A stretch of 64,000 nucleotides of DNA from Christensenella intestinihominis (GTDB lineage Bacteria > Bacillota > Clostridia > Christensenellales > Christensenellaceae). A program made the translations under genes and the position numbers. Shown in pieces: positions 1 through 64,000 of this stretch. The DNA lies in the NCBI RefSeq assembly GCF_001678845.1, contig NZ_MAIQ01000008.1, forward strand, positions 62,001-126,000, given 5' to 3'. Within the stretch, counting starts at the first letter, position 1. Each line of letters opens with the position of its first letter. The notes beneath the pieces are model-generated. The model made no database searches. It saw only the letters and a program-made list of their open reading frames with translations, and was not told the origin of the DNA.

Positions 1-1
1 C

Positions 2-427
2 GCGGTGCGCCCCTTTGGCTACAGCCTGACTGCGGGCGGGAAAAAGGTCAGTATCATGACCGACCTTGGCAGGGTCACCGAAAAAATACTGGCGCAGGTG
101 GCGGGTTCGTCCATTGTGCTTCTGGAATCCAACCACGATGTTGAAATGCTGAAATGCGGGCCGTATCCTTATTACCTGAAACGCCGTATCCTTTCCACAC
201 ACGGACACCTGTCGAACGACGACGCGGCTGAAACGGCAATGCGTCTCGCGGCGGCGGGGGTGCGCGGCATACTGCTCGGCCATCTTTCCGAAAAAAACAA
301 TTTTTACGAGCTTGCCTATGAAACGGTGTGCGGCTTTTTGCGGCAAAACGGCGTCGTAATCGGCAAGCATGTCGCGGTTGCTATGGCGAAGCGCGAAGGA
401 GTCACCGGCATTTACGCCGCGGTATAA
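2..427 (+). CDS. walJ: WalJ/YycJ-type MBL-fold hydrolase (C-terminal part, cut by window edge)
   Basis: The reading frame is already open at the window start, so only about the last 141 residues are present. It carries LLESNHD, STHGHLSN and LGHLSEKNN, typical of the YycJ/WalJ branch of the metallo-beta-lactamase fold (metal-dependent hydrolases, cytoplasmic). In Firmicutes walJ often lies just upstream of rlmH, as here, which supports the name. The N-terminal HxHxDH metal motif lies outside the window and cannot be checked. The GTG at 5 is internal, not a start. Confidence 0.85.
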   Translation, partial: AVRPFGYSLTAGGKKVSIMTDLGRVTEKILAQVAGSSIVLLESNHDVEMLKCGPYPYYLKRRILSTHGHLSNDDAAETAMRLAAAGVRGILLGHLSEKNNFYELAYETVCGFLRQNGVVIGKHVAVAMAKREGVTGIYAAV

Positions 428-444
428 AATCAGGTAATTCAGGT

Positions 445-551
445 AATAAGGAATAGTGAACAGGTAATAGGCGCTGAATCGGCTCCGCCGATGATCCCTG
501 ATAATGCGCGCGGCGCATTCCTTCTCTATTACCTATTCTTTATTACTTATT
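445..551. repeat. Palindromic MITE-like element between walJ and rlmH
   Basis: AT-rich arms at 445-470 and 526-551 form an imperfect 26-nt inverted repeat (about five mismatches). Between them lie two perfect hairpins: ATCGGC/GCCGAT at 478-492 and AATGCGC/GCGCATT at 503-519. The layout resembles a small non-autonomous inverted-repeat element. It ends about 10 nt before the rlmH ribosome binding site. No coding content is visible. Whether it recurs in the genome cannot be seen from one window. Confidence 0.5.
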
Positions 552-575
552 ATTTAGTTAAAGGGGAGCAGGACC

Positions 576-1049
576 ATCAAAATCAGGATCGTATGCGTCG
601 GAAAGCTGAAGGAAGATTTTTATGAAAAGGCACAGGCGGAGTATGTAAAAATGCTCGGCCGTTTTTGTAATGTCGTAATTGACGAGCTGCCGGACGAACC
701 CCTTACGAATGTGAAGGGGGAGAAGGCGGAGCAGGCTGTGAAGGCTGCGGAGGGGGAACGTATCCTTAAAAAATGCGAGGGCTATGTAATCGCCTGCGAT
801 GTGCGCGGGAAGCAGATGCCTTCCGAAACTTTCGCGGAAAAAATCGGCGGCCTGATGTCGGACGGAAACAGTACGCTTACCTTTGTGATCGGCGGATCGC
901 TCGGGCTTTCGCCGGATGTGCTCGCCCGGGCGGACCTGCGGCTGTCCGTGTCACAGATGACGCTTCCGCACCGGCTCTTCCGCATCGTGCTTTTGGAACA
1001 GGTATTCCGCGCATTTAAAATCGTGAACCACGAAACCTATCACAAATAA
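576..1049 (+). CDS. rlmH: RlmH, 23S rRNA (pseudouridine1915-N3)-methyltransferase, apparent ATC start
   Basis: SPOUT-class SAM-dependent methyltransferase that modifies pseudouridine 1915 of 23S rRNA. The SAM-loop region FVIGGSLGLS and the C-terminal LPHRLFRIVLLEQVFRA are present. Codons from 576 read (M)KIRIVCVGKLKED, the normal RlmH N-terminus, giving 157 aa, the usual family length. The frame has a stop at 555-557 and no ATG, GTG or TTG between it and 651. Starting at ATG 651 would delete the conserved first 25 residues. AAGGGGAG at 561-568 lies 7 nt before ATC 576, so initiation at ATC is the best reading; a base-call error is the alternative. Confidence 0.9.
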   Translation: MKIRIVCVGKLKEDFYEKAQAEYVKMLGRFCNVVIDELPDEPLTNVKGEKAEQAVKAAEGERILKKCEGYVIACDVRGKQMPSETFAEKIGGLMSDGNSTLTFVIGGSLGLSPDVLARADLRLSVSQMTLPHRLFRIVLLEQVFRAFKIVNHETYHK

Positions 1050-1080
1050 ATAATTTGTGTTTTCCGGCGTCCTTTTTTGG

Positions 1081-1108
1081 TTGAAAAAAATCCGATCTGT
1101 GTTACCAT
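1081..1108 (+). promoter_or_regulatory. Putative sigma-A promoter of the xylB-tkt operon
   Basis: TTGAAA at 1081-1086, a 16-bp spacer and TACCAT at 1103-1108 preceded by TGT (extended -10). The TGTGTTA context recurs in front of pilD (about 8596) and nth (about 35432). It would give a leader of roughly 200 nt before xylB. Confidence 0.5.
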
Positions 1109-1283
1109 AGAAGGGAAGCCGCTATCCCCAAATAAACGGCGTACCGGGACGGCAAAAGTACCCGCGGCATAAAAGCAATTAAGTTTTCCGCACGTCCGGA
1201 CCCCCGGGCGGCGGAACCTGTCATAAAGAGGCATCGGTAAAATTAAGTAACGGCCATGTGGAAAGCTATTTTGTCACCACAAA

Positions 1284-1299
1284 ATGTATACGTGTACAT
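1284..1299. promoter_or_regulatory. 16-bp near-palindromic operator upstream of xylB
   Basis: ATGTATACGTGTACAT is a palindrome with one mismatch per half, 24 bp before the xylB start. Its form is like operators of GntR-type sugar regulators (AraR-like). A role in pentose-dependent control is inferred; no regulator gene lies nearby. Confidence 0.4.
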
Positions 1300-1322
1300 G
1301 ACGGCCGGGAAAGAGGGAACCA

Positions 1323-2849
1323 ATGGGAAAATATCTTTTGGCGCACGACCTCGGGACGACGGGCGATAAGGCCGTGCTTTTCTCGGAAGACGGCACGCTT
1401 GTGCGTGCGGTTACGGCGGAATATAAAACGCATTACCTCGGCCACGGGTTCGTGGAGCAGGACCCGGACGACTGGTGGCGCGCGGTGTGCGGTTCCTCGG
1501 CCGAGCTGCTGAAATCCGTAAATCCGAAGGACGTTGCGGCGGTGTCCTTCAGTGGGCAGATGATGGGCTGCCTGTGCGTCGACAGGCATGGAAAGCCGCT
1601 GCGTCCGTCCATCATCTGGGCGGATACGCGTTCGGTGCGCGAAGCGGACGCCTTGGGCAAGGCATATGGAAAAACCGCATTCTACCGCACTTCCGGGCAC
1701 CGTATTAGTTCATCTCATACAGTTACAAAGCTGATGTGGATAAAGGAAAATGAGCCGGAAATTTACCGGCAGGCCTATAAAATCCTGTGCGCTAAGGATT
1801 ACATCGTTTTAAAGCTCACCGGGCGATTCGTCACAGACTATTCTGACGCGTCGGGCACGCTCGCGTACAACATCTGCGGGCATATGTGGGCGGAAGACAT
1901 CATGCAGGCGGCGGGGGTGGACCGGGAAAAATTCCCCGATATCCTCGCCGCGGCCACCGTGGTGGGCGAGGTCGGCGAAAAAGCGGCGCGGGAAAGCGGG
2001 CTTCCGCGCGGGCTGCCCGTGGTGCTCGGCGGCGGCGACGGACCGTGCGGGCTGGTGGGCACGGGCGCTATACGTGACGGCACGGGCTATACCTATATCG
2101 GCACCTCCGCGTGGAGCAAATTCTGCCGCACCCGGCCGGTGCGCGACCCCGGTATGCGCGTGGTCACATGGAACCATGTGATCCCTGAATTTGTCGCCCC
2201 CACGGGCACCATGCAGGCGGCGGGCGCTTCCATCGCGTGGATGAAGGAAAATTTATGCGCGGAGGAACGCGCGCTCGCCGAAAAAACGGGGGAAAGCGTT
2301 TATAAATTTATCAACGAAAACGCGGCCAAATCAAAGCGCGGCGCGGGCGGGCTTTTGTTCCTGCCGCATTTGCAGGGCGAACGCTCACCCTTCTGGAACG
2401 TGGACGCAAAGGGCGCGTTCGTGGGCCTTACCATGCGGCACGGCGCAAACGACATGAAACGCGCGGTGTTTGAAGGCATCGCTATGAATATGGGCGTGAT
2501 TTTCCATATCCTGCAGGAAAACAAAATCGGCCTGCAGGACAGTATGGTGCTGATCGGCGGCGGGGCGAACAGCCCCGTGCTGCGGCAGGCGATGGCGGAT
2601 ATCTATGAAATGGATATGCTCATTCCGGATAAGCTGGACGAGGCGACCTCCATGGGCGCGGCGATCATCGCGGGCCGGGGAGTCGGGCTCTATCAGGACT
2701 TTGACGTGCTGGACCGCTTCCTGTCCATCAAAGAGGTCGTGCATCCCGTGAAGGAAAACACGGAATTTTTCCGTGAACTGCGGAAGGTGTTCGAGGAATG
2801 CTATTTCGCGCTGGAAAAGGTAAACGAAAAACTGGGTCGGTTTGAATAA
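1323..2849 (+). CDS. xylB: Xylulokinase-like FGGY carbohydrate kinase
   Basis: ATP-dependent phosphorylation of a pentulose, most likely D-xylulose to xylulose 5-phosphate, in the cytoplasm. The 508-residue length fits the FGGY family. The N-terminal phosphate-binding loop LAHDLGTTGDKAVLF and the C-terminal ATPase segment MVLIGGGANSPVLRQ are both present. ATG 1323 follows AGAGGGAACC. The gene is 11 nt upstream of a split transketolase pair, which would use the product, so xylulokinase fits better than glycerol or ribulose kinase; the exact substrate is inferred from context. Confidence 0.85.
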   Translation: MGKYLLAHDLGTTGDKAVLFSEDGTLVRAVTAEYKTHYLGHGFVEQDPDDWWRAVCGSSAELLKSVNPKDVAAVSFSGQMMGCLCVDRHGKPLRPSIIWADTRSVREADALGKAYGKTAFYRTSGHRISSSHTVTKLMWIKENEPEIYRQAYKILCAKDYIVLKLTGRFVTDYSDASGTLAYNICGHMWAEDIMQAAGVDREKFPDILAAATVVGEVGEKAARESGLPRGLPVVLGGGDGPCGLVGTGAIRDGTGYTYIGTSAWSKFCRTRPVRDPGMRVVTWNHVIPEFVAPTGTMQAAGASIAWMKENLCAEERALAEKTGESVYKFINENAAKSKRGAGGLLFLPHLQGERSPFWNVDAKGAFVGLTMRHGANDMKRAVFEGIAMNMGVIFHILQENKIGLQDSMVLIGGGANSPVLRQAMADIYEMDMLIPDKLDEATSMGAAIIAGRGVGLYQDFDVLDRFLSIKEVVHPVKENTEFFRELRKVFEECYFALEKVNEKLGRFE

Positions 2850-2860
2850 AGGAGGAGAAT

Positions 2861-3685
2861 ATGGACGGGATTCAGGAACTGGAACAAATGTGCGTTCAAA
2901 TTCGCAAAGATATTGTGCGCGCAATCGGCGGCGCGGGGACGGGGCACATCGGCGGCAGCCTTTCCATCGTCGAGGCGCTTGTCTGCCTGTATTTCAGGGA
3001 AATGAACGTCGATCCCCAAAATCCGCAGATGGCGGACAGGGACAGGCTCGTGCTTTCCAAGGGCCACGCGGGCCCGGCGCTCTATGCCGTGCTTGCGGAA
3101 AAGGGATATTTCGACAGGGATTGGCTCGATACGCTGAATGAACCGGGCACCAACCTTCCCAGCCACTGCGATATGCTGCGCACCCCGGGCGTCGATATGA
3201 CGGCCGGTTCGCTCGGGCAGGGGTTCGCGTGCGCGGTGGGCATGGCCAAGGCGGCGAAGGCCTGCGGCAGCCCGGCGCGCGTGTTTGCGGTCATTGGCGA
3301 CGGCGAAAGCCAGGAGGGCTCGGTGTGGGAGGCCGCGATGTTCGCGGGGGCGCACAGGCTCGATAACCTCATCGCCTTTACGGACTACAACAACGCGCAG
3401 ATATCGGGCACAGTCACGGAAATCCTGACATTGGAACCGCTCGAAGACAAATGGCGCGCGTTCAATTTTGCGGCGCGTACCGTCGCGGACGGGAACGACG
3501 TCGCACAGGTCGCGCAGGCCGTGGAATGGGCGAAGGAGCAGGACAGGCCCGCGATGCTTATCCTGAAAACGGTTAAGGGCAAGGGCGTCTCTTTCGCGGA
3601 AAAAGCGGGCGTGGGCAGCCATTCGATGACGCTCACGCAGGATGATATCGACGAAGCATATGAAGAATTGGAGGCGCGTGGCTGA
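2861..3685 (+). CDS. tktA: Transketolase, N-terminal (TPP-binding) subunit
   Basis: First half of a two-gene transketolase, which moves two-carbon units between sugar phosphates in the non-oxidative pentose phosphate pathway. The 274 residues include GHIGGSLSIVEAL, LSKGHAGPALYAVL and the TPP/Mg motif GDGESQEGSVWEAA, followed by an Asn (YNNAQ). ATG 2861 follows AAAGGAGGAGAAT. The stop overlaps the next start (TGATG), implying coupled translation of both subunits in equal amounts. Split transketolases are common in Clostridia and archaea. Confidence 0.92.
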   Translation: MDGIQELEQMCVQIRKDIVRAIGGAGTGHIGGSLSIVEALVCLYFREMNVDPQNPQMADRDRLVLSKGHAGPALYAVLAEKGYFDRDWLDTLNEPGTNLPSHCDMLRTPGVDMTAGSLGQGFACAVGMAKAAKACGSPARVFAVIGDGESQEGSVWEAAMFAGAHRLDNLIAFTDYNNAQISGTVTEILTLEPLEDKWRAFNFAARTVADGNDVAQVAQAVEWAKEQDRPAMLILKTVKGKGVSFAEKAGVGSHSMTLTQDDIDEAYEELEARG

Positions 3686-4620
3686 TGACAGAGATGAGAA
3701 AAGTATTCGGGGAAGCCCTCGAAAAGCTGATGCGGGAAAACGACAGGATTGCCGTGATTGACGCGGACCTCGGCAAATCGAACGGAACGTACTGCCTGCG
3801 GGAGATGTTTCCCGGCCGCGCGTTCGATGCAGGCGTGGCCGAGGCGGATATGGCGGGCATTGCCGCGGGCATGACCTCCTTTGGCTATATTCCCTTCATT
3901 TGCTCGTTCGCGCCCTTTGTCACCCGCCGCATTGCGGACCAGGCGGCCGTTTCCATCTCCTATGCGAAGCGGAACGTGAAGATCGTGGGCACCGACCCGG
4001 GCATCACGGCGGAAAAAAACGGCGGTACGCACATGAGTGTGGAGGATATCGGCATCATGCGCGCGATTCCCGGCTTTGTGGTGTTCGAGCCGGTGGATAC
4101 GGAGCAGCTTCGGCAGTCCGTCCCGCAGGTCGTCGAATATGACGGCCCGGTTTATATCCGCATGTGCCGCAAGGAAACGCCGGACGTGTTCGGCCCGGAT
4201 TACAGGTTCAACCTGTTTACGGCGGACGTGCTGCGCGCGGGCGCGGACGTCACGGTCGTTTGCTCGGGCATCATGGTCGAAACCGCGCTCGACGCGGCGG
4301 AGGCGCTCGCAAAAGAGGGGATCGGCGCGGAGGTTGTCAATTTACATACCATCAAGCCTGTGGATACGGAGACCCTGCTCCGGTCCGTGCGGAAGACGGG
4401 GGCCGTCGTCACGGCGGAAAACCACAGCATTGTGGGCGGGGTCTATTCGGCGGTATGCGAAACGCTCGCGCAGGAGTATCCCGCGCCCGTGGTCCCGGTG
4501 GGAATCCGCGACCGCTTCGGCGAGGTAGGGCAGATGGATTATTTGCGGCGGGCGCTGCATCTCGGGCAGTGCGATATCGTGGAGGCGGCCAGGAAAGCGG
4601 TGGGGATGAAAGGAAAGTGA
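3685..4620 (+). CDS. tktB: Transketolase, C-terminal (pyrimidine-binding) subunit
   Basis: Second half of the split transketolase (311 aa): a pyrimidine-binding domain with the catalytic region FDAGVAEADMAGIAAGM, then the C-terminal domain (about residues 180-305) with VVNLHTIKPVD and AENHSIVGGVYSAV. It forms the active enzyme with the preceding subunit, whose stop overlaps its ATG. A related protein is DXP synthase, but the two-gene arrangement beside xylB favours transketolase. A strong terminator follows. Confidence 0.92.
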   Translation: MTEMRKVFGEALEKLMRENDRIAVIDADLGKSNGTYCLREMFPGRAFDAGVAEADMAGIAAGMTSFGYIPFICSFAPFVTRRIADQAAVSISYAKRNVKIVGTDPGITAEKNGGTHMSVEDIGIMRAIPGFVVFEPVDTEQLRQSVPQVVEYDGPVYIRMCRKETPDVFGPDYRFNLFTADVLRAGADVTVVCSGIMVETALDAAEALAKEGIGAEVVNLHTIKPVDTETLLRSVRKTGAVVTAENHSIVGGVYSAVCETLAQEYPAPVVPVGIRDRFGEVGQMDYLRRALHLGQCDIVEAARKAVGMKGK

Positions 4621-4647
4621 ACCGCGCCCACTATAGATAAGGAATAC

Positions 4648-4680
4648 AAAAAGGCCCGGCGTTCGCCGGGCCCTTATTTG
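4648..4680. terminator. Bidirectional terminator between tktB and pilA
   Basis: Stem GGCCCGGCG (4653-4661) / CGCCGGGCC (4664-4672) with a TT loop. An A-tract precedes it and a T-rich stretch follows, so it can serve the converging operons on both strands. Confidence 0.85.
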
Positions 4681-4713
4681 CAGATGTTCGTGAAGTTGTA
4701 GTTCCCGCTAAGG

Positions 4714-5139
4714 TTACTGCGGATAGGTTCCTGTCTTAGCGCCGTCAGTCCATGTGACGGTATCAACCGCAGCTGCTGCACCTGTACCTGTTAAGGTAAC
4801 AGAGATCGTTCCGTTCATGCCATCGCCCAAAAGGCCGACCAATATTCCTTGGAACGTAGTATTATCGGCCGTCGCTCCGGACAAATCCAAATTGGTGATC
4901 GGTGCTAAAGGGACTGTGGGGGTCCTTGACATGCAGACCGCCGCAGCCGCCGTAGCCGCCGAATAAACCGACCTTGCGTTGGCGTTTGCAACGGACGTAT
5001 TCGCCTCGTCGATGTAAGTCACCATGTTCGGGATGAGGATCGCCGCCAGAATCGCGAGGATCGCGATGACGATAATCAGCTCGATGAGCGTAAAGCCCTT
5101 TTTCTTCTTGTTGCGGTGGCGCTGAAATAATTGATACAT
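4714..5139 (-). CDS. pilA: Major type IV pilin-like prepilin
   Basis: 141-residue prepilin. Leader MYQLFQRHRNKKKKG is followed by FTLIELIIVIAILAILAA, with the prepilin-peptidase site G^F at residues 15-16 and the conserved Glu at +5. The helix continues through NMVTYIDEANTSVANA, then a short Ala/Gly/Thr-rich globular domain. It is the shortest pilin here and has its own strong promoter and leader, which suggests it is the major subunit of the pilus built by the surrounding genes. AAAGGAG precedes the ATG. It could instead be a type II secretion-like pseudopilin, but PilT at 5.7 kb favours a retractile pilus. Confidence 0.9.
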   Translation of the reverse strand: MYQLFQRHRNKKKKGFTLIELIIVIAILAILAAILIPNMVTYIDEANTSVANANARSVYSAATAAAAVCMSRTPTVPLAPITNLDLSGATADNTTFQGILVGLLGDGMNGTISVTLTGTGAAAAVDTVTWTDGAKTGTYPQ

Positions 5140-5239
5140 AACAATAACTCCTTTGATAAAATAAATGGACAGACCCGTAAGGCTGCCCCGATGGGCGGCT
5201 GGTGGTATGCCGTAAGGCAGTGCCGCGCATGCATTACAT
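5140..5239 (-). promoter_or_regulatory. Structured 5' leader of pilA
   Basis: About 100 nt lie between the predicted transcription start and pilA. On the minus strand it contains CCTTACGG twice (complement around 5171-5178 and 5210-5217), each in the apical part of a possible GC-rich hairpin. It does not match the c-di-GMP-I riboswitch core. Function unknown. Confidence 0.35.
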
Positions 5240-5245
5240 ACTCAT

Positions 5246-5274
5246 ATTTTACACGCAAAACAATACAAAGTCAA
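5246..5274 (-). promoter_or_regulatory. Strong sigma-A promoter of pilA
   Basis: On the minus strand: TTGACT (complement 5269-5274), a 17-bp spacer and TAAAAT (complement 5246-5251). This is near consensus and one of the best promoters in the window, as expected for a major pilin. Confidence 0.8.
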
Positions 5275-5313
5275 TCAGGTATCCATTAATTTTTCGCATA
5301 AAACCGGGAAAAA

Positions 5314-5724
5314 TCAGGTATCCGGCGGATACCTCGCGGGCAGGGTGACGAACTGGTCGATGAAATCCTTCCCGCCGTCCTTATCCCATTGCGCGAATTT
5401 TATTTCCCCCGTTTCGTCGAAGGCAATGGAGATTCTCCCGCCGTAGGGGAAACCCTCGCCAAGGCGGCCCGCGTCCGTGATATAGCGGAATTCCCCGTCG
5501 TCCCCGTCATAGGGGTCTCCCGCGCAGGTTGCGGCGTACAGCATCCCGTTATAATAAAGCTGTCTCGCATAGCTTGCGTACTGCGCCTTGCGGTATTCCA
5601 CCGAAAATACGAAGACAGCGGCAAAAATGACGGCAACCGCCACCCCGATGCCAACCAGCGTATAAAGGAACGCCCTTTTCGACGCGTCCCGCCCGACGGA
5701 ATCGTACTCAGATTTGGACGTAAC
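5314..5724 (-). CDS. Small membrane protein of the pilus operon, start codon unclear
   Basis: I do not recognise this family. It has a charged N-terminus (TSKSEYDSVGRDASKRA), one membrane segment (LVGIGVAVAVIFAAVFVF) and a C-terminal domain rich in Tyr, Gly and Asp, with the shape of a bitopic pilus-accessory or minor-pilin-like protein. The only canonical start, GTG 5643, would begin inside the membrane helix. The frame is open back to a stop at 5728-5730. A strong Shine-Dalgarno (AAAGAGGAG, in the 3' end of pilT) lies 7 nt before a GTT codon at 5724, which would give MTSKSEYD and 136 aa. The stretch to 5710 overlaps pilT. Confidence 0.55.
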   Translation of the reverse strand, partial: VTSKSEYDSVGRDASKRAFLYTLVGIGVAVAVIFAAVFVFSVEYRKAQYASYARQLYYNGMLYAATCAGDPYDGDDGEFRYITDAGRLGEGFPYGGRISIAFDETGEIKFAQWDKDGGKDFIDQFVTLPARYPPDT

Positions 5725-6763
5725 GCTTCAACTCCTCTTTGCTGGCCGCGCGGTCAAGGGCGGCTTCCATGGTAATTGTCCCTTCCTTCACCAGCCGCGC
5801 AAGGTACATATCGAGGCTGATCATGCCGCTGCGCATGTTCGTCTGCAAAACAGACGCAATCTGGAAGGTTTTACCCTCGCGGACGAGGTTCGCGACAGCA
5901 TCGTTCACCAGCATGATCTCAAATGCCGGGACGCGCCCCCTGCCGTCCACCCGGGGAATCAGCGTTTGCGTGATAACCGCACGCAGCACCGTTGCCAGCT
6001 GTGTCCGCACCTGTTGCTGCTGGTAGGGCGGGAATACGTCGATAATCCTGTCGATGGTCTTGGCCGCGCCGATGGTGTGCAGGGTAGACATCACCAGGTG
6101 CCCGGTTTCGGCGGCGGTAATGGCGGAGCTGATGGTCTCGAGGTCGCGCATCTCCCCCACGAGGATCACATCCGGGTCCTCGCGCAGCGCGCTGCGGAGC
6201 GCGGAAGAAAAATTTTCCGCGTCGCGGCCGATTTCGCGCTGGTTGACCATGCTCTTTTTGCTCGTGTGCATATACTCGACCGGGTCCTCGAGCGTCAGGA
6301 TATGACAGCTGCGTTTTTCGTTCACTGCATCGATCATCGCCGCGAGGGTGGTGGATTTACCGCTTCCGGTCGGGCCTGTCACCAGCACGAGCCCGCGGGG
6401 GTAATCCGCAATCTCCGCGAAAATCTCCGGCAGGTTCAGCTCGCCGATGGTGGGAATATCCTTTTGCAGCAGGCGGATGGCGATTCCAAGCTCGTCCCGC
6501 TGCCGGAAAATATTGACCCTTTGGCGTTCGCCGGACGGCGTCTGGTACGAAAAATCGATATCGCCTTCCTCCGGGCGGCCGTCGTTGCCGCTTTTTTGCA
6601 GCATTTCCCGCGCAATCCCGGCGATTACCGGGGCGGTAAACACGGGCCTGTCATTAAGGCGTTTCAGTTCCCCGTTCCTGCGTACAATCGGGGGCTCGCC
6701 GCAGGCGATGTGGACGTCCGAACAATCCATCGCGCGCGCTGCGCCAATCAATTCATCTATCAT
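5708..6763 (-). CDS. pilT: PilT, type IV pilus retraction ATPase
   Basis: 351 residues starting MIDELIGAARAMDCSDVHI, the normal PilT beginning; ATG 6763 follows AGAGAGGAATTACCT. Walker A is GPTGSGKSTTLAAM, Walker B region DPDVILVGEMRDLET, followed by His-containing GHLVMSTLHT. The cytoplasmic hexamer powers pilus depolymerisation, giving twitching or DNA uptake. It lies 13 nt after pilB in one operon. PilT separates this locus from secretion systems that only have an assembly ATPase. Confidence 0.95.
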   Translation of the reverse strand: MIDELIGAARAMDCSDVHIACGEPPIVRRNGELKRLNDRPVFTAPVIAGIAREMLQKSGNDGRPEEGDIDFSYQTPSGERQRVNIFRQRDELGIAIRLLQKDIPTIGELNLPEIFAEIADYPRGLVLVTGPTGSGKSTTLAAMIDAVNEKRSCHILTLEDPVEYMHTSKKSMVNQREIGRDAENFSSALRSALREDPDVILVGEMRDLETISSAITAAETGHLVMSTLHTIGAAKTIDRIIDVFPPYQQQQVRTQLATVLRAVITQTLIPRVDGRGRVPAFEIMLVNDAVANLVREGKTFQIASVLQTNMRSGMISLDMYLARLVKEGTITMEAALDRAASKEELKRYVQI

Positions 6764-6776
6764 AGGTAATTCCTCT

Positions 6777-8483
6777 CTATTCTTCCTCGGCGGTCGTAAT
6801 GCGGTACAGCTCAAAAATATCGATCTTTCCGTCGCGCAGCAGGTCAAGCGCGTTATCCATCAGGAATTTTTGCTTTTTGGCCTTCAGGTGGGAAAGGATA
6901 TCCTGCGTTTTTTTGTGGCCCACAACCATATCGCGGATTGCGTTGTCCGTTTTCACGATTTCATGCACCGCCGTCCGCCCGTAATGCCCGGTGTTGTTAC
7001 AGGCGTCACAGCCCGTTCCGTAATACAGGGTGGGGATATCCTCCATCCCGAGGGAGTGCAGGTAAGCCGCGTCCGCGGCGGTCGGCGTATAAACCGCCCT
7101 GCATTTGGGGCAGATCAGCTTCACGAGGCGCTGCGCAACCACGCCCACAACGGACGAGGCCACCACGTACGGTTCAAGCCCCATATCCACCAGCCGCATA
7201 AAGGTGGACGCGGCGTCGTTGGTGTGCAGGCTCGACAACACAAGATGCCCGGTGATGGCGGCGCGCGAAGCGATATCCGCGGTTTCGGCGTCGCGGATTT
7301 CACCGATCATAATGACGTCCGGGTCCTGCCGCAGAATGGCGCGCAGGCCGGATGCGAAGGTAAGGCCCGCCTTGGGGTTCACCTGTGTCTGGCTGACGCC
7401 GGGAATGACCTTTTCCACCGGGTCCTCTACGGAAACGACGTTGACAAGCGGCGTCGCGATTTCCGCCAGGATGGAATACAGCGTGGTGGATTTACCGCTT
7501 CCGGTCGGCCCGGTCACCACGACAATGCCGCTCGGGCTGCCGATCAGCTTGTAAAAAAGCTCGATGTTCTCCGGCGTCATCCCCAGCTGCTGGATTTTAT
7601 AAATGCCTGTCTTACTGTCCGTCAAAAGGCGCATGACGATTTTTTCCCCAAACACGGTGGGCATGGAGGATACGCGCACGCTGATTTCAGACCCCTCGAC
7701 CTGTGCGTCAAAGCGCCCGTCAAGGGGCAGCCTGCGTTCCGCGATATCCATGTCCGACATAATCTTGATGCGCGTCACAAGGGACGCGTGCGCGGAAGGG
7801 GAAAGTTCCGTGATGTCCACAAGGTCGCCGTCAATCCGGAAACGCACGCGGGTCACGCTTTCATAGGGTTCGATGTGGATATCGCTGGCGCGTTTCAAAT
7901 ACGCCTGCTCGACGAGCGTGCTCACGAAACGCACAATCGGGGCGCTGCCCACACGGCCCTCGATTTCGGAAAAATCCTCGCTGGACAGCTGCTCGAGGCT
8001 CTCCGAAACCTCGCGTTCCCGGCTGATATCCTCGGCGATTTCATCCACCTGGTGCAGCGCGTAAAAGCGTTCGATTGCGCTTTCGATCTCGTGCTTGGGC
8101 GCGAGGGAGGTCTCGATCCTGCGGCCCTTGACAAGGCCAAGCTGGTTGATGGCGTCGTAGTTGAGCGGGTCGGAGGTCGCGATTTCAAGGACGTTTCCCT
8201 GCAATTTCACCGGCAGCACGGAATATTCCCGCGCCAGGCTTTCCGGAACCTCGCGGATCACCTCGTTGGGAATGTTGATGTGCTGCAAATGGATGCGGGG
8301 GACGTTCAGGCGCTGCTGCAGCGCGTCCATCAACTGCTCCTCGCTGACGATTCCGAGGTCGATTAAAATATCCCCCAGCCGCTTCCCGCCGGACTGCTTC
8401 TGGATATCGAGCGCGCTTTCAAGCTGCTGTTCGTTGATAATGCCGCTGTCTACCAGCAGCTCGCCGATCCTGATGTTCTTCAT
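6777..8483 (-). CDS. pilB: PilB/GspE-type pilus assembly ATPase
   Basis: 568 residues. An N-terminal MshEN-like regulatory domain (residues 1-150, with repeated RIGELL/RLGDIL-LxQL units) is followed by the ATPase core. Walker A is GPTGSGKSTTLYSIL, the Asp box and Walker B DPDVIMIGEIRDAET, and the zinc site CPKC...CDAC near 450-480. It drives pilin polymerisation at the inner face of the membrane with PilC, PilM, PilN and PilO. MshEN domains bind c-di-GMP in some PilB proteins, so second-messenger control is possible. GGGAG lies 10 nt before the ATG. Confidence 0.95.
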   Translation of the reverse strand: MKNIRIGELLVDSGIINEQQLESALDIQKQSGGKRLGDILIDLGIVSEEQLMDALQQRLNVPRIHLQHINIPNEVIREVPESLAREYSVLPVKLQGNVLEIATSDPLNYDAINQLGLVKGRRIETSLAPKHEIESAIERFYALHQVDEIAEDISREREVSESLEQLSSEDFSEIEGRVGSAPIVRFVSTLVEQAYLKRASDIHIEPYESVTRVRFRIDGDLVDITELSPSAHASLVTRIKIMSDMDIAERRLPLDGRFDAQVEGSEISVRVSSMPTVFGEKIVMRLLTDSKTGIYKIQQLGMTPENIELFYKLIGSPSGIVVVTGPTGSGKSTTLYSILAEIATPLVNVVSVEDPVEKVIPGVSQTQVNPKAGLTFASGLRAILRQDPDVIMIGEIRDAETADIASRAAITGHLVLSSLHTNDAASTFMRLVDMGLEPYVVASSVVGVVAQRLVKLICPKCRAVYTPTAADAAYLHSLGMEDIPTLYYGTGCDACNNTGHYGRTAVHEIVKTDNAIRDMVVGHKKTQDILSHLKAKKQKFLMDNALDLLRDGKIDIFELYRITTAEEE

Positions 8484-8583
8484 TCGTTTTAAACTCCCAA
8501 ATTGTGGATTTTATTACGTTTTCCAGGCTGGCCGGGAAAGGAACCCCTTTCCGGGCGGCCCGGGCTTGATTCATTTACTGCAA

Positions 8584-8604
8584 AAATATCCAATCTGTGT
8601 TAAG
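8584..8604 (+). promoter_or_regulatory. Putative promoter of pilD
   Basis: An extended -10 TGTGTTAAGAT near 8595-8605 with a weak -35 (TGCAAA). It is the same TGTGTTA type seen before xylB and nth. The divergent pilB promoter should also lie in 8484-8669 but I cannot place it. Confidence 0.4.
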
Positions 8605-8669
8605 ATATGGAACAAGGTAAAGGGGCGGAGGCCGCTTTGCCGTACGCGTCCGCGAAAGGGAGGAACCGC

Positions 8670-9434
8670 ATGCAACTGATACTTGCCATATCTTATATTT
8701 TTTTATTCGTTTTGGGGCTCGTAGTCGGCAGCTTCCTGAATGTGTGCATCTACCGGATACCAAAGGGGATTTCCACCTGCTCCGGGCGGTCCATGTGCCC
8801 CGCCTGCGGCAGCATGATCCACGGCTACGATAATATCCCTCTGCTCAGTTACCTTATCCTGCGCGGAAGGTGCAGGAGCTGCGGCGCGCGTATTTCGCCG
8901 CGCTATCCGCTGGTAGAGCTTCTCACGGGGGGCTGCTTCCTGCTGTGCGGAATGACCTGGGGCCTTTCCGCGGAAACCGTTATTTTCTGTATTTTTTCCG
9001 CCGTGCTGGTCACGGTTGCCTTCATTGACCTGGATACGCAGGAAATCCCGGACCGGTTCCATTTTATTATCCTTGGCCTGGGGATTGCCGCGCTGTTCCT
9101 GGTTCCGCAAACAGGCTGGGTTTCCCGCCTTATCGGCGCGGCCTGCGTCAGCATCCCCATGCTCGTGATTGCGCTTGCCACGGATGGCTTCGGCCTTGGG
9201 GACGTAAAGCTGATGGCGGTCAGCGGCTTCCTGCTCGGGTGGAAAAACATCGTTTTCGCCGCGCTTCTGGGGGCGGTTCTGGCCGCGGCCTGTGCGCTTA
9301 CCCTGATCGCAATGAAGAAAAAAACCAAAAAGGATAAAATTGCCTTCGGTCCATACCTTGCTATCGCCCTGTTTGTCGCCGCGCTGTTCGGGGACGCCAT
9401 CATCGGGGCATACCTGTCGCTGTTTTCGCTGTAA
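8670..9434 (+). CDS. pilD: PilD/GspO prepilin peptidase (and N-methyltransferase)
   Basis: 254-residue polytopic membrane aspartyl protease (family A24). The N-terminal cytoplasmic domain has the two CxxC pairs (CPACGS and CRSCGA) of the bifunctional peptidase/methylase form. The catalytic Asp motifs are IDLDTQEIPD and GLGDVKLM. It cleaves the leader of PilA and of the minor pilins at 13-20 kb after Gly (or Ala). ATG 8670 with AAAGGGAGG was chosen over an upstream in-frame ATG at 8607 because GSFLNVCIYRIP then lies at the normal distance from the N-terminus. Confidence 0.95.
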   Translation: MQLILAISYIFLFVLGLVVGSFLNVCIYRIPKGISTCSGRSMCPACGSMIHGYDNIPLLSYLILRGRCRSCGARISPRYPLVELLTGGCFLLCGMTWGLSAETVIFCIFSAVLVTVAFIDLDTQEIPDRFHFIILGLGIAALFLVPQTGWVSRLIGAACVSIPMLVIALATDGFGLGDVKLMAVSGFLLGWKNIVFAALLGAVLAAACALTLIAMKKKTKKDKIAFGPYLAIALFVAALFGDAIIGAYLSLFSL

Positions 9435-9442
9435 CGGCCGCG

Positions 9443-10099
9443 TCAGGCCGCGCCCGCCGCATCCAGCGCCTCCTGCTGCGCCTGCTCCGCCGCCGCATCC
9501 AGTGCCGCATCTCCCGGCTGCGCCGCCGCATACAGCTCAAGCTGTATTGAAGTTGCGGACGGCTGGTCCGGGTTTGCAAGGTCGATATAAAATTCCGTCA
9601 CCACCGTATAGGGAAGCTCGTAAAGCTGTTCGAGGACGTTCATCGTCTGGTCAAAATTCCCAGCGACCGTAAACTGCAGCGCCGCATGCGATAAAAATGC
9701 GGTCTGCGCTTGCTCCCCGTCCTGCCCGTCCTCCGCCGCTCCCGCGGTTTCGACGGCCTCGTATTCCCCGATGCTCAGCGAATCCAGCGTGACGCCCGCC
9801 CTGTTGCAGATGTCGCTCACCATATAATGGATATCGTAATTTTTCATGACCGGGGGAATTAACGCCCCGTTTTCCTCATATTGCTGCTTTAGTTCGGCAA
9901 GCGCCGATTCAAGCGTCGGTTTTACCGAAAGCTGCGTTTCCATTTCAAACCGGGACGCCTCGAGCTCCGCAAGCGAACGCTCCTTTTCTGCGTTGTCCTG
10001 CATAACCGGGTAAATCAGCAATACAAAAGGAACGACGGCAATCACAATTACCAGCAGGACAACCAATAAAATCTTTTCGCGTTTTTGCAATTTTTTCAT
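9443..10099 (-). CDS. pilO: PilO-like inner-membrane pilus alignment protein
   Basis: About 218 residues: a short basic N-terminus, one membrane helix (ILLVVLLVIVIAVVPFVLLIY), a coiled coil (residues 35-75, ERSLAELEASRFEMETQL) and a ferredoxin-like C-terminal domain with an Ala-rich tail. This is the PilO plan. PilO pairs with PilN to link the cytoplasmic PilM-PilB platform to the wall. The ATG overlaps the stop of the previous gene (ATGA) and an AAGGAGG precedes it. Sequence identity to proteobacterial PilO is not obvious; position and topology carry the call. Confidence 0.75.
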   Translation of the reverse strand: MKKLQKREKILLVVLLVIVIAVVPFVLLIYPVMQDNAEKERSLAELEASRFEMETQLSVKPTLESALAELKQQYEENGALIPPVMKNYDIHYMVSDICNRAGVTLDSLSIGEYEAVETAGAAEDGQDGEQAQTAFLSHAALQFTVAGNFDQTMNVLEQLYELPYTVVTEFYIDLANPDQPSATSIQLELYAAAQPGDAALDAAAEQAQQEALDAAGAA

Positions 10100-10671
10100 T
10101 CTGCCGCGCCTCCTTCCGGAAGGACGCATGTGACGGAGAACACATAGCCTTCTTCGGGCGTTCCGTGGAAGCCCGGATATCCAACCGACCGGAAATAACC
10201 CGACTGGTCAAGCGCCTGAACAAAATCTGCCGGGGGCAGGTTGTCCGAGGTTTTACATTCGATGGTAAGGGTCGTGCCCGAAAGCGCAAGGCCGGTAAAA
10301 GTCACGCGGTCGGGCTTCACGGATAAAATATGATCGTACACGTCGCTGTTATACTGCGCGAATGCAACCAGCGCCGTGCGCGCGGCCTCCGCCGCTTCGT
10401 TATACCGGGTATACCCGGTGATCTGCGCCTGCAGTCCGTTTGTTTCCTGTATTTCCGCGGCATAATCGGCGATGTACCGGTCGGCGTCCCCGATTTTCCG
10501 GTCAAGGGAGGCGCCGCGCGCCGCCGTAAGGAAATACCCGCCGCCGACGCATACCGCAAGCACAATGAACACAAGGACCAGCACAAAACCGGAACTTACG
10601 GCTTTTGCGGCGGTCGGCGCGGCCTTCATATTTTGGAACATATTCACGGTTGTTTTCATATTTTTTTTCAT
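10096..10671 (-). CDS. pilN: PilN-like inner-membrane pilus protein
   Basis: 191 residues with a cytoplasmic N-terminal segment of about 25 residues, one membrane helix (GFVLVLVFIVLAVCVGGGYF), a short coiled-coil stretch and a small alpha/beta domain. PilN uses its N-terminus to bind PilM. Gene order M-N-O with ATGA overlaps on both sides supports the call. The N-terminal segment lacks a clear copy of the PilM-binding INLLP motif, so orthology rests mainly on context. Confidence 0.72.
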   Translation of the reverse strand: MKKNMKTTVNMFQNMKAAPTAAKAVSSGFVLVLVFIVLAVCVGGGYFLTAARGASLDRKIGDADRYIADYAAEIQETNGLQAQITGYTRYNEAAEAARTALVAFAQYNSDVYDHILSVKPDRVTFTGLALSGTTLTIECKTSDNLPPADFVQALDQSGYFRSVGYPGFHGTPEEGYVFSVTCVLPEGGAAE

Positions 10672-11582
10672 TTTTCGAGCAGCGCCCCCGTCGCATAAGC
10701 ATATTGGTGGAACAAAAATCCGTTCGGTGCGGATACGGAGGACGGGCAGGGCAGCAGGGAAACCGGGTGCCCCAATGCGGCGGAAATGTTCCCCGCCATT
10801 TCGGCGGTGGCAATATCGCCGGAAATAAAAATGGAATCGCAGGCCCGGCCCGGATATTTAATGGATTGGTACTGCATCATTTTGGAAATGTTCTGCGTGG
10901 CGGCCTCCGTTGCGGCGGAAATGTCGTAACGGTTTTCGACGACGGCGGCAAGCGCCTGCCTGCCCGGCATAACCGCGTCCGAACGCGTAAGGGCAATGTT
11001 GGGCTGCGCAAGCAGGGTAACGTGGATGCGCGAACTTCCCACGTTCGCGATAATGATATCGCCCCCGGAAAATCCGTTTCCCAAATGCTGCAGTCGGCAC
11101 AGGCAATTCTGCACTACCGTATAACAGGACGGTTTTTTCCCGGCAAGGGAAAGGATTTCCGAAACGGATTCCACGAGGGAACGCTTCGCAAGGTAGGCCT
11201 GTACGCGGCAGAATGTGCTGCCGTCCCGGGGAAATACCTCCTGGATGGTATAATCGAGGATGGAATCATCCGAGGTCTGCGATTTATAAAGCTCGCCCTG
11301 CACAATGTTGCGCATGGCTATCGGATTTTTTTCGTAGGGCAGCACAAATTCATTGGAAATGACGTTGCTTTTGGATACCAGCACGTTTACCCTTCCGCCG
11401 GAAAAACCGGAAGCAAGAAGGCCGCGCACGGCCCCCGCCATAGCATTTTTGTCGGTTACGCCGTCCGCGTCCATATATTCCGGCAGGGGAGCGCTGGCAG
11501 CGTGGGTTATGGTAATTTCCCCGCCGGACGCCTTCCCGTTTACGGCGCGGATATAAAGGTTTGTAAAGTCTAAAGCAATCAA
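10668..11582 (-). CDS. pilM: PilM-like actin-fold pilus assembly protein
   Basis: About 304 residues starting (TTG)IALDFTNLYIRAVNG, an actin/FtsA-type phosphate-1 loop; later motifs include IIIANVGSSRIHVTLL and SIFISGDIATAEMAG. PilM is the cytoplasmic ring that connects PilB to PilN and PilO. TTG 11582 lies 5 nt after GAGAGGTGA; the GTG inside that Shine-Dalgarno (11591) is the alternative start. The stop overlaps pilN (ATGA). About 95 nt separate it from pilC, with no clear terminator. Confidence 0.8.
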   Translation of the reverse strand: MIALDFTNLYIRAVNGKASGGEITITHAASAPLPEYMDADGVTDKNAMAGAVRGLLASGFSGGRVNVLVSKSNVISNEFVLPYEKNPIAMRNIVQGELYKSQTSDDSILDYTIQEVFPRDGSTFCRVQAYLAKRSLVESVSEILSLAGKKPSCYTVVQNCLCRLQHLGNGFSGGDIIIANVGSSRIHVTLLAQPNIALTRSDAVMPGRQALAAVVENRYDISAATEAATQNISKMMQYQSIKYPGRACDSIFISGDIATAEMAGNISAALGHPVSLLPCPSSVSAPNGFLFHQYAYATGALLEK

Positions 11583-11677
11583 TCGGTTCACCTCTCTTGC
11601 GGAGCGCCGTACCGGGAAGCGCATTGCTTCCTTCCGGGCGGTTCCATAATACGCCGGGCAGGGGAATAAGCCCCCGC

Positions 11678-12874
11678 TTACAGCATGCTCGAATACATCG
11701 AATAAATCGGCAGCATTACGGCTGCCAGCACGATTGTTATAATAACGGCCAGCACAACCAGCATCACCGGTTCCAAGATAGAAATCATCCGGTTGATGGC
11801 GTTTTCGGATTCCGTGTTGTAGTAATCCGAGATACTGGCAAGGATACGGTCAAGGCTGCCCGACTCCTCGCCGATGCGCACCATGGACGGAAGCAGGCGG
11901 TCGAACACGTTTATGCGTTCGATGGCCGAGGAAAGGGATTCCCCCATGCTCACATCCTGCATCAGCGAAGTAAACAGCCTGTCGATGTAGAGGTTGCCGA
12001 GGACGTTCGACGACAGCCGCAGCGACGTAATCAGCGGAATACCGCTTGCATACAGGATCGACAGGGAACGCGCAAAACGCGCGGAATATACGGTGCGGTT
12101 CATTTTGCCCGTCACAGGCATGCGCAGCTTTATCCGGTCGAGTATATAGCGAAAAGAAGGCATGCGCGCGGAATTCAGGAATAAAACGGCGACCGCGGCG
12201 ATCACCAGCACAATCCATATCCAGTAATTCACCATAAAATCGCTCACGCCCATGACGAACTGGGTAATCGGCGGGATTTCCGCATTCTGGAACATGGTCA
12301 TCATGTTCGGCAGCACAAATGTAAATAACAGGATAATGACGCCCACGGAGACGACAAGTAAAATTGTCGGGTAAATGGTGGCCGATTTAATCTTGTGCAT
12401 CAGCTTGTTTTCGTTTTCATAGTGTCCCGCAAGCGTCAGCAGGATGGAATCGAGGCTGCCGCTCGTCTCGCCGGATTCGATCATGTTGGTAAGGAAGGGC
12501 GGAAAAGACTGGCCCTCGAGCCGCATTGCCTGCGAGAGGGACATGCCCCGCTGGATGCTTTCATAGACGGAAAGGAATAATTCACGGATTGCGGGCGTTT
12601 CCGCCGTCTGGTACAGCACCTCGAACGCCCCCGTCATGCTCAGGCCGGATTCCATCATCGTTCCCATTTTCCGGCAGAAAACGATAAGCTCCCTGGTTTT
12701 CATTTTATGCAGCCGGCGGCGCGCCTGTCCGCCGTCCGCGGTTTCGTCATAGGAAAGGCAATAAAGCCCCTGCCCGCGCAGGGACGCATAAAAAGACGGT
12801 ATATCGTTTGCCGTAAGAACGCCTTTCACCGTTTTGCCCTGGGCGTCGCGGGCGGTATATCGAAATTGACTCAA
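11678..12874 (-). CDS. pilC: PilC/GspF-type pilus platform protein
   Basis: About 398 residues with two T2SSF domains (roughly 65-190 and 265-390), each with membrane helices (TILLVVSVGVIILLFTFVLP and VMLVVLAVIITIVLAAVMLP). Hallmarks are GMSLSQAM and the SGETSGSLD / GEESGSLDRIL repeat pair. It is the integral membrane platform for pilin extrusion. TTG 12874 (MSQFRYTARDAQGKTVKG) gives the standard family start and length. An open extension upstream contains a spurious hydrophobic stretch and is not used. Confidence 0.93.
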   Translation of the reverse strand: MSQFRYTARDAQGKTVKGVLTANDIPSFYASLRGQGLYCLSYDETADGGQARRRLHKMKTRELIVFCRKMGTMMESGLSMTGAFEVLYQTAETPAIRELFLSVYESIQRGMSLSQAMRLEGQSFPPFLTNMIESGETSGSLDSILLTLAGHYENENKLMHKIKSATIYPTILLVVSVGVIILLFTFVLPNMMTMFQNAEIPPITQFVMGVSDFMVNYWIWIVLVIAAVAVLFLNSARMPSFRYILDRIKLRMPVTGKMNRTVYSARFARSLSILYASGIPLITSLRLSSNVLGNLYIDRLFTSLMQDVSMGESLSSAIERINVFDRLLPSMVRIGEESGSLDRILASISDYYNTESENAINRMISILEPVMLVVLAVIITIVLAAVMLPIYSMYSSML

Positions 12875-12965
12875 TCTGGAAGTACGACCTTTCCTGGAAT
12901 AATACCGTACGAATTCGGTTAGGTTTATCGCTAAAAAAAATACGCACGGATAATAATATAATTTT

Positions 12966-12993
12966 ATCATAACATAAATCCCAAATTCCGCAA
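12966..12993 (-). promoter_or_regulatory. Putative promoter of pilC-pilM-pilN-pilO
   Basis: Minus strand: TTGCGG (complement 12988-12993), a 16-bp spacer and TATGAT (complement 12966-12971). Confidence 0.5.
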
Positions 12994-13030
12994 CAAAACT
13001 TAACATGAAAATTTCAAAAAAGTGGGTGAT

Positions 13031-13052
13031 TCACAACATCTTGTGGTATACT
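13031..13052 (+). promoter_or_regulatory. Putative extended -10 promoter of the minor-pilin operon
   Basis: TGGTATACT ending at 13052 is an extended -10 (TATACT 13047-13052) with no clear -35. The same TGGTATACT occurs at 23563 and 26411, so it is a recurring promoter type in this genome. Confidence 0.5.
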
Positions 13053-13181
13053 GGAGTAGTCGGGGAATGTATTAAAAAATATAGGCGTTCCATAGTATAA
13101 ACCGGGGAATGGCTTTGCAGAGGCAAACAGGTAAAATGCCCGCGCATGAAAGCCCCGGGTTGCCCGCGGAGGGGCCTGTTC

Positions 13182-16100
13182 GTGGTTAGATACAAAAGGA
13201 AAAACAAGCTGGCTTTCACGCTGGTGGAGCTCGTCGTCACCATTGCGATTATTGGCATACTGGCGGGGATTTTCGTCCCGTCTATCCTTAGCTATGCCAA
13301 AATGGCGCGGATGGAAGGCCTCAATAACGACGCCAGGACGGTTTTCCTGGCCGCGCAGAATTACCTGACGGGCTGGACGGGCGGCGGGAACGACGCGGCG
13401 GCAATTAATCCGCAGGGCGAAACGGTCGATCTGGACAGGATAGTGCCCGGGGTCCCGGCAAAGGAAAAAACGGAAAACGGCGAAAACATCAAATACCTCA
13501 CGCTCGCGCGTACGGACGGGAGCAAGCAGGAAAACCCGCTTTATCAAATCCTTTCCGGCTATATTTCAGACCAGCTCCTGCTGGAAAAATCGATTCTGGT
13601 GGAATATAACCAGAAGACGGGCCGGGTGCGCTCCGCGTTTGTTTCGGAGGAGCCGTTCCTCGGCTATGCCGGGGAAAACAGCGACCCGACGAACGTATAC
13701 GACCGTACGACAGATGTGCTGTGGGCAAAGGAGCAGGGTTATTACGGCGTGGATTATACGGGCAGCCTTCCGGACAGGCAGGAAGGCCAGAGCCTTTCCG
13801 TCCGCATCGTAAACAGCGATAATATGCTGCGCGTGGAATGCGATATCGCAGATTTTATAACCGCGAAAAACGGGACGCAATATGAATTCCAAATTTTTTC
13901 CCTGGATGATCCGGGAAAAGGATATACGTTTACATTTGATCCGAATCTTACCTATGACCGGGACGCAGGCGGAAAAACGGTATGGGCGGTAACCTATAAC
14001 AATGCAAAAACCGCAATAGAAAAGGCGGACCCCAAAAAGCCGATGGTTTATAAAACGGAGGTGGACCCGGACGGCACCGGGCATATCGTGCTGATCCTGG
14101 ATGTATTCAGCGCGTGGAACGCCTACGACTCCGCCCGGGATATGGGAATTGCGGCCTGCTATCCCGATCTTCCGGTCGGATTGCTGGACGCGAAGGTCAC
14201 GGCAAAGGCGGCGGATACGGGGGCGGAAATTGCCGCGGAACGGTCGGGAAATACGGAATACAGCTATTTCGCCGGACAGGAAAAGGGGAAGGACGGAAGC
14301 GTTACCTATATCATCCGGGATGCGCGCCAGCTTAATAATATGCGCTACATGACGGAAGGAACCGCCATCACGGGAAAATTCCGGCAGGCTGCGGATATCA
14401 GCATGCGGGCGTTTTTCGATGAAACGGGCGATAAGGTCCTGGCCGAGGGCGCGCGGGTCACGATCGCACCGCTGGGGTCCTTCGCCGGGACGTACGATGC
14501 GCAAAAGCCTTATGCGGGCACGGATGGGGACGGGAATTATACCGTTACGGACCTCATGGTTGCCTCCCGCAGCGGACAGGCGGGGCTCTTTGCCGTAAAC
14601 AGCGGAAAAATTACCAATCTTACGGTTATGGGAGCGCAGGTCGGGGAGGCAGGCGAACCCGTAAAGACGAACGGCGGAATCATTGCCGGGGCCAACGCGC
14701 CTCTTGGGACAATCGAAAACTGCAATGTTTCAGGGGCCGTGACGGGCGGCGCTTCGGCTGGCGGGATCGCAGGCGCAAACAGCGGGAAAATCATCGGCTG
14801 CAAGAGCGGCGTGTTCCCGGGGCTGCAAACCGCAAACGCCGTGCAATATACCTATAAAAACACCTATTCCTATACGGAAAAAGTGCTGAAAGACGGAAAA
14901 CCGGTTACGGTGAAAAAAGAGCTGCCCTGTGTCATTTCCTCCGGCGGCAGCGGGGAACGGAATGCCGCCGTGGGCGGTATTGCGGGCACGAACACCGGGA
15001 CGATTACGCAATGCGTCAATATTTCGCAAATTGAGAACCAGTCCGCGGGCGGAAAAACGGGCGGCCTTGCGGGCCTTGTTTCCGCGGGCGGACTGACCGA
15101 AAGCTATAACGCGGGCCGCGTTGTTTCCACGGGAAACGGAAGCAGCGTGGGCGGGGTCGTCGGGCAAAACGGCGCGCATGTTGAAGCCTGCTATAATACG
15201 GGCAGGATCAACCTGAAGGATTCACAGGAAAATAATCCCGGGGAATCGACGCCGCTTACGGACGGCAGCATCGGGGGCGTGGCAGGCTATAATACGGAAA
15301 GCGGGAGCATTGCGGATTGTTATGCAATCAACTATATCGGATATTCCGAGTGGCAGGCGAATACGGCGGCGGGCGGCGTCATCGGCCGCGACGAGACGAC
15401 GGACCCCGCTTTCGTTACCAATTGCAGCTTTATTCCCGGGGAAAACCTGACGAATGCGCTCGGCGAATCCGTCCTTGGCGCGCGCGGCGGAGCGCGTGCC
15501 GTATACCGGCCGGAAGAGCTCGCGGACTATTATACGGGCGACCCGTGGCGCCTCGACGATCCGGCCTCCGGGGGAACCTTCTACTACAGGTATCCCTATT
15601 TATACGGCCTGAAAAGCGAACAAATTACGCCGTGGGAACAGATCACCCCGGCGACCCCCACGCTCCTTGCGCGCATGGAAAACGGCGAACTGCTGACGGC
15701 GGAATGGGTAAACGAGACCTCTTCGCTGCAAAAGGGAATTATTGTGGAATTCCTGGACGGGAGCGGCAATGTGCTCGATACGGTCCGGAATATCGACCTG
15801 GAGGCACTGCGCGGCATAACGTCCCTTCGCGACGCCCTGCTGGCGCCGCTTTCAGGGGATTCCGGCAGGACATATTTTGCCTTCTGCGAAGACAATACCT
15901 ATAAGATTGTGCTGGACGGCGTTTTGATGGATGAAAACCGGCGCAATACAATTGAAAATTACTTCCGCGATAAGCAAAGCATTGGTATACGCGTAACCTA
16001 TCTGGGGGAAGAAACGGTCCTTTCCAACATGGAAAATCCGCTGTATGCGGGCGTGACGGACGAAGGGAACCAAATATCGAACGCGCGTCATTTCTATAAT

Positions 16101-18827
16101 GTGCGCTACCGCGCCGGACAGGCTTTTGTGCAGGCGGGGAATATCGAGCTGCATAATTTTGACGGGACCGAAGCGGTAATTTCTCCCGTAGACGTACTCA
16201 CGGGCAGCTATGACGGAAAAGGCTATTCCATCACCCGGCTGTCGGTTGTCTCCGAATCGGGCGGCGCGGGCCTGTTCGCGCAAATCGGGGAGGCGAGCAC
16301 GGCAAAAAATATCGTCCTCGAATCGGGAACCGTTACGGGCCGCGAAAACATCGGCGGGATCGCCGGTATCAATTACGGGACGGTAAGCGGCTGCACAGTA
16401 AGGCAGGGAGTAACCGTTTCGGCCGCAGCGGGCGGCGGGAAGAAAAACATCGGCGGCCTTGTCGGGAAAAACGCGGGCGTTGTGACCGGGCCGGACCGGC
16501 ATCCCACGGCGGACGGGGATAATTACCTGCACACTACGGGCGCGCAGTGGTACGCGGGCGGCGCCGCGAATACGGGAACGATCACCTTCAAAACCAGCGT
16601 ACCGCCGCCGGAGAGCGAAGGGAGCAGGTTTTACGTGGCGTTTGATACGCTCGACGCGACCGCGCTGGGCATACCTGACGGCAGGCAGGACGAGGAAATA
16701 CTCGCGCTTCTGGAACTGGAATCGGGTTACCCTTTCCAGTTGTGCAAAAACGATATGTATACGCCCCTCACCCTGGCGGATTTACAGGGGATGCAAAAGG
16801 CCAAGGAAGGCTATTATCTGGAATTTTACCTGCAGTCCGACGATTTGGCGGTGCTCCGGCGCGTCACGGATACGCCGTGCTTTGTCGGAAATTCCGGCGA
16901 AATCACAGACTGCGTGAACGAAGCGTCGCTTACGCAGGCGGCGGATACGGCAAATGCGGAAGACCGCATCGGCGGCATCGCGGGGTCAAATGAAAGTGTC
17001 ATCCGCCGGTGCACAAGCGGGACGGTTGCGGACCCGCCCTCCATGGACATCGGGGAAATCCTTTCAAACGCGACGCAATACCGCGCGCAAAGCGGTTTCA
17101 TTGGCGGTGTCAGCGGGGTCAATTCCGGGGAAATCACGGACTGCGTGAACGCGGCCGGGGTCTCGTCGGCGGCAGGAAAGGCCGTCGGCGGCATCGCCGG
17201 ACAAAATACAAACCTCATCGGCAACTGCTATAACGCGGGTACGGTATGGTGCGCGGGCACAGGCGGCAGCGTCGGCGGCATTGCGGGGAAAAATATTAAA
17301 GAAATTACCAATTGCTATAACACGGGCCGCATCAATGTGGAACCCGGCCAACTGGCGGGCGTGAAGCTTTCCGGCGGCAGCATCGGCGGCGTAGCCGGCT
17401 TCAACGGCGCCGCCGCGCAGGTGTCCGCCTGCTATAATATCGGCTATGTGGGCGACGCGGCCGGAACCGGCTCCGCGGGCGGCGTGGTCGGCCGCAACGA
17501 AAATATGGCGGCGGGCTCTTCGGGAATTTGGAATATATATACGCTGGCGACAAACAGCCTCGGCAAGGATGCCGTCGGCAGCGGCGTTCCTTCCGGGTTC
17601 CCCAATACCCCGGTTTCCGCGGATGAACTGAAAGGCCTGCTTTTGGGAACGGCGTTCTCCACGGACCAGGCCCCGCTTGCGCAGACCTATCAATATCCCT
17701 ATCCGTATTTGAAAGGCGGCGCGGCGCAGCAGCGCACCCCGTGGGAGGACGCGGCGGAAGCAGGTGCCCTCAAAGGCTCGGGTGCCTCCGGCGATCCCTA
17801 CCAAATCTGGAACGCGAAAGACCTGCTTTTGGTGGAACAATACAGCGAGGCGCCCGACAAATATTTCCGGCAAATGGACGATATCGATATGACGGGTGTG
17901 GATTACAGCCCCATCGCCTCGTTTACAGGCCATTACGACGGCGCGGGCCATACCATCTCAAACCTGGAGGTGCGGATCGTCGACGCCGTGCTGACGGAGG
18001 GGCAGATGCATTATACGGGCGGTTTGGTACAGAGCTCGAACGGAAACCTCCGGAATATCTGCCTCGTGAACCCGCAGGTCGCCATTTCCTATACCGGGCC
18101 GAAATACGCATGGCCGCACCAGCTGTATGTCGGCGGCATTGTCGGGAGGTCCTCCGGCCGGGTGGAAGATTGCATGGTGATCGGCGGCAGCGTTACCGTA
18201 ACCGTGGAAGCGGAATCGTGGAATACGGACGCCTATATCGGCGGTATCGTCGGATATGGCGGCGCTTCCTTCTGCGGCTGCACGGCGGATATTACGCTTG
18301 ACAACAAGAGCGGCAGCCGCGAGGCTTCCTACCTGGGCGGCGTCGCCGGGTACAGCTATGGAAGCGGCGTAAACCAGTCCTATTTTGCGGGAACGCTTTC
18401 GGGCGCGGGCGTCTCCGCCAAAATCGGCGCGATTGCGGGATATAATATAAGCTACGTCACTTCCTGCGTAATGCTGGGCGGCAGCGCCCCGCAGGCGGTG
18501 GGCTTCGGCTCCGGCTCGGCCGTATCCTGCACGTCCGGCGAATTATCGTCCAATGACATTCTCGGAAAATTGGGCGGCGGCGCATGGCATTTCATCCCGG
18601 CGTGCGGCTATCCCTATCCGCTGTCGGTCGATATCACGACGCCCCTGCCCGGGATTTCCGTCAATATGTTCACGGAGGAAGAACCATCCCCCGAACCGGA
18701 GGCGCAGGAAGCGGCTCCCGGCCCGGAAGAAAGCCCGGAAATCTCCCAGCCTGCCCCGGAAAGCGCCGGGCCGTCCGCGTCCCCGCAGACAGCGGAGCCG
18801 GACCAGGAGGGCGGTGACGCGGCATGA
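13182..18827 (+). CDS. Giant prepilin-like protein with GLUG-type repeats (putative pilus-tip adhesin)
   Basis: 1881 residues. A basic leader (VRYKRKNKLA) is followed by FTLVELVVTIAIIGILAGIF, a class III prepilin helix with Glu at +5 but Ala, not Gly, before the cut site. Residues about 60-450 are a non-repeat region. Roughly 460-800, 970-1500 and 1530-1810 hold at least fifteen GLUG-type units (pattern GGIAGxNxGxIxxCxNxG). Each of the three blocks ends in a YPY(P/L) element, the first two followed by TPWE, indicating internal duplication. The tail (about 1826-1881) is Pro/Glu/Ala-rich. GTG 13182 follows GGAGGGG by 7 nt. It heads an operon of small minor pilins, so a tip-located adhesin of the pilus is inferred. 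Confidence 0.85.
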   Translation: MVRYKRKNKLAFTLVELVVTIAIIGILAGIFVPSILSYAKMARMEGLNNDARTVFLAAQNYLTGWTGGGNDAAAINPQGETVDLDRIVPGVPAKEKTENGENIKYLTLARTDGSKQENPLYQILSGYISDQLLLEKSILVEYNQKTGRVRSAFVSEEPFLGYAGENSDPTNVYDRTTDVLWAKEQGYYGVDYTGSLPDRQEGQSLSVRIVNSDNMLRVECDIADFITAKNGTQYEFQIFSLDDPGKGYTFTFDPNLTYDRDAGGKTVWAVTYNNAKTAIEKADPKKPMVYKTEVDPDGTGHIVLILDVFSAWNAYDSARDMGIAACYPDLPVGLLDAKVTAKAADTGAEIAAERSGNTEYSYFAGQEKGKDGSVTYIIRDARQLNNMRYMTEGTAITGKFRQAADISMRAFFDETGDKVLAEGARVTIAPLGSFAGTYDAQKPYAGTDGDGNYTVTDLMVASRSGQAGLFAVNSGKITNLTVMGAQVGEAGEPVKTNGGIIAGANAPLGTIENCNVSGAVTGGASAGGIAGANSGKIIGCKSGVFPGLQTANAVQYTYKNTYSYTEKVLKDGKPVTVKKELPCVISSGGSGERNAAVGGIAGTNTGTITQCVNISQIENQSAGGKTGGLAGLVSAGGLTESYNAGRVVSTGNGSSVGGVVGQNGAHVEACYNTGRINLKDSQENNPGESTPLTDGSIGGVAGYNTESGSIADCYAINYIGYSEWQANTAAGGVIGRDETTDPAFVTNCSFIPGENLTNALGESVLGARGGARAVYRPEELADYYTGDPWRLDDPASGGTFYYRYPYLYGLKSEQITPWEQITPATPTLLARMENGELLTAEWVNETSSLQKGIIVEFLDGSGNVLDTVRNIDLEALRGITSLRDALLAPLSGDSGRTYFAFCEDNTYKIVLDGVLMDENRRNTIENYFRDKQSIGIRVTYLGEETVLSNMENPLYAGVTDEGNQISNARHFYNVRYRAGQAFVQAGNIELHNFDGTEAVISPVDVLTGSYDGKGYSITRLSVVSESGGAGLFAQIGEASTAKNIVLESGTVTGRENIGGIAGINYGTVSGCTVRQGVTVSAAAGGGKKNIGGLVGKNAGVVTGPDRHPTADGDNYLHTTGAQWYAGGAANTGTITFKTSVPPPESEGSRFYVAFDTLDATALGIPDGRQDEEILALLELESGYPFQLCKNDMYTPLTLADLQGMQKAKEGYYLEFYLQSDDLAVLRRVTDTPCFVGNSGEITDCVNEASLTQAADTANAEDRIGGIAGSNESVIRRCTSGTVADPPSMDIGEILSNATQYRAQSGFIGGVSGVNSGEITDCVNAAGVSSAAGKAVGGIAGQNTNLIGNCYNAGTVWCAGTGGSVGGIAGKNIKEITNCYNTGRINVEPGQLAGVKLSGGSIGGVAGFNGAAAQVSACYNIGYVGDAAGTGSAGGVVGRNENMAAGSSGIWNIYTLATNSLGKDAVGSGVPSGFPNTPVSADELKGLLLGTAFSTDQAPLAQTYQYPYPYLKGGAAQQRTPWEDAAEAGALKGSGASGDPYQIWNAKDLLLVEQYSEAPDKYFRQMDDIDMTGVDYSPIASFTGHYDGAGHTISNLEVRIVDAVLTEGQMHYTGGLVQSSNGNLRNICLVNPQVAISYTGPKYAWPHQLYVGGIVGRSSGRVEDCMVIGGSVTVTVEAESWNTDAYIGGIVGYGGASFCGCTADITLDNKSGSREASYLGGVAGYSYGSGVNQSYFAGTLSGAGVSAKIGAIAGYNISYVTSCVMLGGSAPQAVGFGSGSAVSCTSGELSSNDILGKLGGGAWHFIPACGYPYPLSVDITTPLPGISVNMFTEEEPSPEPEAQEAAPGPEESPEISQPAPESAGPSASPQTAEPDQEGGDAA

Positions 18828-19372
18828 GCAAGCGGCATAAAGCCAAAGAAGGGGCGTCCATGGTCATCGCGTTGATTTTGCTGATTGTGTTCCTCGTGAT
18901 CGGGACGTCCGTGCTCACGGCGGCGTCGGCCTCGGTAAGCAGCGCGGCGGCGCTCCGGGAGGAAAAGCAGCTTTACTATTTCGCGCGTTCGGTTGCCGTT
19001 TCCTTTACGGACGGCATGACCAAACAATGGGGAGGGGCGCTGTGGGACAACATAAATAAAATCATCGAAAACGAGCCGGACAGGGAAGAATACACCTGCA
19101 CCCTTTCCGTCAATAACAGCCTGCCGGACGGTTTTATGAAGGAAGGGAACCGGGAGCTTAATATGGACCCGGTTACGATACGGCTGGAAGGAGTCCGCCT
19201 GAACGAAGACGGTTCGCTGCGCGCGGTCGGGAAGATGACCGCGGAATTCGTGGTGCGTTACGGCGGCGGCGCCCGGGCCTATCGGATGATGGCGGAATAC
19301 ACATATCAGAAGCCGGAGGATGACGAACATGCGGAATCGGGTTGGACGCTTGTCAAATATGACCAGCCGTAA
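18824..19372 (+). CDS. PilX-like minor pilus protein
   Basis: 182 residues. After KRHKAKEG comes ASMVIALILLIVFLVIGTSV, a single N-terminal helix without the +5 Glu, as in PilX/GspK-type minor pilins, which often initiate the pilus tip. Its start overlaps the stop of the giant prepilin gene (ATGA), so the two are probably made together. The remaining domain is soluble and unassigned. The 3' end overlaps the next gene by 44 nt. Confidence 0.65.
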   Translation: MSKRHKAKEGASMVIALILLIVFLVIGTSVLTAASASVSSAAALREEKQLYYFARSVAVSFTDGMTKQWGGALWDNINKIIENEPDREEYTCTLSVNNSLPDGFMKEGNRELNMDPVTIRLEGVRLNEDGSLRAVGKMTAEFVVRYGGGARAYRMMAEYTYQKPEDDEHAESGWTLVKYDQP

Positions 19373-19682
19373 AACGGGCAAAAAAGGAAAAAAAGGGGAG
19401 CTGCTGATCGAAACGATTGTTTCGATCGCCATTTTCGCCGTCGTAATGGTTGCGGTGTCGTCGATGGTGGCCGTCGCCTACAATATGCTCACCGCGTCGC
19501 GGGAGCAGTACGAGCAAATCCGCCAAAGATGCTCGAACATTGAAACCATGCAGGATGTGGGCGGCTATACCGGCGGGAATGTGCTGCAATACCAGTTTGA
19601 CGATGCGGGGAATACGCGGGTCGATACGGCGATACGGGTTTACGAAGACGGGCAGGTCGCCTTTTTCACCCTGGGGAAGTAA
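19329..19682 (+). CDS. PilV-like minor prepilin
   Basis: About 117 residues. The leader ends KKGKKG^ELLIETIVSIAIFAVVMVAVSS, keeping Gly at -1 and Glu at +5. A coiled region (REQYEQIRQRCSNIETMQ) and a small C-terminal domain follow. ATG 19329 lies 9 nt after GGAGG; the ATG at 19320 directly abuts that Shine-Dalgarno and is less likely. The overlap with the preceding gene implies translational coupling within the minor-pilin operon. Confidence 0.7.
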   Translation: MRNRVGRLSNMTSRKTGKKGKKGELLIETIVSIAIFAVVMVAVSSMVAVAYNMLTASREQYEQIRQRCSNIETMQDVGGYTGGNVLQYQFDDAGNTRVDTAIRVYEDGQVAFFTLGK

Positions 19683-20204
19683 ATGAAGAACGGGAAATTT
19701 TCGCAAAAACTGAAAAAAGGCTTTACGCTGGTTGAACTGGTGGTCGCGATTGCCGTGTTTGCGATTTTCTCCGTGGGCGCGGCCGTCGTACTGGTGCCGG
19801 TGCTTAACATTTACAACAGCGCGATCCAACTGTCGGACGCGCAGTTTGTGGCGTCGAACGTCCTCGATGCCGTAGAAAACGAACTCACCTACGCGCAGCC
19901 GGACCAGGCGCCGGTTATTTCGGGGGACGGAACGGAAATCAGGTTCAATGGAATCTACCCGGATACAAGGCTCAAATCTACCGGGGGATATTTGTATATT
20001 GCCCGCGGCGCGGGAGGGGAATTCCAGCCGTATTACGACGAACGCTATTACCGCAGCGGCAGGGTTGAGGTAACGTTTGCAGGGCCAGAGGAAGGCGCGC
20101 GCGCCTATACGGTCACCGTAGAGGTGAAAAAAGACAGCGGAGAAGCGCTGTATACGGCGACCGGGAACATCACGCCGCTTGCGTATGCGGGGAGCGGCGT
20201 TTGA
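19683..20204 (+). CDS. PilW/PulJ-like minor prepilin
   Basis: 173 residues. Leader MKNGKFSQKLKKG is cut before FTLVELVVAIAVFAIFSVGAA, a standard class III signal with +5 Glu. The C-terminal part looks like a beta-rich pilin head (YLYIARGAGGEFQPYYDE). The ATG directly follows the stop of the PilV-like gene. It is the last gene of the operon; the next 110 nt hold the glnS promoter. Confidence 0.75.
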   Translation: MKNGKFSQKLKKGFTLVELVVAIAVFAIFSVGAAVVLVPVLNIYNSAIQLSDAQFVASNVLDAVENELTYAQPDQAPVISGDGTEIRFNGIYPDTRLKSTGGYLYIARGAGGEFQPYYDERYYRSGRVEVTFAGPEEGARAYTVTVEVKKDSGEALYTATGNITPLAYAGSGV

Positions 20205-20250
20205 GGAACGGACCCGCTTACGCATGGAATTTCTCCGGCCGTACGCAATA

Positions 20251-20279
20251 TTGCATGCGGTCTTTTTTCTTGTTATAAT
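20251..20279 (+). promoter_or_regulatory. Promoter of glnS
   Basis: TTGCAT (20251-20256), a 17-bp spacer and TATAAT (20274-20279). Confidence 0.7.
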
Positions 20280-20315
20280 AAAGGTTCGTAAGAGAATTGG
20301 AAAAGGGGTTCATTT

Positions 20316-21962
20316 ATGGCGGAAAACGAGTCAAAGAATTTTATTGAAGAGATTGTCGAGCGGGACCTTGCCGACGGGAAGGTGGACCATGTCGTGACGC
20401 GTTTCCCGCCCGAGCCGAACGGCTACCTGCATCTTGGCCATGCGAAAGCCATCTGCCTGAATTTCGGGCTGGCGGAGGAATTCGGCGGAAAATGCAACCT
20501 GCGTTTCGACGATACCAACCCCGTCAAGGAAGACGCGGAATATATCAAAGCGATTAAACGGGATATCGAATGGCTGGGCTTTGAGTGGGCGGCCGAGGTC
20601 TATGGCTCGGATTATTTCGATTTTATGTACGAATGCGCGGAGCGCCTGATCGAAAAGGGCCTCGCCTATGTGGACGACCTCACGCCCGAGCAGATGCGCG
20701 AATACCGCGGAACCCTTACGGAGCCGGGCCGGGAAAGCCCGTACCGGGGCCGGACGCCCGGGGAAAATATGGACCTTTTCCGCCGCATGAAGGCGGGGGA
20801 ATTTGAAGACGGAACCAAAGTGCTGCGTGCGAAAATCGATATGGCCTCGCCCAATCTCAACCTGCGCGATCCTGCCATTTACCGGATTGTAAAAGCGCCG
20901 CACCACCGTACAGGCGAAAAATGGGTCATCTATCCGATGTACGATTTTGCGCATCCGCTCGAGGATGCCTACGAGGGTGTGACGCATTCGGTGTGCACGA
21001 TGGAGTTTGAGGACCACCGTCCGCTGTACGACTGGTTCGTGGAAAACTGTGAATGTAAAAATGTTCCGCACCAGTACGAATTTGCGCGCCTGAACCTCAC
21101 GCATACGGTTATGAGCAAGCGGTATTTGAAAAAACTGGTGGACGACGGCGTGGTCTCCGGGTGGGACGACCCCCGTATGCCCACGCTTTCCGGCGTGCGC
21201 CGCCGGGGCTATACGCCCGCGGCAATCCGCGATTTCTGCGACCGCATCGGCGTTGCCAAGGCGGTGTCCGAGGTGGATGTGCGCCTGCTCGAGTATTGCG
21301 TGCGTGAAGACCTCAACGCAAACGCCCCCCGCGTTATGGGGGTGCTCCGGCCGCTGAAACTTACCATAGAAAACTATCCCGAGGGAAAAACGGAAATGCT
21401 GACGGCGGAGGATATGCCGGGCGGCGAAACGGTACACGAGGTTCCGTTTTCCCGGCACCTGTATATCGAGCAGGACGATTTTCTCGAGGTAAAACCGAAC
21501 AATAAATATTTCCGCCTGTATGTGGGCGGCGAGGTGCGCCTCAAAAACGCCTACATTATTAAATGTGAGCGCGTGGTAAAGGACGGCGACGGCAACATCA
21601 CGGAGGTAATCTGCACCTACGATAAAACCACGAAATCCGGCGGCGAAAACAGCGGCCGGAAGGTCAAGGGCACGCTTCACTGGGTGGAGCGCGATACCGC
21701 GGTGCGCGCGCAGGTACGGCTGTTCGATTATCTTTTTACCGAGCTTGAAGACGGCACATGCGCCGCGAATCCTGGGTCGCTGACGGTTCTCCATGATGCG
21801 GTCATCGAGCCCCACATCAAAAACGCGGGCAAAGGAGACCGTTTCCAGTTCATGCGGCAGGGATATTTCTGCATCGATACGGAAGACACAACGGAAAACC
21901 GGCTGGTGTTTAACCAGATTGTGAGCCTGAAGGACAGCTTTGCTAAAACGATGAACAAATAA
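20316..21962 (+). CDS. glnS: Glutaminyl-tRNA synthetase
   Basis: 548 residues, class I synthetase charging tRNA-Gln. [18 protein letters not shown] contains the HIGH motif as [15 protein letters not shown] is the KMSKS loop; [12 protein letters not shown] is typical for GlnRS. The C-terminal half (about 340-545) is the two-barrel anticodon-binding domain. Most Firmicutes lack GlnRS and use GatCAB, so its presence here directly before gltX is notable. AAAAGGGG precedes the ATG. Confidence 0.95.
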
Positions 21963-22032
21963 AGCGCGCATCCACCCCGGATACGCTTAGCAAAGCCGGT
22001 ATATTTTCTTTTAAATCGAAAGGAACGATATT

Positions 22033-23490
22033 ATGGAAGTAAGAACAAGATTCGCGCCCAGCCCAACGGGCTACCTGCATATCGGCGGCCTGCGTACGGC
22101 GCTGTACGGATACCTGTTTGCAAAGAAAAACGGCGGGAAATTCATCCTGCGCATCGAGGATACGGACCGGGAGCGCCTTGTGGACGAAGCCAGCGAGATC
22201 ATTTACCGCACGCTTAAGGATACGGGGCTTATTTACGATGAAGGCCCGGACGTGGGCGGGGAATACGGCCCCTACATCCAGTCGGAGCGCAAGGATATCT
22301 ATCAAAAATATGCGGAAGAGCTTGTCTCCCGCGGCGCGGCCTATTATTGCTTCTGCACCAAAGAGCGGCTTTCCGGCCTGCGCGCGGAGTGCGAGGCCAA
22401 AGGAGAGCAATTCAAATACGATAAGCATTGCCTCAGCCTCACGCCGGAGGAAGTGCAGGCAAAACTCGACGCGGGCGTGCCCTATGTCATCCGCCAGAAT
22501 ATCCCCACGGAAGGGGAAACGACGTACAGCGACATGGTCTACGGCACGGTCACGGTCCCGAACAGCGATATGGAAGACAATATCCTGCTGAAATCGGACG
22601 GCTACCCGACCTATAACCTCGCGAACGTGGTGGACGACCACCTGATGAAAATTACGCACGTCATCCGCGGCATCGAATACCTTTCCTCCACGCCGAAATA
22701 CAACCTGCTTTATGAAGCGCTGGAATGGGATGTGCCGCAATATATCCACCTGCCCCCCGTCATGCGGGATAAGCACGCCAAGCTTTCCAAGCGCCACGGC
22801 GACGCCTCCTATGAGGATTTTATCGGGAAAGGCTTCCTTTCGGGGGCGATCCTCAATTATATCGCGCTTCTCGGCTGGAGCCCGGCGGATAACCGGGAAA
22901 TTTTTACGCTGCCAGAGCTCGTAGACGCGTTCGACGTAGCGGGGATCAGCAAAAGCCCGGCGATTTTCGATGTGGAAAAACTGAAATGGATGAATGCGGA
23001 ATACATCCGCGCCCTTTCGGAGGAACGGTTTATTGAAATGGCAATGCCCTATTTCGAGCAGGCCATCGACCCGGATAAGTTCGATTTGCTGCTCATTACG
23101 CGGCTCATCCAGCCGCGCCTCGAGGTGCTGACGGAAATCCCGGATAAGCTCCGCTTCCTTTCCAAGCTGCCGGATTACGATATCGGCCTTTATCACCATA
23201 AAAAGATGAAAGTAACGCCGGAAAGCGCCCTCGTATACCTCGAAGCGGCCTATCCGGTCCTGCGTGACCTCCCGGATTTTACAGAGGAAATGATCCACGA
23301 TTCTATGATGGAGCTTGTGCAGAAGCTGGGCGTGAAAAACGGGCAGCTTCTCTATCCGCTGCGGGTTGCGGTCTCAGGCGTCCCCGTCACGCCGGGCGGC
23401 GCGATCGAAATCGCCTACCTCCTTGGCAAACACGAGACGCTTTCGCGCCTCGAAACGGGAATTGCCAAGCTCAAGGATGCGCTGGACTGA
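22033..23490 (+). CDS. gltX: Glutamyl-tRNA synthetase
   Basis: 485 residues, class I. RFAPSPTGYLHIGGLRTALY holds the HIGH motif and HAKLSKRHGD the KMSKS motif; a C-terminal helical anticodon-binding domain follows (about 330-485). It attaches Glu to tRNA-Glu, and in genomes without GlnRS also to tRNA-Gln. With GlnRS beside it, it is probably discriminating. AAAGGAACG precedes the ATG; a rho-independent terminator follows. Confidence 0.95.
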   Translation: MEVRTRFAPSPTGYLHIGGLRTALYGYLFAKKNGGKFILRIEDTDRERLVDEASEIIYRTLKDTGLIYDEGPDVGGEYGPYIQSERKDIYQKYAEELVSRGAAYYCFCTKERLSGLRAECEAKGEQFKYDKHCLSLTPEEVQAKLDAGVPYVIRQNIPTEGETTYSDMVYGTVTVPNSDMEDNILLKSDGYPTYNLANVVDDHLMKITHVIRGIEYLSSTPKYNLLYEALEWDVPQYIHLPPVMRDKHAKLSKRHGDASYEDFIGKGFLSGAILNYIALLGWSPADNREIFTLPELVDAFDVAGISKSPAIFDVEKLKWMNAEYIRALSEERFIEMAMPYFEQAIDPDKFDLLLITRLIQPRLEVLTEIPDKLRFLSKLPDYDIGLYHHKKMKVTPESALVYLEAAYPVLRDLPDFTEEMIHDSMMELVQKLGVKNGQLLYPLRVAVSGVPVTPGGAIEIAYLLGKHETLSRLETGIAKLKDALD

Positions 23491-23502
23491 TTGGAAATTT
23501 TG

Positions 23503-23530
23503 AAAGGCCGCCTGGGGGCGGCCTTTTTTT
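23503..23530 (+). terminator. Terminator of glnS-gltX
   Basis: Stem AAGGCCGCC / GGCGGCCTT with a TGGG loop, followed by a T-run. Confidence 0.9.
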
Positions 23531-23602
23531 GTGCGGTGGCAGTGGTGCTTATCGAGACAAAATGGTATACTGGGATAAATAAAGGCAAGGGGAGAAAGAG
23601 TC

Positions 23603-24598
23603 ATGAAACGGTTGTGGGTTCTATTGGCGTTATGCCTTGTGTTGTCGGCGTTTGCGGTCCCGGGGCTTGCCGCGCCGGAGAGCTATGAAATTCCGAAACT
23701 CGATATGACGGTTACCGTCCCGGATGCGGACGGCCTGATGATCGTTGGCCGGGACGGCGAAATGAATGCTGCCGCAAGGGAGTGGGTCGCCGGGCTGGGC
23801 CTCGAACCGGAAATATATGACGAGTACATGCGGCAAGATTCGATTTATTTTTCTGCAATCGACGAATCGCTCAAATTCGAGTATATCATCACAGCCACTG
23901 AGGATGAGGAATCGAAGTATGTTTACGATCTTGATACGCTGACTGAAAATCAACTGAACGCGGTTATAAATGAATTGTCAGGCATAAGCGGCAAGGAAGA
24001 CCTTGGCCAGGATGCGCTTGATGATATGGCGGAGCGGGGAATACTCGCAATGGACATCGATGTCAGTACGATGGAAAAAATGAATGGCGTAACCTATATG
24101 ACGGGAACGTTGGAAGAGAACATCAATGGAAATCCCATGTGGCAGCAAATTTGTATTACGGTTAAAAACGGGCGGTATCTCTATTTCCGGCTGGCGACCT
24201 ATGGCGGCCCGGCAACGGAAGCGCAGATTGCGGATTTTAAGGAATTCGTGGCCGGTACGGAATATACGCCGGTCCCGAGCACGGGCAGGACGCTTGCGCA
24301 GGACAAAAAAGCCGGGCAGTCCGTGTACTCAACGTTGTTTATCGTCATTCTCGCAGTCATTGCAGCGGTGGTAATTGTGATCGTTGCAGTGCGGAAAAGA
24401 GCACAGAAAAAAGAGGAAGCCTTCCTGCACACCGTGCGTAACATGCAGCCGCCTGCGCCGCCCATACCGCCGGCCGGCGGGCAGGCCGGGAATATCCCGC
24501 CGTTGCGCCCGGGGCAAACAGAGCCGCTGCCGCCCACGCAGGCGGGCGGGGAAACGAAACCTCCGGAGGGCGGCGAAGGCGGGCCGGCCTTAAAATAA
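23603..24598 (+). CDS. Exported single-pass membrane protein with Pro-rich cytoplasmic tail, unknown function
   Basis: 331 residues, not recognised. A signal peptide (residues 1-23, ending GLA-AP) is followed by an extracytoplasmic domain of about 215 residues. A membrane helix (LFIVILAVIAAVVIVIVAV, about 242-262), a basic stop-transfer segment (RKRAQKKEE) and a tail rich in Pro and Gly follow. The topology puts the main domain outside the cell. AAGGGGAGAAAG precedes the ATG, and TGGTATACT at 23563 is the likely promoter. It is a single-gene unit between two other operons. Confidence 0.8.
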   Translation: MKRLWVLLALCLVLSAFAVPGLAAPESYEIPKLDMTVTVPDADGLMIVGRDGEMNAAAREWVAGLGLEPEIYDEYMRQDSIYFSAIDESLKFEYIITATEDEESKYVYDLDTLTENQLNAVINELSGISGKEDLGQDALDDMAERGILAMDIDVSTMEKMNGVTYMTGTLEENINGNPMWQQICITVKNGRYLYFRLATYGGPATEAQIADFKEFVAGTEYTPVPSTGRTLAQDKKAGQSVYSTLFIVILAVIAAVVIVIVAVRKRAQKKEEAFLHTVRNMQPPAPPIPPAGGQAGNIPPLRPGQTEPLPPTQAGGETKPPEGGEGGPALK

Positions 24599-24612
24599 AC
24601 GGAGAAGTTTAC

Positions 24613-24642
24613 TTGACTTTCCACTGCCCGCTGCGATATAAT
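24613..24642 (+). promoter_or_regulatory. Promoter of rpsF-ssb-rpsR
   Basis: TTGACT (24613-24618), an 18-bp spacer and TATAAT (24637-24642). Confidence 0.8.
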
Positions 24643-24654
24643 ACTTTGATGTAA

Positions 24655-24712
24655 CGTCCTTGCTCTGCGGGCAAAAAGCAGGGCCATTAGTCCAGAAGGA
24701 GGTGAATTACGG
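24655..24712 (+). promoter_or_regulatory. rpsF leader hairpin (possible S6:S18 autoregulatory site)
   Basis: GCTCTGC and GCAGGGC, separated by nine bases, pair within the short leader just upstream of the rpsF Shine-Dalgarno (AAGGAGG). S6:S18 is known to bind its own leader in many bacteria. Assignment here rests on position and a hairpin only. Confidence 0.45.
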
Positions 24713-25009
24713 ATGATAAAGTACGAATCCATGTACATTTTGAAACCGGATATGGAAGAGGAGAAAAAAGACGCGCTCGTAAAGCGCTTTTCCGACATCG
24801 TTGAAAAAAGCGGCGGTAAAGTGGAAAAGATCGACGAGTGGGGCAAAAAGCGTCTTGCATACCCGATCCAGTATTTAAACGACGGTTACTATGTACTCAT
24901 GACGTTTGAAGCGGAAACGACGCTCCCGGCGGAACTTGAAAGAAATTACAAGATTTCCGACGATGTGCTCCGCTACATGGTTGTCAATCTCGAAGACCAA
25001 AAAGCGTAA
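24713..25009 (+). CDS. rpsF: Ribosomal protein bS6
   Basis: 98 residues starting MIKYESMYILKPDMEEE, with GGKVEKIDEWGKKRLAYPI and YYVLMTFEA, the standard bS6 pattern. Component of the 30S platform that pairs with bS18, encoded two genes downstream. AGAAGGAGGTG precedes the ATG. The order rpsF-ssb-rpsR is conserved in Firmicutes. Confidence 0.97.
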   Translation: MIKYESMYILKPDMEEEKKDALVKRFSDIVEKSGGKVEKIDEWGKKRLAYPIQYLNDGYYVLMTFEAETTLPAELERNYKISDDVLRYMVVNLEDQKA

Positions 25010-25070
25010 GCAAAATGTACGGGCGGGTTTTTACCTGCCCTGAAACGACCAAACAAAGGATGGTTCCAAG

Positions 25071-25520
25071 ATGAATAAAGCGATTCTGGTTGGTAATTTA
25101 ACAAGGGACCCGGAGCAGCGCACAACGCCCTCGGGCGTTTCCGTCACAAGCTTTACGGTTGCGGTTACGCGCCGTTATAAGTCGCAGGACGGGACGCAGC
25201 AGGCGGATTTCATCAATTGTGTCGCATGGCGCTCGACCGCCGAGTTTATTGCAAAATATTTTACAAAGGGCTCGAGGATCGGCGTTGTGGGCACGATACA
25301 AACGCGCACCTACGACGATGCGAACGGCGTTCGCCGTTATGTAACGGAAGTCGTGGTGGATGAAGCGGAATTCGTAACGAGCAAGGCCCAGAATCCGGGC
25401 GCGTCGCGCGGCGATGCACCGGCGCAGCAGGCCCCGCAGCCGCAGCAGAATGCGGACGACCTGTTTGCCGAAGAACTCTCGGATTTCCAGCCGCTCGACG
25501 ATGCGGAACTGCCCTTCTGA
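25071..25520 (+). CDS. ssb: Single-stranded DNA-binding protein
   Basis: 149 residues: an OB-fold (about 1-105) starting MNKAILVGNLTRDPEQR, with FINCVAWRSTAEFI and KGSRIGVVGTIQTRTY. A Gln/Pro-rich linker leads to an acidic C-terminal tip DDAELPF that recruits repair and replication partners. Protects single-stranded DNA. Lies between rpsF and rpsR in one operon. Confidence 0.97.
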   Translation: MNKAILVGNLTRDPEQRTTPSGVSVTSFTVAVTRRYKSQDGTQQADFINCVAWRSTAEFIAKYFTKGSRIGVVGTIQTRTYDDANGVRRYVTEVVVDEAEFVTSKAQNPGASRGDAPAQQAPQPQQNADDLFAEELSDFQPLDDAELPF

Positions 25521-25592
25521 TTTTGGAATCGTTCCTGTGCGATGCGCAGATGCAGTGCGCACAGGCTACTTTAAGTAAAGGAGATGTCTCAA

Positions 25593-25841
25593 ATGAGCGA
25601 AGAAAGAGCGAGAAGACCGATGCGCGCACGGCGCCCGAGAAGGAAAGTATGCGCCTTTTGTGCGGACAAATCGGAATTCATCGATTATAAAGATGTTGTG
25701 AAATTAAGGAAATACCTGACGGAGCGCGGCAAAATCATGCCGAGGCGTGCCTCCGGCACGTGCGCAAAGCACCAGCGCGAACTTGCCGTTGCGATCAAGC
25801 GGGCAAGGGTTATGGCGTTGCTGCCCTACGTCTCCGACTAA
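25593..25841 (+). CDS. rpsR: Ribosomal protein bS18
   Basis: 82 residues. KVCAFC is followed by [20 protein letters not shown] and [24 protein letters not shown], which is diagnostic. The Cys pair plus CxxH suggests the zinc-binding form. ATG 25593 lies 9 nt after AAAGGAG; an in-frame ATG at 25584 directly abuts the Shine-Dalgarno and is unlikely. Last gene of the operon; several terminators follow. Confidence 0.96.
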
Positions 25842-25981
25842 CTGGTCTGCGCGGCGGTCTTTGAATTTTTCGGATCGCGCACCGACCTCGGCGTACGTTT
25901 ATGTACGCCTTCGTCCGGTACGTTCCCGATAAAATCCAAATCCCATCCACGCATCCTTCGTTAGTCAAAAGAAATTATGAG

Positions 25982-26012
25982 GAACATATCTTTCGGGGTA
26001 TGTTCTTTTTTT
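25982..26012 (+). terminator. Tandem terminator 1 after rpsR
   Basis: Stem GAACATAT / GTATGTTC around the loop CTTTCGGG, followed by seven T. Confidence 0.9.
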
Positions 26013-26106
26013 ATCCTTCCAACTATGTACGCCTTCGTCCGGTACGTTTCCGGTAAAATCCAAATCCCATCCACGCATCCTTCGTTAGTCAAAAAGAAAT
26101 TATGAG

Positions 26107-26136
26107 GAACATATCTTTCGGGATATGTTCTTTTTT
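26107..26136 (+). terminator. Tandem terminator 2 after rpsR
   Basis: Stem GAACATAT / ATATGTTC with the same CTTTCGGG loop, followed by six T; part of the second 124-bp copy. Confidence 0.9.
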
Positions 26137-26257
26137 ATAATCTCAATCCGCCGGGGCGGCATATTATATCGGCGCGCACGCCGCCCTGCCGCGCGGTCAC
26201 CCGTCCTGCCTTGAACTGCATCGATCCTGAACGCACTTAATAAAAGATAAAACAGGG

Positions 26258-26288
26258 GAACATATCTTTCGGGACATGTTCTTTTTTT
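26258..26288 (+). terminator. Tandem terminator 3 after rpsR
   Basis: Stem GAACATAT / ACATGTTC (one mismatch) with the same CTTTCGGG loop, followed by seven T. Confidence 0.85.
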
Positions 26289-26333
26289 ATAATCCCAACC
26301 CGCAGGGGCGGCATATTATGCCACCGCGCACGC

Positions 26334-26370
26334 GGCCCGGCTGCTTTCAAAGCGGAGGCCTTTTTTATTT
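26334..26370 (+). terminator. Fourth terminator-like hairpin before ogg
   Basis: CTGCTTT / AAAGCGG inside outer GGCC/GGCC pairs, followed by TTTTTTATTTC. It is unrelated to the three preceding hairpins. Confidence 0.65.
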
Positions 26371-26410
26371 CTTTTTAACCTCCGTGCGCTACTCACGGGC
26401 GTGCGTTTAT

Positions 26411-26425
26411 GGTATACTATAAATC
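26411..26425 (+). promoter_or_regulatory. Extended -10 promoter abutting the ogg ATG
   Basis: TGGTATACT with TATACT at 26413-26418; only 7 nt separate it from ATG 26426. Transcription would start at or next to the start codon, implying a leaderless mRNA. Confidence 0.6.
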
Positions 26426-27280
26426 ATGGATGTAACGTACGAAAACGGTGCCGCGCTGGTGCGGACGGGCTGCTTTGACCCGCGTCATATCTTTGAAAAC
26501 GGGCAGGCGTTCCGCTTTTTTCCGTGCGGGGAAAACGTATATGAGGGCGTGGCGAACGGGCGCTACCTGCGCGTTGCCAAAACGCCGGAGGGCGCGCGCC
26601 TCTATCCCTGTACCCCGCAGGAGTTCGAGACGGTATGGAAGCATTATTTCGATCTGGACCGGGACTATGAAACGTTGTTTTCAGACTGCGGCGACAAGGC
26701 CCTGCGGCAGGGCGTCAGGTACGGGTGCGGCCTGCGGGTCTTAAACCAGCAGCCGTTTGAAACGCTGGTTTCGTTTATCGTGTCGGCCAACAATAACGTG
26801 AAGCGGATTCGCGGAATCCTCAGCCGAATCTGCGCATTGTGCGGCGAACCGTTTTCCTTTGAGGGAAAAACGTGGTATCGGTTTCCCCGGCCCGCCGCGC
26901 TTGCGGGTCTTGCCGAAACGGAACTTACCGGCTGCGGCAGCGGTTACCGCGCCCCCTATATCAAAGGGGCGGCGCAGATGGTGGCGGAGGGCTTTCCGCT
27001 CGAAGCGCTGCGGAAGATGGAGTATGCGGACGCGAAAAGGGAACTGCAAAGGCTGCCCGGCGTGGGTCCCAAGGTTGCGGACTGCGTCCTGCTTTTTTCC
27101 CTCGGCTTTCATGATGCATTCCCGGCCGACGTGTGGATCAAACGTGTCCTGCGCGAGCATTACGGCTTTTCCGGGAACGACAGGCAAATTTATGAATTTG
27201 CGCGCGGGCGGTTCGGCGAATACGCGGGAATTGCGCAGCAATACCTGTTTTTCTGGCAGCGGGAAAACGGCAGGGGATAA
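26426..27280 (+). CDS. ogg: 8-oxoguanine DNA glycosylase/lyase (OGG1-like, HhH-GPD family)
   Basis: 284 residues. An N-terminal OGG-like beta domain (FDPRHIFENGQAFRF) precedes the HhH-GPD core. The helix-hairpin-helix LQRLPGVGPKVADC carries the catalytic Lys, and FPADVWIKRVL the catalytic Asp. It removes 8-oxoguanine and nicks the strand. No Shine-Dalgarno is present before ATG 26426 and the -10 box is 7 nt away, so translation is probably leaderless. It stands alone between the rpsR repeats and a PHP gene. Confidence 0.88.
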   Translation: MDVTYENGAALVRTGCFDPRHIFENGQAFRFFPCGENVYEGVANGRYLRVAKTPEGARLYPCTPQEFETVWKHYFDLDRDYETLFSDCGDKALRQGVRYGCGLRVLNQQPFETLVSFIVSANNNVKRIRGILSRICALCGEPFSFEGKTWYRFPRPAALAGLAETELTGCGSGYRAPYIKGAAQMVAEGFPLEALRKMEYADAKRELQRLPGVGPKVADCVLLFSLGFHDAFPADVWIKRVLREHYGFSGNDRQIYEFARGRFGEYAGIAQQYLFFWQRENGRG

Positions 27281-27346
27281 TTTTGTTTAAAACCGTCTGT
27301 GCTTGACGGATTGAATATTTATAAGAATTTGGAGGGAAAGGAACCT

Positions 27347-28066
27347 ATGAAGCTTCTCGTAGATACCCATACGCATACGGTGGCAAGCGGGCACGCATAT
27401 TCCACCCTGCGGGAAAATGCGCTTTTCGCCGCGAAAAAGGGGTTGGAAGCCTTTTGCTGTACAGACCACGGCCCGGGCATCGAAGGCGGCGCGCCGGATT
27501 TCATCATCAGCGTGCTGCAGGGCCTGCCGGATATTCTCGAAGGCGTGCGCATGATCCGCGGCTGCGAGCTTAACATCCTGGACAGCGAAGGCAATGTAGA
27601 CCTTCCGGAAAAATATATGCAGCGTTCAGAGTTTTTAATTGCATCCATGCACGATATTGTAATCCCGCAGGATACGGTGGAAAAGAACACTGCCGCGCTC
27701 GTAAACGCGCTCCGAAACAAATACGTCGATGTAGTGGGCCATCCGGGCAATCCCCATTATCCGGTCCATATTGAGGAAGTGGTAGACGCGGCGAAAAAGT
27801 ATGATAAGCTGATCGAGATTAACAGCCATTCGTTCCTCCACCGCAAGGGCAGCGATAAGACCTGCCCCCAGTTCATCCGCCTGTGTAAACGGAAGGATGT
27901 GCGCATCACCGTATCGTCCGACGCCCACGCGTGCTATAACGTCGGCAATTTCGAGGAAGCGGCGCGCGCCCTCGAAGCGGAAGGCTTCCCGGAGGAACTG
28001 ATCGTAAGCCGCAGCCTCGGCGCGTTCACGGAATATCTTAAGGAACGCGAAAAAAGAATTAAATAA
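27347..28066 (+). CDS. PHP-domain phosphoesterase (YcdX-like)
   Basis: 239 residues, trinuclear metal PHP hydrolase. DTHTHTVASGHAYSTL holds the first metal ligands, CTDHGPGIEGG the second, SMHDIV and GHPGNPHYP the next, and SSDAHACYNVG the last. YcdX-type enzymes are phosphatases of unclear natural substrate. ATG 27347 follows GGAGGGAAAGG. It lies 14 nt before dnaX and may be co-transcribed with it. Confidence 0.85.
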   Translation: MKLLVDTHTHTVASGHAYSTLRENALFAAKKGLEAFCCTDHGPGIEGGAPDFIISVLQGLPDILEGVRMIRGCELNILDSEGNVDLPEKYMQRSEFLIASMHDIVIPQDTVEKNTAALVNALRNKYVDVVGHPGNPHYPVHIEEVVDAAKKYDKLIEINSHSFLHRKGSDKTCPQFIRLCKRKDVRITVSSDAHACYNVGNFEEAARALEAEGFPEELIVSRSLGAFTEYLKEREKRIK

Positions 28067-28080
28067 CAAGGAGACCTTTT

Positions 28081-29676
28081 ATGGCATATAAGACCCTATA
28101 CCGTGTATTCCGGCCCAAAACCTTTGACGAGGTTTACGGGCAGCAGCATATCACGGATATCCTGAAAAAGCAGGTAATGACCGGCCAGCTTTCGCATGCA
28201 TACCTTTTTTACGGCCCCCGCGGCACAGGAAAGACGAGCACGGCGAAAATCCTTGCCAATGCAATGAACTGCCTCGACCCGCAGGACGGAAACCCCTGCG
28301 GCAAGTGCGAGGTGTGCGCCGGAGTCGCAAACGACGCGTTTGTGGATATCGTAGAGATCGACGCGGCGTCCAACAACAGCGTGGATAACGTACGCGACAT
28401 TCGTGAAAAGGTGTCGCTCCTGCCTGCGCTCGGGAAATATAAGGTATATATTATCGACGAGGTGCACATGCTTTCTCCCGGCGCTTTCAATGCGCTTTTA
28501 AAGACGCTTGAAGAACCGCCCGCGCATGCGGTGTTTATCCTTGCAACGACGGAAATCCGCAAGCTGCCGGCAACCATCCTGTCGCGGTGCCAGCGTTATG
28601 ATTTCAAACGGATCACGGAAGAAGACATCATTGCCCGCCTGCGCGAGGTTGCGGAAAAGACGGGAATCAAATATGAGGAAGAGGCCCTCGCCATGATCGC
28701 GCAGTCCGCCGAAGGGGCGATGCGCGACGCGCTTTCCGTGATGGACCAGTGCATTGCGGGCCAGGACGCCCTCACTGTGGAACATGTAAATGAAGCGATG
28801 GGAATTGCCGATATGGAACGCATCCGGGCGCTGTGCGGGGCGGTGCTGGACGAGAATCCGTCGCAGGCCCTCGGGCTTCTCCGGGGTATGCTGGAGGACG
28901 GAATCGAGCCCCACAACATCCTGAGGGATATTGTCGTGGAATTATCCGGGCAGCTTGCGAAGGAAGCCTCCGACGCCTATCGGTGCGCCAATCTTCTGCG
29001 CGTGCTGGAAGTGTTTATCTACAACCAGAATATCCTCCGCTATGCGGCCACGCCGGATGCGGTTCTCATTGCGGCGGTCACACGGGCCGCCGTGAATACG
29101 ACGGATGTGGATATGGAGGATATAGGCCTGCGGCTGAAAAAGCTTGAAGCGCGCGTGGAAAACCTTGCCGCAAACCTTGCTTCCGGAAAGCTTGCCGCGG
29201 CGGTGCCGGAACAGGGACGGGAGCCCGCTCCGCGCGCGGTGCCCGTGCAGGCGGAAATTCCCGGAACGCAGGAGCTCGCGGGGGGCGCGATCGAAGCGGT
29301 GGAACAGGAAGAACAAGTGCAAAAGCAGCAGGAAAAGGAACAGGCGCAGGCGGCGCCGATGCCCGAAGCGGACGAGGCCTTAAGGCAGCTGCGCGCGAAA
29401 ATCGAGCACGAGCTTCCCGTGCTTGCCCCGGCCGCGGCCGCGGTGCGGGAAATCAGCGCGAAGGGAAACCTGCTGAAGATCATTGCGGACGCGGCGGACA
29501 GCGTGCTCGTGGATATGCTGTGCAAGGAGGAATACCTTGCGCAGATGAATGAGATCACCGCGGAGATTTTCGGGCATACGATGGTGCTTGAAGCGCAATA
29601 CGAGCAAAAAGAAGAGAAAAGCATGGAGCAGCAGCTCTTCGACCTTTTTGGAAAAGATAAAGTTGTGATAAAATAA
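28081..29676 (+). CDS. dnaX: DNA polymerase III subunit gamma/tau
   Basis: 531 residues, clamp-loader ATPase. Walker A GPRGTGKTSTAK, a zinc module with four Cys (CLDPQDGNPCGKCEVC), Walker B IIDEVHMLS and sensor ATTEIRKLPATILSRC are all visible. A Gln/Glu-rich linker (about 385-440) precedes the tau C-terminal domain. AAGGAG precedes the ATG. I saw no convincing slippery heptamer for a gamma frameshift. Heads the dnaX-ybaB-recR operon. Confidence 0.95.
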   Translation: MAYKTLYRVFRPKTFDEVYGQQHITDILKKQVMTGQLSHAYLFYGPRGTGKTSTAKILANAMNCLDPQDGNPCGKCEVCAGVANDAFVDIVEIDAASNNSVDNVRDIREKVSLLPALGKYKVYIIDEVHMLSPGAFNALLKTLEEPPAHAVFILATTEIRKLPATILSRCQRYDFKRITEEDIIARLREVAEKTGIKYEEEALAMIAQSAEGAMRDALSVMDQCIAGQDALTVEHVNEAMGIADMERIRALCGAVLDENPSQALGLLRGMLEDGIEPHNILRDIVVELSGQLAKEASDAYRCANLLRVLEVFIYNQNILRYAATPDAVLIAAVTRAAVNTTDVDMEDIGLRLKKLEARVENLAANLASGKLAAAVPEQGREPAPRAVPVQAEIPGTQELAGGAIEAVEQEEQVQKQQEKEQAQAAPMPEADEALRQLRAKIEHELPVLAPAAAAVREISAKGNLLKIIADAADSVLVDMLCKEEYLAQMNEITAEIFGHTMVLEAQYEQKEEKSMEQQLFDLFGKDKVVIK

Positions 29677-29709
29677 AGACCAAACGAAAATATTTTGGAG
29701 GATTAGGAA

Positions 29710-30045
29710 ATGGCAAAAGGTGGATTCCCGGGCGGAATGAATATGCAGAACATGATGCGCCAGGCACAGCAGATGCAGGCAAAAATGCAGCAGATGCAGG
29801 CAGAGCTTGAAGAACGCGAGGTGGAAGCGACGGCAGGCGGCGGCGTGGTGCGTGTGGTTGCGACAGGAAAAAAGACAATCAAAAGCATTGAAATCCAGGA
29901 AGCGGCGGTCGATCCGGACGATGTCGAAATGCTGCAGGACCTTGTGATTGCGGCGGTCAATGAAGCGCTTGCAAAGGCGGAGGAAATGATGCAGGCCGAA
30001 ATGGGCAAAATCACGGGCGGCATGAACCTCGGGGGGCTGTTTTAA
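29710..30045 (+). CDS. ybaB: YbaB/EbfC nucleoid-associated protein
   Basis: 111 residues: N-terminal MAKGGFPGGMNMQNMMRQAQ, then a Met/Gln-rich helix and VEATAGGGVVRVVATGKK, diagnostic for the YbaB/EbfC family. A homodimer that binds DNA; usual partner in the dnaX-ybaB-recR operon. TTTTGGAGG precedes the ATG. The next gene begins immediately after its stop. Confidence 0.95.
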   Translation: MAKGGFPGGMNMQNMMRQAQQMQAKMQQMQAELEEREVEATAGGGVVRVVATGKKTIKSIEIQEAAVDPDDVEMLQDLVIAAVNEALAKAEEMMQAEMGKITGGMNLGGLF

Positions 30046-30636
30046 TTGAACCTGCAATCCTACCAGAAACTGGTCGCCCAGTTCTGTAAGCTTCCCGGTA
30101 TCGGCGCAAAAACGGCGCAGCGCCTTGCCTACCATGTGCTGAAAATGCCGGAAGACGAGGTCAAGCAATTTGCGGCCACCATGTACGACGCGCGGCGCAG
30201 GGTAAAATATTGCAAGATATGCGGGAACATGTGCGAAGGCGAGGTGTGCGAGGTCTGCGGGGATGTGCGGCGCGACCATTCGTTGATTTGCGTGGTTAAG
30301 GATGCGCGCGATGTTTTCGCGATCGAAAAAACGCACGAATACCGCGGGCTATATCATGTGCTCGGCGGCACGATTTCCCCGCTCGAAGGGGTCGGGCCGG
30401 ACGATATCGCAATCAAACCGCTTCTTTCGCGGCTTGACGGCGAAGTAAAAGAGGTCATCCTCGCCACCAATCCCGATGTGCAGGGCGAGGCGACTGCCGC
30501 CTACATCAGTCGGCTGCTCAATGATTACGATGTCAAGGTGTCGCGGATTGCGCACGGCATCCCGATCGGCGCGGAGCTTGAATATGCGGACGAGATCACG
30601 CTGGCTAAGGCGCTCGAGGGCCGGACCTCCGTGTAA
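30046..30636 (+). CDS. recR: Recombination mediator RecR
   Basis: 196 residues, starting (TTG)NLQSYQKLVAQFCKLPGIG. An HhH motif (LPGIGAKTAQRLAYHVL), a four-Cys zinc finger (CKICGNMCEGEVCEVC) and a Toprim domain (VVKDARDVFAIEKT...) occur in the normal order. Loads RecA at gaps together with RecF and RecO. TTG directly abuts the stop of ybaB, implying coupling. Confidence 0.95.
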   Translation: MNLQSYQKLVAQFCKLPGIGAKTAQRLAYHVLKMPEDEVKQFAATMYDARRRVKYCKICGNMCEGEVCEVCGDVRRDHSLICVVKDARDVFAIEKTHEYRGLYHVLGGTISPLEGVGPDDIAIKPLLSRLDGEVKEVILATNPDVQGEATAAYISRLLNDYDVKVSRIAHGIPIGAELEYADEITLAKALEGRTSV

Positions 30637-30664
30637 GCGCGGCCCGGAGGCGGAAGGGTTTCTT

Positions 30665-31228
30665 ATGTATGACAATATCAAAACGCTGTATCAGGCGGTT
30701 ATGGACTGCAGGAAGTGCAGGCTCTCGGAAACACGGAAGCACGTTGTGTTCGGCGAAGGAAATTTGCGCGCGGACGTAATGTTCGTGGGCGAAGGCCCGG
30801 GCGCGCGGGAGGACGAGCAGGGCAGGCCGTTTGTCGGCCCGGCCGGGCAACTCCTGGACCGTATGCTGGGGGAGATCGGGCTGAAACGGGAGGATGTGTA
30901 TATTGCCAACGTGGTTAAATGCCGTCCGCCGGGCAACCGCGACCCGCAGGACGACGAACGCGCGGCCTGCATCGGTTACCTGCGCAGCCAGGTGGCGTTT
31001 GTAAAACCGAAAGTGATCGTGTGCCTCGGGCGCATTGCGGCCGGGGTCATACTCGGCAGGGATGTGCGGATGATGAAAGAGCACGGCGTGTGCGTGAAGG
31101 TTAAAAATTTTCACATTATGCCAACCTTCCATCCGGCTGCCCTGCTCCACAATCCCGACTATGCGGAACACGCGAAAAATGATTTTCAGGTGCTGAAGGA
31201 AACGCTGCATGAACTTAAACTCTCTTGA
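30665..31228 (+). CDS. udg: Uracil-DNA glycosylase, family 4 (Fe-S type)
   Basis: 187 residues. Motif A is GEGPGAREDEQGRPFVGPAG and motif B HPAALLHNP, typical of family 4 UDG. The four Fe-S cysteines are present: CRKC near residue 15, VKCRPPG and AACIGYL. It removes uracil from DNA produced by cytosine deamination. ATG 30665 follows AGGCGGAAGGG. The 3' end overlaps a second UDG-superfamily gene by 20 nt. Confidence 0.92.
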   Translation: MYDNIKTLYQAVMDCRKCRLSETRKHVVFGEGNLRADVMFVGEGPGAREDEQGRPFVGPAGQLLDRMLGEIGLKREDVYIANVVKCRPPGNRDPQDDERAACIGYLRSQVAFVKPKVIVCLGRIAAGVILGRDVRMMKEHGVCVKVKNFHIMPTFHPAALLHNPDYAEHAKNDFQVLKETLHELKLS

Positions 31229-31787
31229 AAAATTGTATCGCCGGATCAGCGGAACATATCCCGGGCAGGAGCTCGTATTTGGCGACGGAAAGCCGGACGC
31301 GGGTCTGATGCTCGTCGGGGAAGCGCCGGGGCGGGACGAGGTCGCGCAGAAAAAGCCGTTTGTGGGCAAGGCCGGAAAAAACCTGACGGGCTTCCTCGAG
31401 ACGCTCGGATTGTCCCGGGAAGAACTGTACGTGACCAACGTATGTAAATTCCGGCCCACAAAGGTAAGCGCCAAAAATACCGTTTCAAACCGTCCGCCCA
31501 CGAAGGAGGAAATCCTTGCGGCCCAGCCGTTCCTGTGGGAGGAAATAGGGCTCGTCGCCCCACGGCTCATCGTAACGCTGGGAAATACGCCCCTTCGCGC
31601 GGTCAGGGGCTTTGACGCCAATATCGGCGATTATCACGGAAAACCGGAACGGGCCGACGTCGGCGGAAAGGAATACCGGCTGTTCGCGCTCTATCATCCG
31701 GCCAGCATCATTTATAATCCCTCCCTCAAAGAAACCTATTCCCGCGATCTTTCAAATTTGGCCGTATTGCTGGAAAAAAATCTATAA
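31209..31787 (+). CDS. UDG-superfamily protein lacking the Fe-S cysteines
   Basis: 192 residues, a paralogue-like partner of the preceding UDG. Motif A is GEAPGRDEVAQKKPFVGKAG and motif B HPASIIYNPSL, so the active-site frame is kept. The N-terminal CxxC pair is missing and only one Cys (VCKFRP) remains, so no 4Fe-4S cluster is expected. It may be a glycosylase of different specificity or a non-catalytic partner. Translation is coupled to udg by overlap. Confidence 0.8.
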   Translation: MNLNSLEKLYRRISGTYPGQELVFGDGKPDAGLMLVGEAPGRDEVAQKKPFVGKAGKNLTGFLETLGLSREELYVTNVCKFRPTKVSAKNTVSNRPPTKEEILAAQPFLWEEIGLVAPRLIVTLGNTPLRAVRGFDANIGDYHGKPERADVGGKEYRLFALYHPASIIYNPSLKETYSRDLSNLAVLLEKNL

Positions 31788-31812
31788 TTTTTGCATCACA
31801 ATCCGCAGGAAC

Positions 31813-31840
31813 TTGCATTTTTTTAATAAAGTGATATAAT
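31813..31840 (+). promoter_or_regulatory. Promoter of the C-terminal processing protease gene
   Basis: TTGCAT (31813-31818), a 16-bp spacer and TATAAT (31835-31840). The resulting leader is about 230 nt. Confidence 0.65.
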
Positions 31841-31846
31841 TGTGGG

Positions 31847-32078
31847 TGTAATAAGTTTGTAACAATTAAAAAAGGAACGACGGCATATCAAAAAAGCAAA
31901 AAGCGCACGGAAGTGCGTTGTTTCATTCTTACAGCAATTGATAAACGGCGGCGTGTGACAGGCGCTGCAAACCGTACGCCGGAGAACCCGGCCGAAAGGA
32001 TGCCGGCAGTTTCCGGCCAATAAGATAAAAGCAGGCGGGGAAGAAGAGAACGACAATCCGCATGGAGGTAAGAACCGT
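31847..32078 (+). promoter_or_regulatory. Long structured leader of unknown class before ctp
   Basis: Contains the hairpin AGCGCAC-GGAA-GTGCGTT (about 31897-31914) and a GC-rich block with GGCGT/ACGCC and GCCGG/CCGGC pairings (31950-32022). I compared it with TPP, cobalamin, c-di-AMP, SAM and glycine cores and found no match. No T-run terminator is visible in it. Confidence 0.35.
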
Positions 32079-33281
32079 TTGGATAAAAAAAGACTGTTTA
32101 TCGTGTGCGTGGTGATTGCGGTCACGGCAAGCTTTGTAACAGGGCTGTTTGTGTATTTCTATCAAACGTCCAAAATCAAGGGGAACGATATCCTGCTTGG
32201 AAAAGGCAGCTATCAGGATATCCAGAAATACATGGAAATCAGCGACCTTGAAAAAATCATCAACGACACCTATTACCGGGATGTCGAGCAGGACGACCTT
32301 GTGTCGGGAACGCTCAAAGGAATGGTCGGGGCGCTGGACGATCCCTATTCCGTATACTATACCGAGGAAGAATACCGCGAATTCAACCAGCAGTCCGATA
32401 CGGACCTCGTCGGGATCGGGGTCACGGCGGGGCCGTACCAGAAAACCGGGCATCTGAAGCTGGAACGCGTATATGCGGGAAGCCCGGCGGAAACGGCGGG
32501 ACTCGTTGAAAACGACGTAATCCTCACCATCGACGGCGCGGACGTCGGCGGGCTTGATTATGAAAGCTCCCTCAATATGCTGCGCGGGCCGAGCGGCAGC
32601 TCCGTAAAACTTACGGTCCAAACAGGCGCGGACGCACCCCGGGAGGTCGAAGTGGCGCGCGCGAATGTGGATGCGCAGCGTGTGACCTATACGATGCTTA
32701 CGGATGATATCGCCCAAATTGCAATTTCGGAATTCAACGGGAATTGCGTGGAAGAATTTAAAAACGCCATCCAGTTTTTAAAGGATGAAGAAGCAAAAGC
32801 CGTGCTCATCGACGTACGCGGCAACATGGACGGCAGCGCCCTCGCCGCGGTCTCGATGCTGGACGAAATATTGCCCGAGGGGCTTGCCGCCTATACGGTG
32901 GATAAAGAAAATAAACGCGACGAGCTTACGGTGGATGCCAATTATTTCGAGATTCCGCTTGTCGTGCTGGTCGACGAAAACAGCGCTTCCGCCGCCGAGA
33001 TTTTTGCGGGGGCGGTGCAGGGGCGGCAGCGCGGCCAGGTGATCGGCACGCGGACCTATGGCAAGGGAGTTGTCCAGTCCATTGTGGACATGCCCTATTC
33101 GGGCGGCGGCGTAAAGCTCACTAGCGCGCTTTATTATACGCCGGACGACAAAGCGGTCAACGACGGGGTTACGCCGGATATCGCGGTCAGCAATCCGGAA
33201 GGACGGCTGACCTTTGAAACGGACGCGCAGCTCCAGCAGGCGCTGACAACGCTCGGCGAGATGACCGCGCAGGGAGGATAA
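32079..33281 (+). CDS. ctpA: C-terminal processing protease, S41 family (CtpA-like)
   Basis: 400 residues. An N-terminal membrane anchor (LFIVCVVIAVTASFVTGLFV) is followed by a PDZ domain (about 100-190, with RVYAGSPAETAGLVENDVI) and an S41 protease domain. The catalytic Ser is in DENSASAAEIFAGA and the Lys in GTRTYGKGVVQ. It acts outside the membrane on proteins with suitable C-termini. TTG 32079 follows ATGGAGGTAAG. Confidence 0.93.
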   Translation: MDKKRLFIVCVVIAVTASFVTGLFVYFYQTSKIKGNDILLGKGSYQDIQKYMEISDLEKIINDTYYRDVEQDDLVSGTLKGMVGALDDPYSVYYTEEEYREFNQQSDTDLVGIGVTAGPYQKTGHLKLERVYAGSPAETAGLVENDVILTIDGADVGGLDYESSLNMLRGPSGSSVKLTVQTGADAPREVEVARANVDAQRVTYTMLTDDIAQIAISEFNGNCVEEFKNAIQFLKDEEAKAVLIDVRGNMDGSALAAVSMLDEILPEGLAAYTVDKENKRDELTVDANYFEIPLVVLVDENSASAAEIFAGAVQGRQRGQVIGTRTYGKGVVQSIVDMPYSGGGVKLTSALYYTPDDKAVNDGVTPDIAVSNPEGRLTFETDAQLQQALTTLGEMTAQGG

Positions 33282-33285
33282 GCCG

Positions 33286-33537
33286 ATGAACAGGATTGGA
33301 ATCATAGCGGTCATCATTGAAGGACATAAGGAAAGCGTCACACAGGTAAACGCCATCCTGTCCGAATATTCAGAACTTGTGCATGCGCGCATGGGCGTGC
33401 CCAACCATGAAAAGGATATCAACATCATTTCCCTCGTGGTAGAGGCGACGGGCGACCAGGTCGGGGCCATGACGGGGCGGCTCGGGAATCTTCCCGGCGT
33501 CACCGTAAAAAGCATGATGACCAATAAAACCTATTGA
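33286..33537 (+). CDS. TM1266-type putative iron-only hydrogenase regulator
   Basis: 83 residues with an ACT-like ferredoxin fold: GIIAVIIEGHKESVTQVNAIL, then MGVPNHEKDINIISLVVEATGDQVGAMTGRLGNLPGVTVKS. This matches the small TM1266 family named for occurrence with Fe-Fe hydrogenase maturation genes. No hydrogenase gene is in this window, so its target is unknown. It lies 4 nt after ctpA and ends at a strong terminator. Confidence 0.7.
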   Translation: MNRIGIIAVIIEGHKESVTQVNAILSEYSELVHARMGVPNHEKDINIISLVVEATGDQVGAMTGRLGNLPGVTVKSMMTNKTY

Positions 33538-33543
33538 AACGAA

Positions 33544-33576
33544 AATGGAGTCTCTCCCGGGAGACTCCATTTTTTA
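33544..33576. terminator. Terminator after the TM1266-type gene
   Basis: Stem AATGGAGTCTC / GAGACTCCATT with a short C/G loop and flanking A/T tracts; usable from both strands. Confidence 0.9.
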
Positions 33577-33617
33577 GTGTCCACGCAGACCTGCTGCGGA
33601 GGTCTTTTTATGGCCTC

Positions 33618-34751
33618 TCACTGCGTACAGTCCACGGTAAACGCATATTCGTCCATTGCCTGCGCCTTGCCTGGAACGGGCTTGTCCTCGCTGTCCATCT
33701 CATATTTGCAGGGCACGATGGTAAGCGTCTCCGTTTTGGAATGGAAGGGGCGCAGGTTATACTTCACTTCAACCGCCCAGCTCCCGTCCTCCTGCTCGTG
33801 GGGAGGGGAAATGCTGGTTCCCTCCGCAAGCGTGGGCCGGTCTTCCATTGAGTTCAGGGCTTCCGTGCCGTTATCGAGGCTCAGGTAAGGCGGCGCGGGG
33901 GACACATATTCCTCCGCCCGTTCCTGCGCGTTCCCGCCCGTGAAATACAGCGTATAGCTTACGGCGGTGACGGTGGGCGCAAGCTTGACGGAAAGCCCGC
34001 CAACCCGCCAGCCTTCGCCCTCGACGGGCCCCGGCTCAATCGCCTTGACGGAACCCGAGGCCTGCACCATGAACCGGATTTCCTGGTTGTCAAAGCGGGT
34101 GGTCGGCCCGTGGTACTGGTAATGGACGCCGTCAATTATGTTAAACTTGCTGCCAAACAACGAATGTTTCCCATAGACCGACAACGGCAGGGTAACCTCA
34201 AAATCCTCCGTAAGCCCGGCGTCCGAAAGGTCGGCGTAAAAATAGTATTCGTTTTCCGCCGTGCAGTCGCCGATCAGGCCGTAATTTTCCCCGGCGATCA
34301 CAATACCGTCTGCGGCAAGGTCGTAATTTTCCCCCTCCTCCGTCGCGGAAGCGTAGATGTAGATTCCCGTGCCGTCGTATAAAACCTCGTCGATCCTGAG
34401 CAAAGGAACGCCCGCTTTCGGCGGGACAGCGGCGGCGCTGCTCTCCGCCGCGTTTTCATTTTCCGGCGGCTGCGATTCCTCCACGCTTTTTATAGGCACG
34501 TCCCTCCGGATAATCTCCAAAGCGGAATCGTCCGCGGTGCCAAGCAGGGACTGGAGTTTAAAACCGGCCGCGTAAACGGTCGCCCCGCAAACGAGGCAAA
34601 CGATCAGCGCGATGCATACGATCCGGCGCGTCCGTTTCGTCCGGCGGGAACCGCGCCGCTTGGATGTGCACTGGCGCATCACCTCCCATTCAATTTTGCT
34701 CCGGAAGCGCTCGGGCATTCCGGGATATTCATTCCAGTTAAATTCTCTCAT
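33618..34751 (-). CDS. Membrane protein paired with ECF sigma factor (anti-sigma-like)
   Basis: 377 residues. The cytoplasmic N-terminus (about 1-42, ending in a basic cluster KRRGSRRTKRTRR) is followed by one membrane helix (IVCIALIVCLVCGATVYAA). A large extracytoplasmic domain (about 60-377) holds a low-complexity Pro/Glu/Ala linker and beta-rich segments, resembling anti-sigma factors with DUF4179-like ectodomains. ATG 34751 overlaps the sigma gene end by 14 nt, so the pair is coupled. Anti-sigma activity is inferred from this arrangement. Confidence 0.7.
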   Translation of the reverse strand: MREFNWNEYPGMPERFRSKIEWEVMRQCTSKRRGSRRTKRTRRIVCIALIVCLVCGATVYAAGFKLQSLLGTADDSALEIIRRDVPIKSVEESQPPENENAAESSAAAVPPKAGVPLLRIDEVLYDGTGIYIYASATEEGENYDLAADGIVIAGENYGLIGDCTAENEYYFYADLSDAGLTEDFEVTLPLSVYGKHSLFGSKFNIIDGVHYQYHGPTTRFDNQEIRFMVQASGSVKAIEPGPVEGEGWRVGGLSVKLAPTVTAVSYTLYFTGGNAQERAEEYVSPAPPYLSLDNGTEALNSMEDRPTLAEGTSISPPHEQEDGSWAVEVKYNLRPFHSKTETLTIVPCKYEMDSEDKPVPGKAQAMDEYAFTVDCTQ

Positions 34752-35220
34752 AGTCAATATCCTCCAAATTGTGCAGAAGCGTTCTTAATTTTTGCCGCGC
34801 GCGCGCAAGACGGCTTTTCACGGTGCCGGGAGGAATTTTCAGCATTGCGGAAATTTCCCCGACGGAAAATCCTTCCAGATAGTGGAGAACGATGGGCGTG
34901 CGGAATTTGAGCTCCAGCCCCATAAGCGCTTCATACAGCCCCGATTGGTCCTCCGGGGTATGCCCGGCGTCGATATTCCCGGAAGGCACAACGCGCTTGC
35001 GCATGCGAAGCGTCCGGCGGCATTCGTTCATCAGGATGCGTACCAGCCATGTTTTCGCATATTGGTCGTTTTTCAGGGAAGCAAGCTTTGAAAAAGCGAT
35101 TGCCACTGCCTCCTGGGCGGCGTCCTCGCAGTCCGCGTCATTTTTCAGGAATGATTTTGCAACACGGTACAGCGTGGGCGCCGCGGCATTGACAAGCTCT
35201 CCGAAATCTTTTTTGTCCAT
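34738..35220 (-). CDS. ECF-type RNA polymerase sigma factor
   Basis: 160 residues with region 2 (DCEDAAQEAVAIAFSKLASL...TWLVRILMNECR) and region 4 (FRTPIVLHYLEGFSVGEISAMLKIPPGTVKSRLARAR). Directs RNA polymerase to a small regulon, probably in response to an envelope signal sensed by the overlapping membrane partner. An ECF-like promoter lies just upstream, suggesting autoregulation. Confidence 0.93.
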   Translation of the reverse strand: MDKKDFGELVNAAAPTLYRVAKSFLKNDADCEDAAQEAVAIAFSKLASLKNDQYAKTWLVRILMNECRRTLRMRKRVVPSGNIDAGHTPEDQSGLYEALMGLELKFRTPIVLHYLEGFSVGEISAMLKIPPGTVKSRLARARQKLRTLLHNLEDIDYERI

Positions 35221-35264
35221 GGTTTAACTGCCCTTTCCTCACCGGCCGGTGATCGATTCTGCTT

Positions 35265-35294
35265 ATTAGAGGATAAAAGGGGCGCAAAGGTTCC
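35265..35294 (-). promoter_or_regulatory. ECF-type autoregulatory promoter
   Basis: Minus strand: GGAACC (complement 35289-35294), 18 bp, then TCTAAT (complement 35265-35270). It has the GGAAC-TCTAA form of many ECF promoters and would give a leader of about 38 nt. Confidence 0.6.
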
Positions 35295-35433
35295 CGTAAC
35301 GGAAAAATTTATACGATTACGAACGGCGATACGGGCTGATTATAATCCTGTGCTTTCAGTATAGGCCGAAACATACGGCGTGTCGACGAATAAAGGAAAA
35401 GGTGTTTGTTTCTTGGTAAAGAAGGAGAATTTG

Positions 35434-35448
35434 TGTTAAAATAATAAC
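35434..35448 (+). promoter_or_regulatory. Extended -10 promoter abutting the nth ATG
   Basis: TGTTAAAAT with TAAAAT at 35437-35442, 6 nt before ATG 35449. An AAGGAG at about 35422 is too far from the ATG (about 21 nt) to be its Shine-Dalgarno. A leaderless mRNA is implied. Confidence 0.55.
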
Positions 35449-37340
<1,892 letters not shown>

Positions 37341-37408
37341 CTTGCCTGTATCCACGCATCCTGCGTTATTCGGCAGATAAGGTACATTTCGAAAATGGAG
37401 AAAGAATT

Positions 37409-37690
37409 TTGACAAGCAAACAACGTGCAAAGCTGCGCGGCATGGCGCAGAAGATGGAGCCGATCCTGCATATCGGCAAGGACGGCATTACGGAAAACCT
37501 TGTGAAACAGGCGGACGATGCGCTCACCGCGCGCGAGCTTATCAAGGGAACGGTGCTTAAGAACAGCGCGCTTACCGCGCGCGGAGCGGCGGACGAACTT
37601 GCGGCGGCCCTCGGCGCGGAAGGCGTTTCCGTGCTGGGCAGGAAGTTTGTTTTATACCGGGAATCTGAAGACAGGAAAATCGAGTTATAG
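37409..37690 (+). CDS. yhbY: YhbY-family RNA-binding protein (CRM domain)
   Basis: 93 residues, one CRM domain: LTSKQRAKLRGMAQKMEPILHIGKDGITENLVKQ, then ALTARELIKGTVLKNSAL. The family associates with pre-50S particles. TTG 37409 follows GGAGAAAG. It sits in the standard obgE-yhbY-nadD order. The 68 nt before it contain a diverged copy of the ATCCACGCATCC segment found after rpsR. Confidence 0.93.
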   Translation: MTSKQRAKLRGMAQKMEPILHIGKDGITENLVKQADDALTARELIKGTVLKNSALTARGAADELAAALGAEGVSVLGRKFVLYRESEDRKIEL

Positions 37691-37693
37691 GAT

Positions 37694-38350
37694 ATGGAAC
37701 GTCCGCAAAGCATTACAATCGAACAAAACGTGCGCCTGTTCGCCCGCCCGAAGCGGGTCGGCATTTTGGGCGGCACCTTCAATCCGCCCCACAACGGCCA
37801 TGTGGATATGGCCCATCAGGTAAAAGGGGAGTTTTCGCTCGACGAGGTTTACCTCATGCCCTGCGGCAATCCGCCGCATAAAAGCCTCGGGCTTGCCCCC
37901 AAGGAAATGCGCCTGCAAATGACGCGGATGTGCGCGGCGGGAACAGACGTAAAGGTGCTTGATTTCGAGGTCAGGAAAAAGGGCTGTTCCTATACCGTAG
38001 AGACCATCGCGGCCCTGCGGGAGAAAAATCCGCAAACCGATTATTATTTCATTGTCGGCGCGGATACGGTGTTTGAGTTATGCACCTGGCATGATTTTGA
38101 ACAGCTGTTCAAAATAACGAAATTTATCTGCGTGCGGCGGCAAAACAACGATATCTTGAAGCTTTCCGCCGAGATTTCCCGCCTCAAATGGGAATATGGC
38201 GCGCAGGTTTTCCTGTCGGAATATACAGGGCTTTTCGTAAGCTCCTCCTATATCAGGAAGCGGGTAAAAGAAGGACGCAGCATAGAAGGGCTGGTCCCAG
38301 GGAATGTGGAGGAATACATTATTGCAAATGGACTATACCGGGAACCGTGA
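37694..38350 (+). CDS. nadD: Nicotinate-nucleotide adenylyltransferase
   Basis: 218 residues. GILGGTFNPPHNGHVDMA is the nucleotidyltransferase HxGH motif and SSSYIRKRVKEGRS the ISSTxxR-type motif. Makes deamido-NAD from nicotinate mononucleotide and ATP. About 20 extra residues precede the usual start; a shorter start is not obvious, so this may be a genuine extension. The 3' end overlaps yqeK by 23 nt. Confidence 0.95.
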   Translation: MERPQSITIEQNVRLFARPKRVGILGGTFNPPHNGHVDMAHQVKGEFSLDEVYLMPCGNPPHKSLGLAPKEMRLQMTRMCAAGTDVKVLDFEVRKKGCSYTVETIAALREKNPQTDYYFIVGADTVFELCTWHDFEQLFKITKFICVRRQNNDILKLSAEISRLKWEYGAQVFLSEYTGLFVSSSYIRKRVKEGRSIEGLVPGNVEEYIIANGLYREP

Positions 38351-38894
38351 CGCGATCGTCAAAAAAGTCGCGGGAAACCTAAAGGGTGAAAAATTTGAAC
38401 ATGCCCTCGGCGTCGAAAAAACGGCGGTCAGCCTCGCGCACCGCTATGGCGCGGATGTGGATAAAGCGGGGCTGGCGGGCCTGCTGCACGATTATACCAA
38501 GCAAAAGGACAATATCGCGCTGGCGGAACGCTACCATATCCCCTATATTACGGAAAAGACCCTGCACGGGCATACTGCCGCCGCTGTGCTGAAAGAGAAG
38601 GGCTATGTGACGGACGAAGAGGTGCTTTCCGCCATAAGGTGGCATACGACGGGCCGGGAAGGCATGACGATGCTCGAAAAAGTCGTATACCTTGCGGATT
38701 ACATTGAACCAAACCGCGATTTTGACGGCGTTGAAAAGCTGCGGGACCTCGCATATCAGAATATCGATAAAGCGGTGCTCTACGCCCTGCAAATGTCAAT
38801 CGAACACATTATTGAAAACAAAAGCCTGATCGATACGGACAGTGTCGGGGCATACAACTATTACCGGAATTTATTTCCGGGGGAGGAGATTTAA
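38328..38894 (+). CDS. yqeK: YqeK-type HD-domain hydrolase (symmetrical Ap4A hydrolase)
   Basis: 188 residues. HD metal ligands are seen in EHALGVEKTA, GLLHDYTKQ, LHGHTAAAV, RWHTTG and YLADYIEPNR. The family cleaves Ap4A to two ADP and lies beside nadD in Firmicutes. ATG 38328 gives the usual N-terminus; upstream frame has no better start. Its stop overlaps the rsfS start (TAATG). Confidence 0.9.
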   Translation: MDYTGNRDAIVKKVAGNLKGEKFEHALGVEKTAVSLAHRYGADVDKAGLAGLLHDYTKQKDNIALAERYHIPYITEKTLHGHTAAAVLKEKGYVTDEEVLSAIRWHTTGREGMTMLEKVVYLADYIEPNRDFDGVEKLRDLAYQNIDKAVLYALQMSIEHIIENKSLIDTDSVGAYNYYRNLFPGEEI

Positions 38895-39259
38895 TGGAAA
38901 TTTCTAAGCGGGCGGAACGGATTGCGGAAATACTGGACAATAAAAAGGCGCAGGATATCGTTATCCTGAAGGTGGCGGATATGACCATCATCTCGGACTA
39001 TTTCGTGGTGGCGAGCGCCCCGAATGTGTCGCACGTGCAAACCCTTGCGGAGGAGGTGCAGTTTAAGCTGCGCGAGGAAGAGGAAGTGTCCCCGATCCGT
39101 ACGGAGGGGGAGCGCGAGGGCCGTTGGGTGGTTATCGACTACGGCGACGTGCTCGTGCATATTTTCCATAAAGAGGAGCGTGAGTTTTACCAGCTCGAGC
39201 GCCTGTGGAAGGTGGAAGGCAATTTCTATGACTATTCCGCAGAGCATAAAGAACGGTAA
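38894..39259 (+). CDS. rsfS: Ribosomal silencing factor RsfS
   Basis: 121 residues: LDNKKAQDIVILKVADMTIISDYFVVASA and GRWVVIDYGDVLVHIFHKEEREFYQLERLW, diagnostic for the RsfS/Iojap family. Binds uL14 and blocks subunit joining when nutrients are low. Overlaps yqeK at the start and a GNAT gene at the end. Confidence 0.96.
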   Translation: MEISKRAERIAEILDNKKAQDIVILKVADMTIISDYFVVASAPNVSHVQTLAEEVQFKLREEEEVSPIRTEGEREGRWVVIDYGDVLVHIFHKEEREFYQLERLWKVEGNFYDYSAEHKER

Positions 39260-39746
39260 GACGGTGATTCGCCCGCTCCGGCGTGAAGAAGCCGCTGTGG
39301 TCCTGCCGGAAATGCTGTACCAGGCGCTGTTCCGCCTGCCGGGGGAGCCGCCCACAAAACGGGAGATTGTTTTTGGCCCAAAGCTTAATATGTATATTGA
39401 CGGCTTTGGGCGGGAGCACGATCATTGCCTCGTGGCGGAAATAAGCGGCGTAATTGCGGGCGCGGTATGGGCGCGTTTGCTTGGTGGCGGAAATAAAGGA
39501 TACGGCTATGTGGACGACGAAACGCCCGAGCTTGCCATAGCCCTTTTGCCGGAATACCGCGGCAGGGGAATCGGTACGCGGCTTATGGAAAAGATGCTCT
39601 GCCTGCTCACGGAACATGGCTATCGGCAGGTCTCCCTCAGTGTGCACAAGGCGAACGCCGCGGCGCGCCTGTACCGGAAGCTTGGCGCACGGGCCGTCCG
39701 TGAAACAACCGAAGATTGCGTAATGGTTTTTAAGCTGGATACATAA
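39228..39746 (+). CDS. GNAT-family N-acetyltransferase
   Basis: 172 residues. The acetyl-CoA loop ALLPEYRGRGIGTRLMEKM and the C-terminal LSVHKANAAARLYRKLGA are clear GNAT features; the acceptor is unknown. ATG 39228 with GGTGGAAGG gives a 32-nt overlap with rsfS; the next in-frame GTG at 39264 lacks a Shine-Dalgarno. Last gene of the nth-to-rsfS operon; its terminator appears split by an insert. Confidence 0.85.
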   Translation: MTIPQSIKNGKTVIRPLRREEAAVVLPEMLYQALFRLPGEPPTKREIVFGPKLNMYIDGFGREHDHCLVAEISGVIAGAVWARLLGGGNKGYGYVDDETPELAIALLPEYRGRGIGTRLMEKMLCLLTEHGYRQVSLSVHKANAAARLYRKLGARAVRETTEDCVMVFKLDT

Positions 39747-39750
39747 AAAA

Positions 39751-39770
39751 ACACCTGCCAAGGCAGGTGT
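39751..39770 (-). terminator. Terminator hairpin copy A (active from the minus strand)
   Basis: ACACCTGCC-AA-GGCAGGTGT. An A-tract lies to its left, so a T-run follows the stem on the minus strand only. Identical hairpin to 39953-39972. Confidence 0.75.
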
Positions 39771-39951
39771 CAGACTGTTGAAATTCTCTGCAACCGCACC
39801 GAAGGGATGTAGCCTTCGGTGCTTTCAGCGTCAGCGAACGCGAAAAAACGCTCATATATTGTATATATTATTCGCTCTTTTGCGCGTTCTGCTTCCTCGA
39901 CTTGCAGATTTTTGAACAGTCTGCTGATCTTGCCGATTTTATCGACAATCC
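39770..39951 (-). pseudogene. Insert with a degenerate minus-strand coding remnant
   Basis: On the minus strand an open frame reads ...KIGKISRLFKNLQVEEAE..., continues through YERFFAFADAESTEGYIPSV and stops at 39770-39772. No start codon or Shine-Dalgarno is apparent, so it looks like the C-terminal scrap of a gene. The ends near 39771-39793 and 39909-39930 form an imperfect 22-nt inverted repeat (CAGACTGTT...TCTGCAA). It sits between two copies of one terminator hairpin. Origin unknown. Confidence 0.4.
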
Positions 39952-39952
39952 C

Positions 39953-39978
39953 ACACCTGCCAAGGCAGGTGTTTTTTG
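39953..39978 (+). terminator. Terminator hairpin copy B (active from the plus strand)
   Basis: The same 20-nt hairpin as copy A, followed by TTTTTT on the plus strand but without an A-tract to its left. Confidence 0.8.
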
Positions 39979-39987
39979 CTTTCTTTT

Positions 39988-41511
39988 TTATGCGAACACA
40001 TCCGCGTCCATTTCACGGAGGTCGTCCGCAATCAGCGGTTTAAATTCCATATGCGCGAGGATGTCCCTTTCAAGCTCGATACCCGGCGCAATCTCGGTCA
40101 GCATCAGGCCGCCTTCCGTCAAACGCATTACGCACCGTTCGGTAATGAACATAACCTTCTGGCCGAGTTCCCTGGCGCGCTTGGCGGAAAAGGTAAGCTG
40201 CTCGATGTCGTGCTTGAATTTCTTGATGCTTCCTTCGCTGATAATGCGAAGCTTTCCGTCCTTCACCTCAACCTCGAGTCCCTTTGCGGTAAAGGTGCCG
40301 ATAAAATAAAGCTCGGGCGTCGATTGCGTGATGCAGATAAATCCGCCGCAGCCCGCAATGCGCGGCCCAAATTTGCTGACGTTGATGTTGCCCTGCGGGT
40401 CGGCCTCCGCGAGGCCGAGAAACGCCTGGTCAAGCCCGCCGCCGTGGTAAAAATCAAATAGCTGGTGCTGGAAAACAATCGCCCCGGGGTTCAGCGTCGC
40501 GCCGAATTCCACGCCTGAAAGCGGGGAACCGCCAATACCGCCCGCCTCCACGGTCAAGGTAAAATCGGAAATTCCTTTTTCTTCCGCCACCGCCGCAATC
40601 CCTTCCGGCATGCCGATTCCAAGGTTCACCACTCCGCCCTGTTTCAGTTCTTTCAGCGAGCGCAGGGCAATGATACGCCGCGGCCCGGCGGGCAGCGTGG
40701 GCATCGCGCCTCTAGGCGCGCGCTCCTGCCCGGAATAAGCGGGATTATAATCCGCCGCGGCGGTTTGCGTGTGAAATTTCATGTCGCTTGTCCGCACCAC
40801 ATAGTCCACCAGGACTCCCGGAACGCGCACCATGTGCGGCGGGATATCGTCCACAATTTCCTCCACCTGCACAATCACCTTCCCGCCGAGCGCGTGGCAG
40901 GCCTGCGCGACGGAAAGGGCGTCCGCCACAGCCGCCTCCTTTTCCATACTGATATTGCCGTCCCTGTCCGCGCGTGTGCCGCGCAGGAATGCAAAATCAA
41001 TTTTGGAAAAAGGCTTATACCGGATGTAATCCTCGCCGTCCAGGGTCACGATCTCATTCAGTTCATCCTTTGAAATGCTGTTCAGCCGTCCGCCGGAAAA
41101 ACGCGGGTCCACGAATGTTTCGAGGCCAATCTGCGTCACCAGCCCGGGGCGGCGCGCGCCTACGTCGCGCATCAGCTGTGCCATCACTCCCTGCGGAAGG
41201 TTATAGCCTTCAATATCTTCCGAAAAAATCATTTGCTGGAGCTTTGGCATCAGGTTAATATGCCCGGCGACCAGCTTTTTAATCAAGCCCTTATGCGCAA
41301 GGCGGTTCAGGCCGCGCTCCCCGCCGTCGCCTACGGAAGTAACGCTCACAAGCGAAAGTCCTTTCGGCGAACCCGTTTCGAGGAAGCGCTGCTCCAGTGC
41401 ATAACACAATTCATCCGCCACCGCCGCCATGACGAAGCCGTTTGCAGAGACCACCGCGCCGTCCGGAATCAGGGCCGCCGCCTCCCTTGATGTAATTTCT
41501 TTAAAACTCAT
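39988..41511 (-). CDS. Acyl/acetate CoA-transferase (fused alpha-beta, family I)
   Basis: 507 residues with fused alpha (about 1-270) and beta (about 280-507) parts. N-terminal IPDGAVVSANGFVMAAVADEL is the CoA-binding start, and LTVEAGGIGGSPLSG carries the likely catalytic Glu. It resembles propionate/acetate CoA-transferases that exchange CoA between short-chain acids during fermentation; the acyl range cannot be told. ATG 41511 follows GGTGG. Transcribed alone from a good promoter. Confidence 0.85.
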   Translation of the reverse strand: MSFKEITSREAAALIPDGAVVSANGFVMAAVADELCYALEQRFLETGSPKGLSLVSVTSVGDGGERGLNRLAHKGLIKKLVAGHINLMPKLQQMIFSEDIEGYNLPQGVMAQLMRDVGARRPGLVTQIGLETFVDPRFSGGRLNSISKDELNEIVTLDGEDYIRYKPFSKIDFAFLRGTRADRDGNISMEKEAAVADALSVAQACHALGGKVIVQVEEIVDDIPPHMVRVPGVLVDYVVRTSDMKFHTQTAAADYNPAYSGQERAPRGAMPTLPAGPRRIIALRSLKELKQGGVVNLGIGMPEGIAAVAEEKGISDFTLTVEAGGIGGSPLSGVEFGATLNPGAIVFQHQLFDFYHGGGLDQAFLGLAEADPQGNINVSKFGPRIAGCGGFICITQSTPELYFIGTFTAKGLEVEVKDGKLRIISEGSIKKFKHDIEQLTFSAKRARELGQKVMFITERCVMRLTEGGLMLTEIAPGIELERDILAHMEFKPLIADDLREMDADVFA

Positions 41512-41552
41512 AAGCCACCATCCGTTCTTCAAAAAATAATAATTACCCGTCT

Positions 41553-41581
41553 ATTATCCAATAACACGGCGGCATTTTCAA
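41553..41581 (-). promoter_or_regulatory. Promoter of the CoA-transferase gene
   Basis: Minus strand: TTGAAA (complement 41576-41581), 17 bp, GATAAT (complement 41553-41558). Confidence 0.65.
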
Positions 41582-41638
41582 GTGGGCGGCTCAATTTGCA
41601 CAGCGGTAAATAACCTGTAATTGCATTGGAAATAAAGC

Positions 41639-41785
41639 CTATTTCTGGTGAACCTCCGAAGGCCTGCGGTACTTTCTACGGTCCTTGCGGCCCATAAGGA
41701 TCGCCGAAACGCTCATCGCGGCAATAACCGCCAGCGCAACGGAAAGCACGGTCAATACTTCTTTCGAGAAAATAATTTCAAACAT
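41639..41785 (-). CDS. Small single-pass membrane protein, unknown
   Basis: 48 residues: MFEIIFSKE, a membrane helix (VLTVLSVALAVIAAMSVSAI) and a basic tail (RKDRRKYRRP). AAAGGAGG lies 7 nt before the ATG, which is strong support for translation. Not recognised; it stands alone, divergent from the D,D-carboxypeptidase gene. Confidence 0.7.
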   Translation of the reverse strand: MFEIIFSKEVLTVLSVALAVIAAMSVSAILMGRKDRRKYRRPSEVHQK

Positions 41786-42055
41786 GGTGCTGCCTCCTTT
41801 TTCCGGTTTCGAATTCAATAGTCCCATTGTAACCGGACCCGTTTACATCTGCGGTCACCGCCGCAAAATTTTAATGTAACGGTTTTTAACCCTGCGCAGG
41901 CAGCCGGATACCCGTGTATAAAGATGTATTTCCAGCCGCCGGCACTGACGGCAAATGTGAAAAAAGTATGACAAAAGGGGGTACAAGTCTATACAAAAAA
42001 GGCTCTGTAATGTATAATATAGGTTGTTATATAGAGACTTTGAGAGGTGCCACAT

Positions 42056-43693
42056 TTGAAAAAGAAATTTGCATGGATCATTGCGGTGCTGATGATCCTT
42101 ACATTTCCCATAACAACCGCCTTTGCGGAGCCGGAGGCTTCCCAGGAGCCTGCCGCGCAGGAAGAGGCAGCCCCTGAAGCAACGCCGGAACCCACCCCGG
42201 AGCCGACGGCAACCCCGCCGGAAACCACGGAGACAAAGGAAGGCGCGCCCGAGGTCGATTTATCACAGATTTCCTCCATATCCGCGATGCTGGTGGATGC
42301 GGATACGGGCGAGGTTTTGTTTTCCAAAAATGCGGACTGGACGATTTTCCCGGCCAGCACCACCAAGCTGATGACGGCAATCCTTGTAATGGAACATTGC
42401 GAAATGGACGAAATTGTGACCATCCCGGCGGAGGTCGACCAGTTCAATACGGCCTCGAGCCTGATGGGCCTGCGCCTGCTTGTCGGAAAAGACGTCTCGG
42501 TCAAAGACCTGGTGTACGGCCTGATGATGTGCTCGGGAAATGATGCGGCGGTCGCGCTTGGCATACACATTGCGGGCTCGGAAGAGGCCTTCGTCCAGAT
42601 GATGAACGATAAAGCGCAGGAGCTCGGCATGACGGGCACGCACTTTCTGAATCCCCATGGAATTTATATCGCGGATGTCGGCCACGACCACTATTCAACA
42701 GCGGCGGATATGGTCAAGCTTGCGATGGAAGCGCAAAAATATCCGTTTTTGGCAGAGGTCATGAGCGCGCCTTCCTATACCTATGAATCGGAAGCGCTGC
42801 AGGGAACGGAGCCGGTTGAAAACTCAAACTACCTGCTCCATACGCCCACCAAGAAACCCGAGCTTGCACCATACCTGTACGATAAGGCGACCGGCATGAA
42901 AACGGGAACGCTGGAACGGATTCTTCCGCCGGGGGCGACGGAATATATCAAGTCCTACGGCTGCCTGGTCGCGTCCGCGTCGGATGGCGGCCTGAACCTG
43001 ATTGCGGTTATTTTCGGCGACCTGTCCGTGGGCGATAAGGATGCCGGAATTCCCAATGCCTTTGCGCGCTGGGATATTGCAAGATACCTGTTCGACTATG
43101 GCTTTACCAATTACGCCAAGGTGGACCTTGCGCAGTTTGCCTCTCCCGTCGCGCTTACCGAACAAATCGGGAATGTTGCGAACAACGATCCCGGGGAAGG
43201 CTCGCTTGAGGTCAAGGCCGACCTCACGGGGGTTGCGTCCGATGTACAGCTGGTTGACGCGGCTACCGTGCAGGGACTCCAGGACGGCAGCTTAAAACTG
43301 GAAGAAAAAACGAATATTGAAGAACCGCTGCAGGCGCCTATTACGGAAGGGCAGCAGCTTGGAACGGTTACTTATTCGCTCAACGGGCAGGAGCTCTATA
43401 CCGCGCCCCTCATCGCGGGCAGGGATGTCTATCCCCAGGGGGAGGAATCCGCAACGAGCAAGGAATACGGGGTTCCCATCATTACATTTGAATTATGGTA
43501 CCTGTGGATTATCCTTCCGGCTGCGGTTGTCCTCACGCTGCTGATCGTCCGGGCGGTAAATAAATCCCGCCGCCGGTCATATTATGCAAAGCGCGGCCCG
43601 GCCGTAAAATCAAAGCCGGTCCAGGTGCGCACTGGTACGGTGCAGCGCAAGAATACGGGGCGGCCCGGCGGAAGCAGGAAGCATAGGTTGTAA
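42056..43693 (+). CDS. dacF: D-alanyl-D-alanine carboxypeptidase (S11, DacF/PBP5-like)
   Basis: 545 residues. A signal peptide (1-25) and a Pro/Glu/Thr-rich linker precede the S11 domain. STTK (about 101), SGN (about 160) and KTGT (about 282) are the active-site motifs. A PBP5-like C-terminal domain, a membrane helix (YLWIILPAAVVLTLLIV, about 480) and a basic tail follow. It trims the terminal D-Ala of peptidoglycan stems. TTG 42056 lies 6 nt after GAGAGGTG; TATAAT at about 42013 is the likely -10. Confidence 0.94.
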   Translation: MKKKFAWIIAVLMILTFPITTAFAEPEASQEPAAQEEAAPEATPEPTPEPTATPPETTETKEGAPEVDLSQISSISAMLVDADTGEVLFSKNADWTIFPASTTKLMTAILVMEHCEMDEIVTIPAEVDQFNTASSLMGLRLLVGKDVSVKDLVYGLMMCSGNDAAVALGIHIAGSEEAFVQMMNDKAQELGMTGTHFLNPHGIYIADVGHDHYSTAADMVKLAMEAQKYPFLAEVMSAPSYTYESEALQGTEPVENSNYLLHTPTKKPELAPYLYDKATGMKTGTLERILPPGATEYIKSYGCLVASASDGGLNLIAVIFGDLSVGDKDAGIPNAFARWDIARYLFDYGFTNYAKVDLAQFASPVALTEQIGNVANNDPGEGSLEVKADLTGVASDVQLVDAATVQGLQDGSLKLEEKTNIEEPLQAPITEGQQLGTVTYSLNGQELYTAPLIAGRDVYPQGEESATSKEYGVPIITFELWYLWIILPAAVVLTLLIVRAVNKSRRRSYYAKRGPAVKSKPVQVRTGTVQRKNTGRPGGSRKHRL

Positions 43694-43701
43694 TCATAAG
43701 G

Positions 43702-43727
43702 CGGCCCTGGCGGGCCGTTCTTTTTTA
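43702..43727 (+). terminator. Terminator of dacF
   Basis: CGGCCC / GGGCCG with a TGGC loop, then TTCTTTTTT. Confidence 0.85.
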
Positions 43728-43741
43728 TAAGGAGCTGAAAA

Positions 43742-44131
43742 ATGGAAAAATCCATGATCGCCCCGTGTGGAATGAATTGTGAATTATGTGTTTCCCGGCA
43801 GCGCAAAAAGAAAAAATGCCCGGGCTGCCGGGGCGGCGACGGGAACAAACCGGCGGGATGCGTGAATTGCGTCATCAGGAATTGTGTAAGCCTGCCGAAA
43901 TCCGGATTTTGTTATGACTGCGAACGCCGTTGTGCGCGTCTAAAGAGCCTTGATAAACGTTATCGCACAAAGTATGGTATGAGCATGCTGGAAAATCTTG
44001 AAGATATCAGCGAAAGCGGGATAGAAGCGTTTGTGCGGCGGGAGGAAAAACGCTGGATGTGCCCAAGCTGCGGCGCAACGCTTTGCGTCCATCGGGACGT
44101 GTGCCTTTCCTGCGGCGCAAGATGGAAATAG
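43742..44131 (+). CDS. DUF3795-like Cys-rich protein
   Basis: 129 residues with the DUF3795 opening MIAPCGMNCELC and further Cys in CPGCRGGDG, GCVNCVIRNCV and CYDCERRCARL. A C-terminal zinc ribbon (CPSCG...CLSCG) follows. Probably metal-binding and cytoplasmic; function unknown. GGAGCTG precedes the ATG. A hairpin and T-run follow at 44132-44168. Confidence 0.7.
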   Translation: MEKSMIAPCGMNCELCVSRQRKKKKCPGCRGGDGNKPAGCVNCVIRNCVSLPKSGFCYDCERRCARLKSLDKRYRTKYGMSMLENLEDISESGIEAFVRREEKRWMCPSCGATLCVHRDVCLSCGARWK

Positions 44132-44168
44132 AAATGGACGGCTCACATGCAGTCCCTCCATTTTTTTT
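44132..44168 (+). terminator. Terminator after the DUF3795-like gene
   Basis: AAATGGA / TCCATTT outer stem enclosing a loop with further partial pairing, followed by eight T. The next 180 nt hold no supported gene, only a 20-codon frame from 44197 that I do not accept. Confidence 0.6.
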
Positions 44169-44349
44169 GAAATGCACAGAAGAGAGACAGGGGAACATGA
44201 AGCGGAGATTGAGAAAATCAAGAGCGCGTTCCTTTGAGCAGGCAGGAAAAGAAACATGAAGATATTGAATGTTAATACGCGTTGCTTGCGGCAACGGACA
44301 GTTTCTCTTACAGTAATGGCAACGACTGAAAGAAAGGAGGTTATCCCTG

Positions 44350-44859
44350 ATGTTAAACGAAAACATTAAGGCAATCCGAAAATCAAAAGGACTTTCTCAA
44401 CAGGAGCTTGCTGTCAAACTGAATGTGGTGCGGCAAACAATCTCTAAATGGGAGCAAGGATTGTCAGTTCCCGATTCCGATATGTTGATCTCCATATCGG
44501 AAGCACTTGAAACACCCGTAAGCACCTTGCTTGGAGAAACTGTTGCTGAGTCGGAGGTTGATGGCCTAAAAGCGATTTCCGGAAAACTGGAGGTTATAAA
44601 CTTACAGCTTGCACAAAGAAAAACCACGAGAAGAAACATGCTGCATTGGCTGCTTATCTCATTGAGTGTAGTCACAGTAATCATTTTTGCGGCCCTGGGG
44701 GTATTCAATAGCCCTTATTTGGGCTGGGATTACAGCAACCCTGAAACCGCCGTTGCCGGAGCGGCTTTTCACGCATTTGAATGGCTGTTTGTCAGGTTGG
44801 CGCCGATTATCCTGGTAGGGGCAATCGTTGGAATTTTCTTAACGCGGAAGAAAGTATAA
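44350..44859 (+). CDS. XRE-family regulator with two membrane helices
   Basis: 169 residues. An N-terminal HTH_3 domain (LSQQELAVKLNVVRQTISKWEQGLS, residues 1-65) is followed by a linker and two C-terminal helices (LHWLLISLSVVTVIIFAALG and VRLAPIILVGAIVGIFL). Membrane-bound XRE regulators of this type are common in Clostridia. AAAGGAGG precedes the ATG. Codon use is visibly more AT-rich than in neighbouring genes, suggesting acquisition. Confidence 0.88.
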   Translation: MLNENIKAIRKSKGLSQQELAVKLNVVRQTISKWEQGLSVPDSDMLISISEALETPVSTLLGETVAESEVDGLKAISGKLEVINLQLAQRKTTRRNMLHWLLISLSVVTVIIFAALGVFNSPYLGWDYSNPETAVAGAAFHAFEWLFVRLAPIILVGAIVGIFLTRKKV

Positions 44860-44942
44860 AACCGCGCTGCCTCCTGGGGCGCAATTCAGGTTTCAAAACC
44901 CTTGTTTGCCGGGGAGATATATGCCTGCCGCTGCCTAACACA

Positions 44943-44983
44943 AAAAGAGGTACTATCCGCTTCCCGCCGATAGTACCTCTTTT
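44943..44983. terminator. Bidirectional terminator between the XRE gene and leuB
   Basis: A perfect 15-bp stem AAAAGAGGTACTATC / GATAGTACCTCTTTT around an 11-nt loop. Confidence 0.85.
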
Positions 44984-45050
44984 GCTGTCACATGCCGCGA
45001 TACCTCTTTATCTGGGGTCGCCTAATGGCCGCCCATTTTTACGTAATGCT

Positions 45051-46112
45051 TTATTTCAGCTCCGCGAGGATCAGGTCGGACATTTCGCGCGTCGAAACGG
45101 ATTTTCCACCCGCCGCAATATCAGCGGTACGCGCGCCGTTTTTCAGCACAGTCCTCACTGCCGCCTCGATGGCCTGCGCTTCCTTTTCGAGGTCAAAGGA
45201 ATACCGCAGCATCATTGCGCATGAAAGAATCATGGCAATCGGGTTTGCCTTGCCCGTTCCCGCAATATCGGGCGCGGAGCCGTGGATGGGCTCATACATC
45301 CCGAGTTTTGTGGAACCAAGGCTCGCAGACGGCAGCATGCCGATCGACCCGGTAATCATGCTGGCTTCATCCGTCAGGATATCGCCGAACAGGTTGCCCG
45401 TCACCACCACGTCAAACTGGCGCGGGTTGCGCACAAGCTGCATTGCGGCGTTGTCCACATACATATGCGTAAGCTCGACATCCGGGTAATCCTTCGCCAC
45501 CCGGCTGACCGTATTCCTCCACAGGCGGGAGGTCGCGAGGACGTTCGCCTTGTCTACGCTCGTCACTTTTTTATTCCGCTTGCGCGCCGATTCAAACGCA
45601 AGGCGCGTAATGCGCTCCACCTCATAATCGTGATAGTTCATCAAATCGGAGGAATATGTAACGTCGTCGCCGCCGCGTTCCCCGAAATATACGTCGCCCG
45701 TCAGCTCGCGCAGGATCAGGATATCGAGGTTATCCCCCACGATCTCGTCCTTCAGCGGACACGCCGCCTTAAGCTCATTGTAAATAATTGCCGGGCGCAG
45801 GTTTGCGAACAATCCCAGTCCGCCGCGCAGGCGCAAAAGTCCTTTTTCCGGGCGCTTATCCACCGGAAGGTCGTCCCACTTTTCGCCGCCCACCGCCGCG
45901 AGGAGCACCGCGTCGCTTTTGCGGCAGGTTTCAAGCTGCTCTTCCGGAAGCGGGTCGCCGTATTTATCGATGGCAACACCGCCCGCGTCCACCTCGGTAA
46001 ACATAAAGGTGTGGCCATAGAGCCCGCCGATGCGGTCCAGCACGCGTACCGCCTCTTCCGAAATTTCGGGGCCGATTCCGTCGCCGGGGATTCTGGCAAT
46101 TTTATAATCCAT
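45051..46112 (-). CDS. leuB: 3-isopropylmalate dehydrogenase
   Basis: 353 residues, NAD-dependent decarboxylating dehydrogenase of leucine biosynthesis. [18 protein letters not shown] opens the fold; [34 protein letters not shown] and the C-terminal [18 protein letters not shown] are LeuB features. AGGAGGACAAG precedes ATG 46112. The other leu genes are not adjacent, so a close relative (homoisocitrate or tartrate dehydrogenase) is a lesser possibility. Confidence 0.9.
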
Positions 46113-46222
46113 TCGTTTCTTGTCCTCCTGTCGTAAAATAAGATACGCACCTATTATATAACAAAAACAAATTGGACAAAAGGGGCGCCATGAAATAAAA
46201 TAGGAACAGGAAAGGATGTACA

Positions 46223-47035
46223 ATGAAAACAGGAATGTCGACAGCCTGCTTCTTTTGCAGGCTTTTAAATGAAGAATCGGTACAAAAAATGGCGGAACTC
46301 GGCGTGCGGGATATGGAAATTTTCTTCTCCGCCATGTCGGAATATGAAAAGCCGTTCACAAGCGAGCTCCGGCGCATCGCGCAGGGGGAAGGGGCGAGGA
46401 TTCGTTCCATCCATGCCCTGTGCACGCAATTTGAACCCCAGCTCTATTCCACGCATCCGCGGCAGTATGAAGAGGCGCTGGATATGTTTGAACGGGTAAC
46501 GGACGCGGGCGCGGAGGTCGGTGCCGGAATTTATGTGTTCCACGGCCCCATGAACGTCAAGCGCGCCAAAACCTTTCACGTCAATTACGGGTTTACGGGC
46601 GAACGCACCGCAATCCTTGCGGAACGCGCAAAGAAAAAGGGAATCAAGCTTGCATGGGAAACCGTGCATTGGTGCTGGTATGCGCAGCCCGGTTTCGCGC
46701 GCGAACTCATCCGCCATACGGACAGCGATAACCTGTACTTCACCCTCGATATCAAGCAGGCGGCGCAGTCCGGCTATGGGGTCATGGATTATATAGACGA
46801 TATGGACGGACGCCTTGCGCACATCCATGTGTGCGATTACCGCAAAGACCCGGAAAAGGGAATCATTCCCTGCCTTCCGTTCGAGGGAGAGATGGACTGG
46901 ACCGCAATGAAGGAAAAGCTTTCCCAAATGGATTACCAGGGCCTGCTGATGCTCGAGGTCTATCCGGGCGATTACGGCTCCTATGACGACCTGATGGCCA
47001 ATTACGGCAAGGTCTCGGCTTTTTTCAAAGACTAG
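46223..47035 (+). CDS. Sugar phosphate isomerase/epimerase-like TIM-barrel protein
   Basis: 270 residues, xylose-isomerase-like/AP endonuclease 2 superfamily. Metal-site style motifs are [33 protein letters not shown] and [10 protein letters not shown] (Glu, Asp, His and Glu along the barrel). The substrate is unknown. AGGAAAGG precedes the ATG. Divergent from leuB with about 110 nt between them. Confidence 0.75.
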
Positions 47036-47124
47036 CACCCATATTACGCGCTTTTTTTAGTGAACAATTTGCGCGCATCCCGAAAGCCGTGCGCTTTTGC
47101 TCTTTTTGTGCATCATTGATACGC

Positions 47125-47154
47125 AAAAAACGGCCCCTTTCTCCACAGGGGCCG
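47125..47154 (-). terminator. Terminator of thiT
   Basis: Stem CGGCCCCT / AGGGGCCG (47131-47138 / 47147-47154) followed by TTTTTT on the minus strand. The 106 nt between it and thiT hold GC-rich palindromic sequence but no gene. Confidence 0.75.
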
Positions 47155-47260
47155 CTCCGATATCGTTGGACCGCGCCCAACCCGCCGGACAAACAATTTG
47201 CCGCCGGCGGCACGGCCGTTATTCCCTGTTACCTGCTGGCCGGCGGTGAAACGCCGTTTA

Positions 47261-47953
47261 TCAGGCAGTGGTCTGCGCCGGGCCGCTGAACGCTTTTTGC
47301 TGCGCCCGGGCCTCTTTCTTCAGGCGGTTAAACATCTTATATAACGCAGGAATTGCCGCGACCACCGCGCAAATCACACACTCGATCCCGACCACCGTCG
47401 CGTTATACCCGAGGGAGTAAAGCCAGGCGGGCATTCCTTCGGGCGCATACATGCCAAAGAAAATCCAGCCGGAAAGGAACTGGCAGACGAACCGCGCGCC
47501 GCATCCGTACAAAATTCCCGGGATAATGCTGCTTTTGGCGAATCCAGCCAATGCCAGCAGGGAAAAGGACGCAAGGTAATCGAGCGCAAACTGCGGAAAA
47601 GACAGGAAAAACGGTTCCTGCACAAATTGCAGCAGGCCATAGCACAGCCCCGCGACAAAGCCCTTTTTAAATCCATAGATATAGGAAAAGGCGAGCATCG
47701 GCAGCATACTGGCGGGTGTGATGGAGCCGCCGTTCGGCATCGAGAAAACCTTGATAAAGCTCAGCAGGAAGGAAGCGCCGATGCACAGGGCCGCGGTCGT
47801 CAGCTCCTTTGTTGTCCACTGCGATTTTTTGGTAATCTGCCTGCCGCCGTTCGTTTTGCGCCGGTACAGGAAATAACCAATGAGTCCTGCGGCAATGGCC
47901 GCGCACACAATGATGATGGCGGGCAGGGTAAGCTCGGAAAAACTGTCAAACAT
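47261..47953 (-). CDS. thiT: ThiT-type thiamine ECF transporter S component
   Basis: 230 residues. One N-terminal helix (residues 5-27) and a linker precede the six-helix S-component core (about 48-215). The core includes ASFLLSFIKVFSMPNGGSIT and MLPMLAFSYIYGFKKGFVAG, close to the ThiT pattern. It binds thiamine and works with the shared ECF module, not encoded here. AAAGGAGG precedes the ATG. A TPP riboswitch and terminator lie directly upstream, which fixes the substrate. Confidence 0.92.
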   Translation of the reverse strand: MFDSFSELTLPAIIIVCAAIAAGLIGYFLYRRKTNGGRQITKKSQWTTKELTTAALCIGASFLLSFIKVFSMPNGGSITPASMLPMLAFSYIYGFKKGFVAGLCYGLLQFVQEPFFLSFPQFALDYLASFSLLALAGFAKSSIIPGILYGCGARFVCQFLSGWIFFGMYAPEGMPAWLYSLGYNATVVGIECVICAVVAAIPALYKMFNRLKKEARAQQKAFSGPAQTTA

Positions 47954-48047
47954 AATAAAAATCCTCCTTTGAGTGAAGTCGTCCCGGGTTTGGTTCCGGG
48001 GCTGCCATAGACCGGGACGGACGGTGCCGTCCGGCTTCCGTAAGCAC

Positions 48048-48082
48048 ACTGCAAAAAAGGAAAACTCCCGCAAGCGGGAGTT
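48048..48082 (-). terminator. TPP-riboswitch-controlled terminator of thiT
   Basis: Minus strand: stem AACTCCCGC-TT-GCGGGAGTT then TTTTCCTTTTTT, placed just after the aptamer; the expression platform. Confidence 0.85.
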
Positions 48083-48100
48083 CAATTTTACAAGAAAATT

Positions 48101-48172
48101 TATGCTTCCCACGCACGCATTATCGTGCAGGTTGAAGGGTTTAATTCTCAGCCGTAGCTCCCCTAGCAGTGT
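48101..48172 (-). ncRNA. TPP riboswitch (THI element)
   Basis: Minus strand carries the conserved blocks in order: GGGGAGC, GGCTGAGA, ACCCTTCAACCTG, GATAATGCGTGCGTGGGAAGC. High TPP should favour the terminator at 48048-48082 and turn thiT off. Confidence 0.95.
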
Positions 48173-48229
48173 ATTTACTTTTCTGGTATAATGGTAGCAC
48201 CGATGAAAAACGATTGCAAGGGGTTTTCA

Positions 48230-48808
48230 ATGAAAAAAAGTTTCTATGCCTATCTCTCGCGGATGCGCCATATCAAGCGGTGGGGGCTTATGCGCAATAA
48301 TATGGAAGAAAACGTAGCGGAACACACTTTCTCCGTCACCCTGACCGCGCATGCCCTGTGCATCATACGGAATACGTATTTCGGCGGGAATGTAAGCGAA
48401 AAAGATGTGCTTGCCGCCGCGCTCTACCATGAGGCGGGCGAGGTCATCACGGGCGACCTCCCGACGCCCATTAAATATTTTGACAGCGACATCACCCAGT
48501 CCTATAAAAAAATTGAACGCCATGCGGAGGATACGCTCGTTTCCATGCTGCCGGACGAAATGCAGCCGCAGATCGCCCCGTACGTGCGGCAGGAGGTAAC
48601 CGAAGACGTGCGCCTTATTGTCAAGGCGGCAGACCGGCTCTGCGCCTATATCAAATGCCTGGAAGAGCTGCGTACGGGCAACCGCGAGTTCGAGAAGGCG
48701 TGCGTGCGCACCAAAGAAGCCGTGGAAGGAATGAAACTCCCGGAGGTGGAATATTTCATAGAGCATTTCCTGCCGGGGTATTCCCTTACGCTGGACGAGC
48801 TCAACTAA
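48230..48808 (+). CDS. yfbR: YfbR-like HD-domain 5'-deoxynucleotidase
   Basis: 192 residues. HD ligands are seen in ENVAEHTFSVTL, ALYHEAGEVITGDLPTP and KAADRLCAYIKC. Length and layout match YfbR, which dephosphorylates deoxynucleoside monophosphates. ATG 48230 lies 6 nt after AAGGGG; earlier in-frame ATGs (48191, 48203) lie too close to the TATAAT at 48187-48192. Divergent from thiT. Confidence 0.88.
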   Translation: MKKSFYAYLSRMRHIKRWGLMRNNMEENVAEHTFSVTLTAHALCIIRNTYFGGNVSEKDVLAAALYHEAGEVITGDLPTPIKYFDSDITQSYKKIERHAEDTLVSMLPDEMQPQIAPYVRQEVTEDVRLIVKAADRLCAYIKCLEELRTGNREFEKACVRTKEAVEGMKLPEVEYFIEHFLPGYSLTLDELN

Positions 48809-48866
48809 GCGGAGGGCGCCGTGCGCCGGGATTTGCGCCGCCGCAGGCGAATTTTGTGCAATTTCC

Positions 48867-48895
48867 TTGACAGGAAGCCTGCCGCATGGTATTAT
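48867..48895 (+). promoter_or_regulatory. Promoter of rplJ-rplL
   Basis: Consensus TTGACA (48867-48872), a 17-bp spacer and TATTAT (48890-48895). Confidence 0.85.
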
Positions 48896-48914
48896 AAATT
48901 CTGCGTGAAAATGA

Positions 48915-49060
48915 AATATGTACCGAAAGCCATAGACTCAGGAGCGTAACGCTTAATCTCTGAAATCCTGACGAGGTTGATTTTATAAGAACTTTGTTGC
49001 TCTTTTAAGGTCTGCATGGCTTTGAAAGGGCATTTTTTATTGAATCCCGCGCAGTCAGCG
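48915..49060 (+). ncRNA. L10 leader (ribosomal protein autoregulatory leader)
   Basis: Contains ACCGAAAGCCATAGACTCAG and TCCTGACGAGGT, the kink-turn core of the L10 leader. A GGCTTTGAAAGGGC hairpin with a T-run near 49017-49039 may act as the attenuator. Binding of L10 to this RNA would lower rplJL expression. Confidence 0.75.
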
Positions 49061-49072
49061 AGGTGAAAGAAT

Positions 49073-49597
49073 TTGAAGGAAGCAAAACTACAGGAAAAAC
49101 AGGCGGCCGTTGCCGACGTAGTAGATAAAATGAAGCGCGCGCAAAGCGTTGTCGTCCTCGATTATCGCGGTCTTACGGTTGCGGAAGTGTCCGACCTGCG
49201 CAGCAAGTTCCGCGAAGCGGGCGTAGAGTATAAGGTCATCAAAAACAATATGCTCAAACGCGCGGCCGAGGAACTGAAAATCGAAGGCGTGGAAGATTAT
49301 TTCAAGGGCCCGACGGCAGTTGCGTTCGGTTTTGAAGACCCGGTGTCTCCGGCGAAAATCCTGTGCAAGTTTGTAAAGGATGCAGGCAAAACCGAAATCA
49401 AGGGCGGTATCCTGGCCGGTCAGGCAATGGACGCCCAAAAGATCGAAAGCCTTGCGAAGCTCCCGTCCAAGGAAGAGCTTATTGCGAAGATGCTGGGCAG
49501 CCTCAACGCTCCGATTACCAACTTTGCTCTGGCGCTCCAGGCGATCCCGCGTGGCCTCGCATGCGCGCTCAAAGCGGTTGCGGAACAAAAGCAGTAA
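49073..49597 (+). CDS. rplJ: Ribosomal protein uL10
   Basis: 174 residues starting (TTG)KEAKLQEKQAAVADVVDKM, with VVLDYRGLTVAEVSDLR and YKVIKNNMLKRAA. Anchors the L7/L12 stalk. AGCGAGGTGAAAG precedes the TTG. Followed by rplL as usual, but rpoB is not nearby. Confidence 0.96.
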   Translation: MKEAKLQEKQAAVADVVDKMKRAQSVVVLDYRGLTVAEVSDLRSKFREAGVEYKVIKNNMLKRAAEELKIEGVEDYFKGPTAVAFGFEDPVSPAKILCKFVKDAGKTEIKGGILAGQAMDAQKIESLAKLPSKEELIAKMLGSLNAPITNFALALQAIPRGLACALKAVAEQKQ

Positions 49598-49651
49598 ACG
49601 TGCATCGTGCACAGAAATTAAAACCTATTAAATTTTGGAGGATAGTAAATC

Positions 49652-50026
49652 ATGGATAACAAGCAGATTCTTGATGCGATTAAAGAAATGAATGTTCTGG
49701 ACCTTGCGGAACTGGTAAAGGAAATTGAAGAAACGTTTGGCGTAAGCGCCGCTGCTCCGGTAGCTGTTGCCGCTGCTCCGGCTGCCGGCGATGCTGGTGC
49801 CGCTGCGGAAGAGAAAACCGAGTTTGACGTTGTTCTGAAGGCTGCGGGCGCAGAAAAGATCAAAGTCATCAAGGTTGTAAGGGAAGCTACGGGCCTCGGC
49901 CTTAAGGAAGCAAAAGAGATGGTTGATTCCGCTCCTTCCACAATCAAGGAAGCGCTCGGAAAAGACGACGCGGAAAAGCTGGTCGCTTCCCTCAAGGAAG
50001 TTGGCGCAGACGTGGAAATGAAATAA
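49652..50026 (+). CDS. rplL: Ribosomal protein bL12
   Basis: 124 residues. N-terminal dimerisation helices ([20 protein letters not shown]), an Ala-rich hinge and the C-terminal factor-binding domain ([20 protein letters not shown]). Recruits elongation factors to the ribosome. TTTTGGAGG precedes the ATG. A strong terminator follows. Confidence 0.97.
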
Positions 50027-50062
50027 ATTTTCCAATAGCAGCAAATCCGCAGTATGCGGTAA

Positions 50063-50090
50063 AAAACGCAGCCCAGCGCTGCGTTTTTTA
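50063..50090 (+). terminator. Terminator of rplJ-rplL
   Basis: AAAACGCAGC / GCTGCGTTTT around CCAGC, then a T-run. Confidence 0.9.
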
Positions 50091-50194
50091 TATACGCTGG
50101 TAATCATTTTAATATTCCGCAAAGAAGTTTTCTGGTTTTAACTGCTTTCGGCCGGTGTATAAGTAATTAGATTGGATCAGGGGGGACTCGTGTT

Positions 50195-50512
50195 ATGGAC
50201 GGTTCCGAAGAGCAGTTGCTTGACGATTTTCTGGAACAGGCACGCATTAAAAGCAAAGAATTTTATATTAAAGCAGCACAAACCGCAATCGAGCAGGCAT
50301 ATGAATGTTCACGCGAGGCAATTATTGCCGCCCGCACCACGGCGGAACGGCTAAAGGCTTATGCGGAAAACGGAAGCGCCGAAGCGCGCGGCAGCGTGGA
50401 CGAAGCGGCGAAGGAAGCGGCGGAACTTACGGCAAAGGTTGCTGAAGCGGCGAAGGAAGCGGCGGAGGCTGCCTCTCTTGCGGTTTCCGTCGAATTAAAA
50501 GACCGCGATTGA
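50195..50512 (+). CDS. Ala-rich helical protein, unknown (first gene of a three-gene operon)
   Basis: 105 residues, not recognised. Predicted all-helical, with an N-terminal MDGSEEQLLDDFLEQARIKS and an Ala/Glu/Lys-rich second half with heptad-like repeats (AAKEAAELTAKVAEAAKEAA). No signal peptide or membrane segment. TCAGGGGGG lies before the ATG, and TATAAG near 50158 is a possible -10. The next gene starts 21 nt downstream and is also helical, so the two may form a coiled-coil complex. Confidence 0.65.
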   Translation: MDGSEEQLLDDFLEQARIKSKEFYIKAAQTAIEQAYECSREAIIAARTTAERLKAYAENGSAEARGSVDEAAKEAAELTAKVAEAAKEAAEAASLAVSVELKDRD

Positions 50513-50533
50513 CATAAAACAGGGGGAATTATT

Positions 50534-50968
50534 ATGGCAGTAACAAAAGACCAGGTAGAAAAGACGGCGAAAGCCGCGCAGAAAAAAGCGATGGATGCCG
50601 GGCAGGCGGTGGGCGAGGCCGCTAAAACCGCGGCGACAAAAGCAAAGGAAGGCCTTGTCGCTTTCGGAAGCACGGTTGCAAATAAATCCAAGGAATTGAT
50701 GGAAACCGCCAAGCTCAATACGCAGAAAACCCAGAAGCAGAAGGAGCTTGAAGAAGCATACCGTACGCTTGGGGAAATGGCCTACGCCAAAGGCAGGCTG
50801 CGCGGCGAGATGGGCGAGACGGCCAAAAAAATCAAAGGAATTTACGCGGAGCTCCAGCAGCTCGAGGTCGCCCTCAACGCGGCGCAATCCACCCGGGAAT
50901 GTAAAAACTGCGGCGTAAAACACTATGTGGGCGATAATTATTGCCCGAACTGCGGCGCAAAGCAATGA
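50534..50968 (+). CDS. Helical protein with C-terminal zinc ribbon, unknown
   Basis: 144 residues, not recognised. Residues 1-65 are amphipathic Ala/Lys-rich helix (VEKTAKAAQKKAMDAGQAV), as in LEA-like or apolipoprotein-like stretches. Residues 65-120 form a charged coiled coil, and the end is a zinc ribbon CKNCGVKHYVGDNYCPNCG. AGGGGGAATT precedes the ATG. The stop overlaps the next gene (ATGA). Confidence 0.7.
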   Translation: MAVTKDQVEKTAKAAQKKAMDAGQAVGEAAKTAATKAKEGLVAFGSTVANKSKELMETAKLNTQKTQKQKELEEAYRTLGEMAYAKGRLRGEMGETAKKIKGIYAELQQLEVALNAAQSTRECKNCGVKHYVGDNYCPNCGAKQ

Positions 50969-51231
50969 TTGCAATGGAAACGAAACAGCCGTGGACCAAT
51001 GTCGTCACCTACCGCCCCGATGAATACCTTCCCCGGGAAGAATTTGAAAAATTGCGCAAGGACCTCAAAAATACGTGGCATGCGCTCGGGTGGCTGCACC
51101 TGCGAATGACGAACGACCTCGATACGAAATCCGCCTCCATGCTGCCGCGGCCGGAGCTCGCAAGAAGGCTTAATGAGGTAAAAAAGCAAATCGAAAAAAT
51201 GATGGACGTATATCTCGAAGAGAATCGCTAG
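50965..51231 (+). CDS. Small charged protein, unknown (third gene of the operon)
   Basis: 88 residues, not recognised. Rich in Trp and charged residues: QPWTNVVTYRPDEYLPREEF, then a Leu-rich helix and ELARRLNEVKKQIEKMMDVYL. Start chosen at 50965 because its ATG overlaps the previous stop; 50974 is an alternative. No signal or membrane segment. The stop lies within the terminator stem that ends the operon. Confidence 0.6.
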   Translation: MIAMETKQPWTNVVTYRPDEYLPREEFEKLRKDLKNTWHALGWLHLRMTNDLDTKSASMLPRPELARRLNEVKKQIEKMMDVYLEENR

Positions 51232-51247
51232 GTTCTCTTTTTTTTTG
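51218..51247 (+). terminator. Terminator of the Ala-rich protein operon
   Basis: AAGAGAA / TTCTCTT around an 8-nt loop, then eight T. The stop codon of the upstream gene is in the loop. Confidence 0.85.
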
Positions 51248-51313
51248 CCTGAAAAGGGAGAATCGTCACCCGGAAAAAATGAAATTTTTACGGATCGCGG
51301 GCAGCCCTGATGC

Positions 51314-51330
51314 AAATATGATACAATAAA
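51314..51330 (+). promoter_or_regulatory. Extended -10 promoter of the two-component operon
   Basis: AAATATGATACAAT contains an extended -10 (TGATACAAT) with no good -35. It resembles the AAAAATGATACA motif found before the amidase and VanY-like genes, suggesting activator-dependent, possibly autoregulated transcription. Confidence 0.45.
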
Positions 51331-51384
51331 GAGCAATAATGGATACAAATTTTAAAATCCATTGATTTGGGGAAACAACGGGTT

Positions 51385-52038
51385 ATGATAAATATATTAA
51401 TTGTAGAAGATGAACAGCCGATCTCCAACCTGATTCGCGTCAACCTGACGGAGAGCGGATATTCTTGTGATGTGGCGGACGACGGAATGCAGGCGGCGGA
51501 CATGATCGAGCAGAACCGTTACGACCTGATTTTGCTGGATATCATGCTGCCCAAGGTGAACGGCTACGAGCTGATGGAATACATCGCCCCAACCGGCACC
51601 CCCGTCATTTTTATTACTGCCAAAAACGACGTGGCGGACCGTGTGAAGGGTCTCCACCTCGGCGCGGACGACTATATCATCAAGCCGTTTGAAATCGTCG
51701 AATTGCTTGCCCGGGTGGAAGCCGTCCTGCGGCGCTATAATAAAGGCGAAAGCAAAATTACCGTCGGAGATGTGGAAATCGATACGCAGTCGCGGTGTGT
51801 GCGGAAAAACGGCCGGCAGGTCGACCTCACGATGAAGGAATACGAGCTCCTGCTCCTTTTCATCCGTAATAAAAATATCGCCCTCTTCCGCGAGACCATC
51901 TTTGAACGCGTATGGCAGAGCGATTACCTCGGGGATACGCGCACCGTGGACCTGCACGTCCAGCGCCTGCGCAAAAAGCTCGGCTGGGAAAAAATGATTG
52001 TTGCCGTCTATAAGGTAGGATACAGGTTGGAATGCTAG
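51385..52038 (+). CDS. OmpR-family response regulator
   Basis: 217 residues. Receiver domain: ILIVEDEQPISNLIRV, phospho-acceptor Asp52 in LILLDIMLP, conserved Lys in DDYIIKPFE. The OmpR winged helix (about 125-217) has LTMKEYELLLLFIRN and GDTRTVDLHVQRLRKKL. ATG 51385 gives the standard start. The histidine kinase gene starts 1 nt after its stop. Adjacent wall-hydrolase genes carry a 6-5-6 direct repeat, the form of site this family binds. Confidence 0.95.
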   Translation: MINILIVEDEQPISNLIRVNLTESGYSCDVADDGMQAADMIEQNRYDLILLDIMLPKVNGYELMEYIAPTGTPVIFITAKNDVADRVKGLHLGADDYIIKPFEIVELLARVEAVLRRYNKGESKITVGDVEIDTQSRCVRKNGRQVDLTMKEYELLLLFIRNKNIALFRETIFERVWQSDYLGDTRTVDLHVQRLRKKLGWEKMIVAVYKVGYRLEC

Positions 52039-52039
52039 G

Positions 52040-53452
52040 ATGAAATTTGCCTGGAAGGTGTTTTTGTCGACAGTAATCGTAATCGCCATCGTGTTCGCGG
52101 TAGGCGGCTATGTTTTGATTACGTCTTTTTTCGCTTCCGCGCTTTCACGCGAAACAGACCGGGCGCTCGAGGAAAACCAGCTGATGAAGCTTGCCTACGA
52201 AAGCGCGGCGACCACCTATGTAAACCAGGGAACGAAGCTCACGGACGAGGCCGTTGTAAACAGCGTGTCGTCCCTTGAAAACGGCGGACGGCGCGGGATT
52301 ATCGTTTCGGATGAAAACTATAAAAAAATATTTCCCGCCACGGGCGCGACGGCGGACGAACAGCTGATGCGCGAAATGGATAAAGACCGTGTTTACCGGA
52401 TCAGCGAAAGCGGGGGCCGCTATAACATCACCGTGTGCTGCTCGACCAGCGTGGGCGACCGCACCGTCTACCTCGAAACCTCGCGGGATATCACCTCCAT
52501 TTTCCAGGAGCGGGAAACGCAGTTTGATACCTATACGGAATGGAGCATCGTGCTGCTGCTCTTAAGCGCGCTCGTGATGCTCGTCGTCTCCATGTTCCTG
52601 ACACGTCCGCTCACCCGCCTGTCCGCCACCACGCGGCGCATCGCGGAAGGAAATTACGACGTGCGCATGAAGGTGAAGGGCGAGGATGAAATCGCCGAAT
52701 TCACACAGGATTTTAACGCCATGACGGATGCGGTGCAGGATAAAATGTACGCGCTTGAGAATACGGCGCGCCAGCGGGAGGATTTTGTCGCGAGCTTCGC
52801 GCACGAGCTCAAGACGCCGCTTACGTCAATTATCGGCTATGCGGATATGCTCCGCTCCAAGCAAATGAAACCGGAGGAAATGTTCCTTTCGGCGAATTAC
52901 ATTTTTACGGAAGGAAAGCGCCTCGAAGCATTGTCCTTAAAGCTGCTCGAGCTGATGGTGCTCGAACGGCAGGAATTTGAAAAACGGCGCATCAACCCGC
53001 GGCTGCTGATCGAAGAGATCGAAGGCCTGATGCTTCCCATCATGGAAAACGCGGGGCTTGTCCTCAAGACGGCGGCCCAGAATGCGGTTGTCATGATCGA
53101 GCCGGACCTCTTCAAAACCCTGCTCGTAAACCTGATCGATAACGCGCGCAAGGCGTCCGAGCCGGGCAGCCTCATCGAGCTGTACGGGCGGGTCGACGGG
53201 CGCGACTATGTTTTCTGTGTGCGCGACCACGGCCGGGGCATCCCGGAAGAAGAAATCAAGAAAATCACGGAAGCGTTTTACATGGTGGATAAAAGCCGCG
53301 CGCGCGCCCAGAACGGCGCCGGGCTCGGCCTTGCGCTTTCCGATAAAATTGCCCATATGCACGGCTCGCGCCTCGAGTTCAAAAGTATCGTAGGCTCGGG
53401 CACGCTTGTATGCGTGCGCATCCGCAGGGCGGCGAGGAGGACGCGCCCATGA
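52040..53452 (+). CDS. Sensor histidine kinase
   Basis: 470 residues. TM1 (about 7-30), an extracellular sensor domain (about 31-170), TM2 (VLLLLSALVMLVVSMFL), HAMP, HisKA with His255 in FAHELKTPLTSIIGYADML, and HATPase_c with NLIDNARKA, DHGRGIPEEE and GAGLGLALS. It phosphorylates the preceding regulator. It has no PAS domain, unlike classical WalK. The stop overlaps the next gene (ATGA). Confidence 0.95.
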   Translation: MKFAWKVFLSTVIVIAIVFAVGGYVLITSFFASALSRETDRALEENQLMKLAYESAATTYVNQGTKLTDEAVVNSVSSLENGGRRGIIVSDENYKKIFPATGATADEQLMREMDKDRVYRISESGGRYNITVCCSTSVGDRTVYLETSRDITSIFQERETQFDTYTEWSIVLLLLSALVMLVVSMFLTRPLTRLSATTRRIAEGNYDVRMKVKGEDEIAEFTQDFNAMTDAVQDKMYALENTARQREDFVASFAHELKTPLTSIIGYADMLRSKQMKPEEMFLSANYIFTEGKRLEALSLKLLELMVLERQEFEKRRINPRLLIEEIEGLMLPIMENAGLVLKTAAQNAVVMIEPDLFKTLLVNLIDNARKASEPGSLIELYGRVDGRDYVFCVRDHGRGIPEEEIKKITEAFYMVDKSRARAQNGAGLGLALSDKIAHMHGSRLEFKSIVGSGTLVCVRIRRAARRTRP

Positions 53453-54321
53453 AACGGATCATAAAGTATGTGTGCGCAATCGCCGCAATGGCGTTTGTGG
53501 TCGTCATGAGCGCATGGCTTCCGCCCTATCTCGCACGGAGCACGGACGCGTCCTTCCTCAATATCATCCAAAAGGACGAATCGGCCGCGGAATCCTATGA
53601 ATACAAGGCGACGAAATACCAAAAAACCAAGGTGCTGTACGAGGTAATGCGCTACAATTTTGAGGGCAATACAAACGGCGGTTTCGGCCTGCCCGAAGCC
53701 GCCGCGGAAGAAGCGCAGAAGATCGAGATGGAAGCCCGGGATAATCTTGTGCAGTATAATTATACCGACGGAATTCCGGCTAAGGGAAGCGTGATGACCA
53801 AGGCCCAGGCAGAGCTCGCCATCGTACGGGAAGCGCGCCTGCTGCAAAATACGGGGGCGTTGCCCAAATTCGACCTTGGGAAAATCGGTTCCTATGACGC
53901 GGTGGAGAGCATCTCCTTCCTCATCGCTTCGGACCCGACCGTCTCCTCGACGGAGTTTTACTATTGGCAGGGCGTTATCAGCAACTCCGCGACAGGCGAA
54001 AACTACGCGTTTATCATCGACGACGAACTGGGCAAGGTCTATTATATGGATATTTCCTATTATTCGGAAGCCTCGTACGACTACGCCTCCAAAACCGGCA
54101 CCGGGCTTTTTGCCGGGTGGGAAGAGGGCGATATGGCGGATTTGGTCTCCGCGTTTGCCGCCTACCACGAGCTTGAAGTGGATTATAACAAGGATTACCT
54201 GGATTGGGGGCCAACCATCAGCAGCCTGTATGGCATGACCAATTCAGAGTTTGACGTATTGGCGGAGGTTTCCCGCTACGGGCATTTCCAAATGATCCTC
54301 AAGCCCTCGGATATTTTATAA
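53449..54321 (+). CDS. Membrane-anchored extracytoplasmic protein coupled to the kinase, unknown
   Basis: 290 residues, not recognised. An N-terminal signal anchor (YVCAIAAMAFVVVMSAWLPPYL) and an acidic extracytoplasmic domain with many Tyr and Glu. It overlaps the kinase gene (ATGA) and has GGAGGA before its ATG, so it is co-translated with the two-component pair. By position it parallels YycH/YycI, the membrane regulators of WalK, but I see no sequence match. A sensor accessory role is inferred. Confidence 0.7.
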   Translation: MKRIIKYVCAIAAMAFVVVMSAWLPPYLARSTDASFLNIIQKDESAAESYEYKATKYQKTKVLYEVMRYNFEGNTNGGFGLPEAAAEEAQKIEMEARDNLVQYNYTDGIPAKGSVMTKAQAELAIVREARLLQNTGALPKFDLGKIGSYDAVESISFLIASDPTVSSTEFYYWQGVISNSATGENYAFIIDDELGKVYYMDISYYSEASYDYASKTGTGLFAGWEEGDMADLVSAFAAYHELEVDYNKDYLDWGPTISSLYGMTNSEFDVLAEVSRYGHFQMILKPSDIL

Positions 54322-54333
54322 AAAATTTGTAAT

Positions 54334-54350
54334 GTTACAAAAATGATACA
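54334..54350. promoter_or_regulatory. WalR-like direct repeat upstream of the amidase gene
   Basis: GTTACAAAAATGATACA; the minus strand reads TGTATC-N5-TGTAAC, one mismatch from the WalR box TGTWAH-N5-TGTWAH. The identical 17-mer occurs at 55364. Confidence 0.55.
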
Positions 54351-54445
54351 AGATAGATGGAAAAAATATGCCCCGGCCCTGTACTTTATAGGTACAGGGT
54401 TTTTGTTTGGAAAAAAGAGAGATCGACATCAGGGGGAAAGAAATC

Positions 54446-55261
54446 ATGCGTAACATATCACAGCACATCGGAACTGGACGGCGGCGGCACAGGAGGGCGA
54501 CGGGACGTTTTTTCCTGTTCCTTGCCATTACTCTGCTGGTTGTCGCGGGAATATTCCTGCTCTACCGGGCGTTTCCGTTTGAAATTTCCAAAGCGGCGGA
54601 CGGCGAAATGGCGCCCGCGGAGGGCGAGGCCCAGACCCTCAAACAAATTATTCCGGCGGACGGCGGAATCAAGGTAATCGTAGACCCCGGCCACGGGGAT
54701 ACGGATGTCGGAACCAAAGGGGTTTCCACCGGAAGGCTTGAAAAAGAGGTCAACCTGGAAATCGCCCTGAAGCTCAAAGCCGTGCTGGAAGGGAAAGGCT
54801 ATACCGTCATCATGACGCGCGAATCGGACGAACCGATCGCGGCGGCGGACGAGCCGGACGCCAAGGTGCGCAAGGCGGCGGATATGGCAAAGCGCGAGGA
54901 AATCATACGCACCGCGAACGCCGATGTGTTTGTCAGCATCCACCAGAATTTCTTTGAACAGGGCTCGGGCGCGGCCGGTCCCCAGGTTTTCTACCGGGAC
55001 AGGGAAGCGCCGGGCTACCGGCTTGCGCAATATGTCCAGAGTGCGCTCAACGAACAGCTCGATATTGCAAATCCACGCGACGTCAATTCGGGGGACTACC
55101 AGCTCCTGAGGCCGGGCAGCCAGGCCAGCATCATCGTGGAGTGCGGTTTTTTCTCCAATCCTGAAGAGGAACAGAAACTGCAAAAAGACGATTACCAGGA
55201 GGCCATCGCCAGGGCGGTGGGCTCGGGGATCGAAACATATCTTTCTGAAAATAATTTGTAA
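54446..55261 (+). CDS. N-acetylmuramoyl-L-alanine amidase (CwlD-like)
   Basis: 271 residues. A basic N-terminus and membrane anchor (FFLFLAITLLVVAGIFLLY) precede an Amidase_3 domain. Zinc and catalytic residues appear in VDPGHGD (His), RLEKEVNLEIA (Glu), VSIHQNFFEQ (His) and IIVECGFFSN (Glu). Cleaves the lactyl-L-Ala bond of peptidoglycan outside the membrane. ATG 54446 follows AGGGGGAAAG. The upstream WalR-like repeat suggests control by the adjacent two-component system. Confidence 0.92.
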   Translation: MRNISQHIGTGRRRHRRATGRFFLFLAITLLVVAGIFLLYRAFPFEISKAADGEMAPAEGEAQTLKQIIPADGGIKVIVDPGHGDTDVGTKGVSTGRLEKEVNLEIALKLKAVLEGKGYTVIMTRESDEPIAAADEPDAKVRKAADMAKREEIIRTANADVFVSIHQNFFEQGSGAAGPQVFYRDREAPGYRLAQYVQSALNEQLDIANPRDVNSGDYQLLRPGSQASIIVECGFFSNPEEEQKLQKDDYQEAIARAVGSGIETYLSENNL

Positions 55262-55324
55262 AGGAAGGTGGTAAATCGAGAAGACTGCTATATAACGTAA
55301 CGGGCAACAAATTTTTTCTGTCGG

Positions 55325-55351
55325 GAAAGGAGGGCTTCGGCTCTCCTTTTC
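55325..55351 (+). terminator. Terminator of the amidase gene
   Basis: GAAAGGAG / CTCCTTTT with a GGCTTCGGCT loop, so the VanY-like gene is a separate unit. Confidence 0.8.
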
Positions 55352-55363
55352 ATTTACAACTAC

Positions 55364-55380
55364 GTTACAAAAATGATACA
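55364..55380. promoter_or_regulatory. WalR-like direct repeat upstream of the VanY-like gene
   Basis: Same 17-mer as at 54334 (GTTACA-N5-GATACA). TTTACA at 55353-55358 could be a -35 with TACAGG at 55377 as a weak -10, so the site would overlap the promoter. Confidence 0.55.
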
Positions 55381-55448
55381 GGATGGAAGCGGAAACGATA
55401 CGTTCCGGCGGTAATCTTAAAAAAACGGAACGGAAAGGGGACGGTGGA

Positions 55449-56246
55449 ATGCATTTCATGACATCAGGAATGCCGGCCAGGCATAAACGCAGGAAAGCGA
55501 CCAGGCGTTTTGCGGTTTTCGTTGTTATGGCTGCTGTTTTAATCGCCGGGCTCCTGCTGTTTACACGCGTTTCCGCACTGTCGGAAAAAACGGTTCACAC
55601 GGGCGGCACGCAGGCCTACGCGCAGGCGCAGCCCTCCGGGAAAACGGCGACGGCCGGGGACGCAGACCCGCGTTTCCTCGCGCTTGTAAACTGGGACCAT
55701 CCATCAGGCGGCGGAAGGCCCGAAGACCTTGTGCCAATGGACGAAGTTTTCAGCGGCGAGGTATATTTTGAGGGCGGGTCCATCAACCGTACGGCCGGGC
55801 AGGCCGCGCGGCAAATGTTTCTGGCCGCACAGGAGGAAGGGATCGGCCCTTATAAAATTACGACTGCCTACCGTTCCCGGGAATACCAGGAGCAGCTGTG
55901 GGAACAGCGGGTGAGCGAAGACCCGGCTTATGGGCAAAACCCTTATGCGGAGCCTGTCCGCGTGCTTCCGGGTAACGCAAGCGAACACACGACCGGCCTT
56001 GCGATGGATGTGCTCTCCCCGGGGCACGACGAGGCCGATTCCTCGTTCGGGGAAACGCCGGAAGGGCGGTGGCTTGCGGAAAATGCATGGAAATACGGAT
56101 TTATCCTTCGCTATCCGGAAGGAAAGGAACCCGTCACCGGGGTGATCTATGAGCCGTGGCATTTCCGTTATGTGGGAAGGCAGGCGGCGAAGGAAATCTA
56201 TGAAGGCGGCCTGTGCCTCGAGGAATATGTGGGCGGTACTGCCTGA
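55449..56246 (+). CDS. VanY-type D,D-/L,D-carboxypeptidase
   Basis: 265 residues. An N-terminal anchor (FAVFVVMAAVLIAGLLLF) and linker precede an M15B peptidase domain (about 110-262): TAYRSREYQEQLWEQ, the zinc motif SEHTTGLAMDVLSP and EPWHFRYVG. It trims peptidoglycan stem peptides. There is no van resistance context, so a house-keeping wall role is likely. ATG 55449 lies after AAAGGGGACGGTGGA. Confidence 0.9.
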   Translation: MHFMTSGMPARHKRRKATRRFAVFVVMAAVLIAGLLLFTRVSALSEKTVHTGGTQAYAQAQPSGKTATAGDADPRFLALVNWDHPSGGGRPEDLVPMDEVFSGEVYFEGGSINRTAGQAARQMFLAAQEEGIGPYKITTAYRSREYQEQLWEQRVSEDPAYGQNPYAEPVRVLPGNASEHTTGLAMDVLSPGHDEADSSFGETPEGRWLAENAWKYGFILRYPEGKEPVTGVIYEPWHFRYVGRQAAKEIYEGGLCLEEYVGGTA

Positions 56247-56262
56247 ACCGGATGCGCGTCCC

Positions 56263-56294
56263 AAAGTCCCGGAAAATTTTCCGGGACTTTTTTT
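56263..56294 (+). terminator. Terminator of the VanY-like gene
   Basis: Perfect stem AAAGTCCCGGAAAA / TTTTCCGGGACTTT followed by further T. Confidence 0.92.
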
Positions 56295-56439
56295 GCGCGT
56301 TTTCCCGGGGCGCGAAGGTAAAAGCGGTTTTTGCGGTTTATATATAGTATATGTAAACTTTTGGATGCGTTTTATATAAAAATGGAAAATAATGCTTAAA
56401 CCGGGAAATAAAAAGCGGCATGAGTAAAGGAAAAATGTG

Positions 56440-56468
56440 TTGACAGGAAGGGCCGCGTATGATTAAAT
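56440..56468 (+). promoter_or_regulatory. Promoter of the XRE-cupin gene
   Basis: Consensus TTGACA (56440-56445), a 17-bp spacer and TTAAAT (56463-56468). Confidence 0.7.
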
Positions 56469-56552
56469 AATATCTGCACGCGAGGTTTAATAATAATAAA
56501 CAATTTATTTAGTATTGTGTGAAAACGGGAAACGCGGAAGGGTGAAACAGCA

Positions 56553-57086
56553 ATGGAAATCGGCAGGAAAATTAAGGCGAGAAGGCAAAGCCTCGGTCTC
56601 ACGCAAAGCGAGCTCGCCGACCGGGCAGAGCTTTCCAAGGGATTTATTTCACAGCTTGAGCGGGACCTCACATCGCCGTCGATTGCGACGCTGATGGATA
56701 TCCTCGAATGTCTCGGAACCGACCTTCGGGAATTTTTCAACGAACGCGAGGAAGAAAAGGTAACGTTTGCGGCGGCAGACCTCTTTGAAAAATCGGACGA
56801 CGAAAAAAGCATCCTCTGGCTTGTGCCGAACGCGCAGAAAAACAAGATGGAACCCATCCTCCTGCACCTCGTGGCCGGCTGCTCCACAGAGGAAGACCGC
56901 CCGCACGAAGGCGAGGAATTCGGTTATGTGCTTTCCGGTACGGTAACGCTCGTCCTCGGCATGAAGCGGCATAAGGTCAGGAAGGGCGGCAGCTTTTATT
57001 TCCGTGCGGATGTCCCGCATAAAATTGAGAACAATGGGAAGAAGGATGCGGAAGTGGTGTGGGTCTCCACGCCCCCCATGTTTTAA
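56553..57086 (+). CDS. XRE-cupin transcriptional regulator (polyamine type)
   Basis: 177 residues: HTH_3 domain (LTQSELADRAELSKGFISQLE, 1-65) and C-terminal cupin (about 105-175, RPHEGEEFGYVLSGTVTLVL and FYFRADVPHKIEN). This PuuR-like architecture commonly regulates polyamine uptake or breakdown, and potABCD follows. The cupin probably senses the ligand. AAGGGTGAAAC precedes the ATG. Confidence 0.88.
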   Translation: MEIGRKIKARRQSLGLTQSELADRAELSKGFISQLERDLTSPSIATLMDILECLGTDLREFFNEREEEKVTFAAADLFEKSDDEKSILWLVPNAQKNKMEPILLHLVAGCSTEEDRPHEGEEFGYVLSGTVTLVLGMKRHKVRKGGSFYFRADVPHKIENNGKKDAEVVWVSTPPMF

Positions 57087-57442
57087 TCGCGCACCCGGCC
57101 GCAGCGCAGATAGACGCTTTGCATCGATTCGCCTTGTGCGGCGCACGATTATGTGCGCCTCCGCGTCTCACTCGCTGCATCGCCAATCTGCATCTGCTCC
57201 GGGCACGCTCTGCACAGGGGAGGCGTTCAATCCTGCGCGCGTTCAGCGGGAGAAGCGCACGTCGCGGTATGTCCTGAATACCCGTAGGGGCGGCATAGTA
57301 TGCCGCCTGCGAACCGGACGCAGACGCCGCCCGGCGTAGCGTTGAAAACACACTGAGACCGGAATATGTACGCCCGCTGCGGGGTGGGGCCCTGCTTCCT
57401 GCGGGCCAAAGAATAAAACCATAATTTGAAAGGGTTTACGCC
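57087..57442. repeat. Gap with dispersed palindromic repeats between the regulator and potA
   Basis: 356 bp without a gene. It has a GGCGCAC-GATTA-TGTGCGCC hairpin near 57134, related to the GGCGTACG-TTTATGTACGCC element at 25890, and a perfect palindrome GGCGGCATA-G-TATGCCGCC at 57289-57307, related to 26153 and 26304. No clear terminator or promoter for potA was placed. Confidence 0.6.
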
Positions 57443-58534
57443 ATGTCAGAACACATCATCGATTTTCTAGGGGTATACAAGGAATACGACGGGGTAGAGG
57501 TTCTCTCCAATATCAACCTGTATATCAGGCAAAATGAATTCCTGACGCTGCTCGGGCCGTCAGGCTGCGGGAAAACAACGCTTTTGCGCATCATCGCGGG
57601 CTTTGAAGAACCGACGCGCGGCGACGTACACCTGTTTGGCGAAAGCATCAAGGGCCTGCCGCCCTATAAACGGCGGGTCAATACGGTGTTCCAGAAATAC
57701 GCGCTGTTTCCGCATCTCAATGTGTTTGACAACATCGCGTTCGGCCTTAAAATCAAAAAGATGGATAAAACGGCGATCAAGAAAAAGGTGGACGATATGC
57801 TCCGGCTTGTGGGCCTTTCCGGCTATGGAGACCGCGATATCGCCAAGCTCTCCGGCGGACAGCAGCAGCGCGTCGCCATTGCCCGCGCCCTCGTGAACGA
57901 GCCGGAGGTGCTCCTGCTCGACGAACCCCTCGGCGCGCTCGACCTCAAATTCCGCCAGGAAATGCAGCTCGAACTGAAGCGGATGCAGAAATCCCTTGGC
58001 ATCACCTTTGTTTATGTAACGCACGACCAGGAAGAGGCCCTCACCATGAGCGACGCGATTGCCGTGATGAATGACGGCGTGATCCAGCAGCTTGGGCCGC
58101 CCGAACAAATTTATAACGAACCCCGGAATTCATTTGTCGCGGATTTCATCGGGGAATCAAATATCATCAGGGGCATCATGAAGCGGGATTATTTTGTGCA
58201 TTTCGCGGATAACGACTTCGTGTGCCTCGACCGCGGCTTCAATGAAAACGAGCCGGTGCAGGTGGTCGTGCGGCCGGAAGATATCAATATCACAAAAAAT
58301 ATCACGGACGATATGATTACGGGCACGGTTTCCTCTACGCTGTTCATGGGCGTCCACTATGAAATCCGCGTACAGGGGGATAACGGCTTTGAATGGCTGG
58401 TCCACTCCACGGATTTTTACGACGTCGGCGATCGTGTCGGTTTTACGCTCGAGCCGGACGACATCCATGTCATGGAGGTCAGCCAGTACGATAAGATGCG
58501 TACGGACGACGCGGCAGCGGGGGCGAGCCAATGA
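57443..58534 (+). CDS. potA: Spermidine/putrescine ABC transporter ATPase
   Basis: 363 residues. Walker [12 protein letters not shown], signature [15 protein letters not shown], Walker [13 protein letters not shown] and H-loop VTHDQEEAL; a TOBE domain (about 270-350) follows. Energises polyamine import. GAAAGGG lies before the ATG, and the stop overlaps potB (ATGA). Confidence 0.95.
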
Positions 58535-59388
58535 AAAACAGGCAAATTTCTGGCGTCATAAATTCCCGTAAAGTGTTCGCGCTGCCCTACGTCGCGTGGA
58601 TTGCAATATTCACGGTCGCGCCGCTCATCCTCATCCTGCTGTATGCGTTTACCGATACGGGCTCCGGGGGGGTCATGATCCTCACCGCGGAAAATCTTGC
58701 GCGCGCGTTTTCACCGCTGTATATGACGGTGTTCTGGCGCAGCGTGCTGATGGCCCTCATCGCGACGGCGGTGTGCCTGCTTCTCGGCTATCCGGTGGCC
58801 TATATGCTCTCACGGATGAAACAAAGCCGCGCCGCCATCCTCTCCATCCTTTTCATCCTGCCCATGTGGATGAATTTCCTGCTGCGGACGTATGCGTGGC
58901 GGGCCCTGCTCGATAACGCGGGCATCATCAACCAGGGGCTTATGGCGCTTGGCATTGAACCGGTGCAGTTTTTATATACGGAAGGAGCGATCATCTTCGG
59001 CCTCGTATATAATTTCCTGCCCTTCATGATCCTGCCCATCTATTCGGTGTTCCAGAAGATGGATACCTCCTGCATCCAGGCGGCGCAGGACCTCGGGGCC
59101 AATAAGTGGCAGACCTTCTGGCGGGTCACGCTGCCCCTTTCAAAGGGCGGCATCGTATCCGGGGTCACTATGGTGTTCATGCCCGCAATGACCACCTTCG
59201 TCATCACGCGGCTCCTCGGGGGCAGCCATTTCATGATGTACGGCGACCTGATTGAAATGGAATTCCTGCTGATGTCCGAATGGAACTTTGGCAGCGCGCT
59301 CGCGGTGGTCATGCTGATCCTGACCATATTGTTCATGTGGCTGATGCGCAAATACGATAAGGAAGGGGAAGGGGGCGCGTTATTATGA
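58531..59388 (+). CDS. potB: Spermidine/putrescine ABC transporter permease
   Basis: 285 residues, six-helix permease. [20 protein letters not shown] is the first helix, and the EAA loop is [20 protein letters not shown]. Pairs with PotC to form the membrane channel. Overlaps potA and potC by ATGA. Confidence 0.94.
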
Positions 59389-60182
59389 AACTGTTTTTCA
59401 AACGTTTTTACCTCGCCGTCATACTGCTGTTTATGTACCTGCCCATTGGCGCGTTGATTGTCTTTTCTTTCAACGAATCCAAATCCATGGCAAAATGGAC
59501 GGGCTTCTCTTTCCATTGGTATGAACAGCTCTTTTCCGATCCCTCCATTGCGGAAGCGGTGTGGGTAACAATCTCCATTGCGGTCATCGCCTCCCTTGCG
59601 GCGACCTTTATTGGGACGCTTGCGGCCATCGGCATGGATAATTTCCGCAAAAAAAGCAAAAACGTCATGGTGAACCTCACCTATATCCCGATGGTCAATG
59701 CGGAGATCGTAACGGGCATCTCCCTGCTGCTGCTGTTTATTTTCTTTAATATCCCGCGCGGCTACTGGACGATGCTGCTCGCGCACATCACGTTCGATAT
59801 TCCCTTTGTTATTTTTTCCGTGCTCCCGAAGCTCCGCCAGATGGACCCGGGCACCTACGAGGCGGCGCTCGATATGGGCGCAAAGCCGGCCTATGCGGTC
59901 AGGAAGGTCATCCTCCCGCAGATCGTGCCGGGGATTGTAACGGGCTTCCTGCTCGCCTTCACCATGTCCTTCGATGATTTTATGATTAGCTTTTTTACGT
60001 CCCAGGGGGCGACGCAAAACCTGTCCACCTATATTTACAGCATGGCGCGCGTGGGCATCAATCCCATGATTAACGCACTCTCCGCGATCATGTTTGTCGT
60101 AGTCATCACCCTGCTTTTGGTCATCAACCTGCGGTCCGTGAAAAAGACGAAAAAAACGCCGCAGGCGGAAAGCTTTCGCTGA
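59385..60182 (+). CDS. potC: Spermidine/putrescine ABC transporter permease
   Basis: 265 residues, permease with EAA loop EAALDMGAKPAYAVRKVILP and the PotC-typical FTMSFDDFMISFF. Second membrane subunit of the polyamine transporter. Start overlaps potB; potD follows after 15 nt. Confidence 0.94.
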   Translation: MKLFFKRFYLAVILLFMYLPIGALIVFSFNESKSMAKWTGFSFHWYEQLFSDPSIAEAVWVTISIAVIASLAATFIGTLAAIGMDNFRKKSKNVMVNLTYIPMVNAEIVTGISLLLLFIFFNIPRGYWTMLLAHITFDIPFVIFSVLPKLRQMDPGTYEAALDMGAKPAYAVRKVILPQIVPGIVTGFLLAFTMSFDDFMISFFTSQGATQNLSTYIYSMARVGINPMINALSAIMFVVVITLLLVINLRSVKKTKKTPQAESFR

Positions 60183-60197
60183 AAAAGGATAACACCA

Positions 60198-61253
60198 ATG
60201 AAGAAATTATTTTCCATCCTATTCGTTTGCCTGCTGCTCGCGGGCATATGCGCGGGCTGTGCGTCCACGGAAACCGCGGACGGCCGCACCGTCGTGCATT
60301 TCCTCAACTGGGGGGATTATATCGACCCGGACGTCATTCCCATGTTCGAGGAAGAAAATCCGGATATTAAGATCAATATGACCACCGTGCCCTCCAATGA
60401 GGAAATGTACGTCATCGCGACGACGGAAGGCACGCAGATCGATATTGTGGTCCCTTCCGAATATATGATCCAGCGCCTGATGCTGGAAGACCGCCTTGCC
60501 GTGCTCGACCATTCCAAAATGGAAAACTACCGGTATGTCGCGGATTTCGTCAAAACGTGCACATATGACCCGGACGGACAGTATTCCGTGCCCTATACCT
60601 GGGGGACGTTCGGCCTCCTCTATAATATCGAAATGACGGGGGAGGAAATTGACAGTTGGGACGCGCTCTTTGACCCAAAATATAAAAAGCAGATACTGAT
60701 GTACGACAGCATCCGCGACAGCGTAGGGCTTGCGCTCATAAAGCTAGGCTACAGCATCAACACCAAAAATCAGCAGGAGATTGACGAGGCGGCCGCGCTG
60801 CTCGTGGAACAAAAGCCACTTGTGCTGGCCTACGGGACAGACGACCTGCGGATGACGATGATTAACGGGAGCGCGGCGCTCGCCCCCATGTATGCGGGCG
60901 ACGCGGCCTACTCCATGATGGATAATCCCGATTTGCGGTATGTAATCCCAAAGGAGGGAGCCAATATTTTTGTGGACGGTATGTGCATCCTCAAAACGAC
61001 GGATGTATACGATGCCGCCCTGCGCTTTGTCGATTTCATGATGCGGCCGGATATTGCGGCGCTGAATGCGGAATATAACTGCTATTCCACGCCGGAAGAC
61101 GACGCGCTTTTGCTTGTCGATTCGGAGCTGCTCGAAAATACGGCATTCAATCCCCCGAAGGAGGACCTTGAAAACTGCGAATATTATGAGCATTTGGAAA
61201 AGGATGTCCTGCGGATGTATGAAGATGCGTGGATGAAGGTAAAAATTGCGTAA
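60198..61253 (+). CDS. potD: Spermidine/putrescine-binding lipoprotein
   Basis: 351 residues. Signal peptide with lipobox LLAGICAGC (lipidated Cys about residue 21). The mature domain opens VVHFLNWGDYIDPDVIPMFE, the PotD/PotF pattern, and includes YSVPYTWGTFGLLYN. Captures the polyamine outside the membrane and delivers it to PotBC. Last gene of the operon, followed by a terminator. Confidence 0.94.
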   Translation: MKKLFSILFVCLLLAGICAGCASTETADGRTVVHFLNWGDYIDPDVIPMFEEENPDIKINMTTVPSNEEMYVIATTEGTQIDIVVPSEYMIQRLMLEDRLAVLDHSKMENYRYVADFVKTCTYDPDGQYSVPYTWGTFGLLYNIEMTGEEIDSWDALFDPKYKKQILMYDSIRDSVGLALIKLGYSINTKNQQEIDEAAALLVEQKPLVLAYGTDDLRMTMINGSAALAPMYAGDAAYSMMDNPDLRYVIPKEGANIFVDGMCILKTTDVYDAALRFVDFMMRPDIAALNAEYNCYSTPEDDALLLVDSELLENTAFNPPKEDLENCEYYEHLEKDVLRMYEDAWMKVKIA

Positions 61254-61262
61254 AAATTCTGT

Positions 61263-61291
61263 AAAAAAGGGGCTTCGGGCCCCTTTTTTTT
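61263..61291 (+). terminator. Terminator of potABCD
   Basis: AAAAGGGGC / GCCCCTTTT with a TTCGG loop, then a T-run. Confidence 0.9.
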
Positions 61292-61501
61292 GTGCGTTTG
61301 GCAACAAGAAAGTCGACGAAATATCATATAAAATAACGAAAAACGTAAAAATTAAGGGAATATTTCAGCCTGAAGTCCCGATAATATCGATATTACGGCT
61401 ATTTTATTGAAAAATAGGGAAATATAGGTTTATAATAAAAGAACAAATATGATATATGTATAAGACTTCAGGGCCTGTCGCTGGATGTGGAGGTAGCTGG
61501 A

Positions 61502-61798
61502 ATGGTTTATGAAATTTGTACTTATAACGTAAAGAAAAACAGGCAGGACGAGTTTGAAGTGCTTGCGCGCGAGCTTCGGGAATATTACCGGGCCTGCGAG
61601 GGAATCCGCGAAGCCGTCTATATCCGGCAGGCGCAGGCGGCCCTCGAGGGAACCGTAACCTATGTCCTGTACCTTGTGTGCAGCGACGGGGCGGTGGTGC
61701 CGGATATTCTTGATACGGTACACAAAAAATATGAGCGGCGCTTTTCGCGGTGTATCACGGGAAATCCATGCGCCATCATAGGCGAAGCGGTGTGCTGA
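61502..61798 (+). CDS. Small ABM-like alpha/beta-barrel protein
   Basis: 98 residues. MVYEICTYNVKKNRQDEFEVL, then YRACEGIREAVYIRQ and TVTYVLYLVCSD, consistent with a dimeric ferredoxin-like barrel as in the antibiotic biosynthesis monooxygenase/Dabb superfamily. The reaction is unknown. GGAGG lies before ATG 61502. The 248-nt region upstream has TATAAT near 61431 and two palindromic elements. Confidence 0.55.
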   Translation: MVYEICTYNVKKNRQDEFEVLARELREYYRACEGIREAVYIRQAQAALEGTVTYVLYLVCSDGAVVPDILDTVHKKYERRFSRCITGNPCAIIGEAVC

Positions 61799-61883
61799 CC
61801 CTGTATGTATGGTCCCTGCGTGCGGGGGACGGGAGCGGGTTGGCGATCGTCCCCCCTTATGCGCTGCTTCATCCGTAAGATGC

Positions 61884-61915
61884 AAAAAGGCCTTCCCACG
61901 CGGGAAGGCCCTTTT
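61884..61915. terminator. Bidirectional terminator between the ABM-like and cytidylate-kinase-like genes
   Basis: GGCCTTCCC / GGGAAGGCC around ACGC, flanked by A- and T-tracts. Confidence 0.85.
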
Positions 61916-61924
61916 CTATGGGAA

Positions 61925-62545
61925 CTATTTGTTCCCTAAAAACAGTTCTACATATTCCTTAAGCAGCTTTACCGAATGATCGATCCCGATGCTGTCGCTG
62001 CTGATCATCAGGTGGTAATTTTCCTTCTGCCCCCATTTCATATCGGAATAATAATTGTAATAGGTTGCGCGCTTTTTGTCGGATTTGACAATTGCGTCCT
62101 TGAGGTTCGGCGCTTCCAGGTGATAATCGTTCTTTGCGCGCTCGATCCGGTGGTCGATGTCCGAATAGATAAAGATATTGATACAGTTCGGGTTGCCCGC
62201 AAGCACGTAATCCGCGCAGCGGCCGACAATGATGCACGAGCCCTTTGCCGCGACGGAACGGATTACATCCGCCTGGATCAGGAACAGCTTGTCGTCAAGC
62301 GCGATATCCGTACCCCACGAAGATACGTTCCCAAGGCCGGAAGACAGATAATACAGGAATTTATTATTGGCTTTTTCTTCTGCGTTTTCAAAAAATTCTT
62401 CGTTATATCCGCTCTCCTTTGCCGCAAGGGTAATCAGCTCGTTGTCATAATAGGGCAGGTCGAGCTCGTTCGCGAGTTTTTTGGCAATGGTTCGTCCGCC
62501 GCTTGCAAATTGCCGGGAAATGGTGATAATAACGTCGTTTTTCAT
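61925..62545 (-). CDS. Cytidylate kinase-like protein
   Basis: 206 residues, P-loop kinase fold. TISRQFASGGRTIAKKLAN replaces the usual GxxGxGKS with a SGGRTIA loop, as in the cytidylate-kinase-2 family. Later motifs are GRCADYVLAGNPNCINIFIY and KKRATYYNYYSDMKWG. It may phosphorylate CMP or another small molecule; house-keeping Cmk is usually distinct. AAGGAGG precedes the ATG. Confidence 0.85.
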   Translation of the reverse strand: MKNDVIITISRQFASGGRTIAKKLANELDLPYYDNELITLAAKESGYNEEFFENAEEKANNKFLYYLSSGLGNVSSWGTDIALDDKLFLIQADVIRSVAAKGSCIIVGRCADYVLAGNPNCINIFIYSDIDHRIERAKNDYHLEAPNLKDAIVKSDKKRATYYNYYSDMKWGQKENYHLMISSDSIGIDHSVKLLKEYVELFLGNK

Positions 62546-62688
62546 AGCCTTTATTCCTCCTTATGGTCGGTTCGTGAAAAGCGGTGCGCACAGAAAAATG
62601 AGGCGCATGAGGTTTGTTTACATTATGCCCCTTATGTGATAAAATGTCAATTTGCGGGTGGAAAACATTTGAGTGGGAGAGAATGTAT

Positions 62689-64000
62689 ATGGAAGCGGTA
62701 AAAGAAAATAAAATGGGCGTTCTGCCCGTCAAAAAGTTGTTGGTCACGATGGCGCTGCCCATCATGATTTCCATGCTGGTGCAGGCGCTGTATAATGTCG
62801 TGGACAGCGTGTTTGTCGGCCAATACAGTGAAAATGCTTTCGCGGCGGTGTCGCTTGCGTTTCCGGTGCAGATGCTCATTATTGCGGTGGCGGTCGGCAC
62901 GGGCGTCGGCATGAATTCCCTTGTTTCGCGGCGTCTCGGGGAAAAGAAGTTCGACGATGCCAACGAGGGCGTTTCGGCGGGTATTTTCCTTGGCATCATC
63001 AGCTGGATCGGCTTTGCGGCCTTTGGTATTTTCTTTTCACGGATATTTTTTGAAGCGTTTACGACAGGAATCGAGGGCGGCGCGCAAATCGCGGAAATGG
63101 GTACGCAGTATATTTCGATCTGCACCATTTTCTCTTTCGGCGTGTTTATCCAAATCACGTGCGAGCGGATCATGCAGTCCACGGGCGTCACGATTTATAA
63201 CATGATTACGCAGATTACCGGGGCGGTCATCAATATCGTACTCGATCCCATCCTGATTTTCGGGCTGGGGCCGTTCCCGGAGATGGGCGCGGCGGGCGCG
63301 GCCGTCGCCACGGTGATCGGCCAGATCGTCGCAATGCTGATGTGCCTGTATTTTGTCAACAGGAAGATCAAAGACGTAAAAATCAAAATGCGCGGTTTCC
63401 GGCCGCGGAAAAGGATTATTGGGGAGATTTATAAGGTCGGGGCGCCGTCTATTGTCATGCAGGCGATCACCTCGGTGATGATCGTGGGCTTTAACTTTAT
63501 CCTGGTGTTTTTCTATGCTCCGGATATTTCCGCCGCCGCGGTTTCCGTGCTCGGGGCTTATTTCAAGCTGCAGTCGTTTATCTTCCTGCCGGTGCTGGGG
63601 CTTACAAACGGCCTGATTCCCATTGTGGCCTATAATTACGGGGCGCGGCATAAGCAGCGGATTACGGATGTCATACGGTTCGCGACGATCCTTGCCGTCG
63701 TCATTATGATCGTCGGCATGGCCGTATTCCAACTGTTTCCCGACGCCCTGCTGCGCATGTTCAACGCCACGCCGGCAATGCTTGAACTGGGCGCGCAGGC
63801 CCTTCGGATCATCAGCCTGTGCTTTGCCTTTGCGGGGGTTGGAATCGTGTTTTCCTCGGTATTCCAGGCGGTCGGCAACGGCGTTTTAAGCATGGTCGTA
63901 TCGCTGTGCCGCCAGCTTGTGGTTATCCTGCCGGCGGCCTGCCTGTTGTCACTTTTCGGGAGCGTAAACGACGTATGGTATGCGTTTCCGATTGCGGAAT
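62689..64000 (+). CDS. MATE-family multidrug efflux transporter (cut by window edge)
   Basis: At least 437 residues; the 3' end lies beyond the window. Repeated MatE halves start at LLVTMALPIMISMLVQALYN and IYKVGAPSIVMQA, and VDSVFVGQYSENAFAAVSLA is the typical first-half motif. Exports cationic compounds using an ion gradient. GGGAG lies before ATG 62689 (an in-frame ATG at 62683 is also possible). Divergent from the cytidylate-kinase-like gene. Confidence 0.93.
   Translation, partial: MEAVKENKMGVLPVKKLLVTMALPIMISMLVQALYNVVDSVFVGQYSENAFAAVSLAFPVQMLIIAVAVGTGVGMNSLVSRRLGEKKFDDANEGVSAGIFLGIISWIGFAAFGIFFSRIFFEAFTTGIEGGAQIAEMGTQYISICTIFSFGVFIQITCERIMQSTGVTIYNMITQITGAVINIVLDPILIFGLGPFPEMGAAGAAVATVIGQIVAMLMCLYFVNRKIKDVKIKMRGFRPRKRIIGEIYKVGAPSIVMQAITSVMIVGFNFILVFFYAPDISAAAVSVLGAYFKLQSFIFLPVLGLTNGLIPIVAYNYGARHKQRITDVIRFATILAVVIMIVGMAVFQLFPDALLRMFNATPAMLELGAQALRIISLCFAFAGVGIVFSSVFQAVGNGVLSMVVSLCRQLVVILPAACLLSLFGSVNDVWYAFPIAE

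Follow-up and report, generated by a model that had tools for sequence, protein, structure and literature searches.

The window (the whole stretch of 64,000 nucleotides of DNA that was analysed) contains a gene for a prepilin of 1881 residues, about ten times as large as pilins usually are, in which about 1600 residues of duplicated GLUG-repeat sequence stand behind a pilin module. We read the product, referred to below as the giant, as a modular minor pilin that displays its repeat arm at or near the pilus tip and binds something outside the cell, and give this reading a probability of roughly two in three. We infer its processing, its tip location and its adhesion, and would call it a putative adhesin in that sense. 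An arm that can exceed 1500 residues, in a recurring cassette and sometimes with several copies per machine, would offer a testable answer to how gut Clostridia might grip fibre, mucus or other cells through pili. Judged by its sequence, the giant is the published "modular pilin" design at extreme size, as that design is set out in the available text of Raynaud 2021 (PMC8179133).

Sequence and domain organization of the giant

The open frame (13182–18827, +; 1881 codons) starts with a GTG at 13182, 7 bases 5' of which lies the sequence GGAGGGG; an alternative in-frame ATG upstream of it, at 13146, would add 12 residues. The protein begins VVRYKRKNKLA/FTLVELVVTIAIIGILAG, the slash marking the predicted cleavage site, and its prepilin motif has Glu at +5 together with a pilin-like helix. 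A domain search bore out the original prediction of a class III prepilin start fused to repeat-rich sequence, with N_methyl (PF07963) at 25.3 bits against a cut-off of 21.2 and Glug (PF07581) at 55 bits against 20.5 in Pfam, and TIGR02532 at 19.5 bits against 16.3 in NCBIfam. The mature protein is computed to be acidic (pI 4.55) and of about 195 kDa. The accompanying statement that prepilins are usually shorter than 300 residues also holds, since of 126 N_methyl matches, which come from 24 genomes of the order out of 101, 97 fall within frames no longer than 300 codons and 6 within frames of at least 1000 codons (hand count). The source genome comprises 3.03 million bases and is 99.94% complete. 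The parts of the gene are as follows, with the evidence for each in brackets.

13182..18827, +: giant modular prepilin, 1881 residues (open frame, Pfam, upstream GGAGGGG, full-length relative)
13182..13214, +: prepilin leader, residues 1–11, ending in Ala before FTLVE at the predicted cleavage site (PF07963)
13215..13772, +: pilin module, residues 12–197, ending just after GYYGVDYTG (corresponds to the whole 214-residue relative at L032; head model A3)
13773..14276, +: spacer 1, residues 198–365, border set by eye (aligned with relatives)
14277..15647, +: GLUG block 1, residues 366–822, ending YPY...TPWE, borders set by eye (BLASTP, motif count, genome Glug scan)
15648..16061, +: spacer 2, residues 823–960, borders set by eye (alignment with the full-length relative)
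16062..17747, +: GLUG block 2, residues 961–1522, ending YPY...TPWE, with the best Pfam Glug stretch at 1361–1385 (Pfam, BLASTP)
17748..18626, +: GLUG block 3, residues 1523–1815, weakly related to blocks 1 and 2 (BLASTP)
18627..18824, +: acidic, proline-rich tail, residues 1816–1881, without sorting motif (sequence)

A motif check of the C-terminus found no LPxTG-like sorting signal, and a sortase-anchored adhesin was rejected for lack of such a motif. A plasmid search with the whole protein as query gave no match.

The pilin module and its closest relatives

In order to place the giant among its relatives, the whole protein was searched against 61 genomes including its own, 22 of which gave some match at E 0.001. 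Matches below 1e-30 were confined to the giant's own genome (G000) and two others, G009 and G012, and the remaining matches were to GLUG-like repeats or pilin helices. G009 (Christensenella sp. UBA5399, locus L048), which belongs to another genus than the source of the window giant, encodes a relative of 2070 residues that is 38% identical end to end; its gene is the first of the same operon, before PilX-, PilV- and PilW-like genes and divergent from PilC. In this relative the Pfam Glug match reaches 16.9 bits, below the cut-off of 20.5, and GGxxG-type motifs number 17.

G012 (OttesenSCG-928-K19, loci L032/L049) encodes, at the same operon position, an intact protein of 214 residues that ends soon after GFYGVDYTG and whose stop overlaps the PilX start. 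Because this protein is equivalent to the pilin part of the giant alone, we let the pilin module end at about residue 197 and regard the arm as grafted on; by this comparison of sequences, the stretch from residue 12 to about residue 197 forms a self-contained pilin unit. Other short stand-alone pilins that match the head have 189 and 216 residues. A PDB sequence search with the giant matched solved pilins in the N-terminal helix region, one of them (3sok) to about residue 110.

A tree of 32 heads puts the short form of G012 as sister to the window head (97/88), with the long G009 form outside. Of two further short forms, that of L094 is nested within a different group of long proteins (98/91), and that of L093 splits off close to the base of one half of the tree. 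Three changes of the label "short" are needed on this tree, and the starred branches force three. The simplest reading of the sequences is that the arm was lost in G012, the genome of which is 72% complete. G012 has the pilin genes but no arm, so a pilus does not require it, a point against our reading; the occurrence of the same pilin with and without an arm provides an evolutionary test.

The repeat arm

Beyond residue 200, GGxxG-type motifs occur 17 times in the giant; 300 shuffles that preserved its composition averaged 0.4 and never exceeded 3. All three GLUG blocks were delimited by eye. The internal duplication with similar block ends that had been predicted is clearest between blocks 1 and 2, which share the ending YPY...TPWE and align by BLASTP with E 6e-32 and 36% identity over 228 residues, an E-value that is inflated by the shared repeats. 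Block 3 shows a weaker relationship to the other two (E 1e-4 and 5e-5); its end reads YPYP, and TPWE is missing. In the genome scan, all three blocks scored above the Glug cut-off. When the arm was searched against PDB sequences, nothing convincing emerged, the single chain at E 0.47 being taken as a chance match. We predict that the arm is probably an elongated beta-helix.

IPR011493 is an entry that we take to be that of GLUG. In the available text of Raynaud 2021, IPR011493 is called an M26 peptidase and the word GLUG does not occur (PMC8179133). The label given there to the combination IPR012902-IPR011493 is what would favour an M26-type peptidase mounted on a pilin (PMC8179133), but the giant has no HExxH and its Pfam matches include no M26 domain; on both counts we rejected this candidate, which we regard as extremely improbable.

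The same genome encodes a GLUG protein of 1557 residues with an ordinary-looking signal peptide and no pilin head (L035, 5927–10600; G000:C27), so the GLUG module is not specific to pilus biology. A further large GLUG frame of 2262 codons lies at about 5400–10000 on G000:C29. Two genomes of the same genus encode GLUG-like proteins of some 2000 residues, again with signal peptides of ordinary appearance, at L033 (480–6467; G002) and L034 (1662–7670; G003), and a search of G002 and G003 with the A3 head model matched no full head of the giant-pilin family.

The pilus cluster and the minor-pilin cassette

The giant gene is the first of a four-pilin operon (13182–20204, +) and is divergent from the PilC end of a pilus cluster. 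The other genes of cluster and operon are as follows.

4714..5139, −: likely major pilin PilA, 141 residues (profile matches and sequence)
5708..6847, −: PilT retraction ATPase (TIGR01420 above cut-off)
6777..8483, −: PilB-like extension ATPase with MshEN domain (Pfam/NCBIfam, NF053729)
8607..9434, +: PilD prepilin peptidase (PF06750 and PF01478)
9443..10129, −: PilO/GspM-like (matches below cut-offs)
10096..10671, −: PilN-like (PF05137 above cut-off)
10668..11624, −: PilM-like (matches below cut-offs)
11678..13006, −: PilC-like platform protein (T2SSF), divergent neighbour of the giant gene (Pfam)
18824..19372, +: PilX/GspK-like minor pilin without Glu at +5, overlapping the giant gene by 4 bases (PF14341)
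19320..19682, +: PilV/GspI/ComGE-like minor prepilin, a later ATG near 19359 being possible (NCBIfam matches below curated cut-offs)
19683..20204, +: PilW/GspJ-like minor prepilin (Pfam N_methyl; NCBIfam gspJ below cut-off)

The predicted order, with the giant heading an operon of PilX-, PilV- and PilW-like genes, stands, and the first of these carries PilX_N (PF14341) at 25.6 bits, just over the cut-off of 25.5, with a GspK match below its cut-off; the names PilV and PilW are held less firmly, their matches falling below the curated cut-offs. The MshEN domain has a known role with c-di-GMP, and since the PilB-like ATPase (6777–8483) carries this domain, extension of the pilus may answer to c-di-GMP. 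According to the available text of one source, K subunits lack Glu at +5, as does the PilX-like pilin here (PMC9934059).

The leader peptide and processing

The original prediction was correct that Ala replaces Gly before FTLVE. The slowed processing that it drew from this need not be assumed: the available text of a review (2023) states that the prepilin leader invariably ends in Gly or Ala (PMC10191384), and Ala is also found at −1 in the PilW-like pilin of L048 (G009). In 32 distinct heads, counted after L099 had been dropped as a copy of L061, position −1 is Gly in 31 and Ala in one, that of the window; the full-length relative in G009 has Gly. Ala at −1 is rare among heads of the family but allowed, and slow processing owing to it is possible.

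This rarity would also suit a reading in which the prepilin-like helix is an ordinary signal anchor and the giant a surface protein that is anchored in the membrane and never becomes part of a filament, but Gly or Ala is an accepted leader end, again by the available text of the review (PMC10191384). The genome and genus do encode large GLUG-like proteins that lack a pilin head and start with what look like ordinary signal peptides (L035, L033, L034); against this, the head model of the giant is common to short stand-alone pilins. Although a protein of near 1900 residues would be hard to fit within the filament body, PilD and the pilus machine are encoded in the same cluster and the minor-pilin cassette is conserved, and we consider an ordinary signal anchor improbable.

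Proposed position in the filament

For the modular minor pilin that we favour, we propose that Sec would insert the giant prepilin and that the PilD of the same cluster would cut it after Ala-11. Together with the PilX/GspK-like, PilV/GspI-like and PilW/GspJ-like pilins, the giant would then form the filament-starting complex, in which it may take the place of the H subunit (GspH/FimU), an assignment proposed from cassette position alone. Because assembly runs from tip to base, the arm would end up at or close to the tip. There the acidic arm would bind a surface, polymer or partner cell, PilT retraction could pull on its bond, and c-di-GMP would control the PilB-like ATPase through MshEN.

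The H subunit is generally taken to link tip complex and shaft, and this point, like the acidic, proline-rich tail without a sorting motif, could speak for a modular pilin whose arm lies near the cell or along the shaft as a spacer, cell-wall binder or retraction regulator, not as a tip adhesin. A K-like pilin that has no Glu at +5, as in this cassette, would nevertheless suit a tip complex. The available text of Raynaud 2021 leaves a shaft position open if the linker is flexible (PMC8179133), but the arms vary strongly between relatives, as expected if they face varied ligands, and we find a shaft or near-cell arm unlikely.

Tip display of the giant, argued by analogy, fits the published tip models, which in their available text locate the HIJK complex, like modular pilins, at the tip and ascribe binding to the grafted module (PMC8179133, PMC9934059). 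The claim that no pilin of this architecture had been described was too strong: modular pilins are established, with more than 1,200 of them in 264 architectures that include IPR012902-IPR011493, in the available text of Raynaud 2021 (PMC8179133). That architecture resembles the giant in its prepilin motif and, on our assumption about IPR011493, in its GLUG repeats; it differs in being named there as a possible M26 peptidase, with no analysis of family, operon or size in the available text (PMC8179133).

As far as the available texts go, PilB (vWA) and PilC (lectin) of Streptococcus sanguinis share with the giant a class III signal, a small pilin module, a large C-terminal module that is not peculiar to pili and the status of minor pilin (PMC8179133, PMC9934059). 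Processed PilB has 50.5 kDa, so that the giant, at about 195 kDa, is about four times as large; unlike PilB and PilC, it has GLUG repeats in place of a known binding domain and belongs to a cassette with K-, I- and J-like pilins. ComZ of Thermus thermophilus is likewise a pilin with a large repeat domain, a beta-solenoid, for which the tip is argued to be the only place with room; but ComZ binds DNA, and its solenoid of about 380 residues interrupts the pilin fold, whereas the giant's arm, by sequence, follows a complete pilin module (available text of PMC6561018). PilY1/PilC of diderm pili offers a further likeness as a very large tip effector held by HIJK minor pilins (available text of PMC9934059 and PMC10191384); PilY1 is not a pilin, whereas the arm of the giant is covalently part of one. 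PilY1 is reported absent in monoderms in the available text of PMC9934059; a search for PilY1 in the window's genome gave no match, and its controls gave none either. Among the papers listed by a literature search, with most subscription papers and preprints outside its scope, there was no description of the giant-pilin family, its sizes, its cassette or the pattern of several cassettes.

The wider family of heads

Heads were sought with a model (A3) of 14 rows and 194 positions, and a match was counted only if it covered at least 150 positions, a rule that excludes some long frames in which the head is only partly covered (such as those in G466 and G477); many weak A3 matches are other pilins aligned in the helix and were left out of the counts. 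The order sample gave 29 matches in 17 of 396 genomes (hand count), with 23 frames longer than 1000 codons (the longest 5153), four of 538–838 and two short ones (216 and 219). The class sample gave matches in 9 of 393 genomes (hand count; the window's genome is in both samples), with seven frames longer than 1000 codons (the longest 3752), one of 676 and one of 192. Because A3 was seeded by an earlier model made from two long proteins and one short, these size shares are not an unbiased census. The proposed search for the same fusion in other Clostridia thus found this pilin head, mostly in frames of about 1100 to 5150 codons, in further families of the order as well as in records from Lachnospiraceae and Eubacterium, and on these sequence matches the window giant is one member of a family, not a single oddity.

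Of 43 heads, 36 have a PilX/GspK-like neighbour, which in 31 cases follows immediately downstream and in five lies upstream; these figures include near-copies (L050/L051, L052/L053) and one head, L098, for which the coverage rule was relaxed, and seven of the PilX genes had served to build the search model. Three of the seven heads without such a neighbour lie at the end of the available sequence, and a fourth, L102, has a PilX-like gene about 1.2 kb downstream; in the scan of the 43 heads no PilX-like neighbour was found for L087, L089 and L094. The genes of the cassette mostly lie 3' of the giant gene, and 5' of it in L056, L099, L101 and L110.

Arm length and content vary strongly between relatives. 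GGxxG motifs exceed all 300 shuffles in 28 of 29 proteins, the exception being the 502-residue protein of L054, which has none. Pfam Glug is above its cut-off in four of 17 long proteins (the window giant and those of L052, L055 and L092), weak in four (the G009 giant, L059, L050 and L084) and absent in nine. Profile comparison of the window type with the Lachnospiraceae/Eubacterium type aligned the head and block 1 over 706 columns (E 4.7e-27); with the group of 1127–1275 residues the head alone was aligned and the arms were not joined.

Several relatives have features of their own. Giant prepilins of more than 3500 residues at L050 and L051 (Lachnospiraceae) run past the end of the available sequence, and those of L087 and L089 have List_Bact (Flg_new) repeats near their C-termini, another surface-protein repeat on a pilin. 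The protein of L092 (G331:C5, frame 3271–8970, −) has near its C-terminus, at residues 1648–1783, a Hint-like (intein-like self-processing) stretch that scores 23.2 bits with PF01079, below the cut-off of 29.7, and that could cut or attach the end of the arm. A prepilin at G046:C7:25454-25528 lies in a frame of 2629 codons that the A3 head model does not match, and giant prepilins may for this reason have arisen more than once. G107 contains six prepilins of near-equal size (571–588 codons) on contigs C169, C196, C21, C40, C155 and C239.

Several heads for one detected pilus machine

Two to four heads are present in eight of the 17 A3-positive genomes of the order sample. Five of these eight yielded a single PilC, recognised by a pair of T2SSF domains within the same frame, and a single ATPase each of PilB and PilT size; the five are G084 with four heads, G331 and G384 with three each, and G376 and G169 with two each. 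They are drafts, 93–96% complete, so a second machine may have been missed. As to the other three, G253 has one PilB-sized and one PilT-sized ATPase and no PilC was found in it, and G173 and G070 each have two PilC, two PilB-sized ATPases and one PilT-sized ATPase. The genome of the window has one A3 head, with a second PilC-like gene and a third ATPase match on contig C12. All four giant genes of G084 adjoin a PilX-like gene and two prepilin genes, one of them across a gap of 1.2 kb; one of the three heads of G384 is a lone short one.

That two to four heads occur alongside a single detected PilB, PilT and PilC suggests, at the level of gene content, exchangeable pilus tips in these five relatives. 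We tentatively extend this, at somewhat less than even odds, to an old "tip cassette" family of Clostridia, in which the pilin of the H slot would usually have a long arm (about 500 to 5150 residues) and its own K-, I- and J-like partners, with two to four heads per single machine in some members. If this were true, one machine could mount alternative giant tips and so change what the cell grips. At L059 (G253:C36:1-14000), a pair of complete giant-pilin cassettes is arranged back to back in divergent orientation at 790–11494; each includes a PilX-like gene of its own and two other prepilin genes.
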